A stretch of 64,000 nucleotides of DNA from contig JAAYBH010000045.1 in NCBI GenBank assembly GCA_012718935.1, forward strand, positions 1-64,000, in the 5' to 3' direction. Made by a program: the position numbers and the translations under genes. Below, in pieces: positions 1-64,000 of the stretch (positions are counted from its first letter, which is position 1; every line of letters starts with the position of its first letter). The DNA is from Clostridiales bacterium (lineage in GTDB: Bacteria; Bacillota; Clostridia; Oscillospirales; Oscillospiraceae). The notes under the pieces are model-generated. The model ran no database searches. It had not been told where the DNA came from and worked only from the letters and a program-made list of their open reading frames with translations.

Positions 1-402
1 GTCGGACAGTGAGATCTCTATCCCATAAGGGTTTTCACTGTCAGGCAGCGTTTCGTATCGACCAACGCCGTCTTCACCGACGAGTAAAATACCGGGCAGA
101 ATAAAATCCACGGCCATATCATCCGTTTCGCTGCCCTCCATCAGCCGGAACTCGAACATAACGCAGCCGTTCGAGAGATATTTCAACTGCAGAACCTTGT
201 TCGTGTATTGGGCCGACTCATCCCAGGTGAAGCTGCCGGTGGCGGTTTGCCACTTCGCCCAATCCTCCTCGTCCCCAAGCTGTACGCTCGATGTCTGCGC
301 CGGGCCGCCCGAAGGGGCTGGAGCTGGAGCTTCCGTGTTTTTGCAGGCGGCCAGCCCGAAGGTCAGCGCACCTGTCAAAAGAATCATTACCAGCTTTTTC
401 AT
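1..402 (-). CDS. Lipoprotein, partial (runs off left edge)
   Basis: The reading frame is open from an ATG at 402 to the window edge, so only the first 134 residues are present. An AGGAGG ribosome site lies just upstream. The N-terminus is a lipoprotein signal peptide (MKKLVMILLTGALTFGLAAC), with Cys20 as the lipidated residue, followed by an Ala/Pro/Ser/Gly-rich linker. The exported part contains a beta-rich stretch with no motif I recognise. It starts 10 nt after the stop of the next secreted-protein gene and is probably the last visible member of a minus-strand operon of exported proteins beginning at 3128. Function unknown; probably surface-anchored. Confidence 0.8.
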   Translation of the reverse strand, partial: MKKLVMILLTGALTFGLAACKNTEAPAPAPSGGPAQTSSVQLGDEEDWAKWQTATGSFTWDESAQYTNKVLQLKYLSNGCVMFEFRLMEGSETDDMAVDFILPGILLVGEDGVGRYETLPDSENPYGIEISLSD

Positions 403-412
403 ATCGCGCCTC

Positions 413-1165
413 CTAATTCATATTGAGCTTGTATTCTTCTTCTACGACTTTCTTAGAACCTGAAGCCGTGATTTGGACCAGATACGTCCCGGATTTGCAT
501 TTTTCCTTCCTGGTATCCCCTTCATAGCGATATCCTGTCCAGCTGCAAAATCCGACCTCGTCGTTTGTCTTTCGCGCCGGCCCCGTTATACTGAACACGA
601 GTCTTCCGGCGGAATCATACACCTTCATCGTAAGCTTTAATCCCCTCATGTTCGTGCATTGGACATTCCACTTATGCCGCATCGTGCCATTGTCGTTCCA
701 TTTTTCATAGGATTCAATCGAAAACGATTCGTTTCTCTTGTTCGTGTACTTAACCGACCAGTACCATCTGTCGTACAAACCCATATCCTCGCCGACCTGG
801 ACGTAGAATTTGAACGTGTATGTCCCGTCGGGAAGGGTGCTGTAATCGTAACCTAAATTGCGCGTGGCAGCGCCATCGCTGGCATAATAGCTTTTTTTAG
901 ACCAGGAGGCTACCTGCTTTCCCTTCGCGTCGCAGAGCGTCGCCCAGGTGTACATACTCTTGCCGAACGTGAGGTTTTCCGCTGTGTAGCTGATGTAATA
1001 CTTCCCGTCCTTGCTGAAAGAATCATTTTTGTGTACCGACACATAATCCTCCGCGCTGGCCGCCAAAGCGGTCATTTCAAGCGCAGGAACGAGCGCCAGC
1101 ATCATAACGAGCGCCAGCAGCAGAGACAGAGCTTTTTTGCCCCGGGTGTCTGTTTGTCCCATCAT
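413..1165 (-). CDS. Secreted protein of unknown function
   Basis: A 250-residue protein. I chose the ATG at 1165 (MMGQTDTRGKK) over the longer frame to 1216 because a GGGAGGAAAC ribosome site sits directly before it and this avoids overlap with the upstream gene. The N-terminus is a Sec signal peptide: a charged start, a Leu/Met-rich core, and an AxA-type cleavage site near residue 37. There is no lipobox, so the product is probably released or held non-covalently. The mature part is rich in Tyr, Trp and Lys with alternating beta-strand character, and phrases such as LPDGTYTFKFYV suggest a beta-sandwich. No family recognised. It is part of the exported-protein operon 3128 to 1. Confidence 0.8.
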   Translation of the reverse strand: MMGQTDTRGKKALSLLLALVMMLALVPALEMTALAASAEDYVSVHKNDSFSKDGKYYISYTAENLTFGKSMYTWATLCDAKGKQVASWSKKSYYASDGAATRNLGYDYSTLPDGTYTFKFYVQVGEDMGLYDRWYWSVKYTNKRNESFSIESYEKWNDNGTMRHKWNVQCTNMRGLKLTMKVYDSAGRLVFSITGPARKTNDEVGFCSWTGYRYEGDTRKEKCKSGTYLVQITASGSKKVVEEEYKLNMN

Positions 1166-1193
1166 TGTTTCCTCCCTATAATTCAGATGAACA

Positions 1194-1730
1194 TCATTCG
1201 CCGCTGAAATCATCATAAACCGCTGCCGTTTTCTCGCCGTCGTAATCCACCGATATCCGGTATATTACCTGATAATCATCACCCATAAGCCCACCTCCGG
1301 CTGTGCCAAGACCGACGGAATAGATGTAGCACTCGCGCCCCATGGCGGAATCCAAAACCGCCAGTTCATCAAGGGAAATAAAGACGCACTGTCCGTCGGG
1401 TATGCCGTTATCGCTGTAAAGCCCCATGTCCGTAAGCAAATCGCTTACAAGCCCGGCGCCCTCTCGCGGCGAAAGCCCGCTGCCGTAATCTCCCGACATC
1501 TCGGCAAGCTCGTAGTAGAAAACCCCCTGCATGACAACGTCGTCAGCTCCCGCGGGGATTGTGTCGTCAATCCTATCGCCCCGCCCTTCCTGTTCTTGAG
1601 CAGGTTCGCCTGCCGGAGCCTGAGTGGATTCTCTTGGGGCTGGCGTTGTGCCGGAATTCCCTCCGCCGCCGCAGGCGCACAGCGCAAGCGCCAGCATAAG
1701 CGTCATTGCTGTTAAGACAAATTTATTCAT
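1194..1730 (-). CDS. Lipoprotein of unknown function
   Basis: A 178-residue protein with a typical lipoprotein signal peptide (MNKFVLTAMTLMLALALCAC), then a Gly run and a Thr/Pro/Ala/Glu/Gln linker of about 40 residues. An AGGAGG ribosome site precedes the ATG. The remaining 110 acidic residues resemble small extracellular sensor or inhibitor domains but match nothing I can name. The gap to the upstream lipoprotein gene is 45 nt and to the downstream secreted-protein gene 28 nt, consistent with co-transcription. Function unknown. Confidence 0.8.
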   Translation of the reverse strand: MNKFVLTAMTLMLALALCACGGGGNSGTTPAPRESTQAPAGEPAQEQEGRGDRIDDTIPAGADDVVMQGVFYYELAEMSGDYGSGLSPREGAGLVSDLLTDMGLYSDNGIPDGQCVFISLDELAVLDSAMGRECYIYSVGLGTAGGGLMGDDYQVIYRISVDYDGEKTAAVYDDFSGE

Positions 1731-1775
1731 TTTTCCTCCTTGTTATAGCGGCAATTCGTCCATATTTATGCCTGC

Positions 1776-3128
1776 TCATTCGTCAAACATGTCATCAATG
1801 CCCATCAGCGCGCCGTTTGCCATATCGTATCGGCAAACCTGACCGCCGTTTACGGTTACAGCGTAGAAAAACGAGTCTTCGCCAAGGAATATCCACGCAT
1901 CAACATAGGACGGACCGACATCGTCGGTAAAGTCCAGAGTGGTCAGCACGTACTCCGGCTCGTCGTAAAACAGCGCGAGGCCGAGAGCTTCGATATCCAC
2001 TCCCCGGTCGGCCAGCGCGTCATTGATGAGGTTGAGAGCGTCCTCTTTGCCGATTTCGGTCTCTTTGCCTTGCTCCGTCGTTTGATGCCTCTTATACGTT
2101 CCCGCGTAGCCTTCAAACTCAGGGTTTAATGGCTCGACGGTCAGTGTGTCGCCGTCAAGATAAAGCGCAAGGTATTCGTCCTCGGCCGACCCGCCGTCCG
2201 GATCTAACTCCATACCTGAGTTGCTGTACATTGAGCCGATGTCATCGTTTAAATAGAGCGAGACGTTGACCGTGTTTCCACCAAAAGCTTCCGATATTGA
2301 TACCTCGCCCGTCTCGCCGGTATAGTCGCCGTACCACCTGCTCAATACGCCGCCGTCGGCCTTTCCGTTAAATATTGTCACATCCAGCGAAGGAACGCGG
2401 AATGTATTGCCGGTATAATCGCACTCTTCCTCTGTTCCGTCCAGCCAGCTGATGGTCAACGCCTCGTCTTCAACAACCCAGTTCCCCGAATCCGCGGTTT
2501 CAAATGTGTACATGCCATCGTCAAGGTCCACACGGATCAGATACTCAAACGCACCGTTAGGATAGAATCGGAAAGCGCAGGAGTCGTCCGTTGACTTCCA
2601 ATCACTTGTGATCACCACATACCGCGCTATCGCGGCGTCACCCTCGGCTGTGCCGATGACTGAATCCCGGACGTAAAACGACGTGCCGCCGCCCAGCTCC
2701 GACACGGTGAACAGCTCAAAGCCCGGCGAAAAGCAGCCCGTATCGGCAAACATGTCCTCGCCAAATTTTATTGTCGTACTTTCAATTTGATCGCCGGCAG
2801 GGAATCCCTCGCTCCCGCCGGAGATGCTGTAGACACTTTCCCCATATTCGTATCCGTCCGCCGTTATTCTGTTGCAGGTGCTGTCGGTCAGCTCGTAATA
2901 CTCGCCGGAGGTATCGCCGTCTTTATACCACTTGCCGGACAAATCACCCATGTCCGCGGCTTCCGGCGTCTCTACCGATTCGGTGGTGTTTTCATCGTTT
3001 GGTCCATCGTTACCTGGCTCTGACGCACCCGTGTCGCCTTGACTCTTGCAGGCGGAAAGCACGAGGACAAGAAGCAGGGCTAACAGAACGGACAGAGAAC
3101 GGATTTTGCTTGCTTTATTGTGTCGCAT
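1776..3128 (-). CDS. Large lipoprotein with lipocalin-like repeats
   Basis: A 450-residue protein and probably the first gene of the exported-protein operon. The signal peptide ends in the lipobox LSAC (Cys27) and is followed by an acidic Asp/Glu/Asn linker. At least three segments follow the pattern of bacterial lipocalin-like stress domains, with a Trp-Tyr opening (SGKWYKDG, SRWYGDYTG) and a closing strand that sets an expected value (FRVPSLDV, YAGTYKR). The C-terminal 90 residues form a separate alpha/beta region. These domains usually occur in surface lipoproteins of gut Clostridia without known ligands. Function unknown. Confidence 0.75.
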   Translation of the reverse strand: MRHNKASKIRSLSVLLALLLVLVLSACKSQGDTGASEPGNDGPNDENTTESVETPEAADMGDLSGKWYKDGDTSGEYYELTDSTCNRITADGYEYGESVYSISGGSEGFPAGDQIESTTIKFGEDMFADTGCFSPGFELFTVSELGGGTSFYVRDSVIGTAEGDAAIARYVVITSDWKSTDDSCAFRFYPNGAFEYLIRVDLDDGMYTFETADSGNWVVEDEALTISWLDGTEEECDYTGNTFRVPSLDVTIFNGKADGGVLSRWYGDYTGETGEVSISEAFGGNTVNVSLYLNDDIGSMYSNSGMELDPDGGSAEDEYLALYLDGDTLTVEPLNPEFEGYAGTYKRHQTTEQGKETEIGKEDALNLINDALADRGVDIEALGLALFYDEPEYVLTTLDFTDDVGPSYVDAWIFLGEDSFFYAVTVNGGQVCRYDMANGALMGIDDMFDE

Positions 3129-3200
3129 GGCTTATTCCCTTTCAATTTTAAATGCGTCGTTTTATTACGGCTCGTCTGTCAGATGGATTCATGTGTGATC

Positions 3201-3455
3201 CTATTCATTCTTAGCGGGCTGTTCTGACAGCCATCCGAGTATTTCTGCCAGCGCAATCCGGGGGCCATTTTGCCAGAAGATATTCTGACCGTCGGTGTGC
3301 GGGCGGGGCAGCAATTCCAAATCCCACAGGCTGTCATAGCTGCGGTCCGTTTCAGGCAGGCACCGGGTATCAAATAGGATCAGGTGTCCGTTACTGAGCT
3401 CAATATCCAGCGTTTGTCCGTCTACAATGTCCACCCGGGTTATTTGCAGCATCAT
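3201..3455 (-). CDS. Small DUF2442-like protein
   Basis: An 84-residue protein from the ATG at 3455. A GTG six bases upstream (3461) is possible, but the GAGGTG ribosome site is better spaced for 3455. The pattern of a short strand (ITRVDIVDGQTLDIEL), an NGH turn, LFDTR, and a final phrase NIFWQNGPRIALAEIL resembles the DUF2442 family of small cytoplasmic proteins that often accompany toxin-like DUF4160 partners. No such partner is visible here. It stands alone between the lipoprotein operon and the response regulator, so its role is unknown. Confidence 0.6.
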   Translation of the reverse strand: MMLQITRVDIVDGQTLDIELSNGHLILFDTRCLPETDRSYDSLWDLELLPRPHTDGQNIFWQNGPRIALAEILGWLSEQPAKNE

Positions 3456-3535
3456 AATCACCTCGTTTCAATAGGCTGCGTTTCAATACCGCGGCATAAC
3501 CCAAGGGTAGCTCAAAATTTTTCCTTTGTGCGAAA

Positions 3536-3602
3536 GGTTAAGAAATCTTTACCTTTTAATAAAATCTCGGGCGTTTGATTATTTCAGAAAATATGCTAAA
3601 AT
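3536..3602 (+). promoter_or_regulatory. Promoter and palindrome upstream of response regulator
   Basis: A sigma-70-like promoter reads TTGATT at 3575-3580, a 16-nt spacer, and TAAAAT at 3597-3602, about 26 nt before the response regulator start. Just upstream lies an 18-bp imperfect palindrome, GGTTAAGAAATCTTTACC (3536-3553), in the position of an activator or autoregulatory site. Binding by the encoded regulator is inference. Confidence 0.45.
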
Positions 3603-3628
3603 AACGCTGCAGGATGGAAGGTGACTGG

Positions 3629-4315
3629 ATGAAGAAAATCAAGCTCTTAATGATAGAGGATGAGGCCGATGTGCTGGAAATCAACCGGGAATATTTCGAG
3701 GGCAAGGGCTATGAAGCTGTCTGCGCAGACACCCTTTTAAAGGCGCGGTTTCTGCTGGAGGAACATGCCCCGGATCTGATTCTTTTAGATGTGATGATGC
3801 CGGACGGCTCCGGCTTTGACTATTGTGTCGAGCTGCGAAAAAAAACAAACGCCCCCATTATCTTCCTGACATGCAGGGACGAGAATGAGAGCGTTGTGAA
3901 AGGTCTTTTGCAGGGCGGAGACGATTATGTCACCAAGCCCTATGATTTAAACATCCTCAGCGCACGGGTTGCGGCACAGCTTCGCAGGTCCGGCATCATG
4001 ACTGCCGGAAGGATTGAGCTTGCTCCGCTTGTTGTCGATTTTTTATCGGGCGACGCCACCCTTGATGGGGAACGCATCCCTCTGACGCAAAAGGAATTAC
4101 AGCTTCTTGGGTGCTTCGCCCTGTTTGCGGGTCGGCGGCTCAGCTGCGAAGATATCTATCGCCGTGCTTGGGGTGAGGCACCCGCCGGTGCTTCCGGAAG
4201 CATCAAGACGCATGTGGCAAACCTGCGCAAGAAGTTAAAACTGGATGACGGCGGTTGGTTTGAGCTGGTAAGCTCCGGCAGAAACGAATACATCTTCAGC
4301 AAGGTGCGGTATTAG
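3629..4315 (+). CDS. OmpR-family response regulator
   Basis: A 228-residue transcription factor. The ATG at 3629 is chosen over 3614 because GGAAGG at 3616-3621 sits 7 nt before it. The receiver domain (about 1-115) has the acidic pair Glu10-Asp11, the phospho-acceptor Asp54 in LLDVMMPDG, the switch Thr81 and Lys103 in DDYVTKPYD. Residues about 130-228 form the winged-helix DNA-binding domain (LTQKELQLLGCFALFAGRRLSCEDIYRRAWG, then the recognition segment GSIKTHVANLRKKLK; fragments of one region). It is convergent with the adjacent histidine kinase, and the two stop codons overlap (4312-4315), so the pair is not a standard co-transcribed operon. Confidence 0.9.
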   Translation: MKKIKLLMIEDEADVLEINREYFEGKGYEAVCADTLLKARFLLEEHAPDLILLDVMMPDGSGFDYCVELRKKTNAPIIFLTCRDENESVVKGLLQGGDDYVTKPYDLNILSARVAAQLRRSGIMTAGRIELAPLVVDFLSGDATLDGERIPLTQKELQLLGCFALFAGRRLSCEDIYRRAWGEAPAGASGSIKTHVANLRKKLKLDDGGWFELVSSGRNEYIFSKVRY

Positions 4316-6288
4316 TCCTTATACACAGGCAGGGTAAAAAACACGTCGGCACCGTGCCCGTCCTCGCTTTCAATCCAGATCTCACCGCCATGCTGCTCCA
4401 CAATATGCTTGCAGATATAGAGTCCAAGTCCGGTGCCGGTGTCCTGACCGCCGCCGGATTTTTGCTTCTTGTTGTACCGCTCAAAGATATGAGGCAGCCG
4501 TTCAGCCGCAATTCCCACGCCAGTATCCGACACATGGACCAGAATACCGGAATTTTCCTTTTTTGCAGATATGACAATCACACCGTCTGTTGTGAACCGC
4601 ACCGCATTGGAGATCAGGTTGACGATGACCTGCGATATTCGCGCAGGGTCGGCATGGACGGCGGGCAGACCGCTTTCAATGCGGATGTCCAGTCGGTTTT
4701 GGTTCTTATTTAGAATAGGGTAATGGGTTTCAACGGCATTGTGGATGATTTCATCCACATAGCAGCGCACCGGCTCCATGACCATGCGCCCTTCCTCCAT
4801 GCGGGTAACATCCAGAATTTGACCCACCATTAAAGACAGCCGTTCCGCCTCAGAGGAAATCAGCGTCATCCTGCGGGATACCTCGCCGCCGTCCAGCGTA
4901 TCCGGCTTCCCCGCAAGCTGCTTTGTGGTCTGTGCATAGCCGGACATCACCGTCAGAGGCGTTTTCAGCTCATGGGAGACATTCCCTAAAAACTCGGTTT
5001 TCAGCCGGTTCAGGCTTTCCAGCGTGTTTTTTTCCGCCGTCAGCTTCTGCTCCGCTGTTTTTGTTTCGGCCATCACTCTGTTGTTCATGAGAAACAGTGA
5101 GACAGTCTGTGCCAGTACGAATACCATCATAGCGGCTTCAGAAACAGGCGTATTCGGCCCGTCACCAAAAATATCGCTGTACATTAAGATATCAGACAGA
5201 GCGGCAAGGAAAAAAACTGCTATTCCAAACATAGCAGCGCTCTGCTCCTTGATGGGATTACGCATATGCCAAAACAGAACCGTAATTCCCGGAACAATCC
5301 ATAAAATAAGCAGGATCTGATAATACAATAATATTGAGGTATAGAAAATAGAATCCCCCAGGAGTACACAGACACCATACACACAGGAGCCGAGAACCGC
5401 CGCATATAAAACGACCCGCAAAAACCTCCCGACGGCGTACTGCCCGAGGTACAGTGACAGGAAAACAGTCAGCAGCACCATGCTCAGATATTCCAGCATA
5501 AAGGATAGGTTTCCGGGTATGGGGAAGTATACCCAGGCCTGACTTTGCAGGCATTCTCTCAGCGCCATGACGATGCAGGCAAGGGCAAAATACAGGGTTG
5601 CCCTTGTGTGGGAGAGCATCAGGTAAATTCCCAGCAGCAATACTGCTGCGCATAAAAACGCACCCATCAAGGCAATTCCCATTATTCGTTCCAATAAAAA
5701 AGGATCGGCTGCCGATTCGCTTTTGCTTACAGTGAGCTCTGCAAGAGATGCTCCTCGCTTGTCATGATAAAACTGCGCGCTGTGGAGAATGATGTCGATT
5801 TCACCATTTACCGCAGCCCCGTGAAAAGTGATGTTGTTTTCCCAGACCACCGTGTCTTGCTTGGTAGTGCCGTTTTGCCCGCTCTGGGCTGCAAGTTCGC
5901 CATTTACATAGACCCGCATGGCATGGCGCCCGGAAAGGGTAAAGGTAAACATAAATACGCTGCTGTTTTCCGATGTTTTCAATATAAACCGCTGAGAAAG
6001 GTAATCCGCCCGGATTTCATCATATCGGTTTGTGTTTTCCGGTGCAGTGGAATCCGCATCCTTTGGCGATAGATATGTATTGGGGTAGTAGCCGCTGCCG
6101 GGGCTGAGCCTGACAACAGTTTCTTCTGTAACCGGGATGCCGGTCAAGTCGTACACACCGTTTTGCTCCGTGACGGTGATGACTTTTTGAGCCTCCCCCG
6201 TTTGCCAGTCCAGGCTGACAAGTACCGCCAGTGCTGCCGTTGTGAGAAGCGCCGCCAGCATAATAAAGAGGAGTTTGTTCCTAGACAT
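4312..6288 (-). CDS. Membrane sensor histidine kinase, 7TM type
   Basis: A 658-residue membrane kinase. After an N-terminal membrane anchor, residues about 30-195 form an extracytoplasmic beta-rich domain (FTLSGRHAMRVYVNGE), resembling the 7TMR-DISM extracellular module that binds carbohydrates or other small ligands. About seven hydrophobic helices follow (about 200-400), then a short coiled coil and the kinase core: H-box FLGNVSHELKTPLTVMSGY, N-box VIVNLISNAVRFT, G1 VSDTGVGI and G2 GTGLGLYI. All catalytic motifs are present. It is the likely partner of the convergent OmpR-type regulator. The stimulus is unknown. Confidence 0.9.
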   Translation of the reverse strand: MSRNKLLFIMLAALLTTAALAVLVSLDWQTGEAQKVITVTEQNGVYDLTGIPVTEETVVRLSPGSGYYPNTYLSPKDADSTAPENTNRYDEIRADYLSQRFILKTSENSSVFMFTFTLSGRHAMRVYVNGELAAQSGQNGTTKQDTVVWENNITFHGAAVNGEIDIILHSAQFYHDKRGASLAELTVSKSESAADPFLLERIMGIALMGAFLCAAVLLLGIYLMLSHTRATLYFALACIVMALRECLQSQAWVYFPIPGNLSFMLEYLSMVLLTVFLSLYLGQYAVGRFLRVVLYAAVLGSCVYGVCVLLGDSIFYTSILLYYQILLILWIVPGITVLFWHMRNPIKEQSAAMFGIAVFFLAALSDILMYSDIFGDGPNTPVSEAAMMVFVLAQTVSLFLMNNRVMAETKTAEQKLTAEKNTLESLNRLKTEFLGNVSHELKTPLTVMSGYAQTTKQLAGKPDTLDGGEVSRRMTLISSEAERLSLMVGQILDVTRMEEGRMVMEPVRCYVDEIIHNAVETHYPILNKNQNRLDIRIESGLPAVHADPARISQVIVNLISNAVRFTTDGVIVISAKKENSGILVHVSDTGVGIAAERLPHIFERYNKKQKSGGGQDTGTGLGLYICKHIVEQHGGEIWIESEDGHGADVFFTLPVYKD

Positions 6289-6361
6289 GAACCCTTTGAT
6301 ACGCAGCGCCTCCCTATAAAATATTAACAGAACACTTAAATGTCAGCCCAAAGCGCGCTAT

Positions 6362-7153
6362 TCACGACTCTGTTGGTTGGTATGCCGAGGCAATCTGCGC
6401 GCCATATCCGAGTGCAATACCTCCATCTACAGCGAGGGAAATACCGGTGATGAAAGAAGCGTCCTCCGAGCACAGGTAGCACGCGGCCTTGCCGCAATCT
6501 TTTGGCGTCCCAATTCTCCCCAGCGGATGTGCGTCTATCACAAGTTTTAACCTGTCAGGATGCATTCTGCTCACATTTTCAGTCATAATCCACCCGGGAA
6601 GAATGGCGTTCACACGTATCCCATACTTTGCGAGATCAAGAGCCAGCGATTTGGTAAAGGCGATAATTCCGCCCTTGCTTGCAACATAAGATGAGGAGTT
6701 TTCCATTCCTATGGCGCCAACGAGGCTCGCAATGTTCAGGATATTTCCGCAGCTCTCCTTTAGGAACGGCAGAGCTGCCCTAACGCAGCGGGCATATCCA
6801 TTCAGATTGGTATTGATAACATTATCCCACTGATCCTCAAGTTCTGTTTCAATGCCGGTGCTGCGGGGGATTCCGGCATTATTAACCAGAATATCAAGCC
6901 TTCCGAAAGTCCTGATAATATGGTTAACCGTTGTATTCACCGACGAAGTGTCTCTAACATCCATTTGGATATAGATGGCTCTGGCGCCGAGACTGTCAGC
7001 CGCTTCCTGTCCAGTTTCCGCGTTTCGGCCAGCAATCACAACAGCAGCGCCTTTGCCATACATCTCCATTGCAATTCCTTTTCCAATGCCTGTTGCGCCG
7101 CCGGTGATAAGCACAACCTTATCTGCCCATGAAGAATCCTGATTTCCTTTCAT
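6362..7153 (-). CDS. SDR-family NAD(P)-dependent oxidoreductase
   Basis: A 263-residue classical short-chain dehydrogenase. It has the cofactor motif ITGGATGIGKG near the N-terminus, the NNAG structural motif (LDILVNNAG), and the catalytic Tyr-x-x-x-Lys in SSSYVASKGG. The ending FITGISLAVDGGIALG is typical of FabG-type enzymes. A GAGGG ribosome site precedes the ATG. The gene is divergent from the alpha/beta hydrolase at 7283. Substrate unknown. In this neighbourhood a keto/hydroxy conversion on a ring-fission or sugar-derived intermediate is plausible, but the sequence does not decide it. Confidence 0.88.
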   Translation of the reverse strand: MKGNQDSSWADKVVLITGGATGIGKGIAMEMYGKGAAVVIAGRNAETGQEAADSLGARAIYIQMDVRDTSSVNTTVNHIIRTFGRLDILVNNAGIPRSTGIETELEDQWDNVINTNLNGYARCVRAALPFLKESCGNILNIASLVGAIGMENSSSYVASKGGIIAFTKSLALDLAKYGIRVNAILPGWIMTENVSRMHPDRLKLVIDAHPLGRIGTPKDCGKAACYLCSEDASFITGISLAVDGGIALGYGAQIASAYQPTES

Positions 7154-7222
7154 ATCTCATCCCTCGCTTTTAACTCTTACCCTATATATTACCATACTTA
7201 GCGCGACATATCTATCCACGCA

Positions 7223-7251
7223 TTGACTCCGAATCAACATTGCGGTAATAT
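7223..7251 (+). promoter_or_regulatory. Sigma-70-type promoter of alpha/beta hydrolase
   Basis: TTGACT (7223-7228), a 17-nt spacer and TAATAT (7246-7251) form a near-consensus promoter. It ends about 31 nt before the hydrolase ATG at 7283, which has a GGAGGAAAGG ribosome site. Confidence 0.6.
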
Positions 7252-7282
7252 TTACATAATCAAACAAATGGAGGAAAGGAAT

Positions 7283-8239
7283 ATGGAACCAATTCAATTT
7301 CCTGAATTTATGAACGAAGAAAACATGAGAAAAATGCCGAGACAGCAACTGATCGACATGTTCAAGGAGATGGGCGGGATGATGATGCCGCCCGGGATGG
7401 TCATGCCTGACCCCGAAACGCTGACGGTCAAAGGGGAGCGCATGATGGTTCCGACGCGGGACGGCGACATTCGATGCATAATATACAGGGCAAAAAAAGA
7501 AAACATGCCCGTTTATTTCGGCATGCACGGCGGCGGCTTTGTGGGCGGGAATTGCGAGGATATAGATTTTTTCTGTGACATGATCAACAAACATCTGGAT
7601 ATCAATGTGGTGAATATCAACTATCGAAAAGCGCCCGAATTTCCATACCCATACGCGGTCAATGATGTTTTTGACGCGGTCAGCTGGTTTCATACGAATG
7701 CGGCGCAATTCGGTATAGACACAGACCGCATGGCGATCGGCGGCCACAGTGCCGGAGGAAATCTTGCCGCCGTGACAAGTCTGCGTTCAGTGAAAGAAAA
7801 CACGCCTTTCCGTTTCAAGGTGCAGATTCTTGATTATCCGCCTATAGATCTTACAAAATGCGCCTTTGATAAATTCATTCATCCGATGGGCATCCCACCG
7901 CAGATCGCCATCATGTTCGATGCGTGTTACATTTCACCCGAAGACGGCGATAAACCTACGGTATCTCCCGTAACCCTTGACCCGTCCGAGCTTACCGGTC
8001 AGCCGCCGACAGTGATTTTGACCGCCGAATACGATTCCCTGCGCGACGAGGCTGAGGCGTACGCCCTAAAGCTGATTGCGGCAGGTGTCCCTGTTTGGTG
8101 CCGGCGTTTTCTCGGTTCAGCCCACGGGTTTACGATGACCCTTGGCGGAAACGATATGATGGGTATGCCTGAAGACATAAATGCAGAGGCCGGCTGCAAA
8201 ATGATGATCGATGCGCTGCGCTATTATCTCGTTTCATAA
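7283..8239 (+). CDS. Alpha/beta hydrolase, HSL (family IV) esterase
   Basis: A 318-residue esterase of the hormone-sensitive-lipase family. The ATG at 7283 follows GGAGGAAAGG; the frame extends further upstream, but that part holds the promoter. It has the oxyanion-hole motif HGGG (FGMHGGGFVGGN), the nucleophile elbow GGHSAGGN with the catalytic Ser, an Asp in AEYDSLRDE, and the catalytic His in SAHGF. There is a Met-rich cap region near the N-terminus (GGMMMPPGMVMP). No signal peptide, so it is cytoplasmic. It probably hydrolyses short acyl or aryl esters, and could remove acyl decorations from imported plant phenolics (inference from context). Confidence 0.9.
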   Translation: MEPIQFPEFMNEENMRKMPRQQLIDMFKEMGGMMMPPGMVMPDPETLTVKGERMMVPTRDGDIRCIIYRAKKENMPVYFGMHGGGFVGGNCEDIDFFCDMINKHLDINVVNINYRKAPEFPYPYAVNDVFDAVSWFHTNAAQFGIDTDRMAIGGHSAGGNLAAVTSLRSVKENTPFRFKVQILDYPPIDLTKCAFDKFIHPMGIPPQIAIMFDACYISPEDGDKPTVSPVTLDPSELTGQPPTVILTAEYDSLRDEAEAYALKLIAAGVPVWCRRFLGSAHGFTMTLGGNDMMGMPEDINAEAGCKMMIDALRYYLVS

Positions 8240-8322
8240 CTGCTGAGAGTGCCATTACACAAGACTTCCAGACCTTCAGCAGTAAACTGTTTCTCGATTT
8301 TTCCTTTGTCTGTTCGGGAGGG

Positions 8323-8793
8323 TTATTTGACTTCAATCATATAGTAACCCAGCACAACAGAATCCGGAAGCCTTTGAGCGCAGCATATGAACAGCCTGTT
8401 TTTCAGTATGCTTAGGCTTTCGTCATAAATTTCAAATTCGGGCTTCGTACAGAAATAATAAACATCAGCAGGCGCTATTTCTCCGGACAGAACTGTGGCG
8501 GCGTATTCGGGCGGAACCGTGCGTATGCCGTCATTCTGAATGTAGAAGCTCCTGCCGTCGTCAAGCTTTACGCCATAACGGGCTGAAATCTCTGCTCTGC
8601 CATCGGGACGTATGACCTGGCTGTCAACCCCGCCTGGCAGCAAAATGCCGTTAAAAGGTAAAGCAGCACCACTGATTTGGCCTTCAGTCACTTTAATCAT
8701 CTGACGCCGGCCTGTTTTGCTGTCCTGCCCGATAAAGATTGGTTTATCGACTTTTGCTTTGATGTCGAATGCCTTGACTAATCTAGGTTCCAT
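8323..8793 (-). CDS. DUF3237 family protein
   Basis: A 156-residue protein matching the DUF3237 pattern: a start of the type PIFIGQDSKTGRRQMIKVTEG, the central phrase LPGGVDSQVIRPDGRAEISA, then DDGRSFYIQNDGIR, a strand ending YYFCTKPEFE, and a C-terminal YYMIEV. The family is a small beta-barrel of unknown biochemical role, often found near esterases, aromatic-compound genes and dehydrogenases. A GGAGGG ribosome site precedes the ATG. It lies between two esterase genes, but on the minus strand like the carboxylesterase. Confidence 0.75.
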   Translation of the reverse strand: MEPRLVKAFDIKAKVDKPIFIGQDSKTGRRQMIKVTEGQISGAALPFNGILLPGGVDSQVIRPDGRAEISARYGVKLDDGRSFYIQNDGIRTVPPEYAATVLSGEIAPADVYYFCTKPEFEIYDESLSILKNRLFICCAQRLPDSVVLGYYMIEVK

Positions 8794-8831
8794 TTCGGAC
8801 CCTCCTATCTACCGATTCTGAACAAGCGGTC

Positions 8832-9121
<290 letters not shown>

Positions 9122-9145
9122 CTACAGACCTCCCGGGGTATTATA

Positions 9146-10672
9146 TCAGCCCTTCAGGTGCTTTTTGAGATACTGCCCGATTAAGAATTTCATGAGCTTA
9201 TCCGGCTCTTTATCGCTGAGATAAACCTTGTCGCAGAACATGATCCTGCAGGGGTCTTCGTCTGCAAACGGTTTCCAGAAAGGCATATCGGAGCCGTCGG
9301 CGTCCAGGCCGTTGGGATTGCCGGAGCGGATAAAGTTGGACCAGTAATTGCACATCAGGCGTGCCAGGTCATAATGCTTCCCGACGAACGGCCGCCAGCA
9401 TTTTGCCAGTGTCTCGAAGAAGAACCAAAGATCAGAGGAATGAAAAGCACCGGGATTGTCCCAGCCCGGAATCTCAGGATTGAAGCACCAGTAATACATC
9501 GGCGTCTTATCGCCCGTCCTTTTTTTTGCCTTCCCTAATAGTCTGATGGCATATTCCAGATGGCTGACAGTGGCTTTGTGAAGCGTCTCCGTAATGCTGC
9601 CGATAGAGGATGAACAGAGTTTCAGGAACTCGGCAGCATCATCGCCGTATGCCTCATGGGCAAAGGCTCTGAGTTCCTCCATTGTTTGAACGCGGGGGCG
9701 GTCAGGAAATTCAGTTGGCGTATGGCCAAACATCATCGGCACACGCTGGCATTTGTTCTCCATGTATAAGTCGTTGGCGTTTCCGACACAATACTTCCCG
9801 TCAATGACGGTCGTCCACCATCTTTTATATTCAACAGATTTGTCGCGGATATAAAATGCGTCCAGCTTGCGCGCCTCAGCCAGTGTGGATACGCCCAGAA
9901 ACTTGAAAAATTCAACACCCTCCAGTTCCGCCTGTTCAAGATAACGGTCGGGCCCGAAAAGCTCGCCGGGATATGCTGTCATCATCAGACCGCTGTCGAC
10001 AATGGCTTTCTGGAAAAGGCCCTCGTTCTGCGGCGACGTAACCTGCGCCATCACGCTGCCGCCGCCAGCCGACTGCCCGCCGATGGTGATATTCTCCGGG
10101 TCACCGCCGAACGCTGCAATATTCCGTTTGACCCAGCGCGTGCCGAACTGCTGATCCAGGTGGCCGAAGTTCGTTGGGGCGCCGGGGTTTTCAGCCGTGA
10201 TCTCGGGATGCGCCAAAAATCCAAAGACGTTGAGTCTATAGTTTATACTGACCACGACAATACCGCGGCGGGCGATTCGCTCGCCGTCAAATTCCATCTC
10301 CGCCGTATTGCCCTCCTGAAGTCCACCGCCGAAATACCAGACGAAAACAGGCAGTTTCTCGTCTGCATTTATTGCCGGCGTCCATATGTTCAGGTGAAGT
10401 GAATCTTCGCTCATTTCAATAGAGGGGTCTACATTCCACTCTCTTGAATAGATATTCTCGACATTCTCCCCGGGAATGTGTTGTACGGAAATCGGCGCAA
10501 ACTTGTATGCTTGAAGAACACCGTCCCAGTTCTGTGCCGGCTGGGGTGCTCTCCACCGGTTTTCTCCCACCGGGGGTGCTGCAAACGGTACGCCCTTAAA
10601 GGATGTTATGCGCGGATCGGCGGCCGGCAGTCCTTCCACCAAACCATTTTCAACAGTTACCTTTCTCAGCAT
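9146..10672 (-). CDS. Type-B carboxylesterase
   Basis: A 508-residue esterase. The ATG at 10672 (MLRKVTVENG) is preferred to 10678 because GGAGG at 10681-10685 is 8 nt away from it rather than 2. Features of the carboxylesterase/cholinesterase family: FKGVPFAAPPVGENRWRAP near the N-terminus, SEDSLHLNIWTP, the oxyanion loop VWYFGGGL, the nucleophile elbow ITIGGQSAGGGS, and the catalytic His region GAFHSSDLWFFF. No signal peptide, so it is cytoplasmic. Such enzymes cleave bulky carboxylic esters. Hydroxycinnamoyl, galloyl or acetyl esters of plant phenolics are plausible substrates, but untested. Confidence 0.92.
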   Translation of the reverse strand: MLRKVTVENGLVEGLPAADPRITSFKGVPFAAPPVGENRWRAPQPAQNWDGVLQAYKFAPISVQHIPGENVENIYSREWNVDPSIEMSEDSLHLNIWTPAINADEKLPVFVWYFGGGLQEGNTAEMEFDGERIARRGIVVVSINYRLNVFGFLAHPEITAENPGAPTNFGHLDQQFGTRWVKRNIAAFGGDPENITIGGQSAGGGSVMAQVTSPQNEGLFQKAIVDSGLMMTAYPGELFGPDRYLEQAELEGVEFFKFLGVSTLAEARKLDAFYIRDKSVEYKRWWTTVIDGKYCVGNANDLYMENKCQRVPMMFGHTPTEFPDRPRVQTMEELRAFAHEAYGDDAAEFLKLCSSSIGSITETLHKATVSHLEYAIRLLGKAKKRTGDKTPMYYWCFNPEIPGWDNPGAFHSSDLWFFFETLAKCWRPFVGKHYDLARLMCNYWSNFIRSGNPNGLDADGSDMPFWKPFADEDPCRIMFCDKVYLSDKEPDKLMKFLIGQYLKKHLKG

Positions 10673-10717
10673 GATCATTTCCTCCTTTCAAATTCCCTGC
10701 CCGTAGTAGGCGTTTTT

Positions 10718-10738
10718 CGTACATGTACGTACATTATA
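10718..10738 (-). promoter_or_regulatory. -10 element and palindromic operator candidate of carboxylesterase
   Basis: Read on the minus strand, TATAAT (plus-strand ATTATA at 10733-10738) is followed at once by the perfect 12-bp palindrome CGTACATGTACG (10718-10729). This lies about 46 nt before the esterase start. No good -35 element is visible, which suits a regulated promoter. The palindrome is a plausible repressor site overlapping the transcription start. The regulator is unknown. Confidence 0.4.
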
Positions 10739-10840
10739 CTATAAAAATAACTCAATTTCCTACATCTGGCAATCACAAACTATGACCAAATATCCGGTTT
10801 GTGTTTTGTAGATACTGTGGAATAAGAAAACTGAGATATT

Positions 10841-10951
10841 TCAGGTGGTTTCCTTTTCCTCAACGATCCAGGGGATCATGCCACCGGGATGATATCTACC
10901 TGAAACGATCATGATTCTCAATTTGTCGGCGAGCTTCTCGTATTTTGTCAT
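10841..10951 (-). pseudogene. GntR-family regulator N-terminal fragment
   Basis: A 36-codon frame from the ATG at 10951, preceded by a GAGG ribosome site, encodes MTKYEKLADKLRIMIVSG followed by RYHPGGMIP. This is the first helix and turn of the GntR winged-helix domain (usual form: YxxLAxxLRxxIxxGxxxPGxxLP). It then stops at 10841, before the recognition helix. Functional GntR proteins have about 230 residues or more, so this is a truncated remnant. It fills most of the 430-bp space between the carboxylesterase and the alcohol dehydrogenase; nothing else is recognisable there besides the two promoters. Confidence 0.55.
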
Positions 10952-11041
10952 ATGACGACCTCAGGTTGAAGGATTGTTTGAATATTCTATATCACGAAGA
11001 ATCCCAATTGAACAGATATTTAAAACAGTTTCAAATGATAA

Positions 11042-11069
11042 TTGCCGGAGGCTGCTCTGGGTGTATAAT
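11042..11069 (+). promoter_or_regulatory. Promoter of alcohol dehydrogenase
   Basis: TTGCCG (11042-11047), a 16-nt spacer and a perfect TATAAT (11064-11069) lie about 32 nt before the TTG start at 11102. Confidence 0.5.
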
Positions 11070-11101
11070 AAACGCATACAAACCATAAGGAGTGTCGCAT
11101 C

Positions 11102-12277
11102 TTGAACAGTTTTTCATTTTGGAGCCCGACGAAGATCGTATTCGGCGCGGACACCGCCCGCTGTGCCGGTCAGGAGGTCAAGCTATTCGGCAGTTCAAAC
11201 ATACTGGTCCTTTATGGCGGCGGCAGCGCAGTAAAAAGCGGTTTGCTGGACAAGGTATCCCAATCACTGACAGAAGCCGGCCTGCAATATCACTGCGTTG
11301 GAGGCATACAACCGAATCCCCGTGCGGAACTTGCCCAGCAGATCGTTGATGCCTACTGGATGCAGGAGATTGATTTTGTCCTCGGTGTCGGCGGCGGCAG
11401 CGTGATTGATACGGGAAAAGCCGTCGCGCACGGTTTCGCCTCTCCCCAAATCCCCGTATGGGATTTTTTCAGCGGAAAAGCTCAGGTCACGGCATCCCTT
11501 CCTGTCGGCGCAATCCTGACTATCGCCGCTGCAGGAAGCGAAACAAGTGATTCCGCCGTGCTCACCAATCAAGCACTGGGAGAAAAGCGCGGCCTCTCAA
11601 CGCCTTTTAACAGACCGAAATTTACCCTGATGGACCCGACCCTGACATATACGCTGCCGCCGAGGCATACGGCCTGCGGTGTGACGGATATCCTGATGCA
11701 TACCCTGGACCGATATTTTGCCCCTGATACCGATAATGCTGTCACTGACGGATTAGCCGAGTCACTGATGCGCACCGTTATCCAATACGGCAGGCATGCA
11801 ATGGAGAAGCCCAATGATTATAAAGCGCGGTCTGAATTAATGTGGGCCGGGAGCCTCTCTCACAATGGACTCACAGGTCTCGGCCAGTCAAAGGATTTTG
11901 CCGTCCATCAGTTGGGTCACGCGCTCTCGGCCAGATACGACATTCCTCACGGCGAGAGCTTGTCTGCCGTTTGGGGCGCTTGGGCAAAAACCGTCTGCCG
12001 TGAAAACATTGCCCGATTTGCACAATACGCGCGTTATGTCTGGCTTGTTACCGATCCGGATGACATAACCGCGGCGTATGCTGGCATTGCTCGGACAGTG
12101 GAGTATTTCCGTTCGCTCGGTATGCCCGTTACCATTACACAAGCCGCCGGCCCGCAATCTGAGGAAGACATTGACGAATTAACAGAGCTGTGTAGCTATC
12201 ATGGAACACGGAGAATAGGGTCGTTTAAAGTCCTGGATGCGCATGCCATCCGAACCATCTATAATTTGGCGAAATAA
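11102..12277 (+). CDS. Iron-containing alcohol dehydrogenase
   Basis: A 391-residue group III alcohol dehydrogenase of the butanol-dehydrogenase (BdhA/YqdH-like) type. The start is a TTG at 11102 with AAGGAGTG 7 nt upstream; no ATG fits the conserved N-terminus NSFSFWSPTKIVFG. It has the nucleotide-binding motif GVGGGSVIDTGKA and the metal ligands in CGVTDILMHTLDRYF (Asp, His), FAVHQLGHALS (His) and YDIPHGESL (His). It reduces aldehydes to alcohols with NAD(P)H, or the reverse, in the cytoplasm. It stands alone and may dispose of reducing equivalents. A hairpin terminator follows at 12369-12418. Confidence 0.92.
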   Translation: MNSFSFWSPTKIVFGADTARCAGQEVKLFGSSNILVLYGGGSAVKSGLLDKVSQSLTEAGLQYHCVGGIQPNPRAELAQQIVDAYWMQEIDFVLGVGGGSVIDTGKAVAHGFASPQIPVWDFFSGKAQVTASLPVGAILTIAAAGSETSDSAVLTNQALGEKRGLSTPFNRPKFTLMDPTLTYTLPPRHTACGVTDILMHTLDRYFAPDTDNAVTDGLAESLMRTVIQYGRHAMEKPNDYKARSELMWAGSLSHNGLTGLGQSKDFAVHQLGHALSARYDIPHGESLSAVWGAWAKTVCRENIARFAQYARYVWLVTDPDDITAAYAGIARTVEYFRSLGMPVTITQAAGPQSEEDIDELTELCSYHGTRRIGSFKVLDAHAIRTIYNLAK

Positions 12278-12368
12278 CGCAGCACCTGTCCAAGGCTGGT
12301 GTTCCGCTTGTTTCACACAACCGAAATAAAATAGAGAGAGGATGAGCTCTACCCAATTCATCGGAAAT

Positions 12369-12418
12369 AAAAGCGCAGCTGTGGTACACTAACCAGGTGC
12401 AGTCACATCTGCGCTTTT
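12369..12418. terminator. Bidirectional hairpin terminator
   Basis: Two 15-nt arms, AAAAGCGCAGCTGTG (12369-12383) and CACATCTGCGCTTTT (12404-12418), pair with one mismatch around a 20-nt loop. The A-tract on one side and T-tract on the other allow it to act in both directions, between the convergent alcohol dehydrogenase and FAD oxidoreductase genes. Confidence 0.65.
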
Positions 12419-12483
12419 GCTAAATATACGCTATGGGGAGCAGCTGATTTGCAATTTAAGTATCCCGAGTTTTTAAGTGTTCG

Positions 12484-13983
12484 TTACATTTTTTGCCCGT
12501 AAAGCTTCTCCGGATCGTAGACCTTTCGGGCATCGCCCTCGGCTTTTGCGGCTTTTGCCATTTCTGTATAAAGGCCGTACTCATGTTCTTCGCAAAACTG
12601 TGTCAACGCGGGATCTGTTCTCGAATTTCTCGGTAAGGGAACATCCTGGTCAATCAGAATGTTCTGAACTGTCTTGATGTTGACATTTCTCACGGTGGTT
12701 CCGTCCTTCAGGGCAACGGCGGCGGCGACTCCGGCCGCCTGACCAGTTCCTATACATTGCGGGATGAGTGTCAGCCAATCGATTGCGATGTCATCTGCAG
12801 AAATGTGTCTTCCTGGGCATAGCAGATTATCAGCTATCTTAGGCAGAATAGACCGGTATGGGATTTCGACAGGCCCATTGTCGTTAAGCGGACAAACTGT
12901 CGAATGCCATGCTATGACGTCGTCATACTTTGGAGCAAAAGCAAAATCATTCGGAGTCATCACGTGTTCACCGTTGAGCCTGTAACTGCAGCGGGCTCCC
13001 AACTGCGGCGCGATGTCGTACAAAAAGGCGTTTCTGAAAGCAACGGGACACACCTCTCGGAGATATTCAAGAACATCACGCATTGAATTGCGAACGATGA
13101 TTTCGGTTTTGGTAAGATCCTCAATCTTGGCACAATCCTTGTTTGGGATCCAATTGTTTACCCAGCAGATGTCGTTTCGGCTCGAAGCTATAATCATACT
13201 GGGGAATCCGGCAATTTTTCCAAGGGATTGATACATTCCGGCGTCACTGTCCGGCCGGGTCCTCAGCCACTCTTGATAGAGATCCCAGTTGATGCCGCCA
13301 ATCCTCCAGACAAGAGCCGTTTTATTGGACCGGGTATTGCTGCTGGCCAGTGCTGTAAATGGTGCTCCGGTCTGGCGGAATATATCGCCGTCGCCGGTGG
13401 CATCGATGACGGTTTTCGCGTAGATCACCTGTCGGCCTTCCTTGCTCTCAAAAATAACACCCTTGACGTTATTGCCGTCCATGATCGGTTTTGTTCCCCA
13501 GCTGTGGTACAGAACCTTGATTCTGTCCCGCTCCTCAAGCAGCATTTTATCCATTTCGATTTTCAGCTGATTCGGCTCAAAATAAACCGCTCGGACAAGC
13601 GAGGGTGTCTTGCTGCGGGTAACGCACCCATGTATGGCTCTCCAAGCACCCGTCAGCAGCGGATCTGTCATTCCAGCTTGTGAGAGTTTCGGACCGAGAA
13701 CGGCATTCGGAATGCTTTCCATCCTTGTAAACCATTCCTCCTGAATGCCGCGCACGAACGATTTGCCAAACCAGGTGAGCGCCGGTACCATAATGACATA
13801 ACCGCCTGTGACGTCGCCGCCCATATAGCCATAGCGCTCCATCAGGACGATGTTCTTGGCTCCGGCCCTTGCCGCCGCTAATGCGGCGCTGTGCCCTGCA
13901 CTGCCGCCGCCAACGACAAGAATATCGCACTCGTCATATACGTTAAGTGTATTTGCAGGTTCAAGATAAACCTTGGCTGCCAT
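12484..13983 (-). CDS. FAD-dependent oxidoreductase (FAD_oxidored family)
   Basis: A 499-residue soluble flavoprotein. The N-terminus has the Rossmann FAD motif CDILVVGGGSAGHSAALAAA, followed by ERYGYMGGDVTGGYVIM, typical of the PF12831-type FAD oxidoreductases. A second dinucleotide segment reads TVIDATGDGDIFRQTGAPF, and the C-terminal part has LLCPGRHISADDIA and IGTGQAAGVAAAVAL. GGAGGG precedes the ATG. It ends the minus-strand operon that begins with the solute-binding protein at 21628 and lies 81 nt after the AprB-like ferredoxin gene. It may hand electrons to or from the AprA-like protein; substrate unknown. Confidence 0.85.
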   Translation of the reverse strand: MAAKVYLEPANTLNVYDECDILVVGGGSAGHSAALAAARAGAKNIVLMERYGYMGGDVTGGYVIMVPALTWFGKSFVRGIQEEWFTRMESIPNAVLGPKLSQAGMTDPLLTGAWRAIHGCVTRSKTPSLVRAVYFEPNQLKIEMDKMLLEERDRIKVLYHSWGTKPIMDGNNVKGVIFESKEGRQVIYAKTVIDATGDGDIFRQTGAPFTALASSNTRSNKTALVWRIGGINWDLYQEWLRTRPDSDAGMYQSLGKIAGFPSMIIASSRNDICWVNNWIPNKDCAKIEDLTKTEIIVRNSMRDVLEYLREVCPVAFRNAFLYDIAPQLGARCSYRLNGEHVMTPNDFAFAPKYDDVIAWHSTVCPLNDNGPVEIPYRSILPKIADNLLCPGRHISADDIAIDWLTLIPQCIGTGQAAGVAAAVALKDGTTVRNVNIKTVQNILIDQDVPLPRNSRTDPALTQFCEEHEYGLYTEMAKAAKAEGDARKVYDPEKLYGQKM

Positions 13984-14064
13984 TTTTTATCCCTCCAGTT
14001 TTTTCAGCAAATAAGGCTGACATTCCCCCCGGACCGGAATATCTGAAATCAGCAGACCGGCAAT

Positions 14065-14406
14065 TCAGCGTTTTCCGGAAGGTGGCGTCATGTTGGGAGG
14101 CGGCGGATTCTTCATGCCGACGCGGAACTCCTCGCCCGTCTCTTTTCTTTTCCAGATCGTCGAGATACGCTGCTTTGCCGGCGCCACAAGTGTGATGGCG
14201 TGGCGGGGACATTCCTCCACACAACCGCCGCAGAACCAGCATTCTTCTGCATAAAGCACGATGGGCTCTTTCCCTTTTTTGGGATTCGGTATCATCACAT
14301 CTGTGGGACAGACGTTGACACAGGCGTTGCAGCCGACACATTTATTCGCATCAAACTTCAGGACACGGCACGGTCCCGCTTGACTGGGCATGGAAAAAAT
14401 ACTCAT
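14065..14406 (-). CDS. AprB-like 2[4Fe-4S] ferredoxin subunit
   Basis: A 113-residue electron carrier. The ATG at 14406 (MSIFSMPSQ) follows AAGGAAG; the longer frame to 14523 overlaps the upstream flavoprotein and is a shadow. Two cluster motifs are intact: CVGCNACVNVCP and CWFCGGCVEECP. The spacing between them and the C-terminal tail (ISTIWKRKETGEEFRV) resemble AprB, the beta subunit of adenylylsulfate reductase. It lies 13 nt after the AprA-like gene and has a close paralog at 29419 with the same tail (WKRKETGE). It likely feeds electrons to the adjacent flavoprotein. No other sulfate-reduction genes occur here, so sulfate reduction is unlikely. Confidence 0.9.
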   Translation of the reverse strand: MSIFSMPSQAGPCRVLKFDANKCVGCNACVNVCPTDVMIPNPKKGKEPIVLYAEECWFCGGCVEECPRHAITLVAPAKQRISTIWKRKETGEEFRVGMKNPPPPNMTPPSGKR

Positions 14407-14419
14407 GGTTCTTCCTTTC

Positions 14420-16429
14420 TCAGCCGATCTCGGCGTATCGCTGGTAGTTTTCTTCAAGGTCGTTTGAATAGGGCGCCTCAAGATAATAACGGTGAGAGAC
14501 AAGCCTCGACCGAGTCTCGTCATCTTTCTGGCTCACTGAAACAAAGGCGTTCCAATCCGCCGGGTCTACCTCGGGATAATCCATCCTCTTGAAGTTGAGG
14601 ATTCTTGAGCTGGCCTTTCTTGCCTTCGAGGCTTCCATGCAGCATTTTCCGAGATCAATGAGACTGAAGCACTCAAGAAGCCTTGCCAGCTCATGAGGAT
14701 TGCTGGCATAGGTCCGCTCGCCCTCTGTTTCAAGCAGATCGTTGAACCTTTTAACCCCCAATTCGAGCGTCAGATCTGTCTTGACCTCGCTTCCGCAGTA
14801 GTCCTGCATTATGCGGGCGATGGCGTAGTTCATTTCCTTCCAGCCGATATCCCCGTCCTCACGCGTCACCGGAGCGTAGCAACGTTCTTTTTCCTTTTTA
14901 ATCTGTTCCGAATCCGGCTCGACCGCGCCATTTTTTTTGGCAAAGGCCGCAGCCTGGCGCCCCGCATACCGCCCTGTCGTATGGGCTTCACCGTGGCAGC
15001 CCGAGCCGAAGATCGGCGTACCGCCGGCCGCGAACAGGCCGGGCAATGTGGACTGTAGCCTCCAGTCCGTCAGAAAGCCGCCGCCGCCCATACTGCACCA
15101 GTTCGGCGGATTATGTGTATTCACACCGCTCCAGGCGGCACCGAAGGCGTAGTAATCGGGATTGTAAACAGGCATCTGAAGCATATCCTTGTCCGGGTCG
15201 AAGCCCCACTGCGTGAGCGTCTCGTATATTGGTACCCGGCATTTCCCCTCCTGGGAGAGCATCATACCGAAAATCAGCCGCCTGTGCTTTTCAGGGAGGA
15301 GCGTAAAATCGTTATACAGCGGCAGCTTATATTCCCCGCTTCTGATTTTTTGGCCGAGCTTGGGATCGAGCGACGTGATCAGATAATCCTTACCGTTGGC
15401 CATATTGAGTCCGATACCATGTCCGATCACGAATTTATCCGGTCGCGAGGACTCGTATATCTGCCGCTCCTCCTCTAAAAGCTCACCATAAGAGTTTGCA
15501 TACGAAACGGTCCGGCCTTCCGCGTCAACTGCAGGGGCGCCCTGATATGTATTGTCTGTGTTACCCATACTGTACGGCGCATATCCCATCCCGGAGATGG
15601 CCCGCGCCGCCTGATGCTCCATGAGCACCATTTCAGCGCCGGCTTTCCAGCCGATCGAATGGCCGGCTGCCGTTTGGTTGAGATTGTACATCGCGGCGCT
15701 TTGCGTCAGTTCAGGCGCAAAGGACCAGAGCCGTCCGACAGTCCCCGTGGCGATGACAACCGCCTTTGCTTTGAAAATGTAAAATTCGCCGGTTCTGTCG
15801 TTAATTCCTGTTGCACCGACGACCCGCGTCCCCTGCTTTCCGCCCTCTGTCAGAAGCGATGTTATGCAGATCCTATCATAAACGTCACAGCCGAGCCGCC
15901 GCATTTCAGCGTCCACACAGGGTTTGATATTATGGCCGTAAATGCGCAGGCAATGCTTGTTTTCGACATCGTAGGCAAACAGAAGCTTTGTCTCCTCATC
16001 CCGGAACATCGTGTCCTTGAACTCGTCATCCTCATCCCGTATCTGGACGCCCATCTGCTCCGTCTCGAGCAGCGTATCCCAGCCTTCCTTGCCGATGATA
16101 TAGCGCGCCGAACCATTCGTATAACCACCTGCGCACTCCATGGCCACTTCAGAGTACATTTCCGGCGTTACTTTTGAACAGGGATTCGTGACAGCCCCGT
16201 GCCAGTGATCCACACCGGCTCCGCCGTTTCCGCTTCTTTTTGAAAATCCCCGGTCCGCCACAGCGACCGTCGCGCCTTTCCTGCGGGCTTCGATCGCCGC
16301 GCGGCAGCCTGCGACGCCGCCGCCGACGACCAGCACATCAGACTCGACGACATTTTCCTTTCCATAATTCACTTTGTACGGCCACTCAGGCAGTTTCCCG
16401 GTTTTCTTTACATACTCATGCCAGTTCAT
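14420..16429 (-). CDS. AprA-like FAD reductase subunit (copy 1)
   Basis: A 669-residue flavoprotein of the fumarate reductase/AprA superfamily. The FAD-binding motif VLVVGGGVAGCRAAIEARRK begins near residue 33, followed by SGNGGAGVDHWHG and TNPCSKVTPE. The C-terminal helical domain follows GRYAGRQAAAFA. No signal peptide, heme or FMN domain is seen, so it is cytoplasmic and presumably paired with the ferredoxin at 14065. It is a paralog of the protein at 27413; both open with a WPYKVxYxKE phrase. It belongs to the ABC importer operon, suggesting it acts on the imported compound, for instance by reducing an activated C=C or C=O bond. Substrate unknown. Confidence 0.88.
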   Translation of the reverse strand: MNWHEYVKKTGKLPEWPYKVNYGKENVVESDVLVVGGGVAGCRAAIEARRKGATVAVADRGFSKRSGNGGAGVDHWHGAVTNPCSKVTPEMYSEVAMECAGGYTNGSARYIIGKEGWDTLLETEQMGVQIRDEDDEFKDTMFRDEETKLLFAYDVENKHCLRIYGHNIKPCVDAEMRRLGCDVYDRICITSLLTEGGKQGTRVVGATGINDRTGEFYIFKAKAVVIATGTVGRLWSFAPELTQSAAMYNLNQTAAGHSIGWKAGAEMVLMEHQAARAISGMGYAPYSMGNTDNTYQGAPAVDAEGRTVSYANSYGELLEEERQIYESSRPDKFVIGHGIGLNMANGKDYLITSLDPKLGQKIRSGEYKLPLYNDFTLLPEKHRRLIFGMMLSQEGKCRVPIYETLTQWGFDPDKDMLQMPVYNPDYYAFGAAWSGVNTHNPPNWCSMGGGGFLTDWRLQSTLPGLFAAGGTPIFGSGCHGEAHTTGRYAGRQAAAFAKKNGAVEPDSEQIKKEKERCYAPVTREDGDIGWKEMNYAIARIMQDYCGSEVKTDLTLELGVKRFNDLLETEGERTYASNPHELARLLECFSLIDLGKCCMEASKARKASSRILNFKRMDYPEVDPADWNAFVSVSQKDDETRSRLVSHRYYLEAPYSNDLEENYQRYAEIG

Positions 16430-16473
16430 AAAAACCTCCTATTTTTAAGGAATGATGCGACGGTATCCATTTT

Positions 16474-17490
16474 TTACTTATTCATGCCCGGCATAATCAT
16501 CTTGGACGATGCCATGTTCTTTCTGGTCTTTCGAGTCTTGAAACTGTCGAGTGTGAGCGCAATGACGAGCAGCATGCCGTTGACAAGGGTGACAAACCAA
16601 AGCGGCAGCTGCATGGATTGCAGTGCATAGGACAGCACTGAGATGAGTATGACGCCGCAAAATGCCGCACCGAGGCTGCCCGACCCGCCCATGAAGGATA
16701 TACCTCCGAGAATAGCTGACGTCAGCGCCGTCATTTCCGGCATCAATACGATCAGACCGGTGGGATTGTACATTTTCTGCTGTGATGACCAGATCAGACC
16801 GCCGATTGCCGCCAGGATACCGTTATTGACATAGAGCATGCTTTTGATCTTGTTCGGATTAAGCCCGGCCAGACGCGACGCCAGGGGATTACCCCCCACC
16901 ATCAGAATGCTCCTGCCGAACCGTGTCCATTTTAGTACAAAGCTGTAAACAATGATGACAGCAACAACAAAGACAAACAGCCATGGGATGGGGGTACTAC
17001 CAATAGTGGCAGAGCTCATTTTAGTAAACGCCGGATTGTTGATCGCCACATAGTTTCCTTTGGTTGCCCATCTGGCAAGGCCGCCCCAGACCGACGCCAT
17101 GCCGATGGTCGCAATAAAAGGCATCAGCCTGAGCCCATGCGCCAGAAAGGCGTTAATGCCTCCGCAGAGGGCGCCGGTAATAATTGCAGCCAGAGCAGCA
17201 ACCGTCCAGGGGATACCGGGGAACCATTGCATGCATTTCAAAAATATGAGCGTACTGATCGTCGCATGGGCGCTTGTCGCGAAGTCAAAACCTCCGCCCA
17301 TGAGAAGCATTGCAACGCCCACACCGAAGATCCCGGCAAAGCACAGGTTTGACAAGAGCTGCTTGGCATTACCTGTTGTAAATGAGCCTGGTGTATCAAT
17401 ATATGTAATCACAAGGACAATCAGGATGAGGATTATAAGAAGGGCGGACTTTCCGCTCATCATCTTTTTAAGCAAGGATCGTTTCTTCAT
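16474..17490 (-). CDS. ABC importer permease, ribose type
   Basis: A 338-residue membrane protein with about 8-10 hydrophobic helices and the RbsC/BPD_transp_2 signature regions: GGFDFATSAHATIS, SVWGGLARWATKG, FGRSILMVGGNPLASRLAGL and LGGISFMGGSGSLGAAFCG. It is the second permease of the importer encoded at 21628-16474. With the permease at 19085 it could form a heterodimeric pore, since the two differ in sequence and flank the ATPase gene. Its stop is 44 nt before the AprA-like gene, so transport and catabolism appear to be co-transcribed. Confidence 0.92.
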   Translation of the reverse strand: MKKRSLLKKMMSGKSALLIILILIVLVITYIDTPGSFTTGNAKQLLSNLCFAGIFGVGVAMLLMGGGFDFATSAHATISTLIFLKCMQWFPGIPWTVAALAAIITGALCGGINAFLAHGLRLMPFIATIGMASVWGGLARWATKGNYVAINNPAFTKMSSATIGSTPIPWLFVFVVAVIIVYSFVLKWTRFGRSILMVGGNPLASRLAGLNPNKIKSMLYVNNGILAAIGGLIWSSQQKMYNPTGLIVLMPEMTALTSAILGGISFMGGSGSLGAAFCGVILISVLSYALQSMQLPLWFVTLVNGMLLVIALTLDSFKTRKTRKNMASSKMIMPGMNK

Positions 17491-17503
17491 GTCATATTCT
17501 CCC

Positions 17504-19039
<1,536 letters not shown>

Positions 19040-19084
19040 AAAAGCTGCTCTCGCTTTCTATCATGTTGATTCAGGAAATTCAAA

Positions 19085-20098
19085 CTAAACGCCGAGGCGT
19101 TTGTTTTGCCGCTTCTGACTCCAGACATCGAGCGTTAGCGCAAAAATCAGCAGCGCACCCGACAACACCGATGTGAGATATGTACTGGAGCCGCCGATCA
19201 TCATGCCCTTGTAGAAGGTCTTGAGTAAAAGCAGTCCGACAAAAGCGCCGCCCATGCCGCCTGAGCCGCCGGAAAAGGAGATGCCGCCTAAAATTGCCGC
19301 GGTAAGCCCTGTAAACTGATCACCGCTCAGCGCCTGCAGACTGCCTTGCTTTGAACGTGCCGTATAGATCACGCCGGATAAGCCTCCAAGCAGTGAGCAG
19401 TTGATAAACAAAAAATAAGAAATCTTCTTGGAGTTAATGCCGGAGAGCCGTGAGGCCATCGGATTTCCGCCGATCATATAGATGCTCCTGCCCATTTTTG
19501 TCTTTTTTAGAATCAAGCCGTAGATAATGAAGGCGACTATGACAAGAAAAACGGTCGCTGGTATAAAACCTGCCACAGAATAATTGCCGACACTGGTGAG
19601 CGTGGAGTCTTTAAAATTAATGTTGCTCTGCATGACGCCCTGAGAATCTGTTGCAAGCAGCAGCATGATCGCTTTGACGATGGCGGTCATCGCCATTGTC
19701 GCGATAAAGGGAACGAGCCTGAGCTCATTGACAAGTATTGCGTTGATCAAGCCGACGGTGCCTGCCAAACCAAGGGCAATGATGACGCCGAGATACCAGG
19801 GCAGGCCCCACCAGGATATGGAGATGGCGACAATAATGCCCGTCATTGCTCCGACCGAAGCCTGGGACAGATCAATGGCCCCGGACACAATCAGGCATGC
19901 GGCGCCAATAGCGAGAAAGGCCGGAACGGCAAGATCCTGAAGGATGCCGATAAATGTATTGGCACTGAAGAATCTGGCATCATTCAGTAATGCAAGAATT
20001 GTAAAAATCAGAATCAATATTGCAAGCAGAATGACAAGGGTAAAGGCTTGGGATCGAATCATTCTTTTGAGAAATGAAGTTCTGGATAAATTATCCAT
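19085..20098 (-). CDS. ABC importer permease, ribose type
   Basis: A 337-residue integral membrane protein of the RbsC family, with motifs SGAIDLSQASVGAMTGI, LVPFIATMAMTAIVKA, GRSIYMIGGNPMASRLSGI and LGGISFSGGSGGMGGAFVG. An AAGGAGG ribosome site is present. It is separated from the upstream solute-binding protein gene by 159 nt holding a strong hairpin (20190-20227), which probably lowers expression of the membrane part relative to the binding protein. It pairs with the permease at 16474. Confidence 0.92.
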   Translation of the reverse strand: MDNLSRTSFLKRMIRSQAFTLVILLAILILIFTILALLNDARFFSANTFIGILQDLAVPAFLAIGAACLIVSGAIDLSQASVGAMTGIIVAISISWWGLPWYLGVIIALGLAGTVGLINAILVNELRLVPFIATMAMTAIVKAIMLLLATDSQGVMQSNINFKDSTLTSVGNYSVAGFIPATVFLVIVAFIIYGLILKKTKMGRSIYMIGGNPMASRLSGINSKKISYFLFINCSLLGGLSGVIYTARSKQGSLQALSGDQFTGLTAAILGGISFSGGSGGMGGAFVGLLLLKTFYKGMMIGGSSTYLTSVLSGALLIFALTLDVWSQKRQNKRLGV

Positions 20099-20189
20099 AC
20101 AAACCTCCTTAATACCTTATTTCTCAATACGGCCACTGAGCTGAATCTCAGGCTTTGCAGCACAATGTCCCGGCATTTGCGTTCAGCGT

Positions 20190-20227
20190 GGAAACCGGCT
20201 CCCAGAAGATATGAGGAGCCGGTTTCC
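20190..20227 (-). terminator. Hairpin attenuator between binding protein and permease
   Basis: A perfect 13-bp stem, GGAAACCGGCTCC (20190-20202) with GGAGCCGGTTTCC (20215-20227), around a 12-nt loop. There is no clear U-tract on the minus strand, so it could be a processing/stability hairpin protecting the binding-protein mRNA rather than a full terminator. Confidence 0.6.
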
Positions 20228-20257
20228 GGGAACTGTCATCTCAATTGGAGGGAATGC

Positions 20258-21628
20258 TTATCCGTTGGCTACTTTATAGCTTGCGGGAGGTGTGGCGCGC
20301 GTCGGGAACAGGTTGATGTCCGTCACAGGCGGATACTTCCACACACCCTCCGCGCCGGGTCCAAAGGCGTAAAGGTCAGTCCACTCGAGATAGTCTTTAT
20401 AATTGTCCTTGGTCAAAGGTTGATATGGCAGCATCATGATTGCGTAGCTGTGCTCTTCAATGACCTTGCCGTTTTCGTCCTTAACATCGCCCTTGTCATT
20501 GACATTGACCCAATCCTGGAAGATGGTTTCGGGTGTGGCCTGGCCGGACATATAGGCCCACAGCTGGCAGACGATCGGCTCAGCATAAATTTGCTGAGAG
20601 CTGAATATCGCAAACCGCCATGCGTCGTCAATACCGCTGTCCCAGCGGGTGGGCAGGGCGACGCCGCCTTGACAGGCAGTGCATACCTTATCTGTCATGC
20701 CGAGGTTGTCGGCCGCATTGGCTGCACCGACGGAATAGAGATCGGCCGGTGTGCCGATAAGCCAAACTTCAATGTCACCGGGGTTTGAGAGGAACTGCGT
20801 CGCCAGGTTCTGCGCCGCTGTCTGGTCCGGATATTGCGCGCTGGCAATATCCCCGATAAAGAAGTTTTTGGGGTTTTTATCAGGAGCCGGATCGAATGCG
20901 CCGAATTCCGGATGGAGCTTTGCCCATTGCTGTTCCATGCCAATCCCGCGGTTGTGAATGTCGGGGCTGTACGAATAGTCCAAAAGAAGCATGCCGACTT
21001 TATCATAAGGAACGTCCGGGAATGTCTCGTCTTTCCACTTAACAAGCAAATCCAACGTCTGCATGCCGATGGTGAAATTGTCAAAGCCGACCTGCGGATG
21101 GAGGAGCTGGTAGCTGCCGGAGGAAGCACGGGCCACACCCAGACCGCTTACCCACTCAACACCAGCCTCGCCCAGTATTTCCGCGACACGCTCGTAGTTC
21201 TGTGTACCCGCCTCGAGGATCAGTCCGTCGAAGCCTTGATCGACGAAGGTTTGCATGCCGCTGAGAAACTCATCGGCGCTGTACTGTGTGGGCGCCCAAA
21301 GATTTGTATAGTCAATATTGACTTTGTTTGCCCAGTTTTCATAGGCGACGTCAAATGCATCCCAAAGTTCACCAGCCGTCATGCTGAGGAAAGCAACCTT
21401 GTATTTATCATACTTTGTGTAATCGAAGTCCGGGTCGAAGAATCCTGCTTCTTTGGGATATTTACTGTCGTCCGAGGCCGGCTCGCCGGAAGCGGGTGCA
21501 CTGGAGGCGGGTGCGCTGGAAGCGGGTGCTCCGGAGGCAGGTGTGCTGGTGCCGCTGCTCTGAGAAGCACAGGCAAATAACGATACGATCATGAGGACTG
21601 CGAGAAGGATTGTCAGTGCTTTTTTCAT
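20258..21628 (-). CDS. ABC solute-binding lipoprotein (periplasmic-binding type 1)
   Basis: A 456-residue lipoprotein, longer than the 310-350 usual for ribose-type binding proteins. The signal peptide ends in LFAC (Cys20). Residues about 21-50 are a low-complexity Ser/Ala/Pro linker coded by an imperfect 15-bp repeat (about 21479-21555). The mature domain begins YKVAFLSMTAGELWDAF and includes FVDQGFDGLILEAGTQN and GEAGVEWVSGLG, typical of the type-1 fold. It is the first gene of the importer/AprA-like operon and so reports on its inducer. The ligand is unknown. The extra length and lack of obvious sugar-binding phrases leave room for a polyphenol or glycoside ligand. Confidence 0.88.
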   Translation of the reverse strand: MKKALTILLAVLMIVSLFACASQSSGTSTPASGAPASSAPASSAPASGEPASDDSKYPKEAGFFDPDFDYTKYDKYKVAFLSMTAGELWDAFDVAYENWANKVNIDYTNLWAPTQYSADEFLSGMQTFVDQGFDGLILEAGTQNYERVAEILGEAGVEWVSGLGVARASSGSYQLLHPQVGFDNFTIGMQTLDLLVKWKDETFPDVPYDKVGMLLLDYSYSPDIHNRGIGMEQQWAKLHPEFGAFDPAPDKNPKNFFIGDIASAQYPDQTAAQNLATQFLSNPGDIEVWLIGTPADLYSVGAANAADNLGMTDKVCTACQGGVALPTRWDSGIDDAWRFAIFSSQQIYAEPIVCQLWAYMSGQATPETIFQDWVNVNDKGDVKDENGKVIEEHSYAIMMLPYQPLTKDNYKDYLEWTDLYAFGPGAEGVWKYPPVTDINLFPTRATPPASYKVANG

Positions 21629-22038
21629 AATAAGTAGATACCCTCCTAAATCTTTCTTGAGCCACTAGGTTTTTGTCTTTTCGCAGCGCGGGCTATACTG
21701 CTCGGGCATGAATCGGATTATGCATCTATTGAATATTATCATATACACCCAGGAATGGGTTCGGACTGCGGATATAATGTTTATGCAGTTTCATTAGACT
21801 TAATTGACGCTTTCAATATTTCTTGGTGTATATTGACGAATCACGCTCTCTCCGCCAGTGCTGGGTTATTCTCACGCATACCACTGTCGGCATTCAAATT
21901 GCTTAGCTTAATATGTGCATACCTACAATGTGGTCCCCGTATCCTGAAACAGGTTTTATTCTGTGTTATAGTGGTGGCATCACCAGGCTGGGACACTATG
22001 AAGACGGAATAATCACTACGTTTACGAGGAGTCGAGCT
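21629..22038. promoter_or_regulatory. Divergent intergenic region between importer and GRE operons
   Basis: A 410-bp gap between the solute-binding protein (minus) and the flavoprotein that starts the glycyl radical cluster (plus). A possible plus-strand promoter is TTGACG (21804-21809), a 19-nt spacer and TATATT (21829-21834); it would leave a leader of about 200 nt. I see no convincing promoter for the minus strand, no riboswitch fold and no coding potential that looks real. Confidence 0.35.
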
Positions 22039-23601
22039 ATGGAATATCTTTTTTACGGAGACCAGGTAAAATACCCCGAGTATACCGTTCGGCATGCGTG
22101 GGACAAACCGCCTGACGTGATTGACGAGACTCTGATCGCCGAGACGATCGAAACGGATGTGGTCATTGTCGGCGGCGGCATCGCAGGCCTGTCCACGGCT
22201 GCCCGGCTGTCGCAGCTCGGTGTAAAGAGCATTGTGCTGGAGAAATTTCACGGCATCGTATCCCATGGCGCGCACGTGGCGTCTGTGGGGTCAAAAATCC
22301 AGCGCGAGAACGGCGTCATCATCGACAAGAAGCAGTTCGCGCGGGACTGGATGCGCATCTGCGGCAGCAGGGTCAACGAGGATCTCCTGTGGTTGTTTAT
22401 CAACAAGAGCGAGGAGGCCTTTGAATGGCTTCTGGAATGTGCCGGGGATGAGGCGTCCCCTGTGCTTCACGGGGGGAATTATAAGGGGCCGGATTTTACA
22501 GAATACCCAGGCACCCAGTTCCTTTCAAAAAAGAAGGACAGCAAGTACAAATTTACCGGTGCGGCGCTTGTCTGTGAGATCATGGAGGATATCGCCCTTA
22601 CCGGCGGCGCCAGGGTCATCCGCAAAACGAAGGTCGAGCAGCTGGAAAAAACCGACGGCCGCGTCACGGCCGCTATCGCCAAGGACGAGAACGGCCTATA
22701 CAGGCGTTACAAAGGCGCCCGCGGCATCGTGCTCGCCACGGGCGACATCGGCGGCAACCCGGAGATGCTGTCGGAGTTTTCTCCGCTGGGTCTCAAGCCC
22801 GCGAAGAACGGCTATTACCCGCCCGGCCTCAACACCGGAGACGGGCACAAAATGGGTTACTGGGCCGGTGGCGCCTTTGAAGACGGGCCGTGGGCACTGT
22901 CCCTGCACATTATCGCCTACGCCTATTACTGCTTCTTCTTTCTGCACGTCAACCGCGAGGGCAACCGCTTTATGAACGAGGACACGTGGATCCAGGCCAA
23001 GGCCATTCGCTGCCTCATGCAGCCCCGCGGTGACTTTGCGTACACGATTTTTGACGCAAAGTGGTTTGAGGAGTGCACGAAGCTCGCCCAATACGGCGGG
23101 GGTCAGTTTGTCGACCCGCTGATCTGTGTTTATGGCCGGCCGTGGGATGAGAACAACGATGTGCAGAAATCCATCGACAATTACATCAAAAATGGTCTCT
23201 GTGTCTGCTGCGATACCATCGCGGAGCTGGCTGAAAAGATCGGCGTCCCCGTTGACAATCTTATCAAGACCGTCAATCGGTATAATGAGCTGTATGAGCT
23301 GGGAGATGATCCTGATTACGGCAAGCGTGCCAATCTGCTCACTCCCATCGTCAAGCCCCCCTATTACGCCCTGAAGTGGGGTCCTGCGCTCCTCAACGTC
23401 TTTGGCGGACTTCTGATCGACACAAAGATGCGCGTTCTGGACAGAGACCACCGTCCTGTTTCCGGTCTGCTGGCGGTAGGCAACGTATCCGGCGGTCTCT
23501 ACGGCGTTGACTATCCTCTGCTGCTCAGCGGCAACAGTCATGGTCGCGCGCTGACCTGGGCGCGTGCCGCAGCTGAGACTCTTTATGCCGACGAAGCATA
23601 G
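22039..23601 (+). CDS. Soluble flavoprotein reductase (fumarate reductase/KstD-like)
   Basis: A 520-residue flavoprotein from the ATG at 22039, which follows GAGGAG; the frame runs further upstream without a start signal. The FAD motif [18 protein letters not shown] is followed by a central FAD_binding_2 domain with NREGNRFMNEDTW and the C-terminal flavin segment GNVSGGLYGVDYPLLLSG. There is no signal peptide, heme-binding CxxCH or FMN-binding domain, so it is a cytoplasmic NAD(P)H- or ferredoxin-coupled reductase or dehydrogenase acting on C=C bonds next to a carbonyl. It heads the GRE gene cluster, 142 nt upstream of the GRE. Substrate unknown. Confidence 0.87.
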   Translation: MEYLFYGDQVKYPEYTVRHAWDKPPDVIDETLIAETIETDVVIVGGGIAGLSTAARLSQLGVKSIVLEKFHGIVSHGAHVASVGSKIQRENGVIIDKKQFARDWMRICGSRVNEDLLWLFINKSEEAFEWLLECAGDEASPVLHGGNYKGPDFTEYPGTQFLSKKKDSKYKFTGAALVCEIMEDIALTGGARVIRKTKVEQLEKTDGRVTAAIAKDENGLYRRYKGARGIVLATGDIGGNPEMLSEFSPLGLKPAKNGYYPPGLNTGDGHKMGYWAGGAFEDGPWALSLHIIAYAYYCFFFLHVNREGNRFMNEDTWIQAKAIRCLMQPRGDFAYTIFDAKWFEECTKLAQYGGGQFVDPLICVYGRPWDENNDVQKSIDNYIKNGLCVCCDTIAELAEKIGVPVDNLIKTVNRYNELYELGDDPDYGKRANLLTPIVKPPYYALKWGPALLNVFGGLLIDTKMRVLDRDHRPVSGLLAVGNVSGGLYGVDYPLLLSGNSHGRALTWARAAAETLYADEA

Positions 23602-23743
23602 CGCCGCGGTTTGTAAAGGCATGTTCTTCGCTTCCGGGTTCAAATATGAGATGTGGAATTCAGACTGTGCAAATAATGTTAAATCGGAAAAGATATGATA
23701 TCGTAAATACATGGAATGTTTTCGTCTGAAAGGATGTGGTATT

Positions 23744-26188
23744 ATGTACAATTTCAGGCCGATTTCCAGTCGCATTTCACGCATGCGCGACCGCATCCGC
23801 AACCGTGTGATCCGGCTCGACTCCGAACGCGCGATGATCGTAACGGAAGCTTATCAGGATATTATCAACCTCGTTCCCACCATCAGAAGACCAACTCTTC
23901 TAAAAGCGGTGACCTCCAATGTAACCCTGCGCGTCGAGGATGACGATGTGCTCGTGGGCAACAGAGGCCGATACTTTAGCAGTCATGTCTGTTACCCGGA
24001 GGGTAAAGAAGGTCACGGCTGGTTGGTCGACAGTATTCGGCGAGGCGAGTGGAAACTGGAAGCAGATGGCCTATGGCACAATCCGGCCACAGAGGATTTG
24101 CGGCTGGTCGCTTCGCCGGAGGATGTGGCGAATATTGAAAAAATTCAGGATTTTTGGAAGGGCAGAACCTTCGATTGTATCGGAGACGGCTGGGCGCCGG
24201 CGGGTATTGATGAGCTGAAACGGCTGGGTGCAACAAAGCATTCCGTATTCATGAAGCATCTGATTGGCTGTCGGCCGGGCCACATGATTCCGGGGCATAG
24301 AAAAATCATTGACATGGGTTACGGCGCCATCCGAAAACAGGCGCAGGACTGGCTGGACAGTCATTTCGGCAATGTCATGGGCCGCGATGTCAAGAAATAT
24401 CTGTTTTACTCCTCCGCCGTCATAGCATGTGATGCGGCGACCATTTTTATCCGCCGCTATGGCGACGCATGCCTTCAGAAGGCGGCGGCCGAGAGGAATC
24501 CCGTCCGGAAGGCGGAGCTCGAACGCATGTCCGACAGCCTCTACTGGATCTCCGAGAATCCCGCGCGCACCTTCTGGGAAGCCGTACAGGCCTCCCTCCT
24601 CTATGAGCTTCTCTTGTATCAGGACGGCTGCGCAGCCTTTTCGATCGGACGGTTCGATCAGTTCACATATAAATATTTCAAGCGGGATATTGAATCCGGC
24701 GCCCTGACGTTGGATGAGGCGCAGGAAATCGTGGACGCGTATTTTCTCAAGCTCAACAATTGCTACGGCGGCGGGACTCAGTATATCGTCCATATGATCG
24801 GAGCCATTACATACCAACACACCACCATTGGGGGTGTGGACCGCGACGGGAAAGACGCCACAAATCCTGTCAGCTATATGGTTCTGGAGTCTATCGCGCG
24901 GCTCAAGCTGCATGACCCGACCATTTCCCTCCGCATCAACAAGGATACGCCGAAGGAAATCTGGGAGCTCGCCATTGAGACGACAAAGCTCGTGGGCGGC
25001 TTACCACTGTTCCAAAACGACGACGTCATCATCAAAGGCCTGGTGCGGGAGAACGGCTTTTCTATTGAGGACGCGCGGGAATATGCCATCATGGGTTGCC
25101 AGGAGATCATGGGCCCCGGAATGGAATACCCCTGTGCCAACGGCAACACAGCACCGTACTCCAGCCTCAACTACGGTGTCGTCTTCAGTATGGCAATCAA
25201 CGACGGCAAGAACCCTTTTAACGGAGAGCAGTGCACGATCCATACTGGGTACCTCTACGAAATGACCTCCATTGAAGAGGTCCGCGAGGCCATGCGGAAG
25301 CTTGTCTACTACCTCATCAAGCTTCAGGTCAGCGTGGATAACTACACGGAGTATCTGCATCAGTTCTACGGTACGGAAAATTTGGTATCCCTGAGCATGG
25401 AAGGCTGCATGGAAACGGGCATGGATGCAACCTGGGGCGGCTGCAAGTACAACTCCTACGGCGGCACAGCCACCGGCCTTGCTACAATTGCCGATTGTCT
25501 GACATCTATTAAGTATATGTGCTTCGACAAGAAGATCTGTACGACGCGGGAGCTTTATAATGCCGTCATGGCCAACTGGCAGGGCTACGAGCCGCTCCGC
25601 CAGCGGATTCTCACTGAGGTGCCGCACTACGGCAACGGCGACAGCTATGCCGACATGGAGATGAAGTGGATTTGCGACACATATTATGACGCCTGCAAGG
25701 AATGTAGCAGCATGCGCTGCACGAATTACAAAGCCGGCCTCTACGGCGCCGCGGATCATGTGACCCAGGGCTATACCACCTGGGCGACGCCGGACGGGCG
25801 ATTCACGGGAGAACCCATCGCAGACGCCAGCTCACCGGCCCAGGGCCGGGATTTAAACGGACCGACCGGCGTCTTTACCTCTTCTGTCTGTTTTGATCAT
25901 TCGAAATACATGGACGGCCTCGCGGTAAACCTGAAAATCCATCCGAGCGCGCTCAGCGGGCACGACGGCATTGAGAAGCTTCGGGACATGACGCTTGTTT
26001 ATTTCGAAAACGGCGGTATGGAGGTCCAGTATAACGTCGTCTCCGCAGAAATTTTGCGGGAAGCCCAGGCCAGTCCGGAGGAGTATAAGGATCTTGTTGT
26101 CCGGATTGCCGGCTTCAGCGCGTACTTTGTCGAGCTCAGCCGGGACTGCCAGAACGACTTAATTAAAAGACACGATCACAGCATATAG
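23744..26188 (+). CDS. Glycyl radical enzyme of unassigned function
   Basis: An 814-residue member of the pyruvate formate-lyase superfamily. The ATG at 23744 follows AAAGGATG. The active-site Cys is Cys452 in AIMGCQEIMGPG, with Glu454 two residues on as in dehydratase/decarboxylase-type enzymes. The usual form there is GCVEP, so the Gln and the absence of Pro are unusual. The radical-bearing Gly790 lies in LVVRIAGFSAYFVELS, 24 residues from the C-terminus. GLYGAADHVTQGYTTWATPDGR, a family hallmark, is near 665-690 (two fragments of one region). The enzyme needs a radical-SAM activase; none is present in the window. Context points to C-C or C-O bond cleavage of an aromatic or polyol substrate, but which is unknown. 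Confidence 0.9.
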   Translation: MYNFRPISSRISRMRDRIRNRVIRLDSERAMIVTEAYQDIINLVPTIRRPTLLKAVTSNVTLRVEDDDVLVGNRGRYFSSHVCYPEGKEGHGWLVDSIRRGEWKLEADGLWHNPATEDLRLVASPEDVANIEKIQDFWKGRTFDCIGDGWAPAGIDELKRLGATKHSVFMKHLIGCRPGHMIPGHRKIIDMGYGAIRKQAQDWLDSHFGNVMGRDVKKYLFYSSAVIACDAATIFIRRYGDACLQKAAAERNPVRKAELERMSDSLYWISENPARTFWEAVQASLLYELLLYQDGCAAFSIGRFDQFTYKYFKRDIESGALTLDEAQEIVDAYFLKLNNCYGGGTQYIVHMIGAITYQHTTIGGVDRDGKDATNPVSYMVLESIARLKLHDPTISLRINKDTPKEIWELAIETTKLVGGLPLFQNDDVIIKGLVRENGFSIEDAREYAIMGCQEIMGPGMEYPCANGNTAPYSSLNYGVVFSMAINDGKNPFNGEQCTIHTGYLYEMTSIEEVREAMRKLVYYLIKLQVSVDNYTEYLHQFYGTENLVSLSMEGCMETGMDATWGGCKYNSYGGTATGLATIADCLTSIKYMCFDKKICTTRELYNAVMANWQGYEPLRQRILTEVPHYGNGDSYADMEMKWICDTYYDACKECSSMRCTNYKAGLYGAADHVTQGYTTWATPDGRFTGEPIADASSPAQGRDLNGPTGVFTSSVCFDHSKYMDGLAVNLKIHPSALSGHDGIEKLRDMTLVYFENGGMEVQYNVVSAEILREAQASPEEYKDLVVRIAGFSAYFVELSRDCQNDLIKRHDHSI

Positions 26189-26230
26189 ATAATTCTCATA
26201 CAACCATAATAGTTAGGGGATCCGATTTGC

Positions 26231-27340
26231 ATGAAGTACGACAGGCCGGTTTACGGGAATCCGAATGCCCAAAAATCCAAAATAAAATTACGCGGCACTC
26301 TCGAACTGGAGCTTCCGGCATTCAACTTTCCCGTTTCCCCGAAGGAAAATTTCAAGCTAGCTGCTCAGCGGAAAACCCCGTATTGGATGCCGAGTTCTCT
26401 CGCCGACAATCAAACACTGATGGCACAGGACCTGGTAACCGGAGATGTCAGAGGCATGCAGTCCAGTGCCGACATCTCAAGACCTGCTAAAGAGAATTAT
26501 ACTTTTTTTGACTGGTTTCACACCAATTGGACCTGGGTCACCACGGCAGGCGGTCCGATGCTGACGCCGGGTTTTGTCCTGTGCGACGATATCACCCAGT
26601 GGGAACGCGACATCATATTCCCCGATCTGCGTGAGTGGGATTTTTCGACGTCAGCAACTGAATTCATGAGGAAGTGGTACGACCCGTCCAGAGTGATGCA
26701 TATCAACATCGGCCAGGGCGCGACGGAGCGTCTTGTCTCCGTCCTGGGCGGATATACCGGTGCCATGCTGGCGCTCGCGTCTGAGCCTGAGGCCGTCCGG
26801 GGTTTTCTTGACCGCTTCGCGGATTTCACGATCAGCTATGTGGATCTGATCTCCAGTCTGTATCCGGTGGATCTCATTACCTATCACGATGACTGGGGTA
26901 CGGAAAAGGATACCTTCTTCGGCGAAATGATGATGGAGGAGATCGTCTTTGAGCCGACAAAGCGCATTGTGAACCATATAAAATCAAAGGGAGTTTTGTT
27001 TGAATTTCATTGCTGCGGCAATATCACCCGTTTTATCCCGTATATGATTGATCTTGGTATGGACTTTTTGCAGCTGCAGCGCCGGGCCGTCGATATCCCA
27101 GCCTTAAAGCACAAATACGGAGACAAAATCGGCTTCAACGTTTTCGTCGAGGGCGCGGTTGCCGGTCAGGCCTATTCACTGGAAGAAATGACGAACAAAC
27201 TCCGCGACACTGTAAATCTCTACGGCAAAAACGGCGGCGCCTATGTCAATATTTTCGAGATGCATCCTGAAAAGGCCTGGAGCATTGTCAGCGAGCTGTA
27301 CTGTTACAGCCGTGAGTATTACGACGCGGAACGCAGCTAA
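26231..27340 (+). CDS. UroD-fold methyltransferase (MtaA/CmuA-like), copy 1
   Basis: A 369-residue protein of the uroporphyrinogen-decarboxylase fold. The conserved patterns are HDDWGTEKDTFF (the catalytic-cleft Asp-Asp-x-Gly segment), FEFHCCGN and a C-terminal barrel. The His-x-Cys in HCCG matches the zinc site of corrinoid:thiol methyltransferases such as MtaA rather than true UroD. It lies 42 nt after the GRE gene and 72 nt before the AprA-like gene, so it is part of the GRE operon. No corrinoid protein is encoded in the window. It could transfer a methyl group, or catalyse another reaction that uses the barrel. About 30 extra N-terminal residues are present. Confidence 0.82.
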   Translation: MKYDRPVYGNPNAQKSKIKLRGTLELELPAFNFPVSPKENFKLAAQRKTPYWMPSSLADNQTLMAQDLVTGDVRGMQSSADISRPAKENYTFFDWFHTNWTWVTTAGGPMLTPGFVLCDDITQWERDIIFPDLREWDFSTSATEFMRKWYDPSRVMHINIGQGATERLVSVLGGYTGAMLALASEPEAVRGFLDRFADFTISYVDLISSLYPVDLITYHDDWGTEKDTFFGEMMMEEIVFEPTKRIVNHIKSKGVLFEFHCCGNITRFIPYMIDLGMDFLQLQRRAVDIPALKHKYGDKIGFNVFVEGAVAGQAYSLEEMTNKLRDTVNLYGKNGGAYVNIFEMHPEKAWSIVSELYCYSREYYDAERS

Positions 27341-27412
27341 ATAGAGCTGATCAACAGCAGACCGCTCTGTCGTGTCTTGTACTGACAAATGCGGATATCA
27401 GGAGGATTACCC

Positions 27413-29413
27413 ATGGAATACCGAAACTACATAGCAAGATGTCTGCCGCTTCAATGGCCCTACAAGGTCGCTTACGAAAAGGAAACCTCCGACGAATGTG
27501 ATGTGCTTGTCATCGGCGGCGGCCTGGCCGGGTCTTTTGCTGCGATAAACGCCGCAAAAAAAGGCGCACGCGTCATCGTGACGGATAAAGCAGCGATCAT
27601 CCGGAGCGGCTGTGCGGGCGTCGGTATAGACCACTGGGGTTCCGTCTATACGAATCCCTGCTCAAAATATACGCCCGATGAGATTTTGGAACAAAAAATT
27701 ACCGTCAGAGTGAAAGATGACCCCTACGCAATGGAATTTGCCTCCTATATCACCATGCAGGAGAGCTGGGAGGCGGTACTCGAGCTGGAGGAATACGGCA
27801 TCGATATCCGGGACAGTCAGGATGAGTTCGCCGGGGCGCCCTTCAGGGACGAAGAGACAAAACTCATGTTCGCGTATGACTATGAAAACAAGCATACGCT
27901 GCGCCTGAAAGGCGCCGACCTGAAGCCGGCGCTTTACAGGGAAATGAAGCGTCTCAAGATTAAAATGTATGACAGGGTCATGGCGACATCACTCCTGAAC
28001 GAAGGCGGCAAGGCGGGAAATCGGATAATCGGGGCGACCGGCGTTCATACCAGGACGGGTGAATTCTTCATTTTCAAGGCAAAGACAACGATATTGTCCA
28101 CCGGTAAACCGTTGCGTCTGTGGGAGTTTGCCACGGATCTCGTCGGTTCCAATGCAAATCATGACGACCCGAACAGCGCCGGAGACGGCGATGTGATGGC
28201 CTGGCGTGCCGGCGCCAAACTGATGATGCTGGAAAAAAGCCATTCGAGCTCAGCCGGCAGAAGATATCCGGCTTATGGTACCGGCAATTGCGACAACACG
28301 TGGCGCCCATGCTCGATTGTTGATGCGACCGGCAAGGAAATTCCCTGGCAGGATCGCGACGGCAATATCCTGACAAACGTCGAGGATCGGATGAAACCTG
28401 CGCCAGGCCAAAGGTTTATGCTGGGCGGAGGAAAGCATATCCCCTACGATCTAAGGGGCCCCTCCCTGATTGATGATCTGGAAAGCCGAATCCGGTCCGG
28501 AGAGTATAAATTGCCTTTTTTCGCTGATCTGTCGAACCTTCCGGATTACGAGCGCCGTGCCGTTTTCGGGCTGATGCTCGGGAATGAAGGTAAAACAAGG
28601 GTTCCCATTCTTGAGACCCTCCAAAACGCAGGCTTTGATCCGGAAAAAGATATGCTCCAGGCAAATGTTCTCTCACCCGAGTATACGGGCGCTGATTTGA
28701 CATGGTGGGATGTGAAGGCGCCCGGTATCGGAGGACCCAATATCCGCGACACCGCGTTTATGGGCGGCGGGGGCATTGTTGTGGATTGGTCACTTAAAAG
28801 CACGCTGGACGGCCTTTACGCCGCGGGCAACCAAATTGCCGGTGTGTCGGGAGCGGCTTCAGCCGCTTCCACAGGCCGGTACGCCGGGCGTAATGCGGCT
28901 GTCTACGCGCGATCCCAAATGCTCGTCCAGCCCTCCCAAGCGCAGATTCAGGCCGAAAAAAAGCGTGTCTATGCCTATGTTCAGCGGGAAAAGGGGTACG
29001 GATGGAAGGAAGTCCAGTTGGGGCTGTGCCGCATCATGCAGGATTATTGCGGAGACTACAGGACCAAGGAAATCATGGAGATGGGGCTCTGGTGGTTTAA
29101 TTCAATCCGTGAGAACGAACTGGCAAGCACCTTCGCGGCGAACCCGCACGATCTGGGAAAAGCCCTCGAGGTGGAAACCAGGCTGACAATCTGTGAGATC
29201 ATCCTTCACCTATGTCTGGCACGAGAAGCCAGCAGCCCCAGGCTCGGGCTTAACAGGCTGGATTATCCTGACAATGGAGATCGTTGCGGTTACTTTATTG
29301 CGGTTTCGCTCCGGAATGAACAGGCAGCCATTGAAAAGATTCCATACTACTATTGGCGCAGCGAGGAATCCTTCCGCTCCTGTTATAAACGTTACTGCTG
29401 TAAAGAAGCGTGA
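27413..29413 (+). CDS. AprA-like FAD reductase subunit (copy 2)
   Basis: A 666-residue flavoprotein. The ATG at 27413 is 7 nt after AGGAGG (27400-27405); an upstream in-frame start is not needed. The FAD motif CDVLVIGGGLAGSFAAINAA is followed by RSGCAGVGIDHWGS and YTNPCSKYTPDE, the same blocks as in the protein at 14420. It is soluble. Its stop overlaps or abuts the ferredoxin gene, which confirms an AprAB-like pair. It is co-transcribed with the GRE and a UroD-fold protein, so it may supply a reduced substrate to, or reduce a product of, the GRE. Not expected to be adenylylsulfate reductase, as no sulfate activation genes are nearby. Confidence 0.88.
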   Translation: MEYRNYIARCLPLQWPYKVAYEKETSDECDVLVIGGGLAGSFAAINAAKKGARVIVTDKAAIIRSGCAGVGIDHWGSVYTNPCSKYTPDEILEQKITVRVKDDPYAMEFASYITMQESWEAVLELEEYGIDIRDSQDEFAGAPFRDEETKLMFAYDYENKHTLRLKGADLKPALYREMKRLKIKMYDRVMATSLLNEGGKAGNRIIGATGVHTRTGEFFIFKAKTTILSTGKPLRLWEFATDLVGSNANHDDPNSAGDGDVMAWRAGAKLMMLEKSHSSSAGRRYPAYGTGNCDNTWRPCSIVDATGKEIPWQDRDGNILTNVEDRMKPAPGQRFMLGGGKHIPYDLRGPSLIDDLESRIRSGEYKLPFFADLSNLPDYERRAVFGLMLGNEGKTRVPILETLQNAGFDPEKDMLQANVLSPEYTGADLTWWDVKAPGIGGPNIRDTAFMGGGGIVVDWSLKSTLDGLYAAGNQIAGVSGAASAASTGRYAGRNAAVYARSQMLVQPSQAQIQAEKKRVYAYVQREKGYGWKEVQLGLCRIMQDYCGDYRTKEIMEMGLWWFNSIRENELASTFAANPHDLGKALEVETRLTICEIILHLCLAREASSPRLGLNRLDYPDNGDRCGYFIAVSLRNEQAAIEKIPYYYWRSEESFRSCYKRYCCKEA

Positions 29414-29418
29414 GAAAA

Positions 29419-29751
29419 ATGTATAACGCGTATTTTTTACCGAATCCCGCTGTACCAAACGAATGCGTTGCCTTTGACGAAACGAAATGCATCGGCTGCA
29501 ATACGTGCGTCAATGTCTGCCGCTGCGACGTCATGCTGCCGAACCCGGAAAGAGGTAAGCCGCCGATCGTCACATATCCCGACGAATGCTGGTTCTGCGG
29601 TGCGTGCGTATCCGATTGCCCCGTTCAGGGTGCAATCCGGATGAACCATCCGATCAACCAGCGTATTGCCTGGAAACGCAAAGAAACAGGTGAAATATTC
29701 CGCGTGAAATACAGCTACATGAAAGAAACAGAATACCGGCATGAGCCTTAG
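29419..29751 (+). CDS. AprB-like ferredoxin subunit (copy 2)
   Basis: A 110-residue 2[4Fe-4S] protein. The ATG at 29419 is preferred; a GTG at 29410 that overlaps the flavoprotein stop would add three residues. Cluster motifs: CIGCNTCVNVCRCD, where Arg replaces the usual Pro after the fourth Cys, and CWFCGACVSDCP. The tail IAWKRKETGEIFRV is shared with the copy at 14065. It is translationally coupled to the AprA-like gene and presumably wires it to the cellular ferredoxin or NADH pool. It is the last gene of the GRE operon; the convergent regulator gene ends 3 nt away. Confidence 0.9.
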   Translation: MYNAYFLPNPAVPNECVAFDETKCIGCNTCVNVCRCDVMLPNPERGKPPIVTYPDECWFCGACVSDCPVQGAIRMNHPINQRIAWKRKETGEIFRVKYSYMKETEYRHEP

Positions 29752-29754
29752 GCG

Positions 29755-31404
29755 CTATGAAGAGAATCCTTTGCGCTGCGCTGTCTCTTCATTCTGGTCC
29801 GTATATGTGTCGGGGTGCGACCCGGGGGCAATTCTTGGGGTTGCGCCGGGATAATCAACATCGGAAAGCGCATTGTTGTTGATCAGACGCAAAATCATAC
29901 AGGAGAGCAGAATGTGTAAACGTTCGAAGGGATCCTCAAGCTGCATCGGCGTAATATTTTCTATGCACTTGATCCTGTAGGCCAGGGTACTTCGGTGAAT
30001 AAACAGTTTGCTTGATGCGGTTAAGAGGCTCCTGTTGCTAAGCAGATAGGCTTCCAGCGTCTCAAGAAAATTTGTTTTATTTGCGATATCATATTCCTGC
30101 AAGCGAAAGGCTGCGTGATGGCACACAGCACGAAGCGGAAAACAGGAACTCAGATCGTTGATGATGTGCATTCCAAGGACGTCGCGGTAGTATTTGATGC
30201 GGCACTTCGACAGAGATGAGACTCTGTGCGGCAGCATCGCGAGGTTATATTGAAGCTTCAGTATATTAAAATCGCAGAACTTCATGCCGATACTGCATGA
30301 CCCATTGTTCAGTTTCAGCTGTTTTTTCAACAGCGGTATATTTTTCTCGAGCAAGGAGCAAGCGTCATTGTGCAGCAGCACGAAGATGAAGTCGTCAAAC
30401 CAAAAGGCAACACAATCGGAATAGGAGCCTGCAAAAACATTCTCGTAATCATACAAAAAATGGCTTATATTCTTATCCTCCGGTGGAAGCTTCACAAGCA
30501 GGATCTGATAGTCGTCGTTTGTACGCCAACCAAGACGCGCCATATTTGTGTGCAGGAATTTTGATTCCATAACGGTCGAATAGCGAAGCGCTGTTGTAAT
30601 GCTCGCCCGGAAGTAGTCATGTACGTCAACAAAGGTGTTAAACCGTTCAATCACGGTTTTATGCAGGATTTCTGCTATACAGTCTGTCAGCCACAGGTGA
30701 TGACCTGACAGAGCGCCATAAGTCCTTGAAAAGATCAGAGTCGCGACACGCGAACTCTTGTATTCGAACGAAATACTGATATAGTCCCGGCTGGCATCGC
30801 CTGAACTCAGAAAGGTCGATCGCGGACTCGGCTTCGATTTTATCTGGCGTTCCTTGGCTGTCTCTCCCGGGTTCATGGGTAATACCCAATGATTGGCTGC
30901 GAGCGTCTCTTGCCAGATAGTATTGCTATCCGGCGGCAGGTTGATGTCGCTGTACCCAAGAAGAGCCATATCCGAACCATAGAGAGAGACGTGACAATCC
31001 AGAAACGCAGCACAGGCATTGAGTACCGTCTGAAGCGACTTGTTCGTCAGAAGCGCATCCAATAATGCCCGTTCATGGTCGGCATATTTGAAGAAGCTGT
31101 TCTGTATTTCAAGCATGATGGCTGACTGGTTGCTGTCAGCTGAGTAAATCAACCCCCTGACCTGGTGTTTATCAAGCAGCGTAACCGCGTTACCTCCGCC
31201 ACCCAGACAGATAACGTTTTCAGGTAACCGGTGCAGTTCCCGAAGCTGCGGCCACTGTGCCAAATACAAAATATCCTCGGCATAAGGCCGTTCTGCGATA
31301 AAGGGACATATGCCTATCAGATTCATCGCGCCACCCGGACATCCCACAACGTGTTCATAAGGCGTTTCCAGGTAATCCATAATCATACCTAAATTGAGTT
31401 TCAC
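29755..31404 (-). CDS. PucR/CdaR-type transcriptional regulator
   Basis: A 549-residue regulator. The GTG at 31404 is chosen because GGGGAGG lies 6 nt upstream; an ATG at 31410 directly abuts that site, and a TTG at 31422 includes it. The C-terminal about 60 residues carry the PucR-type helix-turn-helix: LETLEAYLLSNRSLLTASSK, then LFIHRSTLAYRIKCIE. A GGDEF-like/CdaR central region and a PucR N-terminal purine-catabolism-like domain (about 1-120) precede it. It is convergent with the GRE operon and divergent from the two UroD-fold genes, and so is the best candidate regulator of both. Such proteins are usually activators that sense catabolic substrates. Confidence 0.82.
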   Translation of the reverse strand: MKLNLGMIMDYLETPYEHVVGCPGGAMNLIGICPFIAERPYAEDILYLAQWPQLRELHRLPENVICLGGGGNAVTLLDKHQVRGLIYSADSNQSAIMLEIQNSFFKYADHERALLDALLTNKSLQTVLNACAAFLDCHVSLYGSDMALLGYSDINLPPDSNTIWQETLAANHWVLPMNPGETAKERQIKSKPSPRSTFLSSGDASRDYISISFEYKSSRVATLIFSRTYGALSGHHLWLTDCIAEILHKTVIERFNTFVDVHDYFRASITTALRYSTVMESKFLHTNMARLGWRTNDDYQILLVKLPPEDKNISHFLYDYENVFAGSYSDCVAFWFDDFIFVLLHNDACSLLEKNIPLLKKQLKLNNGSCSIGMKFCDFNILKLQYNLAMLPHRVSSLSKCRIKYYRDVLGMHIINDLSSCFPLRAVCHHAAFRLQEYDIANKTNFLETLEAYLLSNRSLLTASSKLFIHRSTLAYRIKCIENITPMQLEDPFERLHILLSCMILRLINNNALSDVDYPGATPRIAPGSHPDTYTDQNEETAQRKGFSS

Positions 31405-31542
31405 TGTCATCCTCCCCGTCAAACAATAAAACTATTCCGTCGTACAACGCGTAAAAACAATTTATTAAATACCTGATGATCATAAATACACAAAACACGG
31501 CTGCGTGAATACGCTGATGCGCTATTGAAAGGAAACATACAA

Positions 31543-32538
31543 ATGACATTGACACCGAAAGAAAACTATATCAAGATGCTCCATGGTGAAATCCCGGAAT
31601 TTATACCATCAATGCTGTATGCAACGCACAGTGCTCCTATCGGCGACGAGATGCTCACACCTCAATCGGCACCGAACGGGCCGGTGATGACGGCGTACGG
31701 AGTTGAATATGTCGGCAGCAAGGATATCAATAACGGTGCCATGCCGGCGCCCGGGAAAACACTTCTGAATGACATCCGAAAATGGCGTGATGTCATTAAA
31801 AACCCCGACACGCGGCATAGGGATTGGGAGGCATACTACAAGAAGAAGATCGATACGATCGATCGCGCTAATATGGCGGTTTCCTGTGTCGGCGGGGATT
31901 ATTTTTTGACACTGGTCAGCTTTATGGGGTTTGAGCAGGCATTGATGGCAATGTTTGAGGAGCCTGAAGAGGTCTACGCTCTCTTTGATTATGTTTCCGA
32001 GCACTATCTGAACGTCATGCGTCAGCAACTCAGGTATCTGAAGCCCGAGCTCTATACCATCATGGATGACGACGCCGCCTATCGCTCACCGTTCTTTTCC
32101 GTGGATATGTACCGGCAGCTTGTAAAACCCTTCCATAAAAAACATGCCGATCTCGCCTTGGAAAACGGTATCCTTTTAGAGCGTCACGACTGTGGGCGCT
32201 GTGAATGCTTCATCGACGACTGGCTGGAACTCGGCATCAAAAGCTGGAATCCAGCACAGGTTTCGAACGATCTGGTGGCGATAAAAAAGAAATACGCCGG
32301 CAAACTGGCCTTGTGCGGCTGCTGGGATAATCAGGGTAAGTTCAGCAGCCCGCTGATTGACGATGAGACATTGCGCGAAGCGCTTTATACATACGTTGAC
32401 ACGTTTGCGCCCGGCGGTGGATTCTCCTTCACAGCGAGCTTTATGGGATTTGCCGACGATCCGATTGCAAACAAGAAAAGAGAAATTATCCGTGATTTCT
32501 ATCACAGTTACGCTAAAAACTACTATCAAACACACTAA
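31543..32538 (+). CDS. UroD-fold methyltransferase (MtaA/CmuA-like), copy 2
   Basis: A 331-residue protein from the ATG at 31543, with GAAAGGA upstream; the frame begins with a TTG at 31525 that overlaps the ribosome site. UroD-fold features: TPKENYIKMLHGEIPEF at the N-terminus, typical of MtaA-like proteins, YTIMDDDAAYRSPFFS at the cleft, and the zinc-type motif ERHDCGRCE (His-x-Cys). It starts a two-gene operon divergent from the PucR-type regulator. A methyl-transfer role fits the zinc motif, for example moving methyl groups from a corrinoid during O-demethylation of methoxylated phenolics, but no corrinoid protein is nearby. Confidence 0.8.
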   Translation: MTLTPKENYIKMLHGEIPEFIPSMLYATHSAPIGDEMLTPQSAPNGPVMTAYGVEYVGSKDINNGAMPAPGKTLLNDIRKWRDVIKNPDTRHRDWEAYYKKKIDTIDRANMAVSCVGGDYFLTLVSFMGFEQALMAMFEEPEEVYALFDYVSEHYLNVMRQQLRYLKPELYTIMDDDAAYRSPFFSVDMYRQLVKPFHKKHADLALENGILLERHDCGRCECFIDDWLELGIKSWNPAQVSNDLVAIKKKYAGKLALCGCWDNQGKFSSPLIDDETLREALYTYVDTFAPGGGFSFTASFMGFADDPIANKKREIIRDFYHSYAKNYYQTH

Positions 32539-32550
32539 TCGGAGGATATC

Positions 32551-33516
32551 ATGAAAGAGAAAGAAAACATCCTGCGATGTTACAGACATCTGTTACCTGA
32601 TCACCTCCCTGATTTGTCACAAGGACATCAGATGATTCTGCCGGCCGGCTTTAATGAGGTACCGCCGTATGAACAGGGAGGCCTTGATTGGTTCGGAGTT
32701 CTTTGGCGTACCGAAACGCCGGCGGCTATCCCCGATCCGATGGCGCCGAGGGTTCTGACCGATATCTCAAAATGGCGTGAGCAGGTTAAATTCCCGGATC
32801 TGGATCTGTGGGACTGGGATAACGCAGTCATTGTTGATAAAGTCGATGTTTTTGACAGAGAAAACAAGCTGATGGAGGTCCTGATTAAGGAAGGCCCCTT
32901 TGAGAGGATACACGCACTGATGGGTATGCAGGAGGCGCTCACTGCCCTTCTGACCGATCAGGAGGAGTTTATAGCACTGGCGTCCGCGATTACCGATTTT
33001 AAATGTCAACTGATCAACAAGGTTGCGCAGTACTACAAACCAGATATTATCAATTTCCATGACGATTACGGTACTCAGAAAAGCATGATGCTCTCACCGG
33101 TGCTTTGGCGGCGGATATTCAAACCGCTGATTCAAAAGGTCGTTGCCGTTTGCCACAGCCACGGGATCTTTTTTGATCTGCATTCATGCGGGCTAATCGA
33201 ACCCATCATACCCGAGCTCGCGGAAATTGGCGTTGATTGCCTCAACTGCATGCCGATCAATGACATTCCGAAAATGAAAGAGCTGACCAGCGATAAACTC
33301 ACCTTCTTTGTCGGCTTTGATGTGCAGAAATACGAGCTTTGCGACCGGACGGGACAGTTAACAGGCGATATCCGGAACGAAATCCGTGAAACGATCGCTG
33401 CCTGGGGAAAAAATGGGAATTATCTTCCGAGCAATCGCCTGAGTGAATGGTGGGTAAGCAAAGTCATTGCGGAGGAACTGGAAAACATGCGTTGGACAAT
33501 GTACCCAGCGCTCTGA
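32551..33516 (+). CDS. UroD-fold methyltransferase (MtaA/CmuA-like), copy 3
   Basis: A 321-residue protein, 12 nt after copy 2 and with a GGAGG ribosome site. It has NFHDDYGTQKSMMLSPVLW at the cleft (matching HDDWGTEKDTFF in copy 1) and FDLHSCGLIEPIIPE with the His-x-Cys zinc motif. It is closer in these blocks to copy 1 than to copy 2. Copies 2 and 3 may work as a heteromer or on consecutive substrates. A strong hairpin terminator follows at 33523-33561. Substrate unknown; true uroporphyrinogen decarboxylase activity is unlikely given the zinc motif and the absence of heme genes. Confidence 0.82.
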   Translation: MKEKENILRCYRHLLPDHLPDLSQGHQMILPAGFNEVPPYEQGGLDWFGVLWRTETPAAIPDPMAPRVLTDISKWREQVKFPDLDLWDWDNAVIVDKVDVFDRENKLMEVLIKEGPFERIHALMGMQEALTALLTDQEEFIALASAITDFKCQLINKVAQYYKPDIINFHDDYGTQKSMMLSPVLWRRIFKPLIQKVVAVCHSHGIFFDLHSCGLIEPIIPELAEIGVDCLNCMPINDIPKMKELTSDKLTFFVGFDVQKYELCDRTGQLTGDIRNEIRETIAAWGKNGNYLPSNRLSEWWVSKVIAEELENMRWTMYPAL

Positions 33517-33522
33517 GGCGGA

Positions 33523-33570
33523 TCAAGCCCTTCCTGAAAACCGGCAGCAGGAAGGGCTTGACTGTTTTTG
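33523..33570 (+). terminator. Rho-independent terminator of the UroD-fold operon
   Basis: A perfect 14-bp stem, TCAAGCCCTTCCTG (33523-33536) with CAGGAAGGGCTTGA (33548-33561), an 11-nt loop, and a CTGTTTTTG tail. It lies between convergent operons and may also stop minus-strand transcripts. Confidence 0.85.
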
Positions 33571-33621
33571 AGAGTCAAACCGGTAGAAACGCTTTCTGTT
33601 TCCGCAAGCTGGTGAAATCTC

Positions 33622-34401
33622 TCAGAACTGATCCTTGAATTCCGCATACACTTTCGGCAGAATTACCGCAAGATTTGTGAATTCCTTGATATTATGAAGA
33701 AGAAGCTCCTTGACGCCGTCAGTCGGGATTTTTGCGCCGTCAGGCAGCATTTTAAACGGCTTCCCTTCCCGGACACCCCAACCGGTCCAGAAGCGGGTCC
33801 TGAGCTCCGACCCTCCCTCTGTTGGGCGGACAAAATGCACCATGATGACAGGCGCGTGTTCATTTCCGGCGCAGACGATCGTGCCCTTGAAGTCTTTGAG
33901 TTTTTCCTTATCAAAGCCGATATCGGCAGGATTGCGGAAATTGATCATTATATCAAGGACAGGCCCCTCGGGCGACATGGCTTCCTTGACGTCGTGAATT
34001 GTATCCCAATAACGCTCTTTCATTGAAAGTGACGAATCCCGGGCTTTTTCAGGATTCCGTGTAATGGCCTGGTGGTGCTCGTCATGACACCATATTTTAT
34101 ACCTGAGCGGCTCCAGGCCATGCCAGGCGAACCACCAGTCGAACATATCGGGTGTGACGCCCGGCATCAGTGTATGATTGGCAAGCATTGCGGTGCCATC
34201 CTCAAACTGGGTATAGCCGATCTCTCCGTACATATAACCTTCGTCGAAAAGCTTGTTGAGGTCGGGAGCTCTGTGTGCCTTAGCCGGATCAAGCGGTGTT
34301 TCTGCTTTTTTGTAACTCTCGGCGGGTGGGGTCGCCATTTCCATTACGAAATACTTGTAAAGCGGGCTGTTCATTTCAGCACCAGTGATGGGTACCGGCA
34401 T
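33622..34401 (-). CDS. PhlG-type C-C hydrolase (phloretin/DAPG hydrolase family), copy 1
   Basis: A 259-residue member of the DAPG_hydrolase family, whose known members are PhlG of Pseudomonas (cleaves an acetyl group off diacetylphloroglucinol) and the phloretin hydrolase of Eubacterium ramulus (gives phloroglucinol and phloretate). Metal-site blocks are intact: FDWWFAWHGLEPLRYKIW with His, MKERYWDT with Glu, and LLHNIKEFTNLA with the His-x-x-x-Glu pair. It is the last gene of the ABC importer/OYE operon. Together with the OYE it suggests reductive opening of a flavanone or chalcone followed by hydrolysis to phloroglucinol. The exact substrate is inferred. Confidence 0.85.
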   Translation of the reverse strand: MPVPITGAEMNSPLYKYFVMEMATPPAESYKKAETPLDPAKAHRAPDLNKLFDEGYMYGEIGYTQFEDGTAMLANHTLMPGVTPDMFDWWFAWHGLEPLRYKIWCHDEHHQAITRNPEKARDSSLSMKERYWDTIHDVKEAMSPEGPVLDIMINFRNPADIGFDKEKLKDFKGTIVCAGNEHAPVIMVHFVRPTEGGSELRTRFWTGWGVREGKPFKMLPDGAKIPTDGVKELLLHNIKEFTNLAVILPKVYAEFKDQF

Positions 34402-34479
34402 TTTTTGTCATCCTTTCTTTAGTGCAGATGAACTCTGCAGCATCTATTATGAATTCGATGTTCGTTTGAGGCTGCGGGA

Positions 34480-36468
34480 CTACATAATTTCGAGCGCAGC
34501 CAAAAATCCGCTTCTTACAGCTGATTCAACTTTTCCCGGCCGTGCGCAGTCACCGACCTTGTACACTCTTATGTTTTGAGTAATGCTGTCAATTTCCTCG
34601 GTTGAATTGGGGGACATACCCAGCGCATATATGACAGTATCGCCTTTCAAAACACTTTCATTCCCGTCTTTGTCGACGATACGGACTGATCCCGGTGTTA
34701 TCTTCTGGCAACGCATTTCCGTAAGGACTTTAATTCCCTCACTTTCCATTTCCATGGTCAACGCTTCTCTGTACATTCCGAAGGAATCGTTTGCTATTCG
34801 CGGTAATTTCTCAATAACCGTAACCATATGGCCTGTTTTGGCAAGATGCAGACCAGTCTCGCAGCCGACAAGACCGCCGCCCACCACAATGACGCGTTTT
34901 CCCATCGGATAGCCTTTATATACATCGACAGCATGCTGTATTTTGTCTATTCCAGGGATGGACGGTACGGCTGGGCGGGATCCCACAGCCAGTATAACAG
35001 CGTCCGGTTGGAGCTTACGTATCAAGGTCGCGTCTGCAACGGTATTTAGGAGAATCTGAGCCCCGCAGCGCTCTGTAAGCCGAATAAGGAGATTCTTGAA
35101 ATCCCGTAGGTCCTGCTTTGAAACATCTGTCTCGGTAAAATTCAGCATTCCCCCAAGCCTGTGTTCGCTCTCCGCGAGTACAACCCGATGACCGCGGTCT
35201 GCTGCTGTTATCGCTGCCTGCATACCGGCTGGTCCCCCGCCAGCGATGAGAACTGTTTTTGGTGAACTCGGGGTGGGAAAGAGTGCCAGGTCAATGGGCA
35301 GATTGGCAATTGGATTGATTGTACAGTTTCCGACGCGTTTGGACAGCTCGGCGCTTGACCAGGGTATGTCTTTATATCCTTCTTCCGGTGAGCCTGGGAA
35401 GCAATTAAAACAGCGGATGCATCGACGGATTTCGTCAGCCTTCCCGTTAAATGCTTTCGCAGGAAAATACGGGTCCGCAAGCATCTGCCGTCCAAGGATC
35501 ACATAGTCCGCCATGCCCTCGGCAATTATCTGCTCGGCCTGTTCGGGTGAATTGAAGCCTCCCACGACACCGACGGGCAGGGTCGTGTACTTTTTGAGCT
35601 TGTCGGATACGGCAGCATTGAACCCATGCGGAACATACATTGAAGAGAATTGGCGCGTTTTTATAGGTTCGGTGTAAAGACCGGCGGAGACATGAATCAG
35701 ATCAGCTGTCCCCTCCAGCATCCTGCAAAACCGGCCTATATCATCGAGTGTGATACCTCCCTGCACGCCTTCTGTTGCGCTCAACCGCACTTCAATTAAA
35801 AAATCGGAGCCGACACGTTCCCGTATACCTCTGATAATATTCAGAGGAAATCTGGCTCTGTTCTCCAACGGGCCGCCATATGTATCCGTTCTGGTATTCA
35901 GCCTCGGCGATAAAAACTGTGTGAATAAAAACCCGTGACCGGCATGAATAAGGACGCCGTCAAAACCGGCAGCTTTCATAAAACTCGCCGCATCCTCAAA
36001 GTCTTTTATAACGCGGGCCATATCGTCATCGGTCATTGCAGCGACCTTAACTCCGTCAGGCCGAGTCAGATTCACGGGGCCTATCGGCCCCTTCTGCCCT
36101 TCAAAAGGTGTTTTTTCTGAACCGGGATGTGCCAGCTCGATCATCGCCAGAGCGCCGTGCTTCTTTATTAAAGTCGCATAATGACCAATCGCTTCAAAGG
36201 CCTTGCCTCCATGCTCGGAATAATCAAAGGGCGGGAACGGAAGGCGGTCAGCATCTGTAAAGTTGACATTTGTTTCACCGACATATACTGCGGCGGCTCC
36301 CCCCTCTGCAATCGCCTCTATTTTGCGGTACGCCCGCGGGCCAGCTTCGGGATCAAGTGCGATCAGGCCGAAAGCCATTGGGGCATTCACAATTCTGTTC
36401 TTAAAGGTATGGCATCCAACTGTCAATGGACTCATTAAGTTCGTAAACGGTCTGTATATTCTTCCCAT
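34480..36468 (-). CDS. OYE-type NADH:flavin reductase, 2,4-dienoyl-CoA/enoate reductase-like
   Basis: A 662-residue FMN/FAD/[4Fe-4S] enzyme. Residues 1-370 form the FMN TIM barrel (FDGVLIHAGHGFLFTQFLSP, DTYGGPLENRARFPLNII). The cluster ligands are in RRCIRCFNCF and GNCTINP, with C-x2-C-x2-C rather than the more common x3 spacing. The C-terminal NAD(P)H/FAD domain has VLIAGGGPAGMQAAITAADR and VIVVGGGLVGCETGL. The family includes enoate reductases and, from memory, the flavanone/flavanonol-cleaving reductase of Eubacterium ramulus. It is followed 78 nt later by the PhlG-type hydrolase, which supports a flavonoid role. Reduction of another enoate, such as a cinnamate, remains possible. Confidence 0.88.
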   Translation of the reverse strand: MGRIYRPFTNLMSPLTVGCHTFKNRIVNAPMAFGLIALDPEAGPRAYRKIEAIAEGGAAAVYVGETNVNFTDADRLPFPPFDYSEHGGKAFEAIGHYATLIKKHGALAMIELAHPGSEKTPFEGQKGPIGPVNLTRPDGVKVAAMTDDDMARVIKDFEDAASFMKAAGFDGVLIHAGHGFLFTQFLSPRLNTRTDTYGGPLENRARFPLNIIRGIRERVGSDFLIEVRLSATEGVQGGITLDDIGRFCRMLEGTADLIHVSAGLYTEPIKTRQFSSMYVPHGFNAAVSDKLKKYTTLPVGVVGGFNSPEQAEQIIAEGMADYVILGRQMLADPYFPAKAFNGKADEIRRCIRCFNCFPGSPEEGYKDIPWSSAELSKRVGNCTINPIANLPIDLALFPTPSSPKTVLIAGGGPAGMQAAITAADRGHRVVLAESEHRLGGMLNFTETDVSKQDLRDFKNLLIRLTERCGAQILLNTVADATLIRKLQPDAVILAVGSRPAVPSIPGIDKIQHAVDVYKGYPMGKRVIVVGGGLVGCETGLHLAKTGHMVTVIEKLPRIANDSFGMYREALTMEMESEGIKVLTEMRCQKITPGSVRIVDKDGNESVLKGDTVIYALGMSPNSTEEIDSITQNIRVYKVGDCARPGKVESAVRSGFLAALEIM

Positions 36469-36483
36469 ATAAGTATTCCTGCT

Positions 36484-37479
36484 TTACGCGCCGGAGAGTT
36501 TATGAAGACGCGTTCTCTTCCTTCTGTACTCGCCGATTTTTGCTTGGTTGGAGGTGACCGCCAGGAATACCACCAGAAAAATACCGATGCCAAATGTCTG
36601 CATCGAGGCAGGTATTCCGAGGGACAGCATTCCCGCCATAAGGAGTTTTATTGTAAATGTCCCTACGAATGTGCCGAACGCCAGATTTGTATATCTTGAG
36701 AGATATAGACCGATAAACACAGCCGGGAACGCTTCAAACATCATGCCCATCGCACCGTTGAATTTAATAGGCGCCTGGACGATACCAGAGACGGACAGGT
36801 TCATTGTTGCTGCACAGCCCAGCAGGATACCGCTTAATATATAGCAGCTCAGAAGATTTCGCTTTTCTTTGATTCCGGTGCTGACTGCCAGGGCCTGATT
36901 GCCCGCTAACGCCCGAACGTTATATCCAAATCTCGTTTTCGAAAAAAGCATGTAGAAAACAAGCCCGGCTAAAATCCCAAGGGCAAAAATCCACGGTGAC
37001 CTCCCAAAAATCAACATGGCTGTATCACTGATCTTGGCGCCCGATCCGCCTCTCCATACAAGAGCCACGCTTTCATAAGCGATCATCGTTCCGATGCTGA
37101 CAACAAGGGTCGGTACTCTGATCAGCAGATATACGACGGCATTGATAAGAGAGAGAATGACGGCAGCAATGATTGTTATCATCAAAAGACCAGGCGCACC
37201 AATGTGAAGCGATTCAGCTATCGGCGCTGATATGATTACAGATAGAACAACGATCAGTCCGACAGAGAAGTCCCACCTGTTGTTTATTAAGTTGCACGTC
37301 ATTGCCAAAGCAATACAAGCGCCGATCATAGTCTGCTGGGCAATCATGCGGATACTCGCCCATGATCCAAATCCGCTCTTCCCTATAATACGCGCCAGGA
37401 TCATAAACAGCAGAAGTATGCCGATCGGCAATATCAGCGTCTTAATTAGGTTCAGAACAACAGGTTTAACCCTTCCCAT
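36484..37479 (-). CDS. ABC importer permease, ribose type (importer B)
   Basis: A 331-residue polytopic membrane protein of the RbsC family, with MTCNLINNRWDFSVGLIVVL, VPTLVVSIGTMIAYESVAL and RFGYNVRALAGNQALAVSTGI. It differs from the second permease of the same operon (38763), so the pore is probably heterodimeric. It sits after the binding-protein gene with a hairpin between them and just 15 nt before the OYE gene, linking uptake to reduction of the imported compound. Confidence 0.9.
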   Translation of the reverse strand: MGRVKPVVLNLIKTLILPIGILLLFMILARIIGKSGFGSWASIRMIAQQTMIGACIALAMTCNLINNRWDFSVGLIVVLSVIISAPIAESLHIGAPGLLMITIIAAVILSLINAVVYLLIRVPTLVVSIGTMIAYESVALVWRGGSGAKISDTAMLIFGRSPWIFALGILAGLVFYMLFSKTRFGYNVRALAGNQALAVSTGIKEKRNLLSCYILSGILLGCAATMNLSVSGIVQAPIKFNGAMGMMFEAFPAVFIGLYLSRYTNLAFGTFVGTFTIKLLMAGMLSLGIPASMQTFGIGIFLVVFLAVTSNQAKIGEYRRKRTRLHKLSGA

Positions 37480-37511
37480 TTTAATGCCCCTTTAAACCCC
37501 CAAGGCCACCG

Positions 37512-37546
37512 GTTACCCCGGCAGTCTTGTTGACTGCCGGGATAAC
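37512..37546 (-). terminator. Hairpin attenuator downstream of binding protein (importer B)
   Basis: A 15-bp stem with one mismatch, GTTACCCCGGCAGTC (37512-37526) and GACTGCCGGGATAAC (37532-37546), around a 5-nt TTGTT loop, lies 36 nt after the binding-protein stop and before the next permease. No U-tract is visible, so partial termination or mRNA stabilisation is likely. Confidence 0.65.
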
Positions 37547-37582
37547 CAGCATTCTCGGGTGCTTCTTCTCTTAATAATTATC

Positions 37583-38734
37583 TTACGCCAAATTATCCAT
37601 TTTGAAATCAGCGGCAAGAGCATTGACGTTATCCAGGCTAGCTCCCGCGGTTGTCACAACGATGATTTTTTGAATTTCCTCCAGGCTGAATGCCGATTTA
37701 TCAAGGAAAGTCTGATAATCCTTTTCGCTGCGCATGATCAGGTTGTCCATATTGATAACAGGCGCCGAACCATCGGCATTTGCGAGTCTATTACCCGAGA
37801 TCGCATTATAAAGCAAAGCAAAGCAGATTTGTGCACGGGCATTGGCGCCGTCGCACGCATACGTGATGGTGCCCTGCTTAAAGGCGTTGAGAACATCGCC
37901 GCCGTCTTCAAATGTCGTCACCTGGACTTTTCCGTTCAAGCCCGCGGCAAGCAGCGGCTGCTCAATATAGGTGGTTGTGTCGACACCGGATAGAATTGCC
38001 TCAATATCAGGATTCTGCGTTAAAAGGTTCTGTCCGGCTTCGGTGACGTTAAAGGATCTGGCTTCAGCGGCAAGAGTCAGGCCTGCTTCCGTAACTGCTG
38101 CGGTGGCACCGTTCAAGCGATTGTCAAAAGTGGCAGCCGTTCCGGGAGGCATGCCAAGCGTTGCAAATTTTGTCAGACCTTTATCGATCATCTCTTTTGT
38201 GATGTCGTACATGGTCTGATAATCATTGGGAGCCACACTGCCGACAAAATAATCATTCATTTTTGTGGTTTCGTAACCGCTGTCGAGACTGGCGTCATTT
38301 TCGCAGGCGATAAAGAAAACCTTTGCTTTCTCGCAGGTCTCCATTATGCGCGACGTCATGCTGCCTGTCGCAAAAGCGATGATTCCGTTGACTCCCGATG
38401 CGCAGAGGTTTTCCACGCCGGATAACACTTCGTCAGGCGTGGCTGCCGGATTGCCGTTAATAAATTCACAGTTATACGCATCGGCAAGCGGCTTTAATGC
38501 TTCATTAATTCTCTCAACCCACGGGCCGGTATACTTAAAGGACAGTATGCCGATCTTATATTGCGGCAGCTCGGGTTTCTCGGGTACGGCAGAGCCCTCC
38601 GGGGACGCCGACGGGGCTGCGGACGGCGCAGTCGATTGCGGAGCCTGGCTTGGATTCGGATTTGTTTGGGAACATGCGCTGAAAACAAAAAGAATGACTA
38701 GGATGACACTAATTATTTGACCCAACTTTTTCAT
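37583..38734 (-). CDS. ABC solute-binding lipoprotein (importer B)
   Basis: A 383-residue lipoprotein with the lipobox FSAC (Cys21) and a Pro/Ser/Ala-rich linker of about 30 residues. The mature type-1 periplasmic-binding domain begins QYKIGILSFKYTGPWVERI and continues with CASGVNGIIAFATGSM and CEKAKVFFIACENDAS, then PDIEAILSGVDTTTYIE. It is the third gene of the ATPase-permease-binding protein-permease-OYE-PhlG operon. The ligand is unknown; by context it may be a flavonoid, chalcone or their glycoside, which would be atypical for this family. Confidence 0.9.
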   Translation of the reverse strand: MKKLGQIISVILVILFVFSACSQTNPNPSQAPQSTAPSAAPSASPEGSAVPEKPELPQYKIGILSFKYTGPWVERINEALKPLADAYNCEFINGNPAATPDEVLSGVENLCASGVNGIIAFATGSMTSRIMETCEKAKVFFIACENDASLDSGYETTKMNDYFVGSVAPNDYQTMYDITKEMIDKGLTKFATLGMPPGTAATFDNRLNGATAAVTEAGLTLAAEARSFNVTEAGQNLLTQNPDIEAILSGVDTTTYIEQPLLAAGLNGKVQVTTFEDGGDVLNAFKQGTITYACDGANARAQICFALLYNAISGNRLANADGSAPVINMDNLIMRSEKDYQTFLDKSAFSLEEIQKIIVVTTAGASLDNVNALAADFKMDNLA

Positions 38735-38762
38735 TTGTTATCCTCCATACATAATTTTTTAT

Positions 38763-39683
38763 TTACCGAGGCAGCAAGCCTTTACGGTCTCTTTTATATG
38801 TGCTCAGAACGACAAGCAGAAAAATGATTCCCTGAATGATTCCAATATACTCGCTTTTCAGCCCAAGCATTGTCAGTCCATTGACGAGCATCACAACGAT
38901 AAAGCTGCCGATGACAGCACTCCTGACAGACACAGTGTAGCCTCCCGTCAGAGACATCCCGCCCAGTACAAGAGCGATTATGACGTTGAGCTCCAGGTTT
39001 TGACCGACGTTTGTTGTAACAGTGCCGTTACGCAGGAGTTCAAAAAAAGACGCAATGCCGAGGATGACGCCGCTGATGAGATACGCCAGCATGCGGTACT
39101 TCTTCGTATCAATACCTGATATCTCCGCCGCTCTGATGTTCTCTCCGATCGCCTTGTTATACTTCCCGATCCTTGAATATTTGAGTACAACGAACATAAA
39201 CGCCAGGATCACCAGGAGTACCGGGAGCTTTAGCCACCAATTGGGATCCCGCAATTCCGAGACGCCGATGGAATGGCCTGTCAGCACTGAATTCACAACC
39301 CCTCTAGCGGCAAACTGCATGCAAAGGGATGAGATAAACGGTGTGATGTTCAGTCGGATTGTAATCGTTCCTGTAATGAAACCACAGAGTCCCGCGGTCA
39401 GTACGCTGAAGATCAGTAAAAGAGCGGGAACACCGGTCGCCCGGTATACAAGAACAGCGACCACCTGAGACAGTGCCAGGACGGCACCCACGGAGAAATC
39501 CATGCCGCCGTGGGCGTAAATTATGGTGGTTCCCATTGAAACCAAAACAACTGTAAATGTTTGATTGAGCAAAAGCGCAACATTGCCGCCGGATATAAAA
39601 CGTCCGTCTGTCAGCACGGCAAACAGCAAGGCTGCGGCAATCAGGCTTGCATAGGGTAAGAACAGTTTAAACCTGCTCATCAT
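38763..39683 (-). CDS. ABC importer permease, ribose type (importer B)
   Basis: A 306-residue membrane protein of the RbsC family, with GGMDFSVGAVLALSQVVAV, NITPFISSLCMQFAARGVV, SRIGKYNKAIGENIRAAEIS and LGGMSLTGGYTVSVRSAVIG. About 8-9 hydrophobic helices. It lies 17 nt after the ATPase gene and 28 nt before the binding-protein gene. Together with 36484 it forms the presumed pore of importer B. Confidence 0.92.
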   Translation of the reverse strand: MMSRFKLFLPYASLIAAALLFAVLTDGRFISGGNVALLLNQTFTVVLVSMGTTIIYAHGGMDFSVGAVLALSQVVAVLVYRATGVPALLLIFSVLTAGLCGFITGTITIRLNITPFISSLCMQFAARGVVNSVLTGHSIGVSELRDPNWWLKLPVLLVILAFMFVVLKYSRIGKYNKAIGENIRAAEISGIDTKKYRMLAYLISGVILGIASFFELLRNGTVTTNVGQNLELNVIIALVLGGMSLTGGYTVSVRSAVIGSFIVVMLVNGLTMLGLKSEYIGIIQGIIFLLVVLSTYKRDRKGLLPR

Positions 39684-39700
39684 ATTTGAACGATCCCTCT

Positions 39701-41197
39701 CTATATCATGGATTCAATAAGGTCGTGCTCAGACAGGGAGGCACTGCGTCCGTACTCTCTCTCGACCCGTCCATCTTTAATAATCAGAATTCTGTCGCTC
39801 ATGCCAAGCAGTTCCTGCAGCTCCTCAGATATCAGCACAATTGAGCAGCCATCTGCTTTGAGTCTGACGATAAGGTCATACATCGCACATTTGACTCCAA
39901 TGTCGACCCCTCGGGTTGGGCAGTCTAGTATCAGGATTTTTGAGTCGTTGCCGATCCATTTGGAAAAGACAACCTTTTGCTTATTGCCGCCCGACAAGAA
40001 CCGTACCTGCTGACTATGCGATGCACATTTAATGGCCAATTCCCTCACCATATCATCCGCAAGACGATTTTCTGTTTTCGGCGATATCAGATGGCCTGGA
40101 ATCTTCTTTTTCAGTGCCGAAGCAACGATGTTATCTCTAATGGATGCTCTGAGCATCAGCGCTTCCTGATCCCTGTTTTTTGATACATATCCGATGCCGT
40201 TATCAACAGCAACCTCAGGGTTGTTTATCAGGGTGCCGTCTGCGAGCCGGACGCGACCCGATATCGCCTTATCCAATCCGAAGAGCAGTCGTCCCAACTC
40301 ATGCATGCCGCTGTCCGACAATCCCCCGATCCCAAGGATCTCACCCTTGCGCAACTCGATATTCACGTTCTCAATAACCTCGGCTCCGCAGAGGTTTTCA
40401 GCGCTCAGGACAGCTTCTCCTGTATCGGTGGCATCATAATCGACTCTGTACATATTATCTTTGATTTCCCTGCCGACCATCATTGACCTGATCAGTTCAA
40501 CTGAGAATTCGTCTTTATTCAGCGACCCTATGATCTTTCCGTCCCGCAGTACAGTCAGTTTCGTGCATACCGTCATGAGCTCTTCAAGATCATGGGTGAT
40601 AAAGACGACGCCCTTCTCTTCCTGGCGAAGCTTCTCCATAACTGCATACATCAAGGTACGCCCGCGCATGGATATCGCCGTTGTCGTCTCATCAAGGATA
40701 AAAACAGACGGTTTATCGACCATTGCCTTTGCAAGCTCGACGATTTTCCGATCCTCAAAACTGAGCATTCCTACAGGAATCGCTGGGGAAATTGTCAGCT
40801 CGCCGATGTTCTCCAATGCTTCCGAAGCGCTTTTTATCATTTTCTTTTTATGCACGATCCCAAGTTTGGAAAACAGGCGTTCTTTACCCAAAAAAATGTT
40901 TTCTGCCACACTCAGCTCCGGCACAGTACCCATCTCCTGTACAACCATTGAAACGCCCAGTTCTTGAGCGTTCACAACGTTCAATGGCCTGTAAGGAAGG
41001 CCGGATTTCTCCATAGTCCCCTCATAGTGCTGCAGGATGCCCGCCATGATTGATGTCAGCGTCGATTTCCCTGAACCGTTCTCGCCGACAAGCCCGTGAA
41101 TCTCGCCTTTACGGAGTTCAAAATCGACGCCATCCAACGCCTTAATCGGCCCGAATAATATTTTTATGTCCTGTACACGCAGCAGGATATCGTTCAT
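39701..41197 (-). CDS. ABC importer ATPase, two nucleotide-binding domains (importer B)
   Basis: A 498-residue tandem ATPase of the RbsA/MglA class. Domain 1 has GENGSGKSTL and VFILDETTTAISM, where Thr replaces the usual Pro after the catalytic Asp-Glu. Domain 2 has GGLSDSGMHELGR in place of a Walker A, the signature FLSGGNKQKVVFSKW and ILILDCPTRGVDIG. In this second Walker B a Cys replaces the Glu, consistent with one catalytically weak site. It is the first gene of the importer/OYE/PhlG operon and follows the LysR gene by 118 nt. Confidence 0.93.
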   Translation of the reverse strand: MNDILLRVQDIKILFGPIKALDGVDFELRKGEIHGLVGENGSGKSTLTSIMAGILQHYEGTMEKSGLPYRPLNVVNAQELGVSMVVQEMGTVPELSVAENIFLGKERLFSKLGIVHKKKMIKSASEALENIGELTISPAIPVGMLSFEDRKIVELAKAMVDKPSVFILDETTTAISMRGRTLMYAVMEKLRQEEKGVVFITHDLEELMTVCTKLTVLRDGKIIGSLNKDEFSVELIRSMMVGREIKDNMYRVDYDATDTGEAVLSAENLCGAEVIENVNIELRKGEILGIGGLSDSGMHELGRLLFGLDKAISGRVRLADGTLINNPEVAVDNGIGYVSKNRDQEALMLRASIRDNIVASALKKKIPGHLISPKTENRLADDMVRELAIKCASHSQQVRFLSGGNKQKVVFSKWIGNDSKILILDCPTRGVDIGVKCAMYDLIVRLKADGCSIVLISEELQELLGMSDRILIIKDGRVEREYGRSASLSEHDLIESMI

Positions 41198-41250
41198 ATC
41201 TGTTGCCCCTATCGCTCTGTTGCCATCGTTATGCGTACTAAAAACCAGGC

Positions 41251-41283
41251 CTCTATCATGTTATCAACTTGAACTTGATAGAG
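41251..41283 (-). promoter_or_regulatory. LysR-type operator candidate upstream of importer B operon
   Basis: Nested inverted repeats: TATCAA-N7-TTGATA (41262-41280) inside CTCTATCA (41251-41258) and TGATAGAG (41276-41283). The ATC-N11-GAT core fits the T-N11-A rule of LysR-type sites. It lies between the LysR gene stop and the ATPase start, 54-86 nt before the latter, where an activator would bind. Confidence 0.5.
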
Positions 41284-41315
41284 ACCCTACTATTCATATT
41301 AACTTGTCGGTGTCC

Positions 41316-42218
41316 TTATGTAAAATCGATTTCTTCTATGAGCTCATAAACAGATAGGAAGAGCGGTATGCAAGGATTGTCGTTTTTTTGGTTCCAGGCG
41401 ACCACCATCTCCATGGGAAACAAGTCTCTGAGCCGCACCATCGTCATGCGCGGATTGAATGCGGCCGTATTGTTTTCGCTGCCGACAGCGACTCCTCTGC
41501 CTGATTCCAAATAAAGCGTCTGTGCGTTGACATCTGCAGCATCTAAAACGTTCGGAGTAAATCCGGCTTTCTTGCATTCCTGCATCAGCATTGCGTTAAG
41601 TACCGGAGATTCTTTGGCCGAAATATTAATAAAGGTTTCATCGCAAAAATCAATCAATGACAGACCTTCCTTGTGTGCAAGAGGATGTCTGGCGTTTAGG
41701 ATCAGCACGGATTCAATGTTGTAAAGCTTATGGTAATTCAGCCAGCCCCTGTCAATCACATCAATTTTCAGAGCAAAAGAGAGGTCGAGAGTATTCTCGT
41801 ACAGCCACTGTATCAGTTCCCTGTGGCTGCCCCGGCGCAGCAACAATTCAATGTTGGGATACTTCTGTTGAAACCGGTCAAACAGTATCAAGGTCCGCTC
41901 GTCAATCCGGTCGGCGCCGCTGAGCCCGATACGCAATGTGCCTGCCTTGCCCTGCTGGATAATTTTTGCCTTCTGCAGCAGATGGTCGAACTGTTCATGC
42001 AAATTTTTTAAGCCTTCATAAAGAACAGCCCCGGCCGGTGTCAGGAGCGTATCCTTCCGCTTGTTGTTGCGGACGAACAGCTCAACACCCCATTCCTCCT
42101 CCAACGTCAGAATATTATGGCTGAACGCCGGCTGAGAAATGAACATTTCTGCCGCACTCTCGGTAAAATTGAGGTTCTGAGCCGCCTTCAGGAAACACAA
42201 GATTTGCATTGAGTTCAT
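41316..42218 (-). CDS. LysR-type transcriptional regulator
   Basis: A complete 300-residue LysR protein. The N-terminal helix-turn-helix reads NSMQILCFLKAAQNLNFTES then AAEMFISQPAFSHNILTLEE, followed by the linker helix and a two-lobed effector domain (GTLRIGLSGADRIDERTLIL, and the C-terminal GVAVGSENNTAAFNPRM). The C-terminal half holds the co-inducer pocket. It is upstream of, and in the same direction as, the importer B/OYE/PhlG operon and downstream of the phloroglucinol operon terminator, so it may control either or both. Fragments of a related LysR gene lie at 49029-49120. Confidence 0.9.
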   Translation of the reverse strand: MNSMQILCFLKAAQNLNFTESAAEMFISQPAFSHNILTLEEEWGVELFVRNNKRKDTLLTPAGAVLYEGLKNLHEQFDHLLQKAKIIQQGKAGTLRIGLSGADRIDERTLILFDRFQQKYPNIELLLRRGSHRELIQWLYENTLDLSFALKIDVIDRGWLNYHKLYNIESVLILNARHPLAHKEGLSLIDFCDETFINISAKESPVLNAMLMQECKKAGFTPNVLDAADVNAQTLYLESGRGVAVGSENNTAAFNPRMTMVRLRDLFPMEMVVAWNQKNDNPCIPLFLSVYELIEEIDFT

Positions 42219-42357
42219 GTTAACGCCTCCAACATTGTCTAATGACCGTTATTACCCTCATAATAAGATAATTACATTGATCTCACTATAAGTCAAGTCT
42301 CTTCTGTCATGATGGATGATGTCTTTGCTCCCTTATCACGCGGTGTTTACATATACG

Positions 42358-42397
42358 CCAAAGCGTCCTATAACCACTAGGGTTACAGGACGTTTTG
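42358..42397 (-). terminator. Terminator of the phloroglucinol-type operon
   Basis: A 12-bp stem with one mismatch, CGTCCTATAACC (42364-42375) and GGTTACAGGACG (42381-42392), with an ACTAG loop and flanking AAAG/TTTT. It lies 34-73 nt after the BKACE stop and before the LysR start. A near-identical copy sits at 49242-49277 in the gene graveyard. Confidence 0.6.
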
Positions 42398-42430
42398 AAT
42401 GAATTGGAAAAGGCGGGGTCGATTTCCAGA

Positions 42431-43279
42431 TTATTTCCCGAGCCCCAGAATCGCCCGCGCCTCGCTGGGCGTGGCGACCTCGCAGGTAAACTCCTCGATA
42501 ATGCGCCTTGCGCGGGCGACAAACTGCATGTTGCTGTCGGCGATAACGCCTTTTCTGTACAACACGTTATCCTCCATGCCCACGCGGATATTCCCGCCCA
42601 TGGCAATCGCCGCATAGAGTATTTCCATCGCGCCGGCGCCCACGCCGAAGGCCGACCAGGTGGAGCCTGGGGCGACGGCGTCCATCGTGTCCTTCATGAA
42701 CACCAGATTCTTCGTCGTGGCCGCAATGCCCCCCGGCACGCCCATGCAGAACTGGAAATGGCACGGCGTCTTCAGGATGCCCTTCTTGATATAGTACCCT
42801 GCGTTGTAGATCATCCCGGGGTCAAAGACCTCGATTTCCGGCTTCACACCGGCTTCCTGTGCCATCAGACCCAGCTTTTCCAAGAATTGCGGATTATTCT
42901 CGAAGACGGCGTTGTGCTGCCAGTTCATCGATCCGCAGTCATAAGAGCACATCTCCGGCTTCAGCTCGTAGAAGGGCCGCAGTCTGTCTTCTTCCTTCAG
43001 GTTCACGCCGCCCGAGGTTGTAATGTTGAGGATAATGTCGCAATCACGCCGCGCGCGGACGAGCCGTACCGTCTCCTCGAACTTCTCGAAGACCATCGCC
43101 GCTTTTCCGTTGTCGTCGCGGCAGTGGATATGCGCGACGGCCGCGCCTTCCTTCCAGCAGTTGTAAATCTCCTCGGCGATCTCAAGGGGCTCGATGGGCA
43201 CGTTCGGCGTGTTTTCCTTCGTCGGCCACGCCCCCGTTGTCGCGACGGTGATGATCCGCTTGTTTTTTAAATCTGCCAT
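42431..43279 (-). CDS. BKACE (beta-keto acid cleavage enzyme), candidate triacetate acetoacetate-lyase
   Basis: A 282-residue zinc enzyme of the 3-keto-5-aminohexanoate cleavage family (BKACE, former DUF849). The ATG at 43279 is preferred to 43294 because GGAG lies 9 nt upstream. Zinc ligands appear in AVAHIHCRDDNGKA (His-x-His) and KPEIEVFDPGMI (Glu). These enzymes condense a beta-keto acid with acetyl-CoA and release acetoacetate and an acyl-CoA. As the last gene of an operon with phloroglucinol-pathway families, the likely substrate is 3,5-dioxohexanoate (triacetate). The family uses many beta-keto acids, so the assignment rests on context. Confidence 0.85.
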   Translation of the reverse strand: MADLKNKRIITVATTGAWPTKENTPNVPIEPLEIAEEIYNCWKEGAAVAHIHCRDDNGKAAMVFEKFEETVRLVRARRDCDIILNITTSGGVNLKEEDRLRPFYELKPEMCSYDCGSMNWQHNAVFENNPQFLEKLGLMAQEAGVKPEIEVFDPGMIYNAGYYIKKGILKTPCHFQFCMGVPGGIAATTKNLVFMKDTMDAVAPGSTWSAFGVGAGAMEILYAAIAMGGNIRVGMEDNVLYRKGVIADSNMQFVARARRIIEEFTCEVATPSEARAILGLGK

Positions 43280-43313
43280 ACTGGTGTACTCCATTTCATT
43301 AGAAAAGCCTTTA

Positions 43314-43383
43314 TGTCATTCCCGCGAAAGCGGTAATCTACTTTATACGGCGAGTGTGGTTTCCCGCCTGCGCGGGAATGACA
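43314..43383. repeat. Twin REP-like palindromic element
   Basis: A 70-bp element bounded by a 12-bp inverted repeat, TGTCATTCCCGC (43314-43325) and GCGGGAATGACA (43372-43383). Each end also has a small internal hairpin (CCGC-GAAA-GCGG and CCCGC-CTGC-GCGGG). It resembles the widespread 'CATTCCCGC' intergenic palindromes found in many bacterial genomes. It occupies the 112-nt gap between the cyclase-family and BKACE genes. Confidence 0.7.
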
Positions 43384-43391
43384 GTTGTGCC

Positions 43392-44330
43392 TCAGATATT
43401 CCCTCCGTAGGTATAGGTTCGCGTCGGCACGTCGTTCAAGTCGCTTTCGTCGATCTCCGCAACGCAGCGCACCATGGATCCGTCGCCCAGGTACCACCGC
43501 AGCGGGAAGCAGAAAAACCGGAAGCGTTTGCCCGAGACCTTGTCCAGATCCCCGCCAAGATTCTCCACGCCCACGATACCGTGACCCAGCATCTGCTTGT
43601 GGCAGGGCTCCCAGGTGCCCCAGCAGCCGATGGCCTCCAGATCCCCGAACTTCTTCATGTACGCTTCCTGCCCGTGAAGCTTGATGTACAGCTCCCTGTC
43701 GAATTCGGCGTATGCTTCCTCGCCAAACTGTTCAATGTACTCCTCGGTGATCGGCCGGCCTGTCGCGCCAAGGAGATTCATCCGCGTCATGCCGTTGTTG
43801 CCCATCGCCGTGTGCAGCGGATGATCCAGCGCCTGGCTGTCCATCGCCACGCATTTGACCTTGTGCTCCACAAACCATTTGCCGGCTTCGACGCCGGTGC
43901 CGCAGCTGTAGTGATAGTACTCCTTGGAATCGTCGAACAACCGGTGCATACCCGTGTTCAGGCATATCACCATGCCCTCCAGCTCACCTGGTTTGATGCC
44001 GACTTTTTCACAGGCCGCTTCCAGATGCTTCGGACCGATGAGCCCCCAGCGCTCGATTTCAATGGGCAGGCAGACGGCGTCGCCCGTATAGGCGTCGACG
44101 GGCATTTCGTGGGTATAGCGGGCGCGCCGGCCGTCAAACTCCCGCTCCATCACGTGGCGCGGCGCGTCGGCGTGCGTCCCTGTGTGCATGGTGCAGGTGA
44201 CCTTCTGCGTCAGAACGCCGCCCTTGGCCATGGTGTGCGTGTTGTCAATGACCGGCTTGTCAAAATACGGCCAGCGGGGAATTTCCGCGCTGAACGGGTG
44301 TGACAGATCCACAAATACTTTCTTTCCCAT
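43392..44330 (-). CDS. Cyclase-family metal hydrolase, candidate dihydrophloroglucinol cyclohydrolase
   Basis: A 312-residue protein of the cyclase/kynurenine-formamidase-like family. The ATG at 44330 (MGKKVFVDLSH) has AGGAGG 7 nt upstream. The metal motif CTMHTGTHADAPRHV contains the family signature H-x-G-T-H-x-D-x-P-x-H, and MDSQALDHPLH is a second conserved segment. In the phloroglucinol pathway a Mn-dependent cyclohydrolase opens the dihydrophloroglucinol ring to 3-hydroxy-5-oxohexanoate; I recall that enzyme as belonging to this family, but could not check. Gene order next to SDR, dehydrogenase and BKACE supports the role. Other cyclic ketones or amides are possible. Confidence 0.82.
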   Translation of the reverse strand: MGKKVFVDLSHPFSAEIPRWPYFDKPVIDNTHTMAKGGVLTQKVTCTMHTGTHADAPRHVMEREFDGRRARYTHEMPVDAYTGDAVCLPIEIERWGLIGPKHLEAACEKVGIKPGELEGMVICLNTGMHRLFDDSKEYYHYSCGTGVEAGKWFVEHKVKCVAMDSQALDHPLHTAMGNNGMTRMNLLGATGRPITEEYIEQFGEEAYAEFDRELYIKLHGQEAYMKKFGDLEAIGCWGTWEPCHKQMLGHGIVGVENLGGDLDKVSGKRFRFFCFPLRWYLGDGSMVRCVAEIDESDLNDVPTRTYTYGGNI

Positions 44331-44372
44331 ATATATTCCTCCTGTATTCTCGTTGTTTTTCATCGTGCCGTT

Positions 44373-44441
44373 GGGCGGACACAGGGGTCCGCCCTATAGC
44401 CTATATACCTTATTCCGTAGCGACCGACCCCCATGTCGGTC
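44373..44441. repeat. Pair of intergenic palindromes
   Basis: Two perfect short hairpins lie in the 121-nt gap between the dehydrogenase and cyclase-family genes: GGGCGGAC-ACAGGG-GTCCGCCC (44373-44394) and GACCGAC-CCCCAT-GTCGGTC (44422-44441). They look like REP-type mobile palindromes rather than a terminator, since no U-tract follows and the operon continues. Confidence 0.6.
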
Positions 44442-44451
44442 CGAAACACGG

Positions 44452-45381
44452 CTATTTCCCGTACAGCACATTTATCAGGTACGTGTTCAGGTCGTCCTTC
44501 ACTGCCTGCATCTCCTCCGGCGTCCAGCTCCGAAAGCCTTTGCCCGTCTTGAAGCCCAGGTCTCCGGTATCGCGCAGTTCTCTGAGAATCGGGGACGGCT
44601 TATCGGAAGATTCCAGAAACGGCAGTATGTAATCGTGGATGCTGTACGTCAGGTCGGTGCCGACCATGTCCGCGTTTTCAAGCGGTCCCAATTGCGGCAG
44701 ACGCAGGCCGAAGGAGTACTTCACCGCCATGTCCACCGTCTCGGCGTCGGCGATGCCGTTCTCGACGATGGAGATCGCCTCCCGCCACAGGGCGTGCTGC
44801 ATCCTGTTGGCGACAAAGCCCGGCACATCCTTTTGACACAGGACAGGTTTCTTGCCGGCGGATACCAGAAGCGCCATAACGGTCTCCGCCGTCTCATCGG
44901 ATGTCGCGTCTGATTTGACGACCTCTACAAGCGGTATCAGGTGCGCCGGATTCCAGAAATGGGTGCCGGCAAACCGTGTGCGGCATTTCAGTTCCGCGCT
45001 GATCTCGGAAGGGCTCATAACGGAGGTGTTGGTGCAGAAGATGGCGTCCTCCCTGCAGAGCGTCTCCAGCGCGGCAAATGTCCGCCGCTTCACCGCCATG
45101 TCCTCGTACACGGCTTCAATCACAAGGTCGGCGTCCCTGACGGGCGCACTGCCCATATCTGTCGTAAAGACGATCCGGTTCAGACGGCTTTCAAGCTCAG
45201 CTTCCGTGATGACGCTGTGCTCAATAAGCTGCCGGCAATTCGCCCTGATACCCGCGCGTATGTCTGTTTCGGCGATGTCGGTGACGACGACCTTCAGCGC
45301 CGGGTTTGCCGTAAGGACAAAGGCGATATTTTTGCCCATCATCCCCCCGCCGACGACGAGGACGTTTTTAATGCTTTTCAT
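44452..45381 (-). CDS. 3-hydroxyacyl-CoA dehydrogenase-like, candidate 3-hydroxy-5-oxohexanoate dehydrogenase
   Basis: A 309-residue NAD-dependent dehydrogenase. The N-terminal nucleotide motif NVLVVGGGMMGKNIAF is followed by the family active-site segment RFAGTHFWNPAHLIPLVEVV (His and Glu) and the C-terminal domain DVPGFVANRMQHALWREA and TGDLGFKTGKGFRSW. Known relatives oxidise 3-hydroxyacyl-CoA; short relatives oxidise free hydroxy acids. No thiolase or CoA-ligase genes are nearby, which argues against ordinary beta-oxidation. In an operon with a candidate phloroglucinol reductase, cyclohydrolase and BKACE, the likely role is oxidation of (S)-3-hydroxy-5-oxohexanoate to triacetate. This is inferred from order. 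Confidence 0.84.
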   Translation of the reverse strand: MKSIKNVLVVGGGMMGKNIAFVLTANPALKVVVTDIAETDIRAGIRANCRQLIEHSVITEAELESRLNRIVFTTDMGSAPVRDADLVIEAVYEDMAVKRRTFAALETLCREDAIFCTNTSVMSPSEISAELKCRTRFAGTHFWNPAHLIPLVEVVKSDATSDETAETVMALLVSAGKKPVLCQKDVPGFVANRMQHALWREAISIVENGIADAETVDMAVKYSFGLRLPQLGPLENADMVGTDLTYSIHDYILPFLESSDKPSPILRELRDTGDLGFKTGKGFRSWTPEEMQAVKDDLNTYLINVLYGK

Positions 45382-45393
45382 ATCAAAAGCGAC

Positions 45394-46194
45394 CTAACAG
45401 GCCCAGTAGCCGCCGGTAGCGTCATAGTTGCCGCCGGTGAGGAAGTCCGATGCCGGAGAAGCCAGGAACGTCGCCAGACCGACAAAGTCCTGCACCTCGC
45501 CCAGCCGCCCGATGGGCAGGCGCTTGAGGAAGTTCTGGTAGACGGCCGATTCGGGATCGAACATCCACTCGGTGAGATCGGAGCGGAACACCGTGGGATT
45601 GATCGTGTTGACGTTGATATGATACGGCGCCAGATCACTGGCCATTGACTGGATCATCAGATCGCAACCGCCCTTGGAGGCGCAGTAACCCGTATATCCC
45701 TTCATGCCCATTTTGCTGCGGGCGGACGAGGTGACGACGAGTTTGCCCCCCTTGTTCTGGGCTACCATCTGCTCGGCCGCGGCCTTGCAGACCACATAGA
45801 CGCTCTTAAGGTCTGCGTCCATGATCTTCTGCCACTCCTCCACGCTCTGCTCCAGGATACCTTTCGGCGCGTTGAAGCCATGGCAGACTGTCAGAATGTT
45901 CAGCTCTCCGTATGTCTTGACGGCAAATTCAACCGCCTTTTTCATGTCTGCCTCGACCGCCGGGTCTCCGGTAATGACGGCACAGTCGATGCCCTCAGCT
46001 TTGAATTCGGATTCAAGCGCTTTCAGCTTTTCCGTGTTGCGCGCCGTCATGACGACCTTGGCGCCCTGGTAGCCGTAGGCCTTGGAGACAGCCCCGCCGA
46101 GAGCGCCCGTGGCGCCAGTGACAAGCGCAACCTTACCCTTGATGCTGAACATCCCCTGTGCAAAATTCTTTTCGACTTTGATCAACGAAGCCAC
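45394..46194 (-). CDS. SDR-family reductase, candidate phloroglucinol reductase
   Basis: A 266-residue short-chain dehydrogenase. Cofactor motif [18 protein letters not shown], then the usual NNAG replaced by VCHGFNAP. The catalytic Ser and Tyr-x-x-x-Lys are in [20 protein letters not shown] followed by SKGG. An N-terminal extension of about 17 residues precedes the Rossmann fold. Phloroglucinol reductases of anaerobic Clostridia are SDR enzymes that reduce the aromatic ring tautomer with NADPH to dihydrophloroglucinol. The gene is 10 nt after the AprA-like gene and 12 nt before the dehydrogenase. The role is inferred from context; the SDR family is very broad. Confidence 0.83.
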
Positions 46195-46204
46195 AACCTT
46201 TCGT

Positions 46205-47896
46205 CTATGATTTGTTCGGCTTTACGGGCCATTTTTCCCATGGCACATCCTCGGTGCTCAGCGTCATCTTATTGCCCTGATTCTTAACGATAATCCATTT
46301 CAGCCAGTTCTCGTTATCCGTTTCCGGATAATCCTCGCGCAGGAACCACCCGCGCGACTCCTTGCGCATCTGCGACGCACGGAACTGCATCTCGGCAGAC
46401 AGAACAGCAGCTTCGGCCTCGTGGCAGTTGAGCAGCTCATGGAAGTCATCCGCCTGCAGCATACCAAGCATTTCCTTGGCCTTTTCCACATAGCGTAAAG
46501 CCGTTTCAATGCGGTGTCCACTCATATAGACAGAACGCTCCATCGGACCAACCGCTTTCTGGATCATGCGCACAACATCCTTTGCCTTAACACCGTTTTC
46601 ACGCAGGATCGGCGCATATACCCGCTCAACACATGTTTCAACCTGCTTCTCATCAATTTGCGGGAGCACCGCTTTGGCGGCAATTTCGGCAGCGGTAGGC
46701 GCGCACATCATACCAGCAAAGACGGCATTCAAGATGCCCGAGCCGCGGTTGCGTCCCGGCGGGGCGGGAACGGCGCCAGGCGCTGCTGAACCGCAGTAGC
46801 TCACATCTCCAATGGCGAACAGACCGGGAATCGTCGTTTGCATGTCGTGTCCCACCTTGACCGGAGACTGCTCGCCGATCAGCATGGGACAGACTTCATT
46901 GTTATCGCCGTCCACTGCGCCGGCACGCTTGTGATTTAACTCCCAAAAACGCATTCCGTACGGGCGTTCCCACAGCATGCTCAAGGGTCCTCCACCCCCA
47001 TCGCCCTTCGGCCGCTCCTGTTTCAGGACGATAGGTCCGGTGTTTGCGGTCATCTGCTTGTACCATTCAGCAATAGCCGAACTGCTGATGTCCGGCTCGG
47101 GCCCGGTGCGGAAATTCTTGGTTACATGTTGGTCCAGCTTGTTATACATGAAGTTTTCGCCGTAGACGACCTCCGAATGGCTGTTGACCTTAACCAGCTG
47201 CGCAAAGTTGCCAAATTCGGTGTTTCGCATTTCGGCGCCGGCACGGTATGCTGCTGCGATCCCGTCGCCACGGCCGCTGCCCCACATAGGCCCGATCCGG
47301 TAGTTCTGACTGCCAGTTGCTAAGACGACGGCCTTCGCGTTGAAAGTATAGAACTTGCCGTCCAGAATGCTGTAACCCGTGGCGCCGGAAATTTTTCCGT
47401 CTGAGGTAAGCAGGTCGGATACCGCGACCTTATCCATGACTTTAACGCCCATTTTTTCAGCGGTCTGGCGGATCTTAAGCGTAACGTCCAGATCAATGCC
47501 GATGATCGCCGTCATCGGGCCGGTCGGTATGACGGCGTAACTCCCATCCTCGCGTTTTGGCACACGGGCACCCCACTGGACCAGCTTATCAAACATCAGG
47601 TTGTTCATGGAGACATATTTGACCATAAGCTCCTGGTCACCCAGGAAGCACCCGATGGTATTGGCATGATACGCGGCAAATTCCTCCGGCGTCACACGAC
47701 CCATATCGAAGTATTGTAGGACACCACCGCCCTTATTGGCCTTACCGGAATATCCGCATGTCTGCTTTTCAACAAGCAGAACACTGAGATTTGGGTTTTC
47801 TTCCTTAATTGCAACAGCAGCTGTCAAACCTGCAATTCCGCCGCCGACGATCAGTACATCGGAGGTCAGATTTTCTCGTCCGAATTTTGTTTCCAT
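46205..47896 (-). CDS. AprA-like FAD reductase subunit (copy 3)
   Basis: A 563-residue flavoprotein of the same superfamily as 14420 and 27413, but about 100 residues shorter. FAD motif [20 protein letters not shown], a Cys in [16 protein letters not shown], and the C-terminal flavin segment [19 protein letters not shown]. An unusual Pro/Gly stretch ([11 protein letters not shown]) sits where the relatives have a GRYAG motif. It is soluble and paired with the ferredoxin gene 15 nt upstream. Sitting between the PhlG-type hydrolase and the candidate phloroglucinol reductase, it may reduce or dehydroxylate a ring or side chain before the reductase acts. Substrate unknown. Confidence 0.86.
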
Positions 47897-47911
47897 TTAT
47901 CTTCCCCCTCC

Positions 47912-48157
47912 CTAGAGATAACGGTCGAAAGTCTGCAAGAGCTTTTCGCTCTCGTAGTTCGGAACAACCTCGATGCAGCCCTTCTTGCACATGGCCTCGC
48001 AATAGAAGCAATGTTCGCAGTCCTCAACGTATTTGAAAACCGGGCGTTTCTTTTCCTCATCCCACCGAATGACGTCCACAAAACAGGCCTTGTAGCAGAG
48101 CTTGCAGCCGACGCAGTTTTCCGGATTGAACCGGATTTGATGCTTTGTATCGATCAT
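47912..48157 (-). CDS. AprB-like ferredoxin subunit (copy 3)
   Basis: An 81-residue 2[4Fe-4S] protein. Motifs CVGCKLCYKACFVD and CEHCFYCEAMCKKGC provide eight cluster ligands; neither has the classical Pro after the fourth Cys. It is shorter than the copies at 14065 and 29419 and lacks their WKRKETGE tail, so this module is a more distant branch. It lies 13 nt after the PhlG-type gene and 15 nt before the AprA-like gene, and presumably delivers electrons to the latter. Confidence 0.88.
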   Translation of the reverse strand: MIDTKHQIRFNPENCVGCKLCYKACFVDVIRWDEEKKRPVFKYVEDCEHCFYCEAMCKKGCIEVVPNYESEKLLQTFDRYL

Positions 48158-48170
48158 GACTCAGTCCTCC

Positions 48171-48968
48171 TTAAAAGTTGTCCCGTTCTTCCGGGTAAAT
48201 CTTTGGCAGCAGAGCTGCGAGATTTGTAAATTCCTTGATGTTATGCAGATTGAGCGCACGAAGCGGGACATCGGGTATCACAACGCCGTCGGGAATCATT
48301 TTCACTGTCTGCCCTTTGATGCACGCATATCCCATCCAAAAACGGGTTCTGAGCTCCACGCCGCCCTCAATATCGCGTATAAAATGGCACATGATCGTGC
48401 CAGGACCGCCATGAGACATTCCGTGGGCGCAGACAATGGTCGAACAGGCGCTGGTGCCGATTTTTGAGACGTCAAAGCCCATATCACCGGGGTTCTTGAA
48501 ATTGATGATGATGTTTTCAGGGCCAAGTCCGCAATCTTCGTAGACCAGGTGGGTCGTATCCCAATACCGCTCCTTGTAACTGAGCATCCGGTCTCTCCCC
48601 TTCTCCTTCTGCAAGGATTCGGCGCGGTAGTGGTCTTCATGATCCCATATGGTGTAGCGGAGATTGTCCAGGCCGTGCCAGGCAAACCACCAGTCAAACA
48701 TTTCTGCTGTCACACCGGGCATTTTCACGAGATTGGAGACATATCCTGTCCCATCCGGCATGACGCAATAACCGATTTCCTCTTCAAAATATCCGGGTTC
48801 GAAAAGGCGGTTCCGATCCTTGGCGGGCAGCGCCTTCGAAGGGTTTAAGGGGCCGTTTAGCACCTTCTGATAATGCTCTGGCGGAGCGTCTGCCATTTCA
48901 TTCAGATAATACTTGTAATAGGATTTTTTCTTGTCTTCTTCAGTAACAGGAACTCGTTTTTTTTCCAT
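48171..48968 (-). CDS. PhlG-type C-C hydrolase (phloretin/DAPG hydrolase family), copy 2
   Basis: A 265-residue hydrolase, first gene of the phloroglucinol-type operon. Metal-site blocks match copy 1 at 33622: FDWWFAWHGLDNLRYTIW, YKERYWDTTH and LHNIKEFTNLAALLP (His-x-x-x-Glu). Divergence between the copies in the central insert (GPENIIINFKNPGD against a different segment in copy 1) suggests different acyl side chains. Members cut the C-C bond between an acyl carbonyl and a phloroglucinol ring. Heading an operon for phloroglucinol breakdown makes release of phloroglucinol from a phloretin-like or acylphloroglucinol substrate the likely job. Confidence 0.86.
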   Translation of the reverse strand: MEKKRVPVTEEDKKKSYYKYYLNEMADAPPEHYQKVLNGPLNPSKALPAKDRNRLFEPGYFEEEIGYCVMPDGTGYVSNLVKMPGVTAEMFDWWFAWHGLDNLRYTIWDHEDHYRAESLQKEKGRDRMLSYKERYWDTTHLVYEDCGLGPENIIINFKNPGDMGFDVSKIGTSACSTIVCAHGMSHGGPGTIMCHFIRDIEGGVELRTRFWMGYACIKGQTVKMIPDGVVIPDVPLRALNLHNIKEFTNLAALLPKIYPEERDNF

Positions 48969-49028
48969 TTAGCAAACCATCCTTTCTCGAATGTTCATCT
49001 CCCATCGTTTTATCAACAACAGGATATC

Positions 49029-49120
49029 TCATTCTAATATACCGAGTTGGTAACACCAAGTAAAATTGATATAATCTATGAGCTCATAAACGGAGCCAAG
49101 ATATGGCTGATTTGATTTCT
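49029..49120 (-). pseudogene. LysR C-terminal remnant
   Basis: In one minus-strand frame this stretch reads PYLGSVYELIDYINFTW before a stop at 49029. It closely matches the C-terminus of the intact LysR at 41316 (SVYELIEEIDFT), including the DNA around TATGAGCTCATA. Other parts of the gene are missing or unrecognisable. It lies between the terminator copy at 49242 and the PhlG-type operon, mirroring the arrangement at 41316-42397. Confidence 0.65.
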
Positions 49121-49241
49121 AATCGGAATGGGTTCTGCATCCGCCTTCGTAAACAAGCGCAACAAGAGTCTTTCGGTTTCAATGGTTTTATCATTGGCGC
49201 TGAACATAGGCTATGTACCATCTCATTTTGATTAATTATCC

Positions 49242-49277
49242 AAAGCGTCCTGTGACCACCAGGGTAACAGGACGTTT
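49242..49277 (-). terminator. Duplicate of the phloroglucinol-operon terminator
   Basis: CGTCCTGTGACC (49246-49257) and GGTAACAGGACG (49263-49274) form a 12-bp stem with one mismatch, preceded by AAAG and followed by TTT. Sequence and context are nearly the same as at 42358-42397. Confidence 0.6.
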
Positions 49278-49280
49278 CGT

Positions 49281-49385
49281 TCAGCTGGAGTTAAAGCCCA
49301 TTAACGATATTGCACGGGCGGCATCCTTCACTTACCGATTTAACATTCTCCCATACGATTGAATAATACCGGCGAAAACTGCCGG
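49281..49385 (-). pseudogene. BKACE C-terminal remnant
   Basis: Minus-strand frame reading AGIIQSYGRMLNR, an in-frame stop, then VKDAARAISLMGFNSS and a stop at 49281. This matches the end of BKACE proteins (usual pattern: RII-x-x-LNREVATPxEARAILGL; the intact copy at 42431 ends PSEARAILGLGK). It precedes the duplicated terminator as in the intact locus. Dead copy. Confidence 0.55.
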
Positions 49386-49425
49386 CTGTGATGCCGCCGA
49401 TATGAGGAGGCAGACTTCTCCGGTC

Positions 49426-49660
49426 CTATATAAGAGTCAGGTCGTAATGCTCCATGGAACACATAAAATCGTCGAAGGCAGAATTGTGCGGCACGGATTT
49501 ATTCCAGATGAGTCTCACGGTATAGGGTTTCTCCGGCACAAGCGGAACGCAGGTGATGCCCTCCCATTATTACAAGGAAGCGTCCGCATAATATCAAATG
49601 CTTCACCTAGACATTTATTACTCTTTGAACGATTGCAGCTGCGTCGATAAGTTTTCACGC
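49426..49660 (-). pseudogene. Second LysR-type remnant (effector domain)
   Basis: The frame ending at 49426 reads GITCVPLVPEKPYTVRLIW then NKSVPHNSAFDDFMCSMEHY, the typical last 50 residues of a LysR effector domain. Upstream the reading shifts frame (CLGEAFDIMRTLPCNNG), and stops interrupt it. It is not the same gene as the fragment at 49029. The 748-bp region 48969-49716 therefore holds only decayed genes and a terminator. Confidence 0.5.
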
Positions 49661-49716
49661 AAAGATTCAGCCGAATATTGTTTAGAACTTGGCAATCAAA
49701 GGATTTTCGGGTTCTG

Positions 49717-50673
49717 TTACAGCACATGACAGGCGCAGCTGTGGCCGGGTGCGACCTCTCTCAGCATCGGCTCCTCCTCAAAACACGCGGGGATCGTTTT
49801 TTCACATAAACGGCAGTAGCGGCAGCCTTTTTCGGGAATCGTGAAGTCGGCGGGGTCCTCCATCAGCCTGTGCTCCTCTGCACGCCTGACTCTCGGGTCG
49901 GCGAGGGGAACCGCGTTTAACAGCGCCTTTGTATATTGGTGCGCCGGATTTCCGGTGACATCAATGCTCGTTCCAAGCTCAATGAGCTTGCCGAGATACA
50001 TCACGCCGATTCTGTCTGATATATAGCGCACCACCGAGAGGTCGTGGGATATAAAAAGATAAGTAAGTGAAAGCGTGTCCTGCAGTTCTTTAAGAAGCCT
50101 CAGTATCTGCGCCTGATAGGATACGTCAAGCGCTGAAACAGGTTCATCGCACACGATAAACTCCGGCTCAACCGAAAGCGCCCTGGCGATCCCGATCCGC
50201 TGCTGCTGCCCGCCTGAGAATTCATGGGGGTAGCGGTATGCGTGGCTCCTATCAAGTCCGACGCTCTCAAGCAGTCCCAAAACAATATTGCGGCGCTGGG
50301 CTGAATTAAACATCGGATAATTCACCTTCAGCCCTTCCTCGACCGTATGAAAGATCCGGCTGCGGGGGTCCAAGCTCCCAAACGGATCCTGAAACACGAT
50401 CTGCATTTTCCGGCGGTAAGGGCGCATACTGACATGCGTAATATCGTCGCCGTCATATATGATCCTCCCGCTGTCCGGCTCGGACAGGCGAAGTATCGTC
50501 CTGCCGAGCGTCGTCTTGCCGCAGCCGGATTCTCCCACAAGTCCGAGGGTTTCACCGCGCGACACCGTGAAGCTGACCCCGTCAACGGCACGGAGCAGCT
50601 TTCTGCGCCCCAGCTTATCGCGGATGTTGTAACTTTTTTTCAGATTATCAATTGCAAGCAGGTACTCTTTCAC
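49717..50673 (-). CDS. Oligopeptide-type ABC importer ATPase (OppF/DppF-like), system C
   Basis: A 318-residue ATPase. The GTG at 50673 follows GGGGG by 8 nt; the open frame running up to 50952 is antisense-like noise over the neighbouring gene. Walker [11 protein letters not shown], signature [15 protein letters not shown], Walker [15 protein letters not shown], and the C-terminal Cys-rich region ([15 protein letters not shown]) that in Opp/Dpp ATPases binds an iron-sulfur cluster. It overlaps the OppD-like gene by 26 nt. It is the last gene of a BCDF operon with no binding protein in the window. Confidence 0.92.
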
Positions 50674-51691
50674 GCCGGTATCCCCCTTTCTCATCTGCGG
50701 TCTGCTCTCCCAGGAGCCAGCAGCATGCGGTATGACCGGGAGCCAGGGTAACACTTGGCGGGAACTTTCCGCGGCACACCTCCATGCAGGAGGGGCATCT
50801 CGTCTGAAAGACACAGCCGTCTGGAAGCTGGGTAGGGTCGGCCGCGGGTCCTTCGATATAGACGAGAGGATCCGATGTCGGCGTGTCCATTCGGGGTACC
50901 ATCCGGAGCAGGAGCTGCGTGTATGGATGCGCGGCGCTGTAGAATATATCATCGGTTGACCCCTGCTCCAGGATATAACCGCCGCACATTACCGAAACCC
51001 GGTCACAGATTTCCGCAACGATTCCAAAATTGTGGGTGATATACAGCATCGCCATATTGTGCTGCTTTTGCAGCTTTTTCAGGATTTGAATAATCGTGGC
51101 CTGGATTGTGACATCGAGTGCCGTGGTCGGCTCGTCAGCAATCAGCAGCTTTGGCTTGCACAGCAGCGCAATGGCAATCATGACACGCTGCCGCATTCCC
51201 CCTGACAGCTCATACGGGTATTGCCGCATCAGCTGCCCGGGGTCGCGGATGCTGACTTCACGGAGCATATCGATTGAAGCCGCCCTGGCGTCAGCTTTTG
51301 ATACGGATTTGTCATGGGCGCGAATGGTCTCGATCATTTGATTTCCGATGGTGAACACCGGGTCAAGGCTGGTCATGGGATTTTGAAATATCATACTGAT
51401 TTCTTTGCCCCGGAGCATTGCCGCTTCTTTTCCTGAAAGTGTAAGAATATCCCGTCCTTTGAAAAACGCGCTTCCGCCGTTTATTTTAGCAGGAGCTTTC
51501 AGAAGCCCCAGAATCGAATATGCCCCAACTGTTTTTCCGCTGCCTGATTCCCCCACAAGCCCCATGACCTCGCCCTCCCTGACGGTATAGCTGATTCCGT
51601 TAACGGCATGCAGCTCACCAGCAGGGGTGCAGAAGGAAATGTCAAGCTCCCTGACGTCAAGCAATATTTCGGATAAAGCGTTGTTTGCCAA
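50648..51691 (-). CDS. Oligopeptide-type ABC importer ATPase (OppD/DppD-like), system C
   Basis: A 347-residue ATPase with Walker A GESGSGKTV, signature YELSGGMRQRVMIAIAL, Walker B LLIADEPTTALDVT and the C-terminal Cys-containing region (CVFQTRCPSCMEVCRGKFPP) of OppD proteins. It forms a heterodimer with the OppF-like subunit at 49717. The gene is 14 nt after the OppC-like permease gene. Confidence 0.93.
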   Translation of the reverse strand: MANNALSEILLDVRELDISFCTPAGELHAVNGISYTVREGEVMGLVGESGSGKTVGAYSILGLLKAPAKINGGSAFFKGRDILTLSGKEAAMLRGKEISMIFQNPMTSLDPVFTIGNQMIETIRAHDKSVSKADARAASIDMLREVSIRDPGQLMRQYPYELSGGMRQRVMIAIALLCKPKLLIADEPTTALDVTIQATIIQILKKLQKQHNMAMLYITHNFGIVAEICDRVSVMCGGYILEQGSTDDIFYSAAHPYTQLLLRMVPRMDTPTSDPLVYIEGPAADPTQLPDGCVFQTRCPSCMEVCRGKFPPSVTLAPGHTACCWLLGEQTADEKGGYRRERVPACN

Positions 51692-51705
51692 TATTGTACA
51701 GCCTC

Positions 51706-52671
51706 CTAGTTCTTAAGCCGCTCCCGCTTTTTCGGCAAAAAAGCGGATACCCGTGCCGATAAGGTCCGCCTTGCCGGCAGTTCTCCCCTGGGATCCAGCG
51801 CATCACGCAGCCCATCGCCCAAAAGGCTGATAGAGATCACACTGAGAGAAATAACGGCGCAGGGTATGATCATCAGCTGGGGAGCCAGCCTGATATAGTT
51901 TTTGGACAGGTATACAATATTGCCCCATTCGGGAGTCGGGGGACTGATACCTATACTGAGATATCCGAGCACTGTGCAGGTCAGCATCGCCTCCGCCAAA
52001 GCGCTTGTAAAACGGACGATGAGCGCCGGAGCAACATTATGCACAACATGACGAAAAATGATGCCGGCGTGGCCGACGCCCAAAGCCCGGGCTGCCTCTA
52101 TATACTCGCTCCCCATCATATTCATAACAGAGACACGTACAAGGCGCGCAAACTGCGGAATGGCGGCAATGGCTATGGCGTACATGAAATTGCCTTTCCC
52201 CCAACTCAGCAACGCCTCAAAAACGAGAGCGAGCAGTATGACGGGAATGGCTGCAAGAACATCCAGAACAGGTGAGATAAAAAAATCAGCCCTGCCCCCG
52301 AAATACCCGGCGGCAAGCCCGACCGCGCTGCCTAAGAGCAGCGCGATGACAGCGGACGTGAACGTAATTCGCAGCGTCACCCTTCCGCCGTATAAAATCC
52401 GTGTAAACAAATCCCTTCCGAGATTGTCCGTACCCAGCAAATGTGTCAGGGACGGTTTAGCGAGCGTATTGTACGCATCAATGCGGGAATAGTCATATTT
52501 TGTCAGATACGGTGCCAGCGCACAGGAGAGACAGATGATTAAAAATACGGCGAGGCAAATGACCGCTATCCTGTTCCTGATAAAACGCCGCAGGGCATCC
52601 CGCCAGATTCCTCCCGGGTACTCCACGCACGACACTTCTCTATCGTTGTGCCTATCTCGCTTCGCCATCAT
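51706..52671 (-). CDS. Oligopeptide-type ABC permease (OppC/DppC-like), system C
   Basis: A 321-residue membrane protein with an N-terminal anchor (RNRIAVICLAVFLIICLS), the OppC hallmark LLGTDNLGRDLFTRILYGGR, and the EAA loop AARALGVGHAGIIFRHVVHN. About six transmembrane helices. It overlaps the OppB-like gene by 4 nt (52668-52671), a sign of translational coupling. Confidence 0.92.
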   Translation of the reverse strand: MMAKRDRHNDREVSCVEYPGGIWRDALRRFIRNRIAVICLAVFLIICLSCALAPYLTKYDYSRIDAYNTLAKPSLTHLLGTDNLGRDLFTRILYGGRVTLRITFTSAVIALLLGSAVGLAAGYFGGRADFFISPVLDVLAAIPVILLALVFEALLSWGKGNFMYAIAIAAIPQFARLVRVSVMNMMGSEYIEAARALGVGHAGIIFRHVVHNVAPALIVRFTSALAEAMLTCTVLGYLSIGISPPTPEWGNIVYLSKNYIRLAPQLMIIPCAVISLSVISISLLGDGLRDALDPRGELPARRTLSARVSAFLPKKRERLKN

Positions 52672-53648
52672 TCTCCAGCCTCATTTCTGTCCCGCACGCG
52701 CACGCTGCCGGCCAGTCTGACGGCATATCGCAATCTGATCCTCGGGTTGACGAATGCGTAAAGTATATCTGACGCCAGATTCATACACATAAGAATAATG
52801 GTGAGGATCACCGCACACCCAAGGATCTCGAAATGGTCCCTGAAGCTGAGCGAAGTTAACATAAAACCGCCAAGACCGGGAACATTAAAGAAATGCTCAA
52901 CAACAAGCGTTCCGCATAAAAGCTGCGCAATAAAACCGCCAAGGGTCGAAATAATCGGAAGCAAGGCGTTTTTGAGCGCATGCTTGTAAATAACGCTCCT
53001 TTCCCCCAGGCCCTTCGAGCGCAGCGCGGTTATGTATGGCTGCTCAAGCACCTCAAGCATGCTCGACCGGGCCATTCTCGCCACCGACGCTATCCCTCCG
53101 AGCGCAATTGTGACAGCAGGCAATATATATGCTTTCGGGTTCGTATAACTCTCGATGATCGGCAGCAGCCTCAGGTAAACACAGATGACAAGCGACAGTA
53201 TTATTGCAATCGAATAAGGAGGAATCGCCGAAAGAAAAAGCGAAATGGCGCTGACAACGCGATCTCCCGCGCGTCCCTTGTGGAGCGCGGCATAAATGCC
53301 GATGGGAATCCCGGTGATCATTGTGACCCCGACGCCGCTCAAAAGCAGAAAAAGCGTGTTTCGGATGCGATACGATATATCGCTGATGAGGCCGGCTCTT
53401 GTCGCCGTCGATCTCCCGAAATCCTGATAGATGATGATGTTGTAAATGTACCGCACGAATTTTGTTAAAAAATTATCCGGAGCATTGATTGCCGTGAAGA
53501 ACGCGTCAAGTGTGTCGCCCCCGCGGGAGATCGGCATCATCGTCATACGCGAAGCCGGCAGGAAATAAATGAGCGCATACAAAATAAACAAAATTACCAG
53601 AACTGCCGGTATGATCAGGAGCGTGCGCTTGACTATGTATCTAACCAC
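52668..53648 (-). CDS. Oligopeptide-type ABC permease (OppB/DppB-like), system C
   Basis: A 326-residue membrane protein and first gene of the minus-strand Opp operon. N-terminal helix VRYIVKRTLLIIPAVLVILF, the EAA loop ITALRSKGLGERSVIYKHAL, and C-terminal VVEHFFNVPGLGGFML. No substrate-binding protein is encoded with this system, unlike the divergent system D. It may share the binding protein at 57869 or use one encoded elsewhere. Confidence 0.92.
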   Translation of the reverse strand: MVRYIVKRTLLIIPAVLVILFILYALIYFLPASRMTMMPISRGGDTLDAFFTAINAPDNFLTKFVRYIYNIIIYQDFGRSTATRAGLISDISYRIRNTLFLLLSGVGVTMITGIPIGIYAALHKGRAGDRVVSAISLFLSAIPPYSIAIILSLVICVYLRLLPIIESYTNPKAYILPAVTIALGGIASVARMARSSMLEVLEQPYITALRSKGLGERSVIYKHALKNALLPIISTLGGFIAQLLCGTLVVEHFFNVPGLGGFMLTSLSFRDHFEILGCAVILTIILMCMNLASDILYAFVNPRIRLRYAVRLAGSVRVRDRNEAGE

Positions 53649-53979
53649 TTATACTCTCACCCCGGTTCGATTTCTCATCACATGGTAACCATAGTATCAT
53701 AGTGTATCGCCGTACTTCAATACCAAACTGAAATACTGAAAACAACGCATTATTCGAATGTGTTTCAGAACGTGTTTTTAAATTTTTTGAAGATATGCCT
53801 AATTTTTACATTATTATTTACATTTACCACTCATAGAATATACTGGATGTGTGTTTTTATGAACAATAACCAGCTGATAAAAAAAGCGGAGGAGGGAGAG
53901 GAAGCCTGTATGCAGCGTCTTGGTCGCCTTTCGCAGAATGGCGGATTCGCAAATCTGAAAACCAGGAGGATTCCGTTTT
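53649..53979. promoter_or_regulatory. Divergent intergenic region between Opp systems C and D
   Basis: A 331-bp AT-rich gap. The plus-strand promoter for system D is probably TTTACA (53817-53822), a 16-nt spacer and TATACT (53839-53844). An open frame from 53859 overlaps the start of the permease gene and begins NNQLIKKAEEGEEACMQRLGRL, reminiscent of a Sel1-type repeat; it has no clear ribosome site and may be noise or a short leader. For system C a weak minus-strand promoter (TTGAAG, then TACTAT) can be drawn in the 53680-53730 area. Confidence 0.4.
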
Positions 53980-54948
53980 ATGATTGTATACATAATCAAG
54001 CGCGTTTTAATGTTCATCCCCATCCTGTTGGGAATATCGCTCATTTGCCTGGTACTCATTGACATTGCACCCGGCGACCCCGCTGAAATCATTGTCGGGA
54101 TCCAAGACAATGAAGGAGACCGGCAGGCAAAGGTTGATGCCGTTCGGAAGGAGCTGGGGCTTAACGACCCGTTCGTCGTGCGGTACGTCAATTTCGTCGG
54201 GAACGCGCTGAAGGGTGACTTCGGTAATGACTTCTATACAAAGCGTCCCGTCGGGCCCGATATTATGGCCAGATTCCCGTACACGCTGACAATCGCCTTT
54301 TTAAGTACCGTCCTTTCGGTCGCCATCGGTATCCCGATCGGCGTCTACGCCGCGACACACCAATACTCATGGAAGGATAATCTGGCAATTATTCTGACGC
54401 TTGTCTTTGTCTCAATGCCGGCTTTCTGGTTTGCTTTATTGCTTGTCCGGCTATTTTCGGTGGAGCTCGGGTGGCTTCCGGTCTCGGGCATCAAAAGCTG
54501 GACTGCTTGGATTTTGCCCACTGTCTCGACCGCGCTTGCCTCCGCCGCGAGCTTTGCGCGGCAGGCACGATCCAACATGCTCGAGGTGATCCGGCAGGAC
54601 TATATTACGACGGCGCGTGCGAAGGGCCAATCCGAAGTTGTTATAAGATACCGTCACGCGCTCAAGAATGCGGGTATACCGCTCATTATGCTCGTCGGAG
54701 GCTTGTTCGGCATACAGCTTGGCGGCGCGCTGATCGCCGAGGTCATATTCTCGATTCCGGGCCTTGGCCAATACATACTGAGCGGTCTTATCAACAGGAA
54801 CTACCCGGTTATACAGTCAAGCGTCCTGTTTATGTCCGCCATCTTCTGCCTCATTATACTGCTGATCGACATCCTGTTTGCGTTTATTGATCCGCGAATA
54901 CGGTCCATGTATATCAAGCCGAAGAAACTACAGGCAAAGGAGGCGTAA
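53980..54948 (+). CDS. Oligopeptide/oligosaccharide-type ABC permease (OppB-like), system D
   Basis: A 322-residue membrane protein. N-terminus MIVYIIKRVLMFIPILLGIS, cytoplasmic loop TTARAKGQSEVVIRYRHALK (EAA motif), and C-terminal AEVIFSIPGLGQYILSGLI. AGGAGG lies 10 nt before the ATG, slightly far but the best choice. It begins the operon permease-permease-ATPase-ATPase-binding protein, followed by two glycoside-hydrolase-like genes, so the cargo may be a glycoside or oligosaccharide rather than a peptide. Confidence 0.92.
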   Translation: MIVYIIKRVLMFIPILLGISLICLVLIDIAPGDPAEIIVGIQDNEGDRQAKVDAVRKELGLNDPFVVRYVNFVGNALKGDFGNDFYTKRPVGPDIMARFPYTLTIAFLSTVLSVAIGIPIGVYAATHQYSWKDNLAIILTLVFVSMPAFWFALLLVRLFSVELGWLPVSGIKSWTAWILPTVSTALASAASFARQARSNMLEVIRQDYITTARAKGQSEVVIRYRHALKNAGIPLIMLVGGLFGIQLGGALIAEVIFSIPGLGQYILSGLINRNYPVIQSSVLFMSAIFCLIILLIDILFAFIDPRIRSMYIKPKKLQAKEA

Positions 54949-54950
54949 AA

Positions 54951-55811
54951 GTGGAAAAGCCAAGAAAAAAACAGTCGCAGGTGGGCGAGGTCTGGCGCAG
55001 GCTCAAAAAAAACAAAGTCGCGGTCGCCTCGCTGATCGTTATTGTTTTACTCATTTTTGTTGCGGTATTGGCTCCGGTCATCGCGCCGTACTCCTATGAA
55101 GTACAGGATACGAACCGGCCGCTGGAGGGCTCCAGCCCGGATCATCTGCTTGGAACCGACAGACTCGGGCGCGACATTCTGAGCCGCCTCATATATGGTG
55201 CGGGCCAATCGCTGCAGATGGGCTTTACTGCGATTCTTTTTTCTGCGGTTATCGGCGTCATCATTGGAGCGTTCTCCGGATACTGGGGCGGGTGGGTCGA
55301 TAATCTGCTCATGCGGTTTCTTGATATTTACCAGGGTATACCGATGTTCCTGCTCGTTGTCACATTATCGGCGGTGCTGGGTCCCAGCCTGCAAAACGCG
55401 ATCCTTGCCATCGGTATCAGCCTGATCCCCGGCAACGCCCGTTTTATGCGCGCGTGCGTCCTGTCGGTACGCGACATGGAATACATAGAAGCCGCAAGGT
55501 CAATAAACGCCTCCAGTGCCAGAATCATTTTCAGGCACATGATCCCCAATGCCATCGCGCCGATGATTGTCTCGGTGACTATGGGACTGGGCACCGCTGT
55601 CCTTGTCGGCGCCGGACTCAGCTTTGTCGGCCTCGGCGCGCAGGCGCCCACAGCGGAATGGGGCGCCATGATATCAGACGCGAGAAACTACCTGAGAGCC
55701 TACCCCTTGCTGTCGCTCTATCCGGGGATATGCATCATGATCTCAGTGCTCGCGTTCAACCTGCTTGGGGACGGGCTGAGAGACGCCCTTGACCCGAAGC
55801 TTAAAACTTAG
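54951..55811 (+). CDS. Oligopeptide/oligosaccharide-type ABC permease (OppC-like), system D
   Basis: A 286-residue membrane protein starting with GTG at 54951, preceded by AAAGGAGGC. Hallmarks: LLGTDRLGRDILSRLIYGAG and the EAA loop AARSINASSARIIFRHMIPN. The C-terminal NLLGDGLRDALDPKLK is typical of the family. It starts 2 nt after the OppB-like stop and ends with a short overlap of the frame of the next gene. Confidence 0.92.
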   Translation: MEKPRKKQSQVGEVWRRLKKNKVAVASLIVIVLLIFVAVLAPVIAPYSYEVQDTNRPLEGSSPDHLLGTDRLGRDILSRLIYGAGQSLQMGFTAILFSAVIGVIIGAFSGYWGGWVDNLLMRFLDIYQGIPMFLLVVTLSAVLGPSLQNAILAIGISLIPGNARFMRACVLSVRDMEYIEAARSINASSARIIFRHMIPNAIAPMIVSVTMGLGTAVLVGAGLSFVGLGAQAPTAEWGAMISDARNYLRAYPLLSLYPGICIMISVLAFNLLGDGLRDALDPKLKT

Positions 55812-55830
55812 GAATAGAGTGGTGCATGAT

Positions 55831-56802
55831 ATGGCTGAAAATACTCTGGAAATACGTGACCTGACTGTACAGTACAATACCGACGCTGCGGTTATCCACG
55901 CCGTCAACGGCGTTAACCTCACCGTCAGGCAGGGCGAAGCCCTTGGCCTGGTTGGCGAAACCGGCGCCGGAAAAACGACGATCGCACGCTCCATACTGCG
56001 CATATTGCAGACACCTCCGGCAAAGCTGATGGGCGGGCAGATCATCTTCGAAGGCGAAGACATGCTCACAAAGTCCGAGGCGGAGATGCGAAAAATCCGC
56101 GGCAACAAGATATCGATGATTTTTCAGGATCCGATGACAGCCCTCAATCCGATTGAGAAGGTGGGCTGGCAGATCGCCGAGGCGATCAGGCTGCACAACA
56201 GGATATCCCGGGCGGAAGCCGAGCGCCGGGCGTGCCAAATGCTTGAAATGGTCGGCATACCGATGGAAAGGTACAACGAGTACCCGCACCAGTTTTCCGG
56301 CGGTATGAAGCAGCGCGTCGTCATTGCGATCGCCCTGGCGTGCAACCCGGTGCTGCTGCTTGCCGACGAGCCCACGACAGCGCTTGATGTGACGATCCAG
56401 GCGCAGGTGCTCGAAATGATGCGCGACCTGAAGAAAAAGCTGAACACCTCCGTCGTCATGATCACGCATGACCTGGGAATTGTGGCGCGGTTCTGCCAAT
56501 CCGTGGCTGTCGTCTACGCGGGGGAAATTGTGGAATACGGCACGGTTGAGCATATTTTTGATTACCCGACGCACCCGTATACACTCGGGTTGTTCGGGTC
56601 GCTTCCGAAGCTCAGCTCAACGGATCCGCGCTTAAAGCCGATCAAAGGCCTGATGCCCGACCCGACGAAGCTTCCGGCGGGGTGCCGATTCTATGAACGC
56701 TGCCCGGACGCAACAGAAGCCTGCGCAAAGTCGCCGCCCGAAGTAACGGAGGTCGCGCCGGGTCATCTTGTCAAATGTTTTTATGCGGGGGTGAATAAAT
56801 AA
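55831..56802 (+). CDS. ABC ATPase (OppD-like), system D
   Basis: A 323-residue ATPase. The ATG at 55831 (MAENTLEIRDL) is chosen over longer starts that overlap the permease gene; the ribosome site is weak (GAGTGG), so translational coupling is likely. Walker A GETGAGKTTI, signature FSGGMKQRVVIAIAL, Walker B LLADEPTTALDVT, and a C-terminal Cys pair (CRFYERCPDATEAC). Its stop overlaps the start of the next gene by one base (TAATG at 56800). Confidence 0.93.
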   Translation: MAENTLEIRDLTVQYNTDAAVIHAVNGVNLTVRQGEALGLVGETGAGKTTIARSILRILQTPPAKLMGGQIIFEGEDMLTKSEAEMRKIRGNKISMIFQDPMTALNPIEKVGWQIAEAIRLHNRISRAEAERRACQMLEMVGIPMERYNEYPHQFSGGMKQRVVIAIALACNPVLLLADEPTTALDVTIQAQVLEMMRDLKKKLNTSVVMITHDLGIVARFCQSVAVVYAGEIVEYGTVEHIFDYPTHPYTLGLFGSLPKLSSTDPRLKPIKGLMPDPTKLPAGCRFYERCPDATEACAKSPPEVTEVAPGHLVKCFYAGVNK

Positions 56803-57770
56803 TGCCCGCTTTGCTTGAGGTTAAAAATCTGAAGAAATATTTCAAGAACCCGGCGGGTATGCTCCATGCCGTCGATGATATTACCTTTACGCTGGATGAT
56901 GGCAAAACGCTCGGTGTCGTCGGCGAGTCCGGCTGCGGAAAGACGACGCTTGGAAGAACCATCATCCACCTCATTGAAGCGACAAGCGGCAAGGTCTTCT
57001 TTGAAGGCAGGGATATCACGAACCCGAAGAAGAAGGAACTGAAGGCAATTCGGGAAGAAATGCAGATCATTTTTCAGGACCCTTACTCGTCTCTCAATCC
57101 GCGCAAGTCCGTCAGCGAAGCCATCATGGAACCCCTGATTATACAGGGCAAGCTGAGCAAAGCCGACATGCTCAGGGAAATGCGCGCAATCATGGACACC
57201 GTCGGCTTGGCCGAGCGTTTTGAGAACTCATACCCCCATGAGCTTGACGGGGGGCGGCGCCAGCGCATCGGCATCGCGCGGGCACTTGCCTTAAAGCCCA
57301 AGTTTATCGTTTGCGACGAGCCCGTGTCGGCGCTGGATGTGTCGATACAGGCGCAGATCATCAACCTGATGCTCGACCTGCAGGAGGAGCGGGGGCTTGC
57401 GTATATGTTCGTCACCCACGACCTGTCCGTCGTCAAGTACATATCAGACGACGTCATGGTCATGTATCTCGGCAACATGGTGGAAAAGGCGGCCTCGGAC
57501 GAACTGTTCGCCAATCCGCTGCATCCTTACACGAAAGCGCTTTTAAGCGCCATACCCGTCCCGGACATCCATGTCAGTGACGAACGCATCATCATGCAGG
57601 GGGAAATCACTTCTCCCATTAACCCGAAGCCCGGATGCCGTTTTATGGCGAGGTGCCAGTACGCGACGGAATCATGCGGCTCTCCGCAGAAGCTTGAAGA
57701 GTACTCCCCGGGTCACTTCGTTTCCTGCTGCAGATGCGGGGAGATCAACGGTGCAAAGGCTATTATATGA
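56802..57770 (+). CDS. ABC ATPase (OppF-like) with altered signature motif, system D
   Basis: A 322-residue ATPase. Walker [11 protein letters not shown], Walker [15 protein letters not shown] and the C-terminal Cys region (CRFMARCQYATESC) are normal. The ABC signature reads [15 protein letters not shown]: the highly conserved Ser of LSGG is Asp here, which would weaken ATP contact at one of the two composite sites. System C has a normal FSGGQ. It is followed by the binding-protein gene after 98 nt. Confidence 0.92.
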   Translation: MPALLEVKNLKKYFKNPAGMLHAVDDITFTLDDGKTLGVVGESGCGKTTLGRTIIHLIEATSGKVFFEGRDITNPKKKELKAIREEMQIIFQDPYSSLNPRKSVSEAIMEPLIIQGKLSKADMLREMRAIMDTVGLAERFENSYPHELDGGRRQRIGIARALALKPKFIVCDEPVSALDVSIQAQIINLMLDLQEERGLAYMFVTHDLSVVKYISDDVMVMYLGNMVEKAASDELFANPLHPYTKALLSAIPVPDIHVSDERIIMQGEITSPINPKPGCRFMARCQYATESCGSPQKLEEYSPGHFVSCCRCGEINGAKAII

Positions 57771-57868
57771 AGTCAAGCATAAAGAAAGGAGGCGGCCAGA
57801 CGGAGTGAAGCGGCGATATTTCCTGTCCATATTTGATAACCATTAAAAATAATGAAGGAGAAATGGAA

Positions 57869-59509
57869 ATGAGAAAATCGTTGAAAACTGTTTTGGCAAT
57901 CCTGCTGTGCTGCGCGATGGCGCTTTCACTCTTTGCCTGCGGCACATCGAAGCCCGCTGCCGGCTCGCCGGGAGCAGATACCACATCTGCAGCTCCCGCG
58001 TCGTCGGGTGCCTCCGCCACATCAGCCGCGCCGGACGCCACCGGACCCAAAGTCTCCGCTAGGGACAGCGTCACGCTCGTCATTACCCAGGACAGAGGTA
58101 CGCTGGATCCTCTGTACACCGTCGGCTGGGACAATCAGCAGTGCATGCGCTGTGTGTACGAACCCCTTTGGGAGTTTGACGAGGACTACGAGAATATGCG
58201 GTTCGTGCTTGCGACAAGCATCGACGATTCCGACCCGCTCAAATGGATCGTCAAGCTCAGGGATGACGTCACCTTCGCCAACGGCAATAAGTTTACGGCC
58301 GACGACGTGGTCTTTTCCCTGTATCTGGCAAACAACAGGAAGGGCGAGCCCCCCTACTTCCTCTACATGGATAACACCGAAACCGGTACCAAGGCGCTGG
58401 ACGACTACACGGTGGAAATCGTCTTTACCCAGTTTAATGTCAGCTATGAAAACAGCTTCGCGACGGTATTAATGGTTGACAAGGAGTCGTACAACGCCGA
58501 CACAGCCGCTTATGAAACGAACGGCACCGGTCCTTACAAGGTGACAGATTACGTCATCCAGAGCAGCCTGGATCTCACGCTGCGCGACGACTATTGGGGT
58601 CAGGTACCGCCCATAAAGAACATCACTTATAAAGTTTTGATGGAAGACGCGCAGAGGGTCAACGCGCTGGAGACCGGTGAGGTCGACGTCAGCGGCGTCC
58701 CGTTCCAGGATGTGGAATACGTCAAGGGAATGGAGGAGCTGTTGGTCCGTGAGCGGCCTGCCCGATCCTGCAGAGCGGTCTATGTTAACGTCACGGATCC
58801 CGACTGTATTTTCTACGACAGCATGGACGCCAGACTCGCGGTTTTCCACGCCATCAACCCGGCATCGGTACTGAAGATCGTTTATAACAACTACGGAGAC
58901 GTCGCGCAGGCGCCGTATACAATGAATGCCGTCGACGCGAATCCGGATGATTTCGGCAAAGGCATATATGGAAGCGGATATGATCCCGAACTGGCCAAGC
59001 AGCTGGCTGAAAGCTCCGGCCTGACAAAGGTGACGCTTCCCTTAATCAACAACGGTACCTCGGACATGGTGACGACATCGGAGCTGGTGCAGCAGGCTCT
59101 CAAGGAGATTGGCGTCAAAGTGGATGTCAAGACGACGGACGCGGGCTCATGGCTGACATACAGATTTGACGATAAATCGTTTGACATGTGCGTTGACTTT
59201 ACCGGCGGCCTGTCCGCGACGGTCGACGCGCCCTTATGGTGGCAGTATGCCGGCAACTGCGGCACTGACACCACGAAGACCCCGGCCGCCGCCGCGCATC
59301 TCCGTGAGCTGACCGATGCGATCGCTATGGAGCCCGACGCGGCAGTGAGGAAGCAAATGGTTTCGGATATATCCAACGAGCTCATTAACCTGAACTATTT
59401 CTACAATTTGGTCGACATGGCTACCTTCCAGGCGTATAATAAGAATCTGGAGCTTCCCCGCATATCAAACAGCTGGATCGATTGGAGCAACGCGTACTGG
59501 ACCGCATAA
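57869..59509 (+). CDS. ABC substrate-binding lipoprotein, SBP family 5 (system D)
   Basis: A 546-residue lipoprotein. The ATG at 57869 (MRKSLKTVLAILL) has AAGGAG 8 nt upstream; the frame starts further upstream. Lipobox LFAC (Cys20) is followed by a Ser/Ala/Pro linker. The mature part has the family 5 signature YTVGWDNQQCMRCVYEPLWE, SDPLKWIVKLRDDVTFANG and GTGPYKVTDY. Family 5 proteins bind peptides, nickel complexes or oligosaccharides; the following glycosidase-like genes favour sugars or glycosides. A hairpin at 59549-59580 separates it from them. Confidence 0.92.
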   Translation: MRKSLKTVLAILLCCAMALSLFACGTSKPAAGSPGADTTSAAPASSGASATSAAPDATGPKVSARDSVTLVITQDRGTLDPLYTVGWDNQQCMRCVYEPLWEFDEDYENMRFVLATSIDDSDPLKWIVKLRDDVTFANGNKFTADDVVFSLYLANNRKGEPPYFLYMDNTETGTKALDDYTVEIVFTQFNVSYENSFATVLMVDKESYNADTAAYETNGTGPYKVTDYVIQSSLDLTLRDDYWGQVPPIKNITYKVLMEDAQRVNALETGEVDVSGVPFQDVEYVKGMEELLVRERPARSCRAVYVNVTDPDCIFYDSMDARLAVFHAINPASVLKIVYNNYGDVAQAPYTMNAVDANPDDFGKGIYGSGYDPELAKQLAESSGLTKVTLPLINNGTSDMVTTSELVQQALKEIGVKVDVKTTDAGSWLTYRFDDKSFDMCVDFTGGLSATVDAPLWWQYAGNCGTDTTKTPAAAAHLRELTDAIAMEPDAAVRKQMVSDISNELINLNYFYNLVDMATFQAYNKNLELPRISNSWIDWSNAYWTA

Positions 59510-59548
59510 CGCTCCAAGCAATTGATCTGAAAGCATAAGCAGGGACCG

Positions 59549-59580
59549 GTATAGGGCGGGCCGAATAGCCTGCCCTATAC
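59549..59580 (+). terminator. Hairpin downstream of system D binding protein
   Basis: A 13-bp stem with one G-U type pair, GTATAGGGCGGGC (59549-59561) and GCCTGCCCTATAC (59568-59580), and a 6-nt loop. No U-tract follows, so it probably works as an attenuator or 3' stabiliser between the binding protein and the glycosidase genes. Confidence 0.6.
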
Positions 59581-59606
59581 GACTTAAAGGAGAAAGGAGA
59601 GACGTC

Positions 59607-61118
59607 ATGGATATCAAGCCGGTCATGTCAAAATTCGGATTTGGACACCGCGGGACAAGGCATATCATCATCGATCAGAGCGGCGAGCTTTGGCTGAAAA
59701 TGGCTCCTGCTGCGCTGGGCGGTTTTTTGCCGATGGGCGCGACCTCCCTGCCCGGCACGCTCCGTGTCGAGCCGCTTGAGGACGGCAAGACGATACCGTT
59801 TACCTACACCGCAACAGAGGGCTCTCTGGAACTGACCACCAAAAAAGGTGCCAAAGTGAAGTTTGCAATTGACAAGGAAGCCCGGGCGCTCAGGATTACC
59901 GGAAACACCGCGCTCCGGCTGAACGGCGTCGAAAGCGCTGCATTTGTGACGACGCTGAAAACTGACGATGGCGTTATGATCAGCGCAGGAACCACCCGCT
60001 ATTTCATCGCAGCGAAAAAAGGCAAAATATCTTTTGACGATTCATGGATCCTGAACCAGTTCCATTCCGTCACCCCTGTGCTCGACGTCGAACCCTCGGA
60101 AGGCGGATTTGAGCTGTATGCTTTCGATTTGCCTGCCGATACGGATGTCCCGGTCGTCGTAAAGACGCTTGACGCGTGTGCGGCCGACAGCAGCGCCGAA
60201 TTCAAAGCATTCCTCGACACCCTTGTGGACATTCCGGCTGAATACAGCGACGTCAAAGAACAGCTCGCGTATCCGATTTGGCTATGCCACAGGGATATGG
60301 GGCGCGGTGCGGAAGTCCTTGTCGCCAACAAGCACGACTCCATACTGACCAATTCGTGGCTCATGTCAATTGCGTCAATGGCGTTCAAGGACGCAAAGAA
60401 AGCGATCGGCATGATTCTCTGCTATCCCGTCGATCTACCGCCGATCGCGGGAATCGCCGCCTGGAGGCTCCTTGAGGACAACATGCTGTGCGACTCCAGG
60501 GGCGAAATATTCAAGGTTTACGAGGCGCTTGAAGCAGCCGCAACAAAATGTGTGAAGGAGCGCACGGCAGACCGGGACGGCCTCAGTTACTATGCTTACC
60601 GCTTTGAGAGCGGGCGGGAGCGGTCGCCGGCGTTCTTCAAGGTCGGAGAGCCTGTGCTGGCGCCCGATCTGAACGCCTATCTGGTCATTGTCAGCGAGGT
60701 GCTCGGGAAGCTTGCAAATATGGAGTATGACGTCGGTGCGGGGCAAAAATGGGAAGCCCGCGCCAAAGCGCTTTTTAGAGCGCTGATTGCTGAGCTCTGG
60801 GACGGCGGCAGCTTTATCGGCAAAAACGCTTATACCGGAGAGTCTTCAGAGCCGGACGAATTCCTCTCGCTGATCCCGATCGTTCTCGGCAGCAGGCTTC
60901 CGCAGGAAATAATCGGCAAGCTCGCAGCCGGAATAACCCCGGACGTCACCGACAGCGCTGCGGGACTTCTGCTTGTCGGCGGTCTGTTTGACGCGGGCCG
61001 GAAGGACGATGCCAGAAAAATCGCGCAAAAAGCACTTGAGGCCGTCCGCAAAAACGGCATCCGGTGCCCGTTCTACGCCGCTTCGCTGCTTGCGCTGGCG
61101 CATAAAGTATTGTTGTAA
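59607..61118 (+). CDS. GH63-like (alpha/alpha) toroid protein, possibly inactive
   Basis: A 503-residue soluble protein with an N-terminal beta-sandwich and a C-terminal helical toroid (DVKEQLAYPIWLCHRDMGRG through YAASLLALAHKVLL). It is a paralog of the next gene: ARAKALFRALIAELWDGG aligns with RAKKLLDTLIAEYWDGE, and LGSRLPQEIIGKL with LGKRLPQNIIDKI. At the catalytic motif the neighbour has HESGWDDSSLF, but this protein has FESGRERSPAF, so the Trp-Asp pair is lost. It may be a non-catalytic subunit or act on another substrate. GGAGA-type ribosome sites precede the ATG. No signal peptide, so it is cytoplasmic. Confidence 0.75.
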   Translation: MDIKPVMSKFGFGHRGTRHIIIDQSGELWLKMAPAALGGFLPMGATSLPGTLRVEPLEDGKTIPFTYTATEGSLELTTKKGAKVKFAIDKEARALRITGNTALRLNGVESAAFVTTLKTDDGVMISAGTTRYFIAAKKGKISFDDSWILNQFHSVTPVLDVEPSEGGFELYAFDLPADTDVPVVVKTLDACAADSSAEFKAFLDTLVDIPAEYSDVKEQLAYPIWLCHRDMGRGAEVLVANKHDSILTNSWLMSIASMAFKDAKKAIGMILCYPVDLPPIAGIAAWRLLEDNMLCDSRGEIFKVYEALEAAATKCVKERTADRDGLSYYAYRFESGRERSPAFFKVGEPVLAPDLNAYLVIVSEVLGKLANMEYDVGAGQKWEARAKALFRALIAELWDGGSFIGKNAYTGESSEPDEFLSLIPIVLGSRLPQEIIGKLAAGITPDVTDSAAGLLLVGGLFDAGRKDDARKIAQKALEAVRKNGIRCPFYAASLLALAHKVLL

Positions 61119-61132
61119 GGGAGGGAGAACGC

Positions 61133-62959
61133 ATGTTTGGAACATATGAAAAATTTAACCTTGTGCGCTGCGCCTTCGCACGCCATGCCTCCAATACGTA
61201 TATTCAAGAGGACTATTATAAGCATGGGCTGCTTCGCCTGGGCAACAACTGGGCCGGCGATTCGGTGAACACCACCGACTTCCTGTTTGACATGAAGCTG
61301 ACAATCGGCGGGACGCCCGTTAAGTATACATATTTTGCAGATGAGGTCTCGTTAACAATGCGCGCTGGAGGTGCAAAGAGCACCGGAGGTGCAGAGAGCA
61401 CCGGAGGTGCTCTTGTTGACATTGCTTTGACCGACCGCTCGCACTTCCGTATTCGCGGTATAAACGCCGGTCTGCGGCTGGAGCTGCGCTCGGCATCAGG
61501 AAACGGCGCCGCCGCCTGCCGGGGTATCTGTGCCTTACCCGACGGCAGCGGCTGGGAGGGCGAGTTCGGACGCTTCGGAAAGCTGTTTTTCAAGGCTATT
61601 ACCGGTAACTACAGCGTCACCTCTGTGTTCGACGACGAAAAGAACGCATATTCCCTCGTCCGTATCGACTTTTTGCCCGATGTCACGACAGGCGTTTTCG
61701 AGGCCGCAATCCATGATTACCGTGACAAGCGGCTTGCCCACGGCGTATACGAGGACTTTGACGCACTGGTCGCGTCTAACCGCGCAGACTTCGCGGCGTT
61801 CAGCGAAATTTATAACGAACCGGCCCCCGGTTACGAGGAACTGGCCAGATACGCCCGCTGGGTTGTCTGGAGCCATCGGACGAAGGCCATCGGCGCGTTC
61901 AAGCAGCCGACCATCCTTTTCCAGAACTCATGGACATCCGTGGCGGCGCCATGGCAGCAGAGCTATAATGCCATGCCGATGCTCTCCGACCCGATGGAAG
62001 CCTGGCGCCTGATCTGTCTGTTTTTCCTCTATCAGGACGAGCGCACCGGGCGCGTTCCGGGCATGATGACGTACACAAGCCCTGCTATGTCCGGGATGCA
62101 GCCCGCGTTTCAGGGCTTTGCGCTGGATTATCTCTTCCGCAAAGTCGGCGACGATTTTATCTCTCCTGAGGACGCGGAACTGATGTACCCGAAAATGGCA
62201 GCGTGGGCCAACTACTGGACGGCTTACCACAACGCAGGTTTCGGCGACGACGTTATCGCGCTCTCAAGCCCGCATGAATCGGGCTGGGACGACTCTTCGC
62301 TGTTCCAGGACGGATTCCCTACAGTTGACCCCTGCGCTATCGCTTTCCAGATTCTGCTGATGGAAGCCGTGGCGCGGCTGGCAAAAAAATCGTCCAGCTA
62401 CAATGATAAGCAGGATGAGTGGATGTTGAGGGCGAAGAAACTGCTCGACACCCTTATTGCGGAGTACTGGGACGGCGAAAAATTTACCGCAAAGGTAAAC
62501 GGAAAGCCGGTCGACTCCCTCAGTCTTGCAAACTTCCAGCCGATCATCCTCGGCAAACGCCTGCCGCAGAATATCATCGACAAGATCGCTGAAAAATTGA
62601 CCGTTGAGGGGCAATGGCTGACAGATATCGGTCTTGCGTCGGAGAGCATGCTGAGCCGGCGCGCAACCTTCGGCATCTCATTCGTCTGCGGGCGCGTCGT
62701 CGGACCCCAGAACATGATTCTGACAGTCGGGCTTCAGGCCGCAGGAAAGCAAAAAGAAGCCGACATGATCGCCCGCCGCTATTGCGACCATTCCGGGCGC
62801 GAGGGCATCATCCTCGGTTATGCGCCGTATAATATTTATAAGGCCAGCGGTAAAACCGCCGATCAGCAGATTCCGCCGATTGGCACCGACGGGTGGCCGT
62901 GGAGCGCGTGGAGCGCCAACTGCATCCTGACAATGACAACGGGAATCATCGGCAAGTAG
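61133..62959 (+). CDS. GH63/MGH1-like glycoside hydrolase
   Basis: A 608-residue cytoplasmic protein with an N-terminal beta domain (1-220) and a C-terminal (alpha/alpha)6 toroid (230-608). Family blocks: ILFQNSWTSVAAPWQQSYNA, then MLSDPMEAWRLICLFFLYQD, SSPHESGWDDSSLFQDGFP (the ESGWDxS catalytic motif of GH63-like enzymes) and GTDGWPWSAWSANCILTM. GH63 enzymes cleave alpha-glucosidic or related bonds by inversion; the exact substrate here is unknown. It follows the system D importer, fitting hydrolysis of an imported glycoside. Codons 77-92 contain an 18-bp direct repeat. Confidence 0.8.
   Translation: MFGTYEKFNLVRCAFARHASNTYIQEDYYKHGLLRLGNNWAGDSVNTTDFLFDMKLTIGGTPVKYTYFADEVSLTMRAGGAKSTGGAESTGGALVDIALTDRSHFRIRGINAGLRLELRSASGNGAAACRGICALPDGSGWEGEFGRFGKLFFKAITGNYSVTSVFDDEKNAYSLVRIDFLPDVTTGVFEAAIHDYRDKRLAHGVYEDFDALVASNRADFAAFSEIYNEPAPGYEELARYARWVVWSHRTKAIGAFKQPTILFQNSWTSVAAPWQQSYNAMPMLSDPMEAWRLICLFFLYQDERTGRVPGMMTYTSPAMSGMQPAFQGFALDYLFRKVGDDFISPEDAELMYPKMAAWANYWTAYHNAGFGDDVIALSSPHESGWDDSSLFQDGFPTVDPCAIAFQILLMEAVARLAKKSSSYNDKQDEWMLRAKKLLDTLIAEYWDGEKFTAKVNGKPVDSLSLANFQPIILGKRLPQNIIDKIAEKLTVEGQWLTDIGLASESMLSRRATFGISFVCGRVVGPQNMILTVGLQAAGKQKEADMIARRYCDHSGREGIILGYAPYNIYKASGKTADQQIPPIGTDGWPWSAWSANCILTMTTGIIGK
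61365..61411 (+). repeat. In-frame 18-bp direct repeat inside GH63-like gene
   Basis: The unit GGAGGTGCAAAGAGCACC is repeated as GGAGGTGCAGAGAGCACC and starts a third time as GGAGGTGCTC. It encodes GGAKSTGGAESTGGA, a flexible loop in the beta domain. The number of units can change by slippage in steps of six residues. Confidence 0.75.
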
Positions 62960-62964
62960 GCGCG

Positions 62965-63933
62965 CTACCTGACACCGAACTCCCTGTAGTGGACGCCGAA
63001 TTTTTTCCTCATGTCATCCAGAGTCTCAGGCTTTGCCGCGCGTTCGGGGTCAAGGGCCAGGACAGATTCCCTGTCGGTCAGGTAGTCATTCCAGCGGGGC
63101 AGACCGCCGACATCGTACATCACTGCATCTTCTAACACCTCGAAGCTGCGCGGGGCATACATGGGGAGTTTTACAAGGCACTCCTGATGCGCAACGAATT
63201 CCTCGGCGTAACACTTGAACTTGACTTTACCTTCCGTTAAATAGTACAGGTCCTGATTGACCGGGTACTTGTACGATTCGGCGTAGAAGCCTTTCTTCAT
63301 CTCAAAGCACCAGAGCTCGCAGAGGCCGGCGTTTTCCCAGCGTCCGGTCAGCATCTTAAACATGGCGCCGTCGAGCTCAAACTGCGCCATAGGGCGCTCC
63401 CTGTGGCGGATGGGCGCGCATTCCTCCGGCGGCACCTCCTTGAAGCTGTGCGGTGGCTCACGGAATGCAAAATCATTGAGCGGCGCTTTATCCTTCGGGA
63501 ATTCCGGATCGTTCAGAAAGTCCGGATTTGTCGTGCGGAGCATTTTGGCGGCGTCCCCGCCCTCGGCATAGGGCAGGTCGTGGAAAAAGCCCCTGTACTT
63601 TACATCCTCATGGAAAAACATGCCATGCGCCTGGTACGGCTGGATAAAGAGAACGCTTCCCGGCTTGATGAACGCTTTCTTGCCTGTTATGTAGATATCC
63701 ATTCCGCCGCTGTCCACAAAGAATGTCTCATAACCGACGACGTGCTCGTGGAAGTGTACGCCTGTATTCGGGCGGGTCGTGTGCATGACGGAATCCGTCA
63801 TACAAAAGTGCCTGCGCGGGCCCTCGGGGAATAGTACGGTTTGCTGATGCTCGCCAATGTACCCGTCCGGGGTCTTGATCTCGAGCGGCCAAATAAAATT
63901 TTTGGGGTCGTTTAAATCATAAAGATACTGCAT
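62965..63933 (-). CDS. Bicupin protein
   Basis: A 322-residue protein with two cupin domains. The first has a complete metal motif, HEHVVGYETFFVDSG (pattern H-x-H-x4-E-x6-G), and the second-motif part KPGSVLFIQPYQAHGMFF with the fourth His. The second domain (about 200-290; FYAESYKYPVNQDLYYLTEG) lacks the full ligand set. It is cytoplasmic. In anaerobes such proteins are often isomerases or epimerases rather than dioxygenases. It is convergent with the GH63-like gene (stop codons 5 nt apart), so it is regulated separately. AAGGAG lies 9 nt before the ATG. Substrate unknown. Confidence 0.82.
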   Translation of the reverse strand: MQYLYDLNDPKNFIWPLEIKTPDGYIGEHQQTVLFPEGPRRHFCMTDSVMHTTRPNTGVHFHEHVVGYETFFVDSGGMDIYITGKKAFIKPGSVLFIQPYQAHGMFFHEDVKYRGFFHDLPYAEGGDAAKMLRTTNPDFLNDPEFPKDKAPLNDFAFREPPHSFKEVPPEECAPIRHRERPMAQFELDGAMFKMLTGRWENAGLCELWCFEMKKGFYAESYKYPVNQDLYYLTEGKVKFKCYAEEFVAHQECLVKLPMYAPRSFEVLEDAVMYDVGGLPRWNDYLTDRESVLALDPERAAKPETLDDMRKKFGVHYREFGVR

Positions 63934-64000
63934 GTTATAACGCTCCTTCTTAATTTATTCTGCAAATGGTAAAAACACCCATTTAATAATTAAGAGCGTA

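Follow-up and report, generated by a model that had tools for sequence, protein, structure and literature searches.

A GCQE-type glycyl radical enzyme and its genomic neighborhood beside a phloroglucinol-degradation gene set

Glycyl radical enzymes (GREs) catalyze some of the hardest reactions of anaerobic metabolism, and every subfamily characterized so far has added a capability to the known metabolic repertoire. For the active-site residues of glycerol dehydratase (GDH), the mechanistic roles established for that enzyme family are assumed. Precedent for glycoside-like substrates comes from YbiW and PflD, which are GREs of 1,5-anhydrohexitol 6-phosphates (PMC12441222). A gene set for the anaerobic degradation of phloroglucinol has been described in Clostridium scatologenes (PMC10470551), and Sporobacter and acetogens are users of methoxylated aromatics (PMC8359953).

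Here we analyze a GRE encoded in a window of 64,000 nucleotides (positions 1–64000 of contig C297, genome G000) from a Clostridiales bacterium, a Sporobacter-related gut-type anaerobe whose genome comprises 3.3 Mb in 541 contigs and belongs to the same GTDB genus as relative G005. A first-pass annotation had presented this GRE as an orphan and its locus as a candidate for an undescribed system. It is one of 14 GREs in the host genome and a member of a double subfamily; the subfamily is confirmed and uncharacterized, its neighborhood has been partly corrected, and the locus does not constitute a categorically new system.

The window GRE and its subfamily

The five open reading frames (ORFs) annotated initially are all present, although 22039, given as the flavoprotein start, is an inner in-frame ATG of the longer ORF listed in Table 1. 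Likewise, the residues first numbered Cys452 and Gly790, counted from an inner ATG at 23744, are Cys463 and Gly801 of the 825-residue ORF; both are intact, as are the active-site phrase GCQEI and, within it, the catalytic CxE dipeptide. Chance is of no concern, because the proteins of the locus are conserved and full-length and orthologues of the GRE share 74–86% identity with it.

The protein matches the Pfam families PFL-like (483.8 bits) and Gly_radical (89 bits), and its AlphaFold2 (AF2) model (pTM 0.81, with the active-site loop modeled at low confidence) has the ten-stranded barrel of the GRE fold, the closest PDB entry being glycerol dehydratase 1r8w (TM 0.87). Assignment to a known GRE failed by NCBIfam profile, PDB sequence, and PDB fold. 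Scores fell short of every NCBIfam cutoff: hydroxyproline dehydratase, 443 of 1100 bits; CutC, 386 of 1050; HpsG/HpfG, 412–453 of 1000; IAD, 348.6 of 1100; HPAD, 301 of 1150; PflD, 335 of 1109; and PFL, 131 of 994. The nearest solved structures, glycerol and propanediol dehydratases (PDH), are 27–29% identical, HPAD and BSS rank with the most remote of the matched structures (21–23%), and identity to IslA, HplG, N-methyl-hydroxyproline dehydratase, YbiW, BSS, and MasD is 23–28%. Thus, the high identity to a characterized family that would have argued against a clade of unassigned chemistry was not found, no solved GRE exceeding about 30%. Plasmid records contained relatives of only 29–31% identity, and our literature search found no characterized or ether-cleaving GRE of the GCQE type.

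In a tree of 107 GREs, including 77 GCQE and 22 GCVEP sequences, GCQE(I/V/L) marks a monophyletic subfamily of 77 tips (hereafter Q), the sister of a subfamily that retains GCVEP (V). Their joint clade (support 1.0) excludes GDH, PDH, 9rco, HypD, YbiW, PflD, and PflB; for CutC, IslA, HPAD, IAD, BSS, and HplG, which the tree lacks, exclusion is by score or identity only. The split between Q and V has weak support (0.52), yet the motif separates the two cleanly. This placement outside the reference GREs, together with the failed cutoffs, bears out the initial view of the clade.

No member of Q (77 sequences) or V (22 sequences) departs from the Cys, CxE, and Gly. Between Cys and Glu, the change from valine to glutamine is fixed in Q (77/77), and isoleucine replaces the proline following CxE in 74 of the 77. 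The equivalent of GDH His164 (His191 in the window GRE) is kept in 76/77 Q and 22/22 V sequences; this histidine is found in the aligned C–O-cleaving references GDH, PDH, HypD, YbiW, and PflD, while the C–N lyase CutC has aspartate. GDH His281, Ser282, and Asp447 correspond to A308, A309, and P482 in the window GRE and are mostly replaced across Q, Asp447 in both groups, whereas His281, retained in V, has been replaced in most of Q. The loop following CxE is four to five residues longer in Q than in GDH. Judged from these alignments, the C–O lyase machinery appears to be kept in Q and V and the pocket changed; because substrate residues are replaced and the loop is longer, the Q reaction could differ from that of GDH.

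Partners of the GRE in the window and in orthologue loci

Table 1. Features of the window around the GRE
Feature	Position	Strand	Evidence
Ribose-type sugar ABC transporter, whole	16474–21628	-	ATPase and binding protein also in L073, binding protein also in L074
Permease	16474–17490	-	
ATPase	17504–19039	-	
Permease	19085–20098	-	
Binding protein	20258–21628	-	
Soluble flavocytochrome-c/fumarate-reductase-type flavoprotein (FAD_binding_2)	21913–23601	+	profile matches
GRE, GCQEI subfamily, 825 aa	23711–26188	+	PF02901/PF01228, subfamily tree, AF2 model
GRE codon Cys463	25097–25099	+	residue position
GRE codon Gly801	26111–26113	+	residue position
UroD1, UroD-fold, MtaA-like with HxC motif, recurrent GRE neighbor	26231–27340	+	PF01208 39.7 bits; AF2; linkage
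AprA/FrdA-like flavoprotein	27389–29413	+	PF00890; best PDB match PAPS-reductase alpha subunit
2x[4Fe-4S] ferredoxin, AprB-like	29410–29751	+	profile matches
PucR/CdaR-type regulator	29755–31422	-	PF13556; beside GRE in L073/L094 and L074 too
UroD-fold protein 2	31525–32538	+	PF01208
UroD-fold protein 3	32551–33516	+	PF01208
DAPG/phloretin-hydrolase-family C–C hydrolase	33622–34401	-	PF18089 226 bits
Old-yellow-enzyme/BaiCD-like Fe-S flavoenzyme	34480–36468	-	profile matches
Phloroglucinol-degradation set, whole	42431–48968	-	gene set as in PMC10470551
KCE/TAL-like protein	42431–43294	-	
Cyclase (HTGTHAD)	43392–44363	-	
HADH	44452–45381	-	
SDR	45394–46194	-	
Second DAPG/phloretin hydrolase	48171–48968	-	

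The two closest contiguous relatives (L073/L094 and L074) keep the GRE, UroD1, the PucR regulator, the DAPG/phloretin hydrolase, and the sugar-binding protein; in L073 the transporter ATPase is 80% and the binding protein 75% identical to those of the window. The AprAB-like pair, which had been counted among the core partners, is absent from both. AprA-like genes adjoin the GRE only in L093 and L104, the pair in L104 being a related one; the pair is accessory. Nor was the soluble flavoprotein a conserved partner, as it occurs in orthologue loci L095 and L097 only at a distance. Identification of the pair as AprAB itself was rejected, the flavoprotein scoring 73.7 of 641.75 bits for aprA and the ferredoxin 27 of 135.65 for aprB, far below the equivalog cutoffs. 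Two more AprA-like flavoprotein and ferredoxin pairs lie in the window, one inside the phloroglucinol region (46205–47896, 47957–48151) and one at 14176–16429, with 43% identity to the 27389–29413 protein.

Outside the span first annotated, we identified an orthologue-specific partner of the window GRE, namely the first of the two DAPG/phloretin hydrolases in Table 1. Its PF18089 score is well above the gathering cutoff of 22.7 bits; a PhlG equivalog (NF047887) was rejected at 95 of 600 bits. This hydrolase is linked to the GRE in the window, L073/L094, L074, L099, and L103; about 95 other GRE loci showed no such link, and four other rumen orthologues are without the hydrolase. The order in the rumen loci L099 and L103, whose activases are nearly identical, is hydrolase–activase–GRE. 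In the window the hydrolase lies 7.4 kb from the GRE and is not contiguous with it. The hydrolases of L099/L103 and the UroD gene of L074 were located by tblastn, these GC-rich loci containing long antisense ORFs.

The GRE shares the window with a near-complete set of phloroglucinol degradation genes. The KCE-like protein carries a TTGAW motif whose tryptophan matches that reported for CsTAL (PMC10470551), and the cyclase carries HTGTHAD. Two adjoining MGH1-like glycoside hydrolases are encoded at 59607–62959, and L136, L150, and L082 have related hydrolases close to their clade GREs.

A UroD-fold gene lies within 400 bp of a Q gene on the same strand in 7 of 84 Q loci, about 0.3 being expected from the host-genome density of 23. 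The AF2 model of UroD1 (pLDDT 92.5) is nearest in fold to MtaA of M. mazei, its best PDB match; HxC is present, while the third cysteine of the zinc site HxC...C is absent. Its profile scores fall below the cutoffs of the MtaA/CmuA methyltransferase subfamilies (TIGR01463, 20.1 of 235 bits; MtaA, 25.6 of 400). No corrinoid protein was seen near the UroD genes; the genes at 3614 and 4312 encode a response regulator and a histidine kinase.

Co-occurrence of the two subfamilies and activation

GREs were counted as Q at 46% identity or more and as V at 36–44% identity to the window GRE, motifs being checked wherever loci were read. All ten relatives with Q also hold V, and V occurs alone in none. 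Both are present in 21 of 23 genomes from other taxa, the two exceptions being MAGs, and among 393 Clostridia genomes, scored for two candidates each, all seven V carriers hold Q; the genomes in these counts are not phylogenetically independent. The genes are carried by Sporobacter-type gut Clostridia and by acetogens, some with more than 20 copies. Cultured hosts include Sporobacter termitidis, Acetobacterium paludosum, and Sporomusa acidovorans, and every named isolate is either an acetogen or a Sporobacter. S. termitidis has 3 Q and about 7 V genes, so the ratio is not 1:1, and one genome of 2.2 Mb contains as many as 24 matches to the window GRE. Such extreme paralogue expansion (14–24 matching GREs in 1.8–2.6 Mb) was observed in G079, G081, and G082.

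Of 84 Q loci, 9 have a V gene less than 400 bp away on the strand of Q (well under one expected); tandem Q–Q and V–V arrangements exist as well. Across the Q subfamily at large, neighbors are diverse and share no common catabolic theme. In acetogens, genes for aldehyde ferredoxin oxidoreductase (AOR), CoA-transferase, 3-hydroxyacyl-CoA dehydrogenase, and thiolase surround the Q/V pair, as in the L185 operon (GPH symporter–HADH–CoA transferase–SDR–UroD–Q–thiolase–AraC–AOR, with a divergent activase–V), to which L171 and L184 have similar genes. This set is compatible with beta-oxidation of a side chain and with an aldehyde as the product; members therefore probably differ in substrate. The AOR that repeatedly adjoins a Q or V GRE in acetogens (L185 1603–15886, L171, L187) is of the tungsten type.

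Searching the window confirmed that its 64 kb encode no GRE activase. The first-pass conclusion that activation must occur in trans holds as a probability for the window copy; its "must" is too strong, because the cis activases of the orthologues in L099/L103 show that trans-activation does not apply throughout the family. The genome search it had proposed for a dedicated activase yielded six candidates over threshold, none of them beside the window GRE. One is a genuine activase N-terminus that starts some 1.8 kb beyond the window (C297:65823–66348) and is cut by the contig end; it reaches only 47% identity to the closest relative and belongs to a different activase type, so it more likely serves a different GRE and was rejected as the window GRE's own. 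The other five are encoded elsewhere in the host genome, and of these the ones on C112 and C299 share 71–72% identity with activases found close to GREs of the clade. The truncated activase is accompanied, likewise just outside the window, by a UroD-fold gene (C297 64054–66348; L061 4055–6349). The C112 locus (L058, G000:C112) comprises an operon of LysR, activase, UroD, transport, and OYE genes, with no GRE beside it.

An activase adjoins V in 13 of 23 loci versus Q in 8 of 66 (Fisher P = 6e-5), one of the eight being doubtful, since the L104 "activase" is probably an AprB-like ferredoxin. Q genes with a cis activase include those of L105, L117, L193, L099, and L103. G238 and G137, both complete genomes, have solitary Q genes and an activase with V. 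With activases found mostly next to the GCVEP partner, trans-activation of the window GRE is likely, as judged from gene arrangement.

Proposed reaction and comparison with known systems

Our tentative proposal, which falls just short of probable, is that the window GRE is a diol-dehydratase-like radical C–O lyase that prepares a phloroglucinol-ring substrate for the hydrolase; we favor it for bringing the hydrolase, the sugar transporter, and the phloroglucinol pathway together in one scheme. The invariant catalytic residues, the kept histidine, and the dehydratases as best structural matches speak for it; the replaced GDH residues, the longer loop, the small number of hydrolase-linked loci, the distance of the hydrolase in the window, and the diverse neighbors of Q at large speak against it. 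A radical-SAM activase from another part of the genome, normally beside a sister GCVEP-type GRE, would install the Gly801 radical, which would generate a thiyl radical on Cys463; this would abstract hydrogen from an oxygen-bearing carbon, and Glu465 and His191 would help to drive out an oxygen leaving group at the beta position, so that a ketone or aldehyde results. A reaction of the diol-dehydratase type, Ar-CH(OH/OR)-CH(OH)-R to Ar-CO-CH2-R, would yield the acylphloroglucinol type of compound cleaved by the hydrolase family. The product would most likely be such an aryl ketone, or its precursor, formed from a glycoside-like or diol-bearing polyphenol that the cell takes up; flavan-diols and aryl C-glycosides are candidate substrates with this arrangement. 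Chemically, aryl C-glucosides are 1-aryl-1,5-anhydroglucitols, comparable to the 1,5-anhydrohexitol rings on which YbiW/PflD act (PMC12441222). The DAPG/phloretin-type hydrolase would then cut the product, the phloroglucinol released being fermented by the PGR–DPGC–HOHD–TAL set in the window, and the same plant compounds probably undergo O-demethylation by the UroD-fold protein.

The association of Q with V admits other explanations. It is possible, though less likely than not, that Q merely borrows the activase of V for lack of its own and that their substrates are unrelated, as the much stronger linkage of activases to V and the lone Q genes beside activase-bearing V in G238 and G137 would suggest; the Q genes with cis activases and the tandem operons that share UroD and regulators argue against this. 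Rather unlikely, in our estimate, is that the two are obligate partners, as a hetero-oligomer or in consecutive steps, in one general pathway for methoxylated lignin-type side chains. Arylglycerols or beta-aryl ethers, for example, would be the substrates, and an aldehyde released by the GRE would be oxidized by AOR and pass through CoA activation, 3-hydroxyacyl-CoA dehydrogenation, and thiolysis. The tandem Q–V pairs, the co-occurrence across genomes, the L185 operon with its counterparts, and the identity of the named isolates, acetogens or Sporobacter that use methoxylated aromatics (PMC8359953), agree with such a pathway; however, the window copy is unpaired, copy numbers depart from 1:1 in the expanded genomes, Q–Q and V–V tandems exist, and the UroD proteins of L171/L185 lack the HxC motif.

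Two explanations concern the reaction itself. An arylacetate- or arylpropionate-type decarboxylase acting on phenolic acids from phloretin hydrolase would suit the phenolic-acid context, and the CxE motif is common to GRE decarboxylases; given the IAD and HPAD scores and the structural distance of HPAD and BSS, we consider it improbable. Slightly more improbable still is an ordinary diol or glycerol dehydratase: GDH and PDH are the best structural matches, but identity is 29%, three GDH substrate-binding residues are replaced, a loop is inserted, and no alcohol dehydrogenase adjoins the GRE in the window.

The radical C–O lyase reading would make the window GRE a concrete candidate for the O2-free cutting of oxygen-linked plant phenolics, in a genome where a Q/V GRE is tied to the degradation of phloroglucinol-type rings. 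The Q/V pair, which had no characterized member in the libraries and literature searched, is abundant in plant-aromatic-degrading gut and acetogenic bacteria. More speculatively, and with considerable doubt, the large superclade of two interdependent subfamilies might be an anaerobic counterpart of plant-phenolic oxygenases. Its members would then be radical C–O lyases by which acetogens and the gut bacteria of herbivores and termites open C-glycosides, flavan-diols, or lignin-type ethers, expanded to 20 or more paralogues per genome.

Compared with CutC, the window GRE shares the fold and the second motif, EGCMExGxD, and differs in its profile score and in having histidine instead of aspartate at the leaving-group position; no microcompartment genes were noticed near it. 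The C. scatologenes cluster and the window both contain TAL (TTGAW), cyclohydrolase-type cyclase, HADH, SDR, and phloretin-hydrolase-family genes; a term search of the main text of PMC10470551 found no mention of a GRE. With GDH and PDH (1r8w, 5i2a, 9rco), the window GRE shares the fold (TM 0.85–0.87), the equivalents of Cys433, Glu435, His164, Tyr339, and Gly763, and the HMM match order; it differs in overall sequence, in the replaced His281/Ser282/Asp447, in the glutamine and isoleucine around the glutamate, in the longer loop, and in standing without a cis activase or alcohol dehydrogenase beside it. YbiW and PflD differ by their PTS/phosphosugar context, the isoleucine or valine following their cysteine, and an identity of 24–26%; they share with the window GRE the CxE dipeptide, the histidine, and the glycine, and they act on a sugar-ring ether (PMC12441222).
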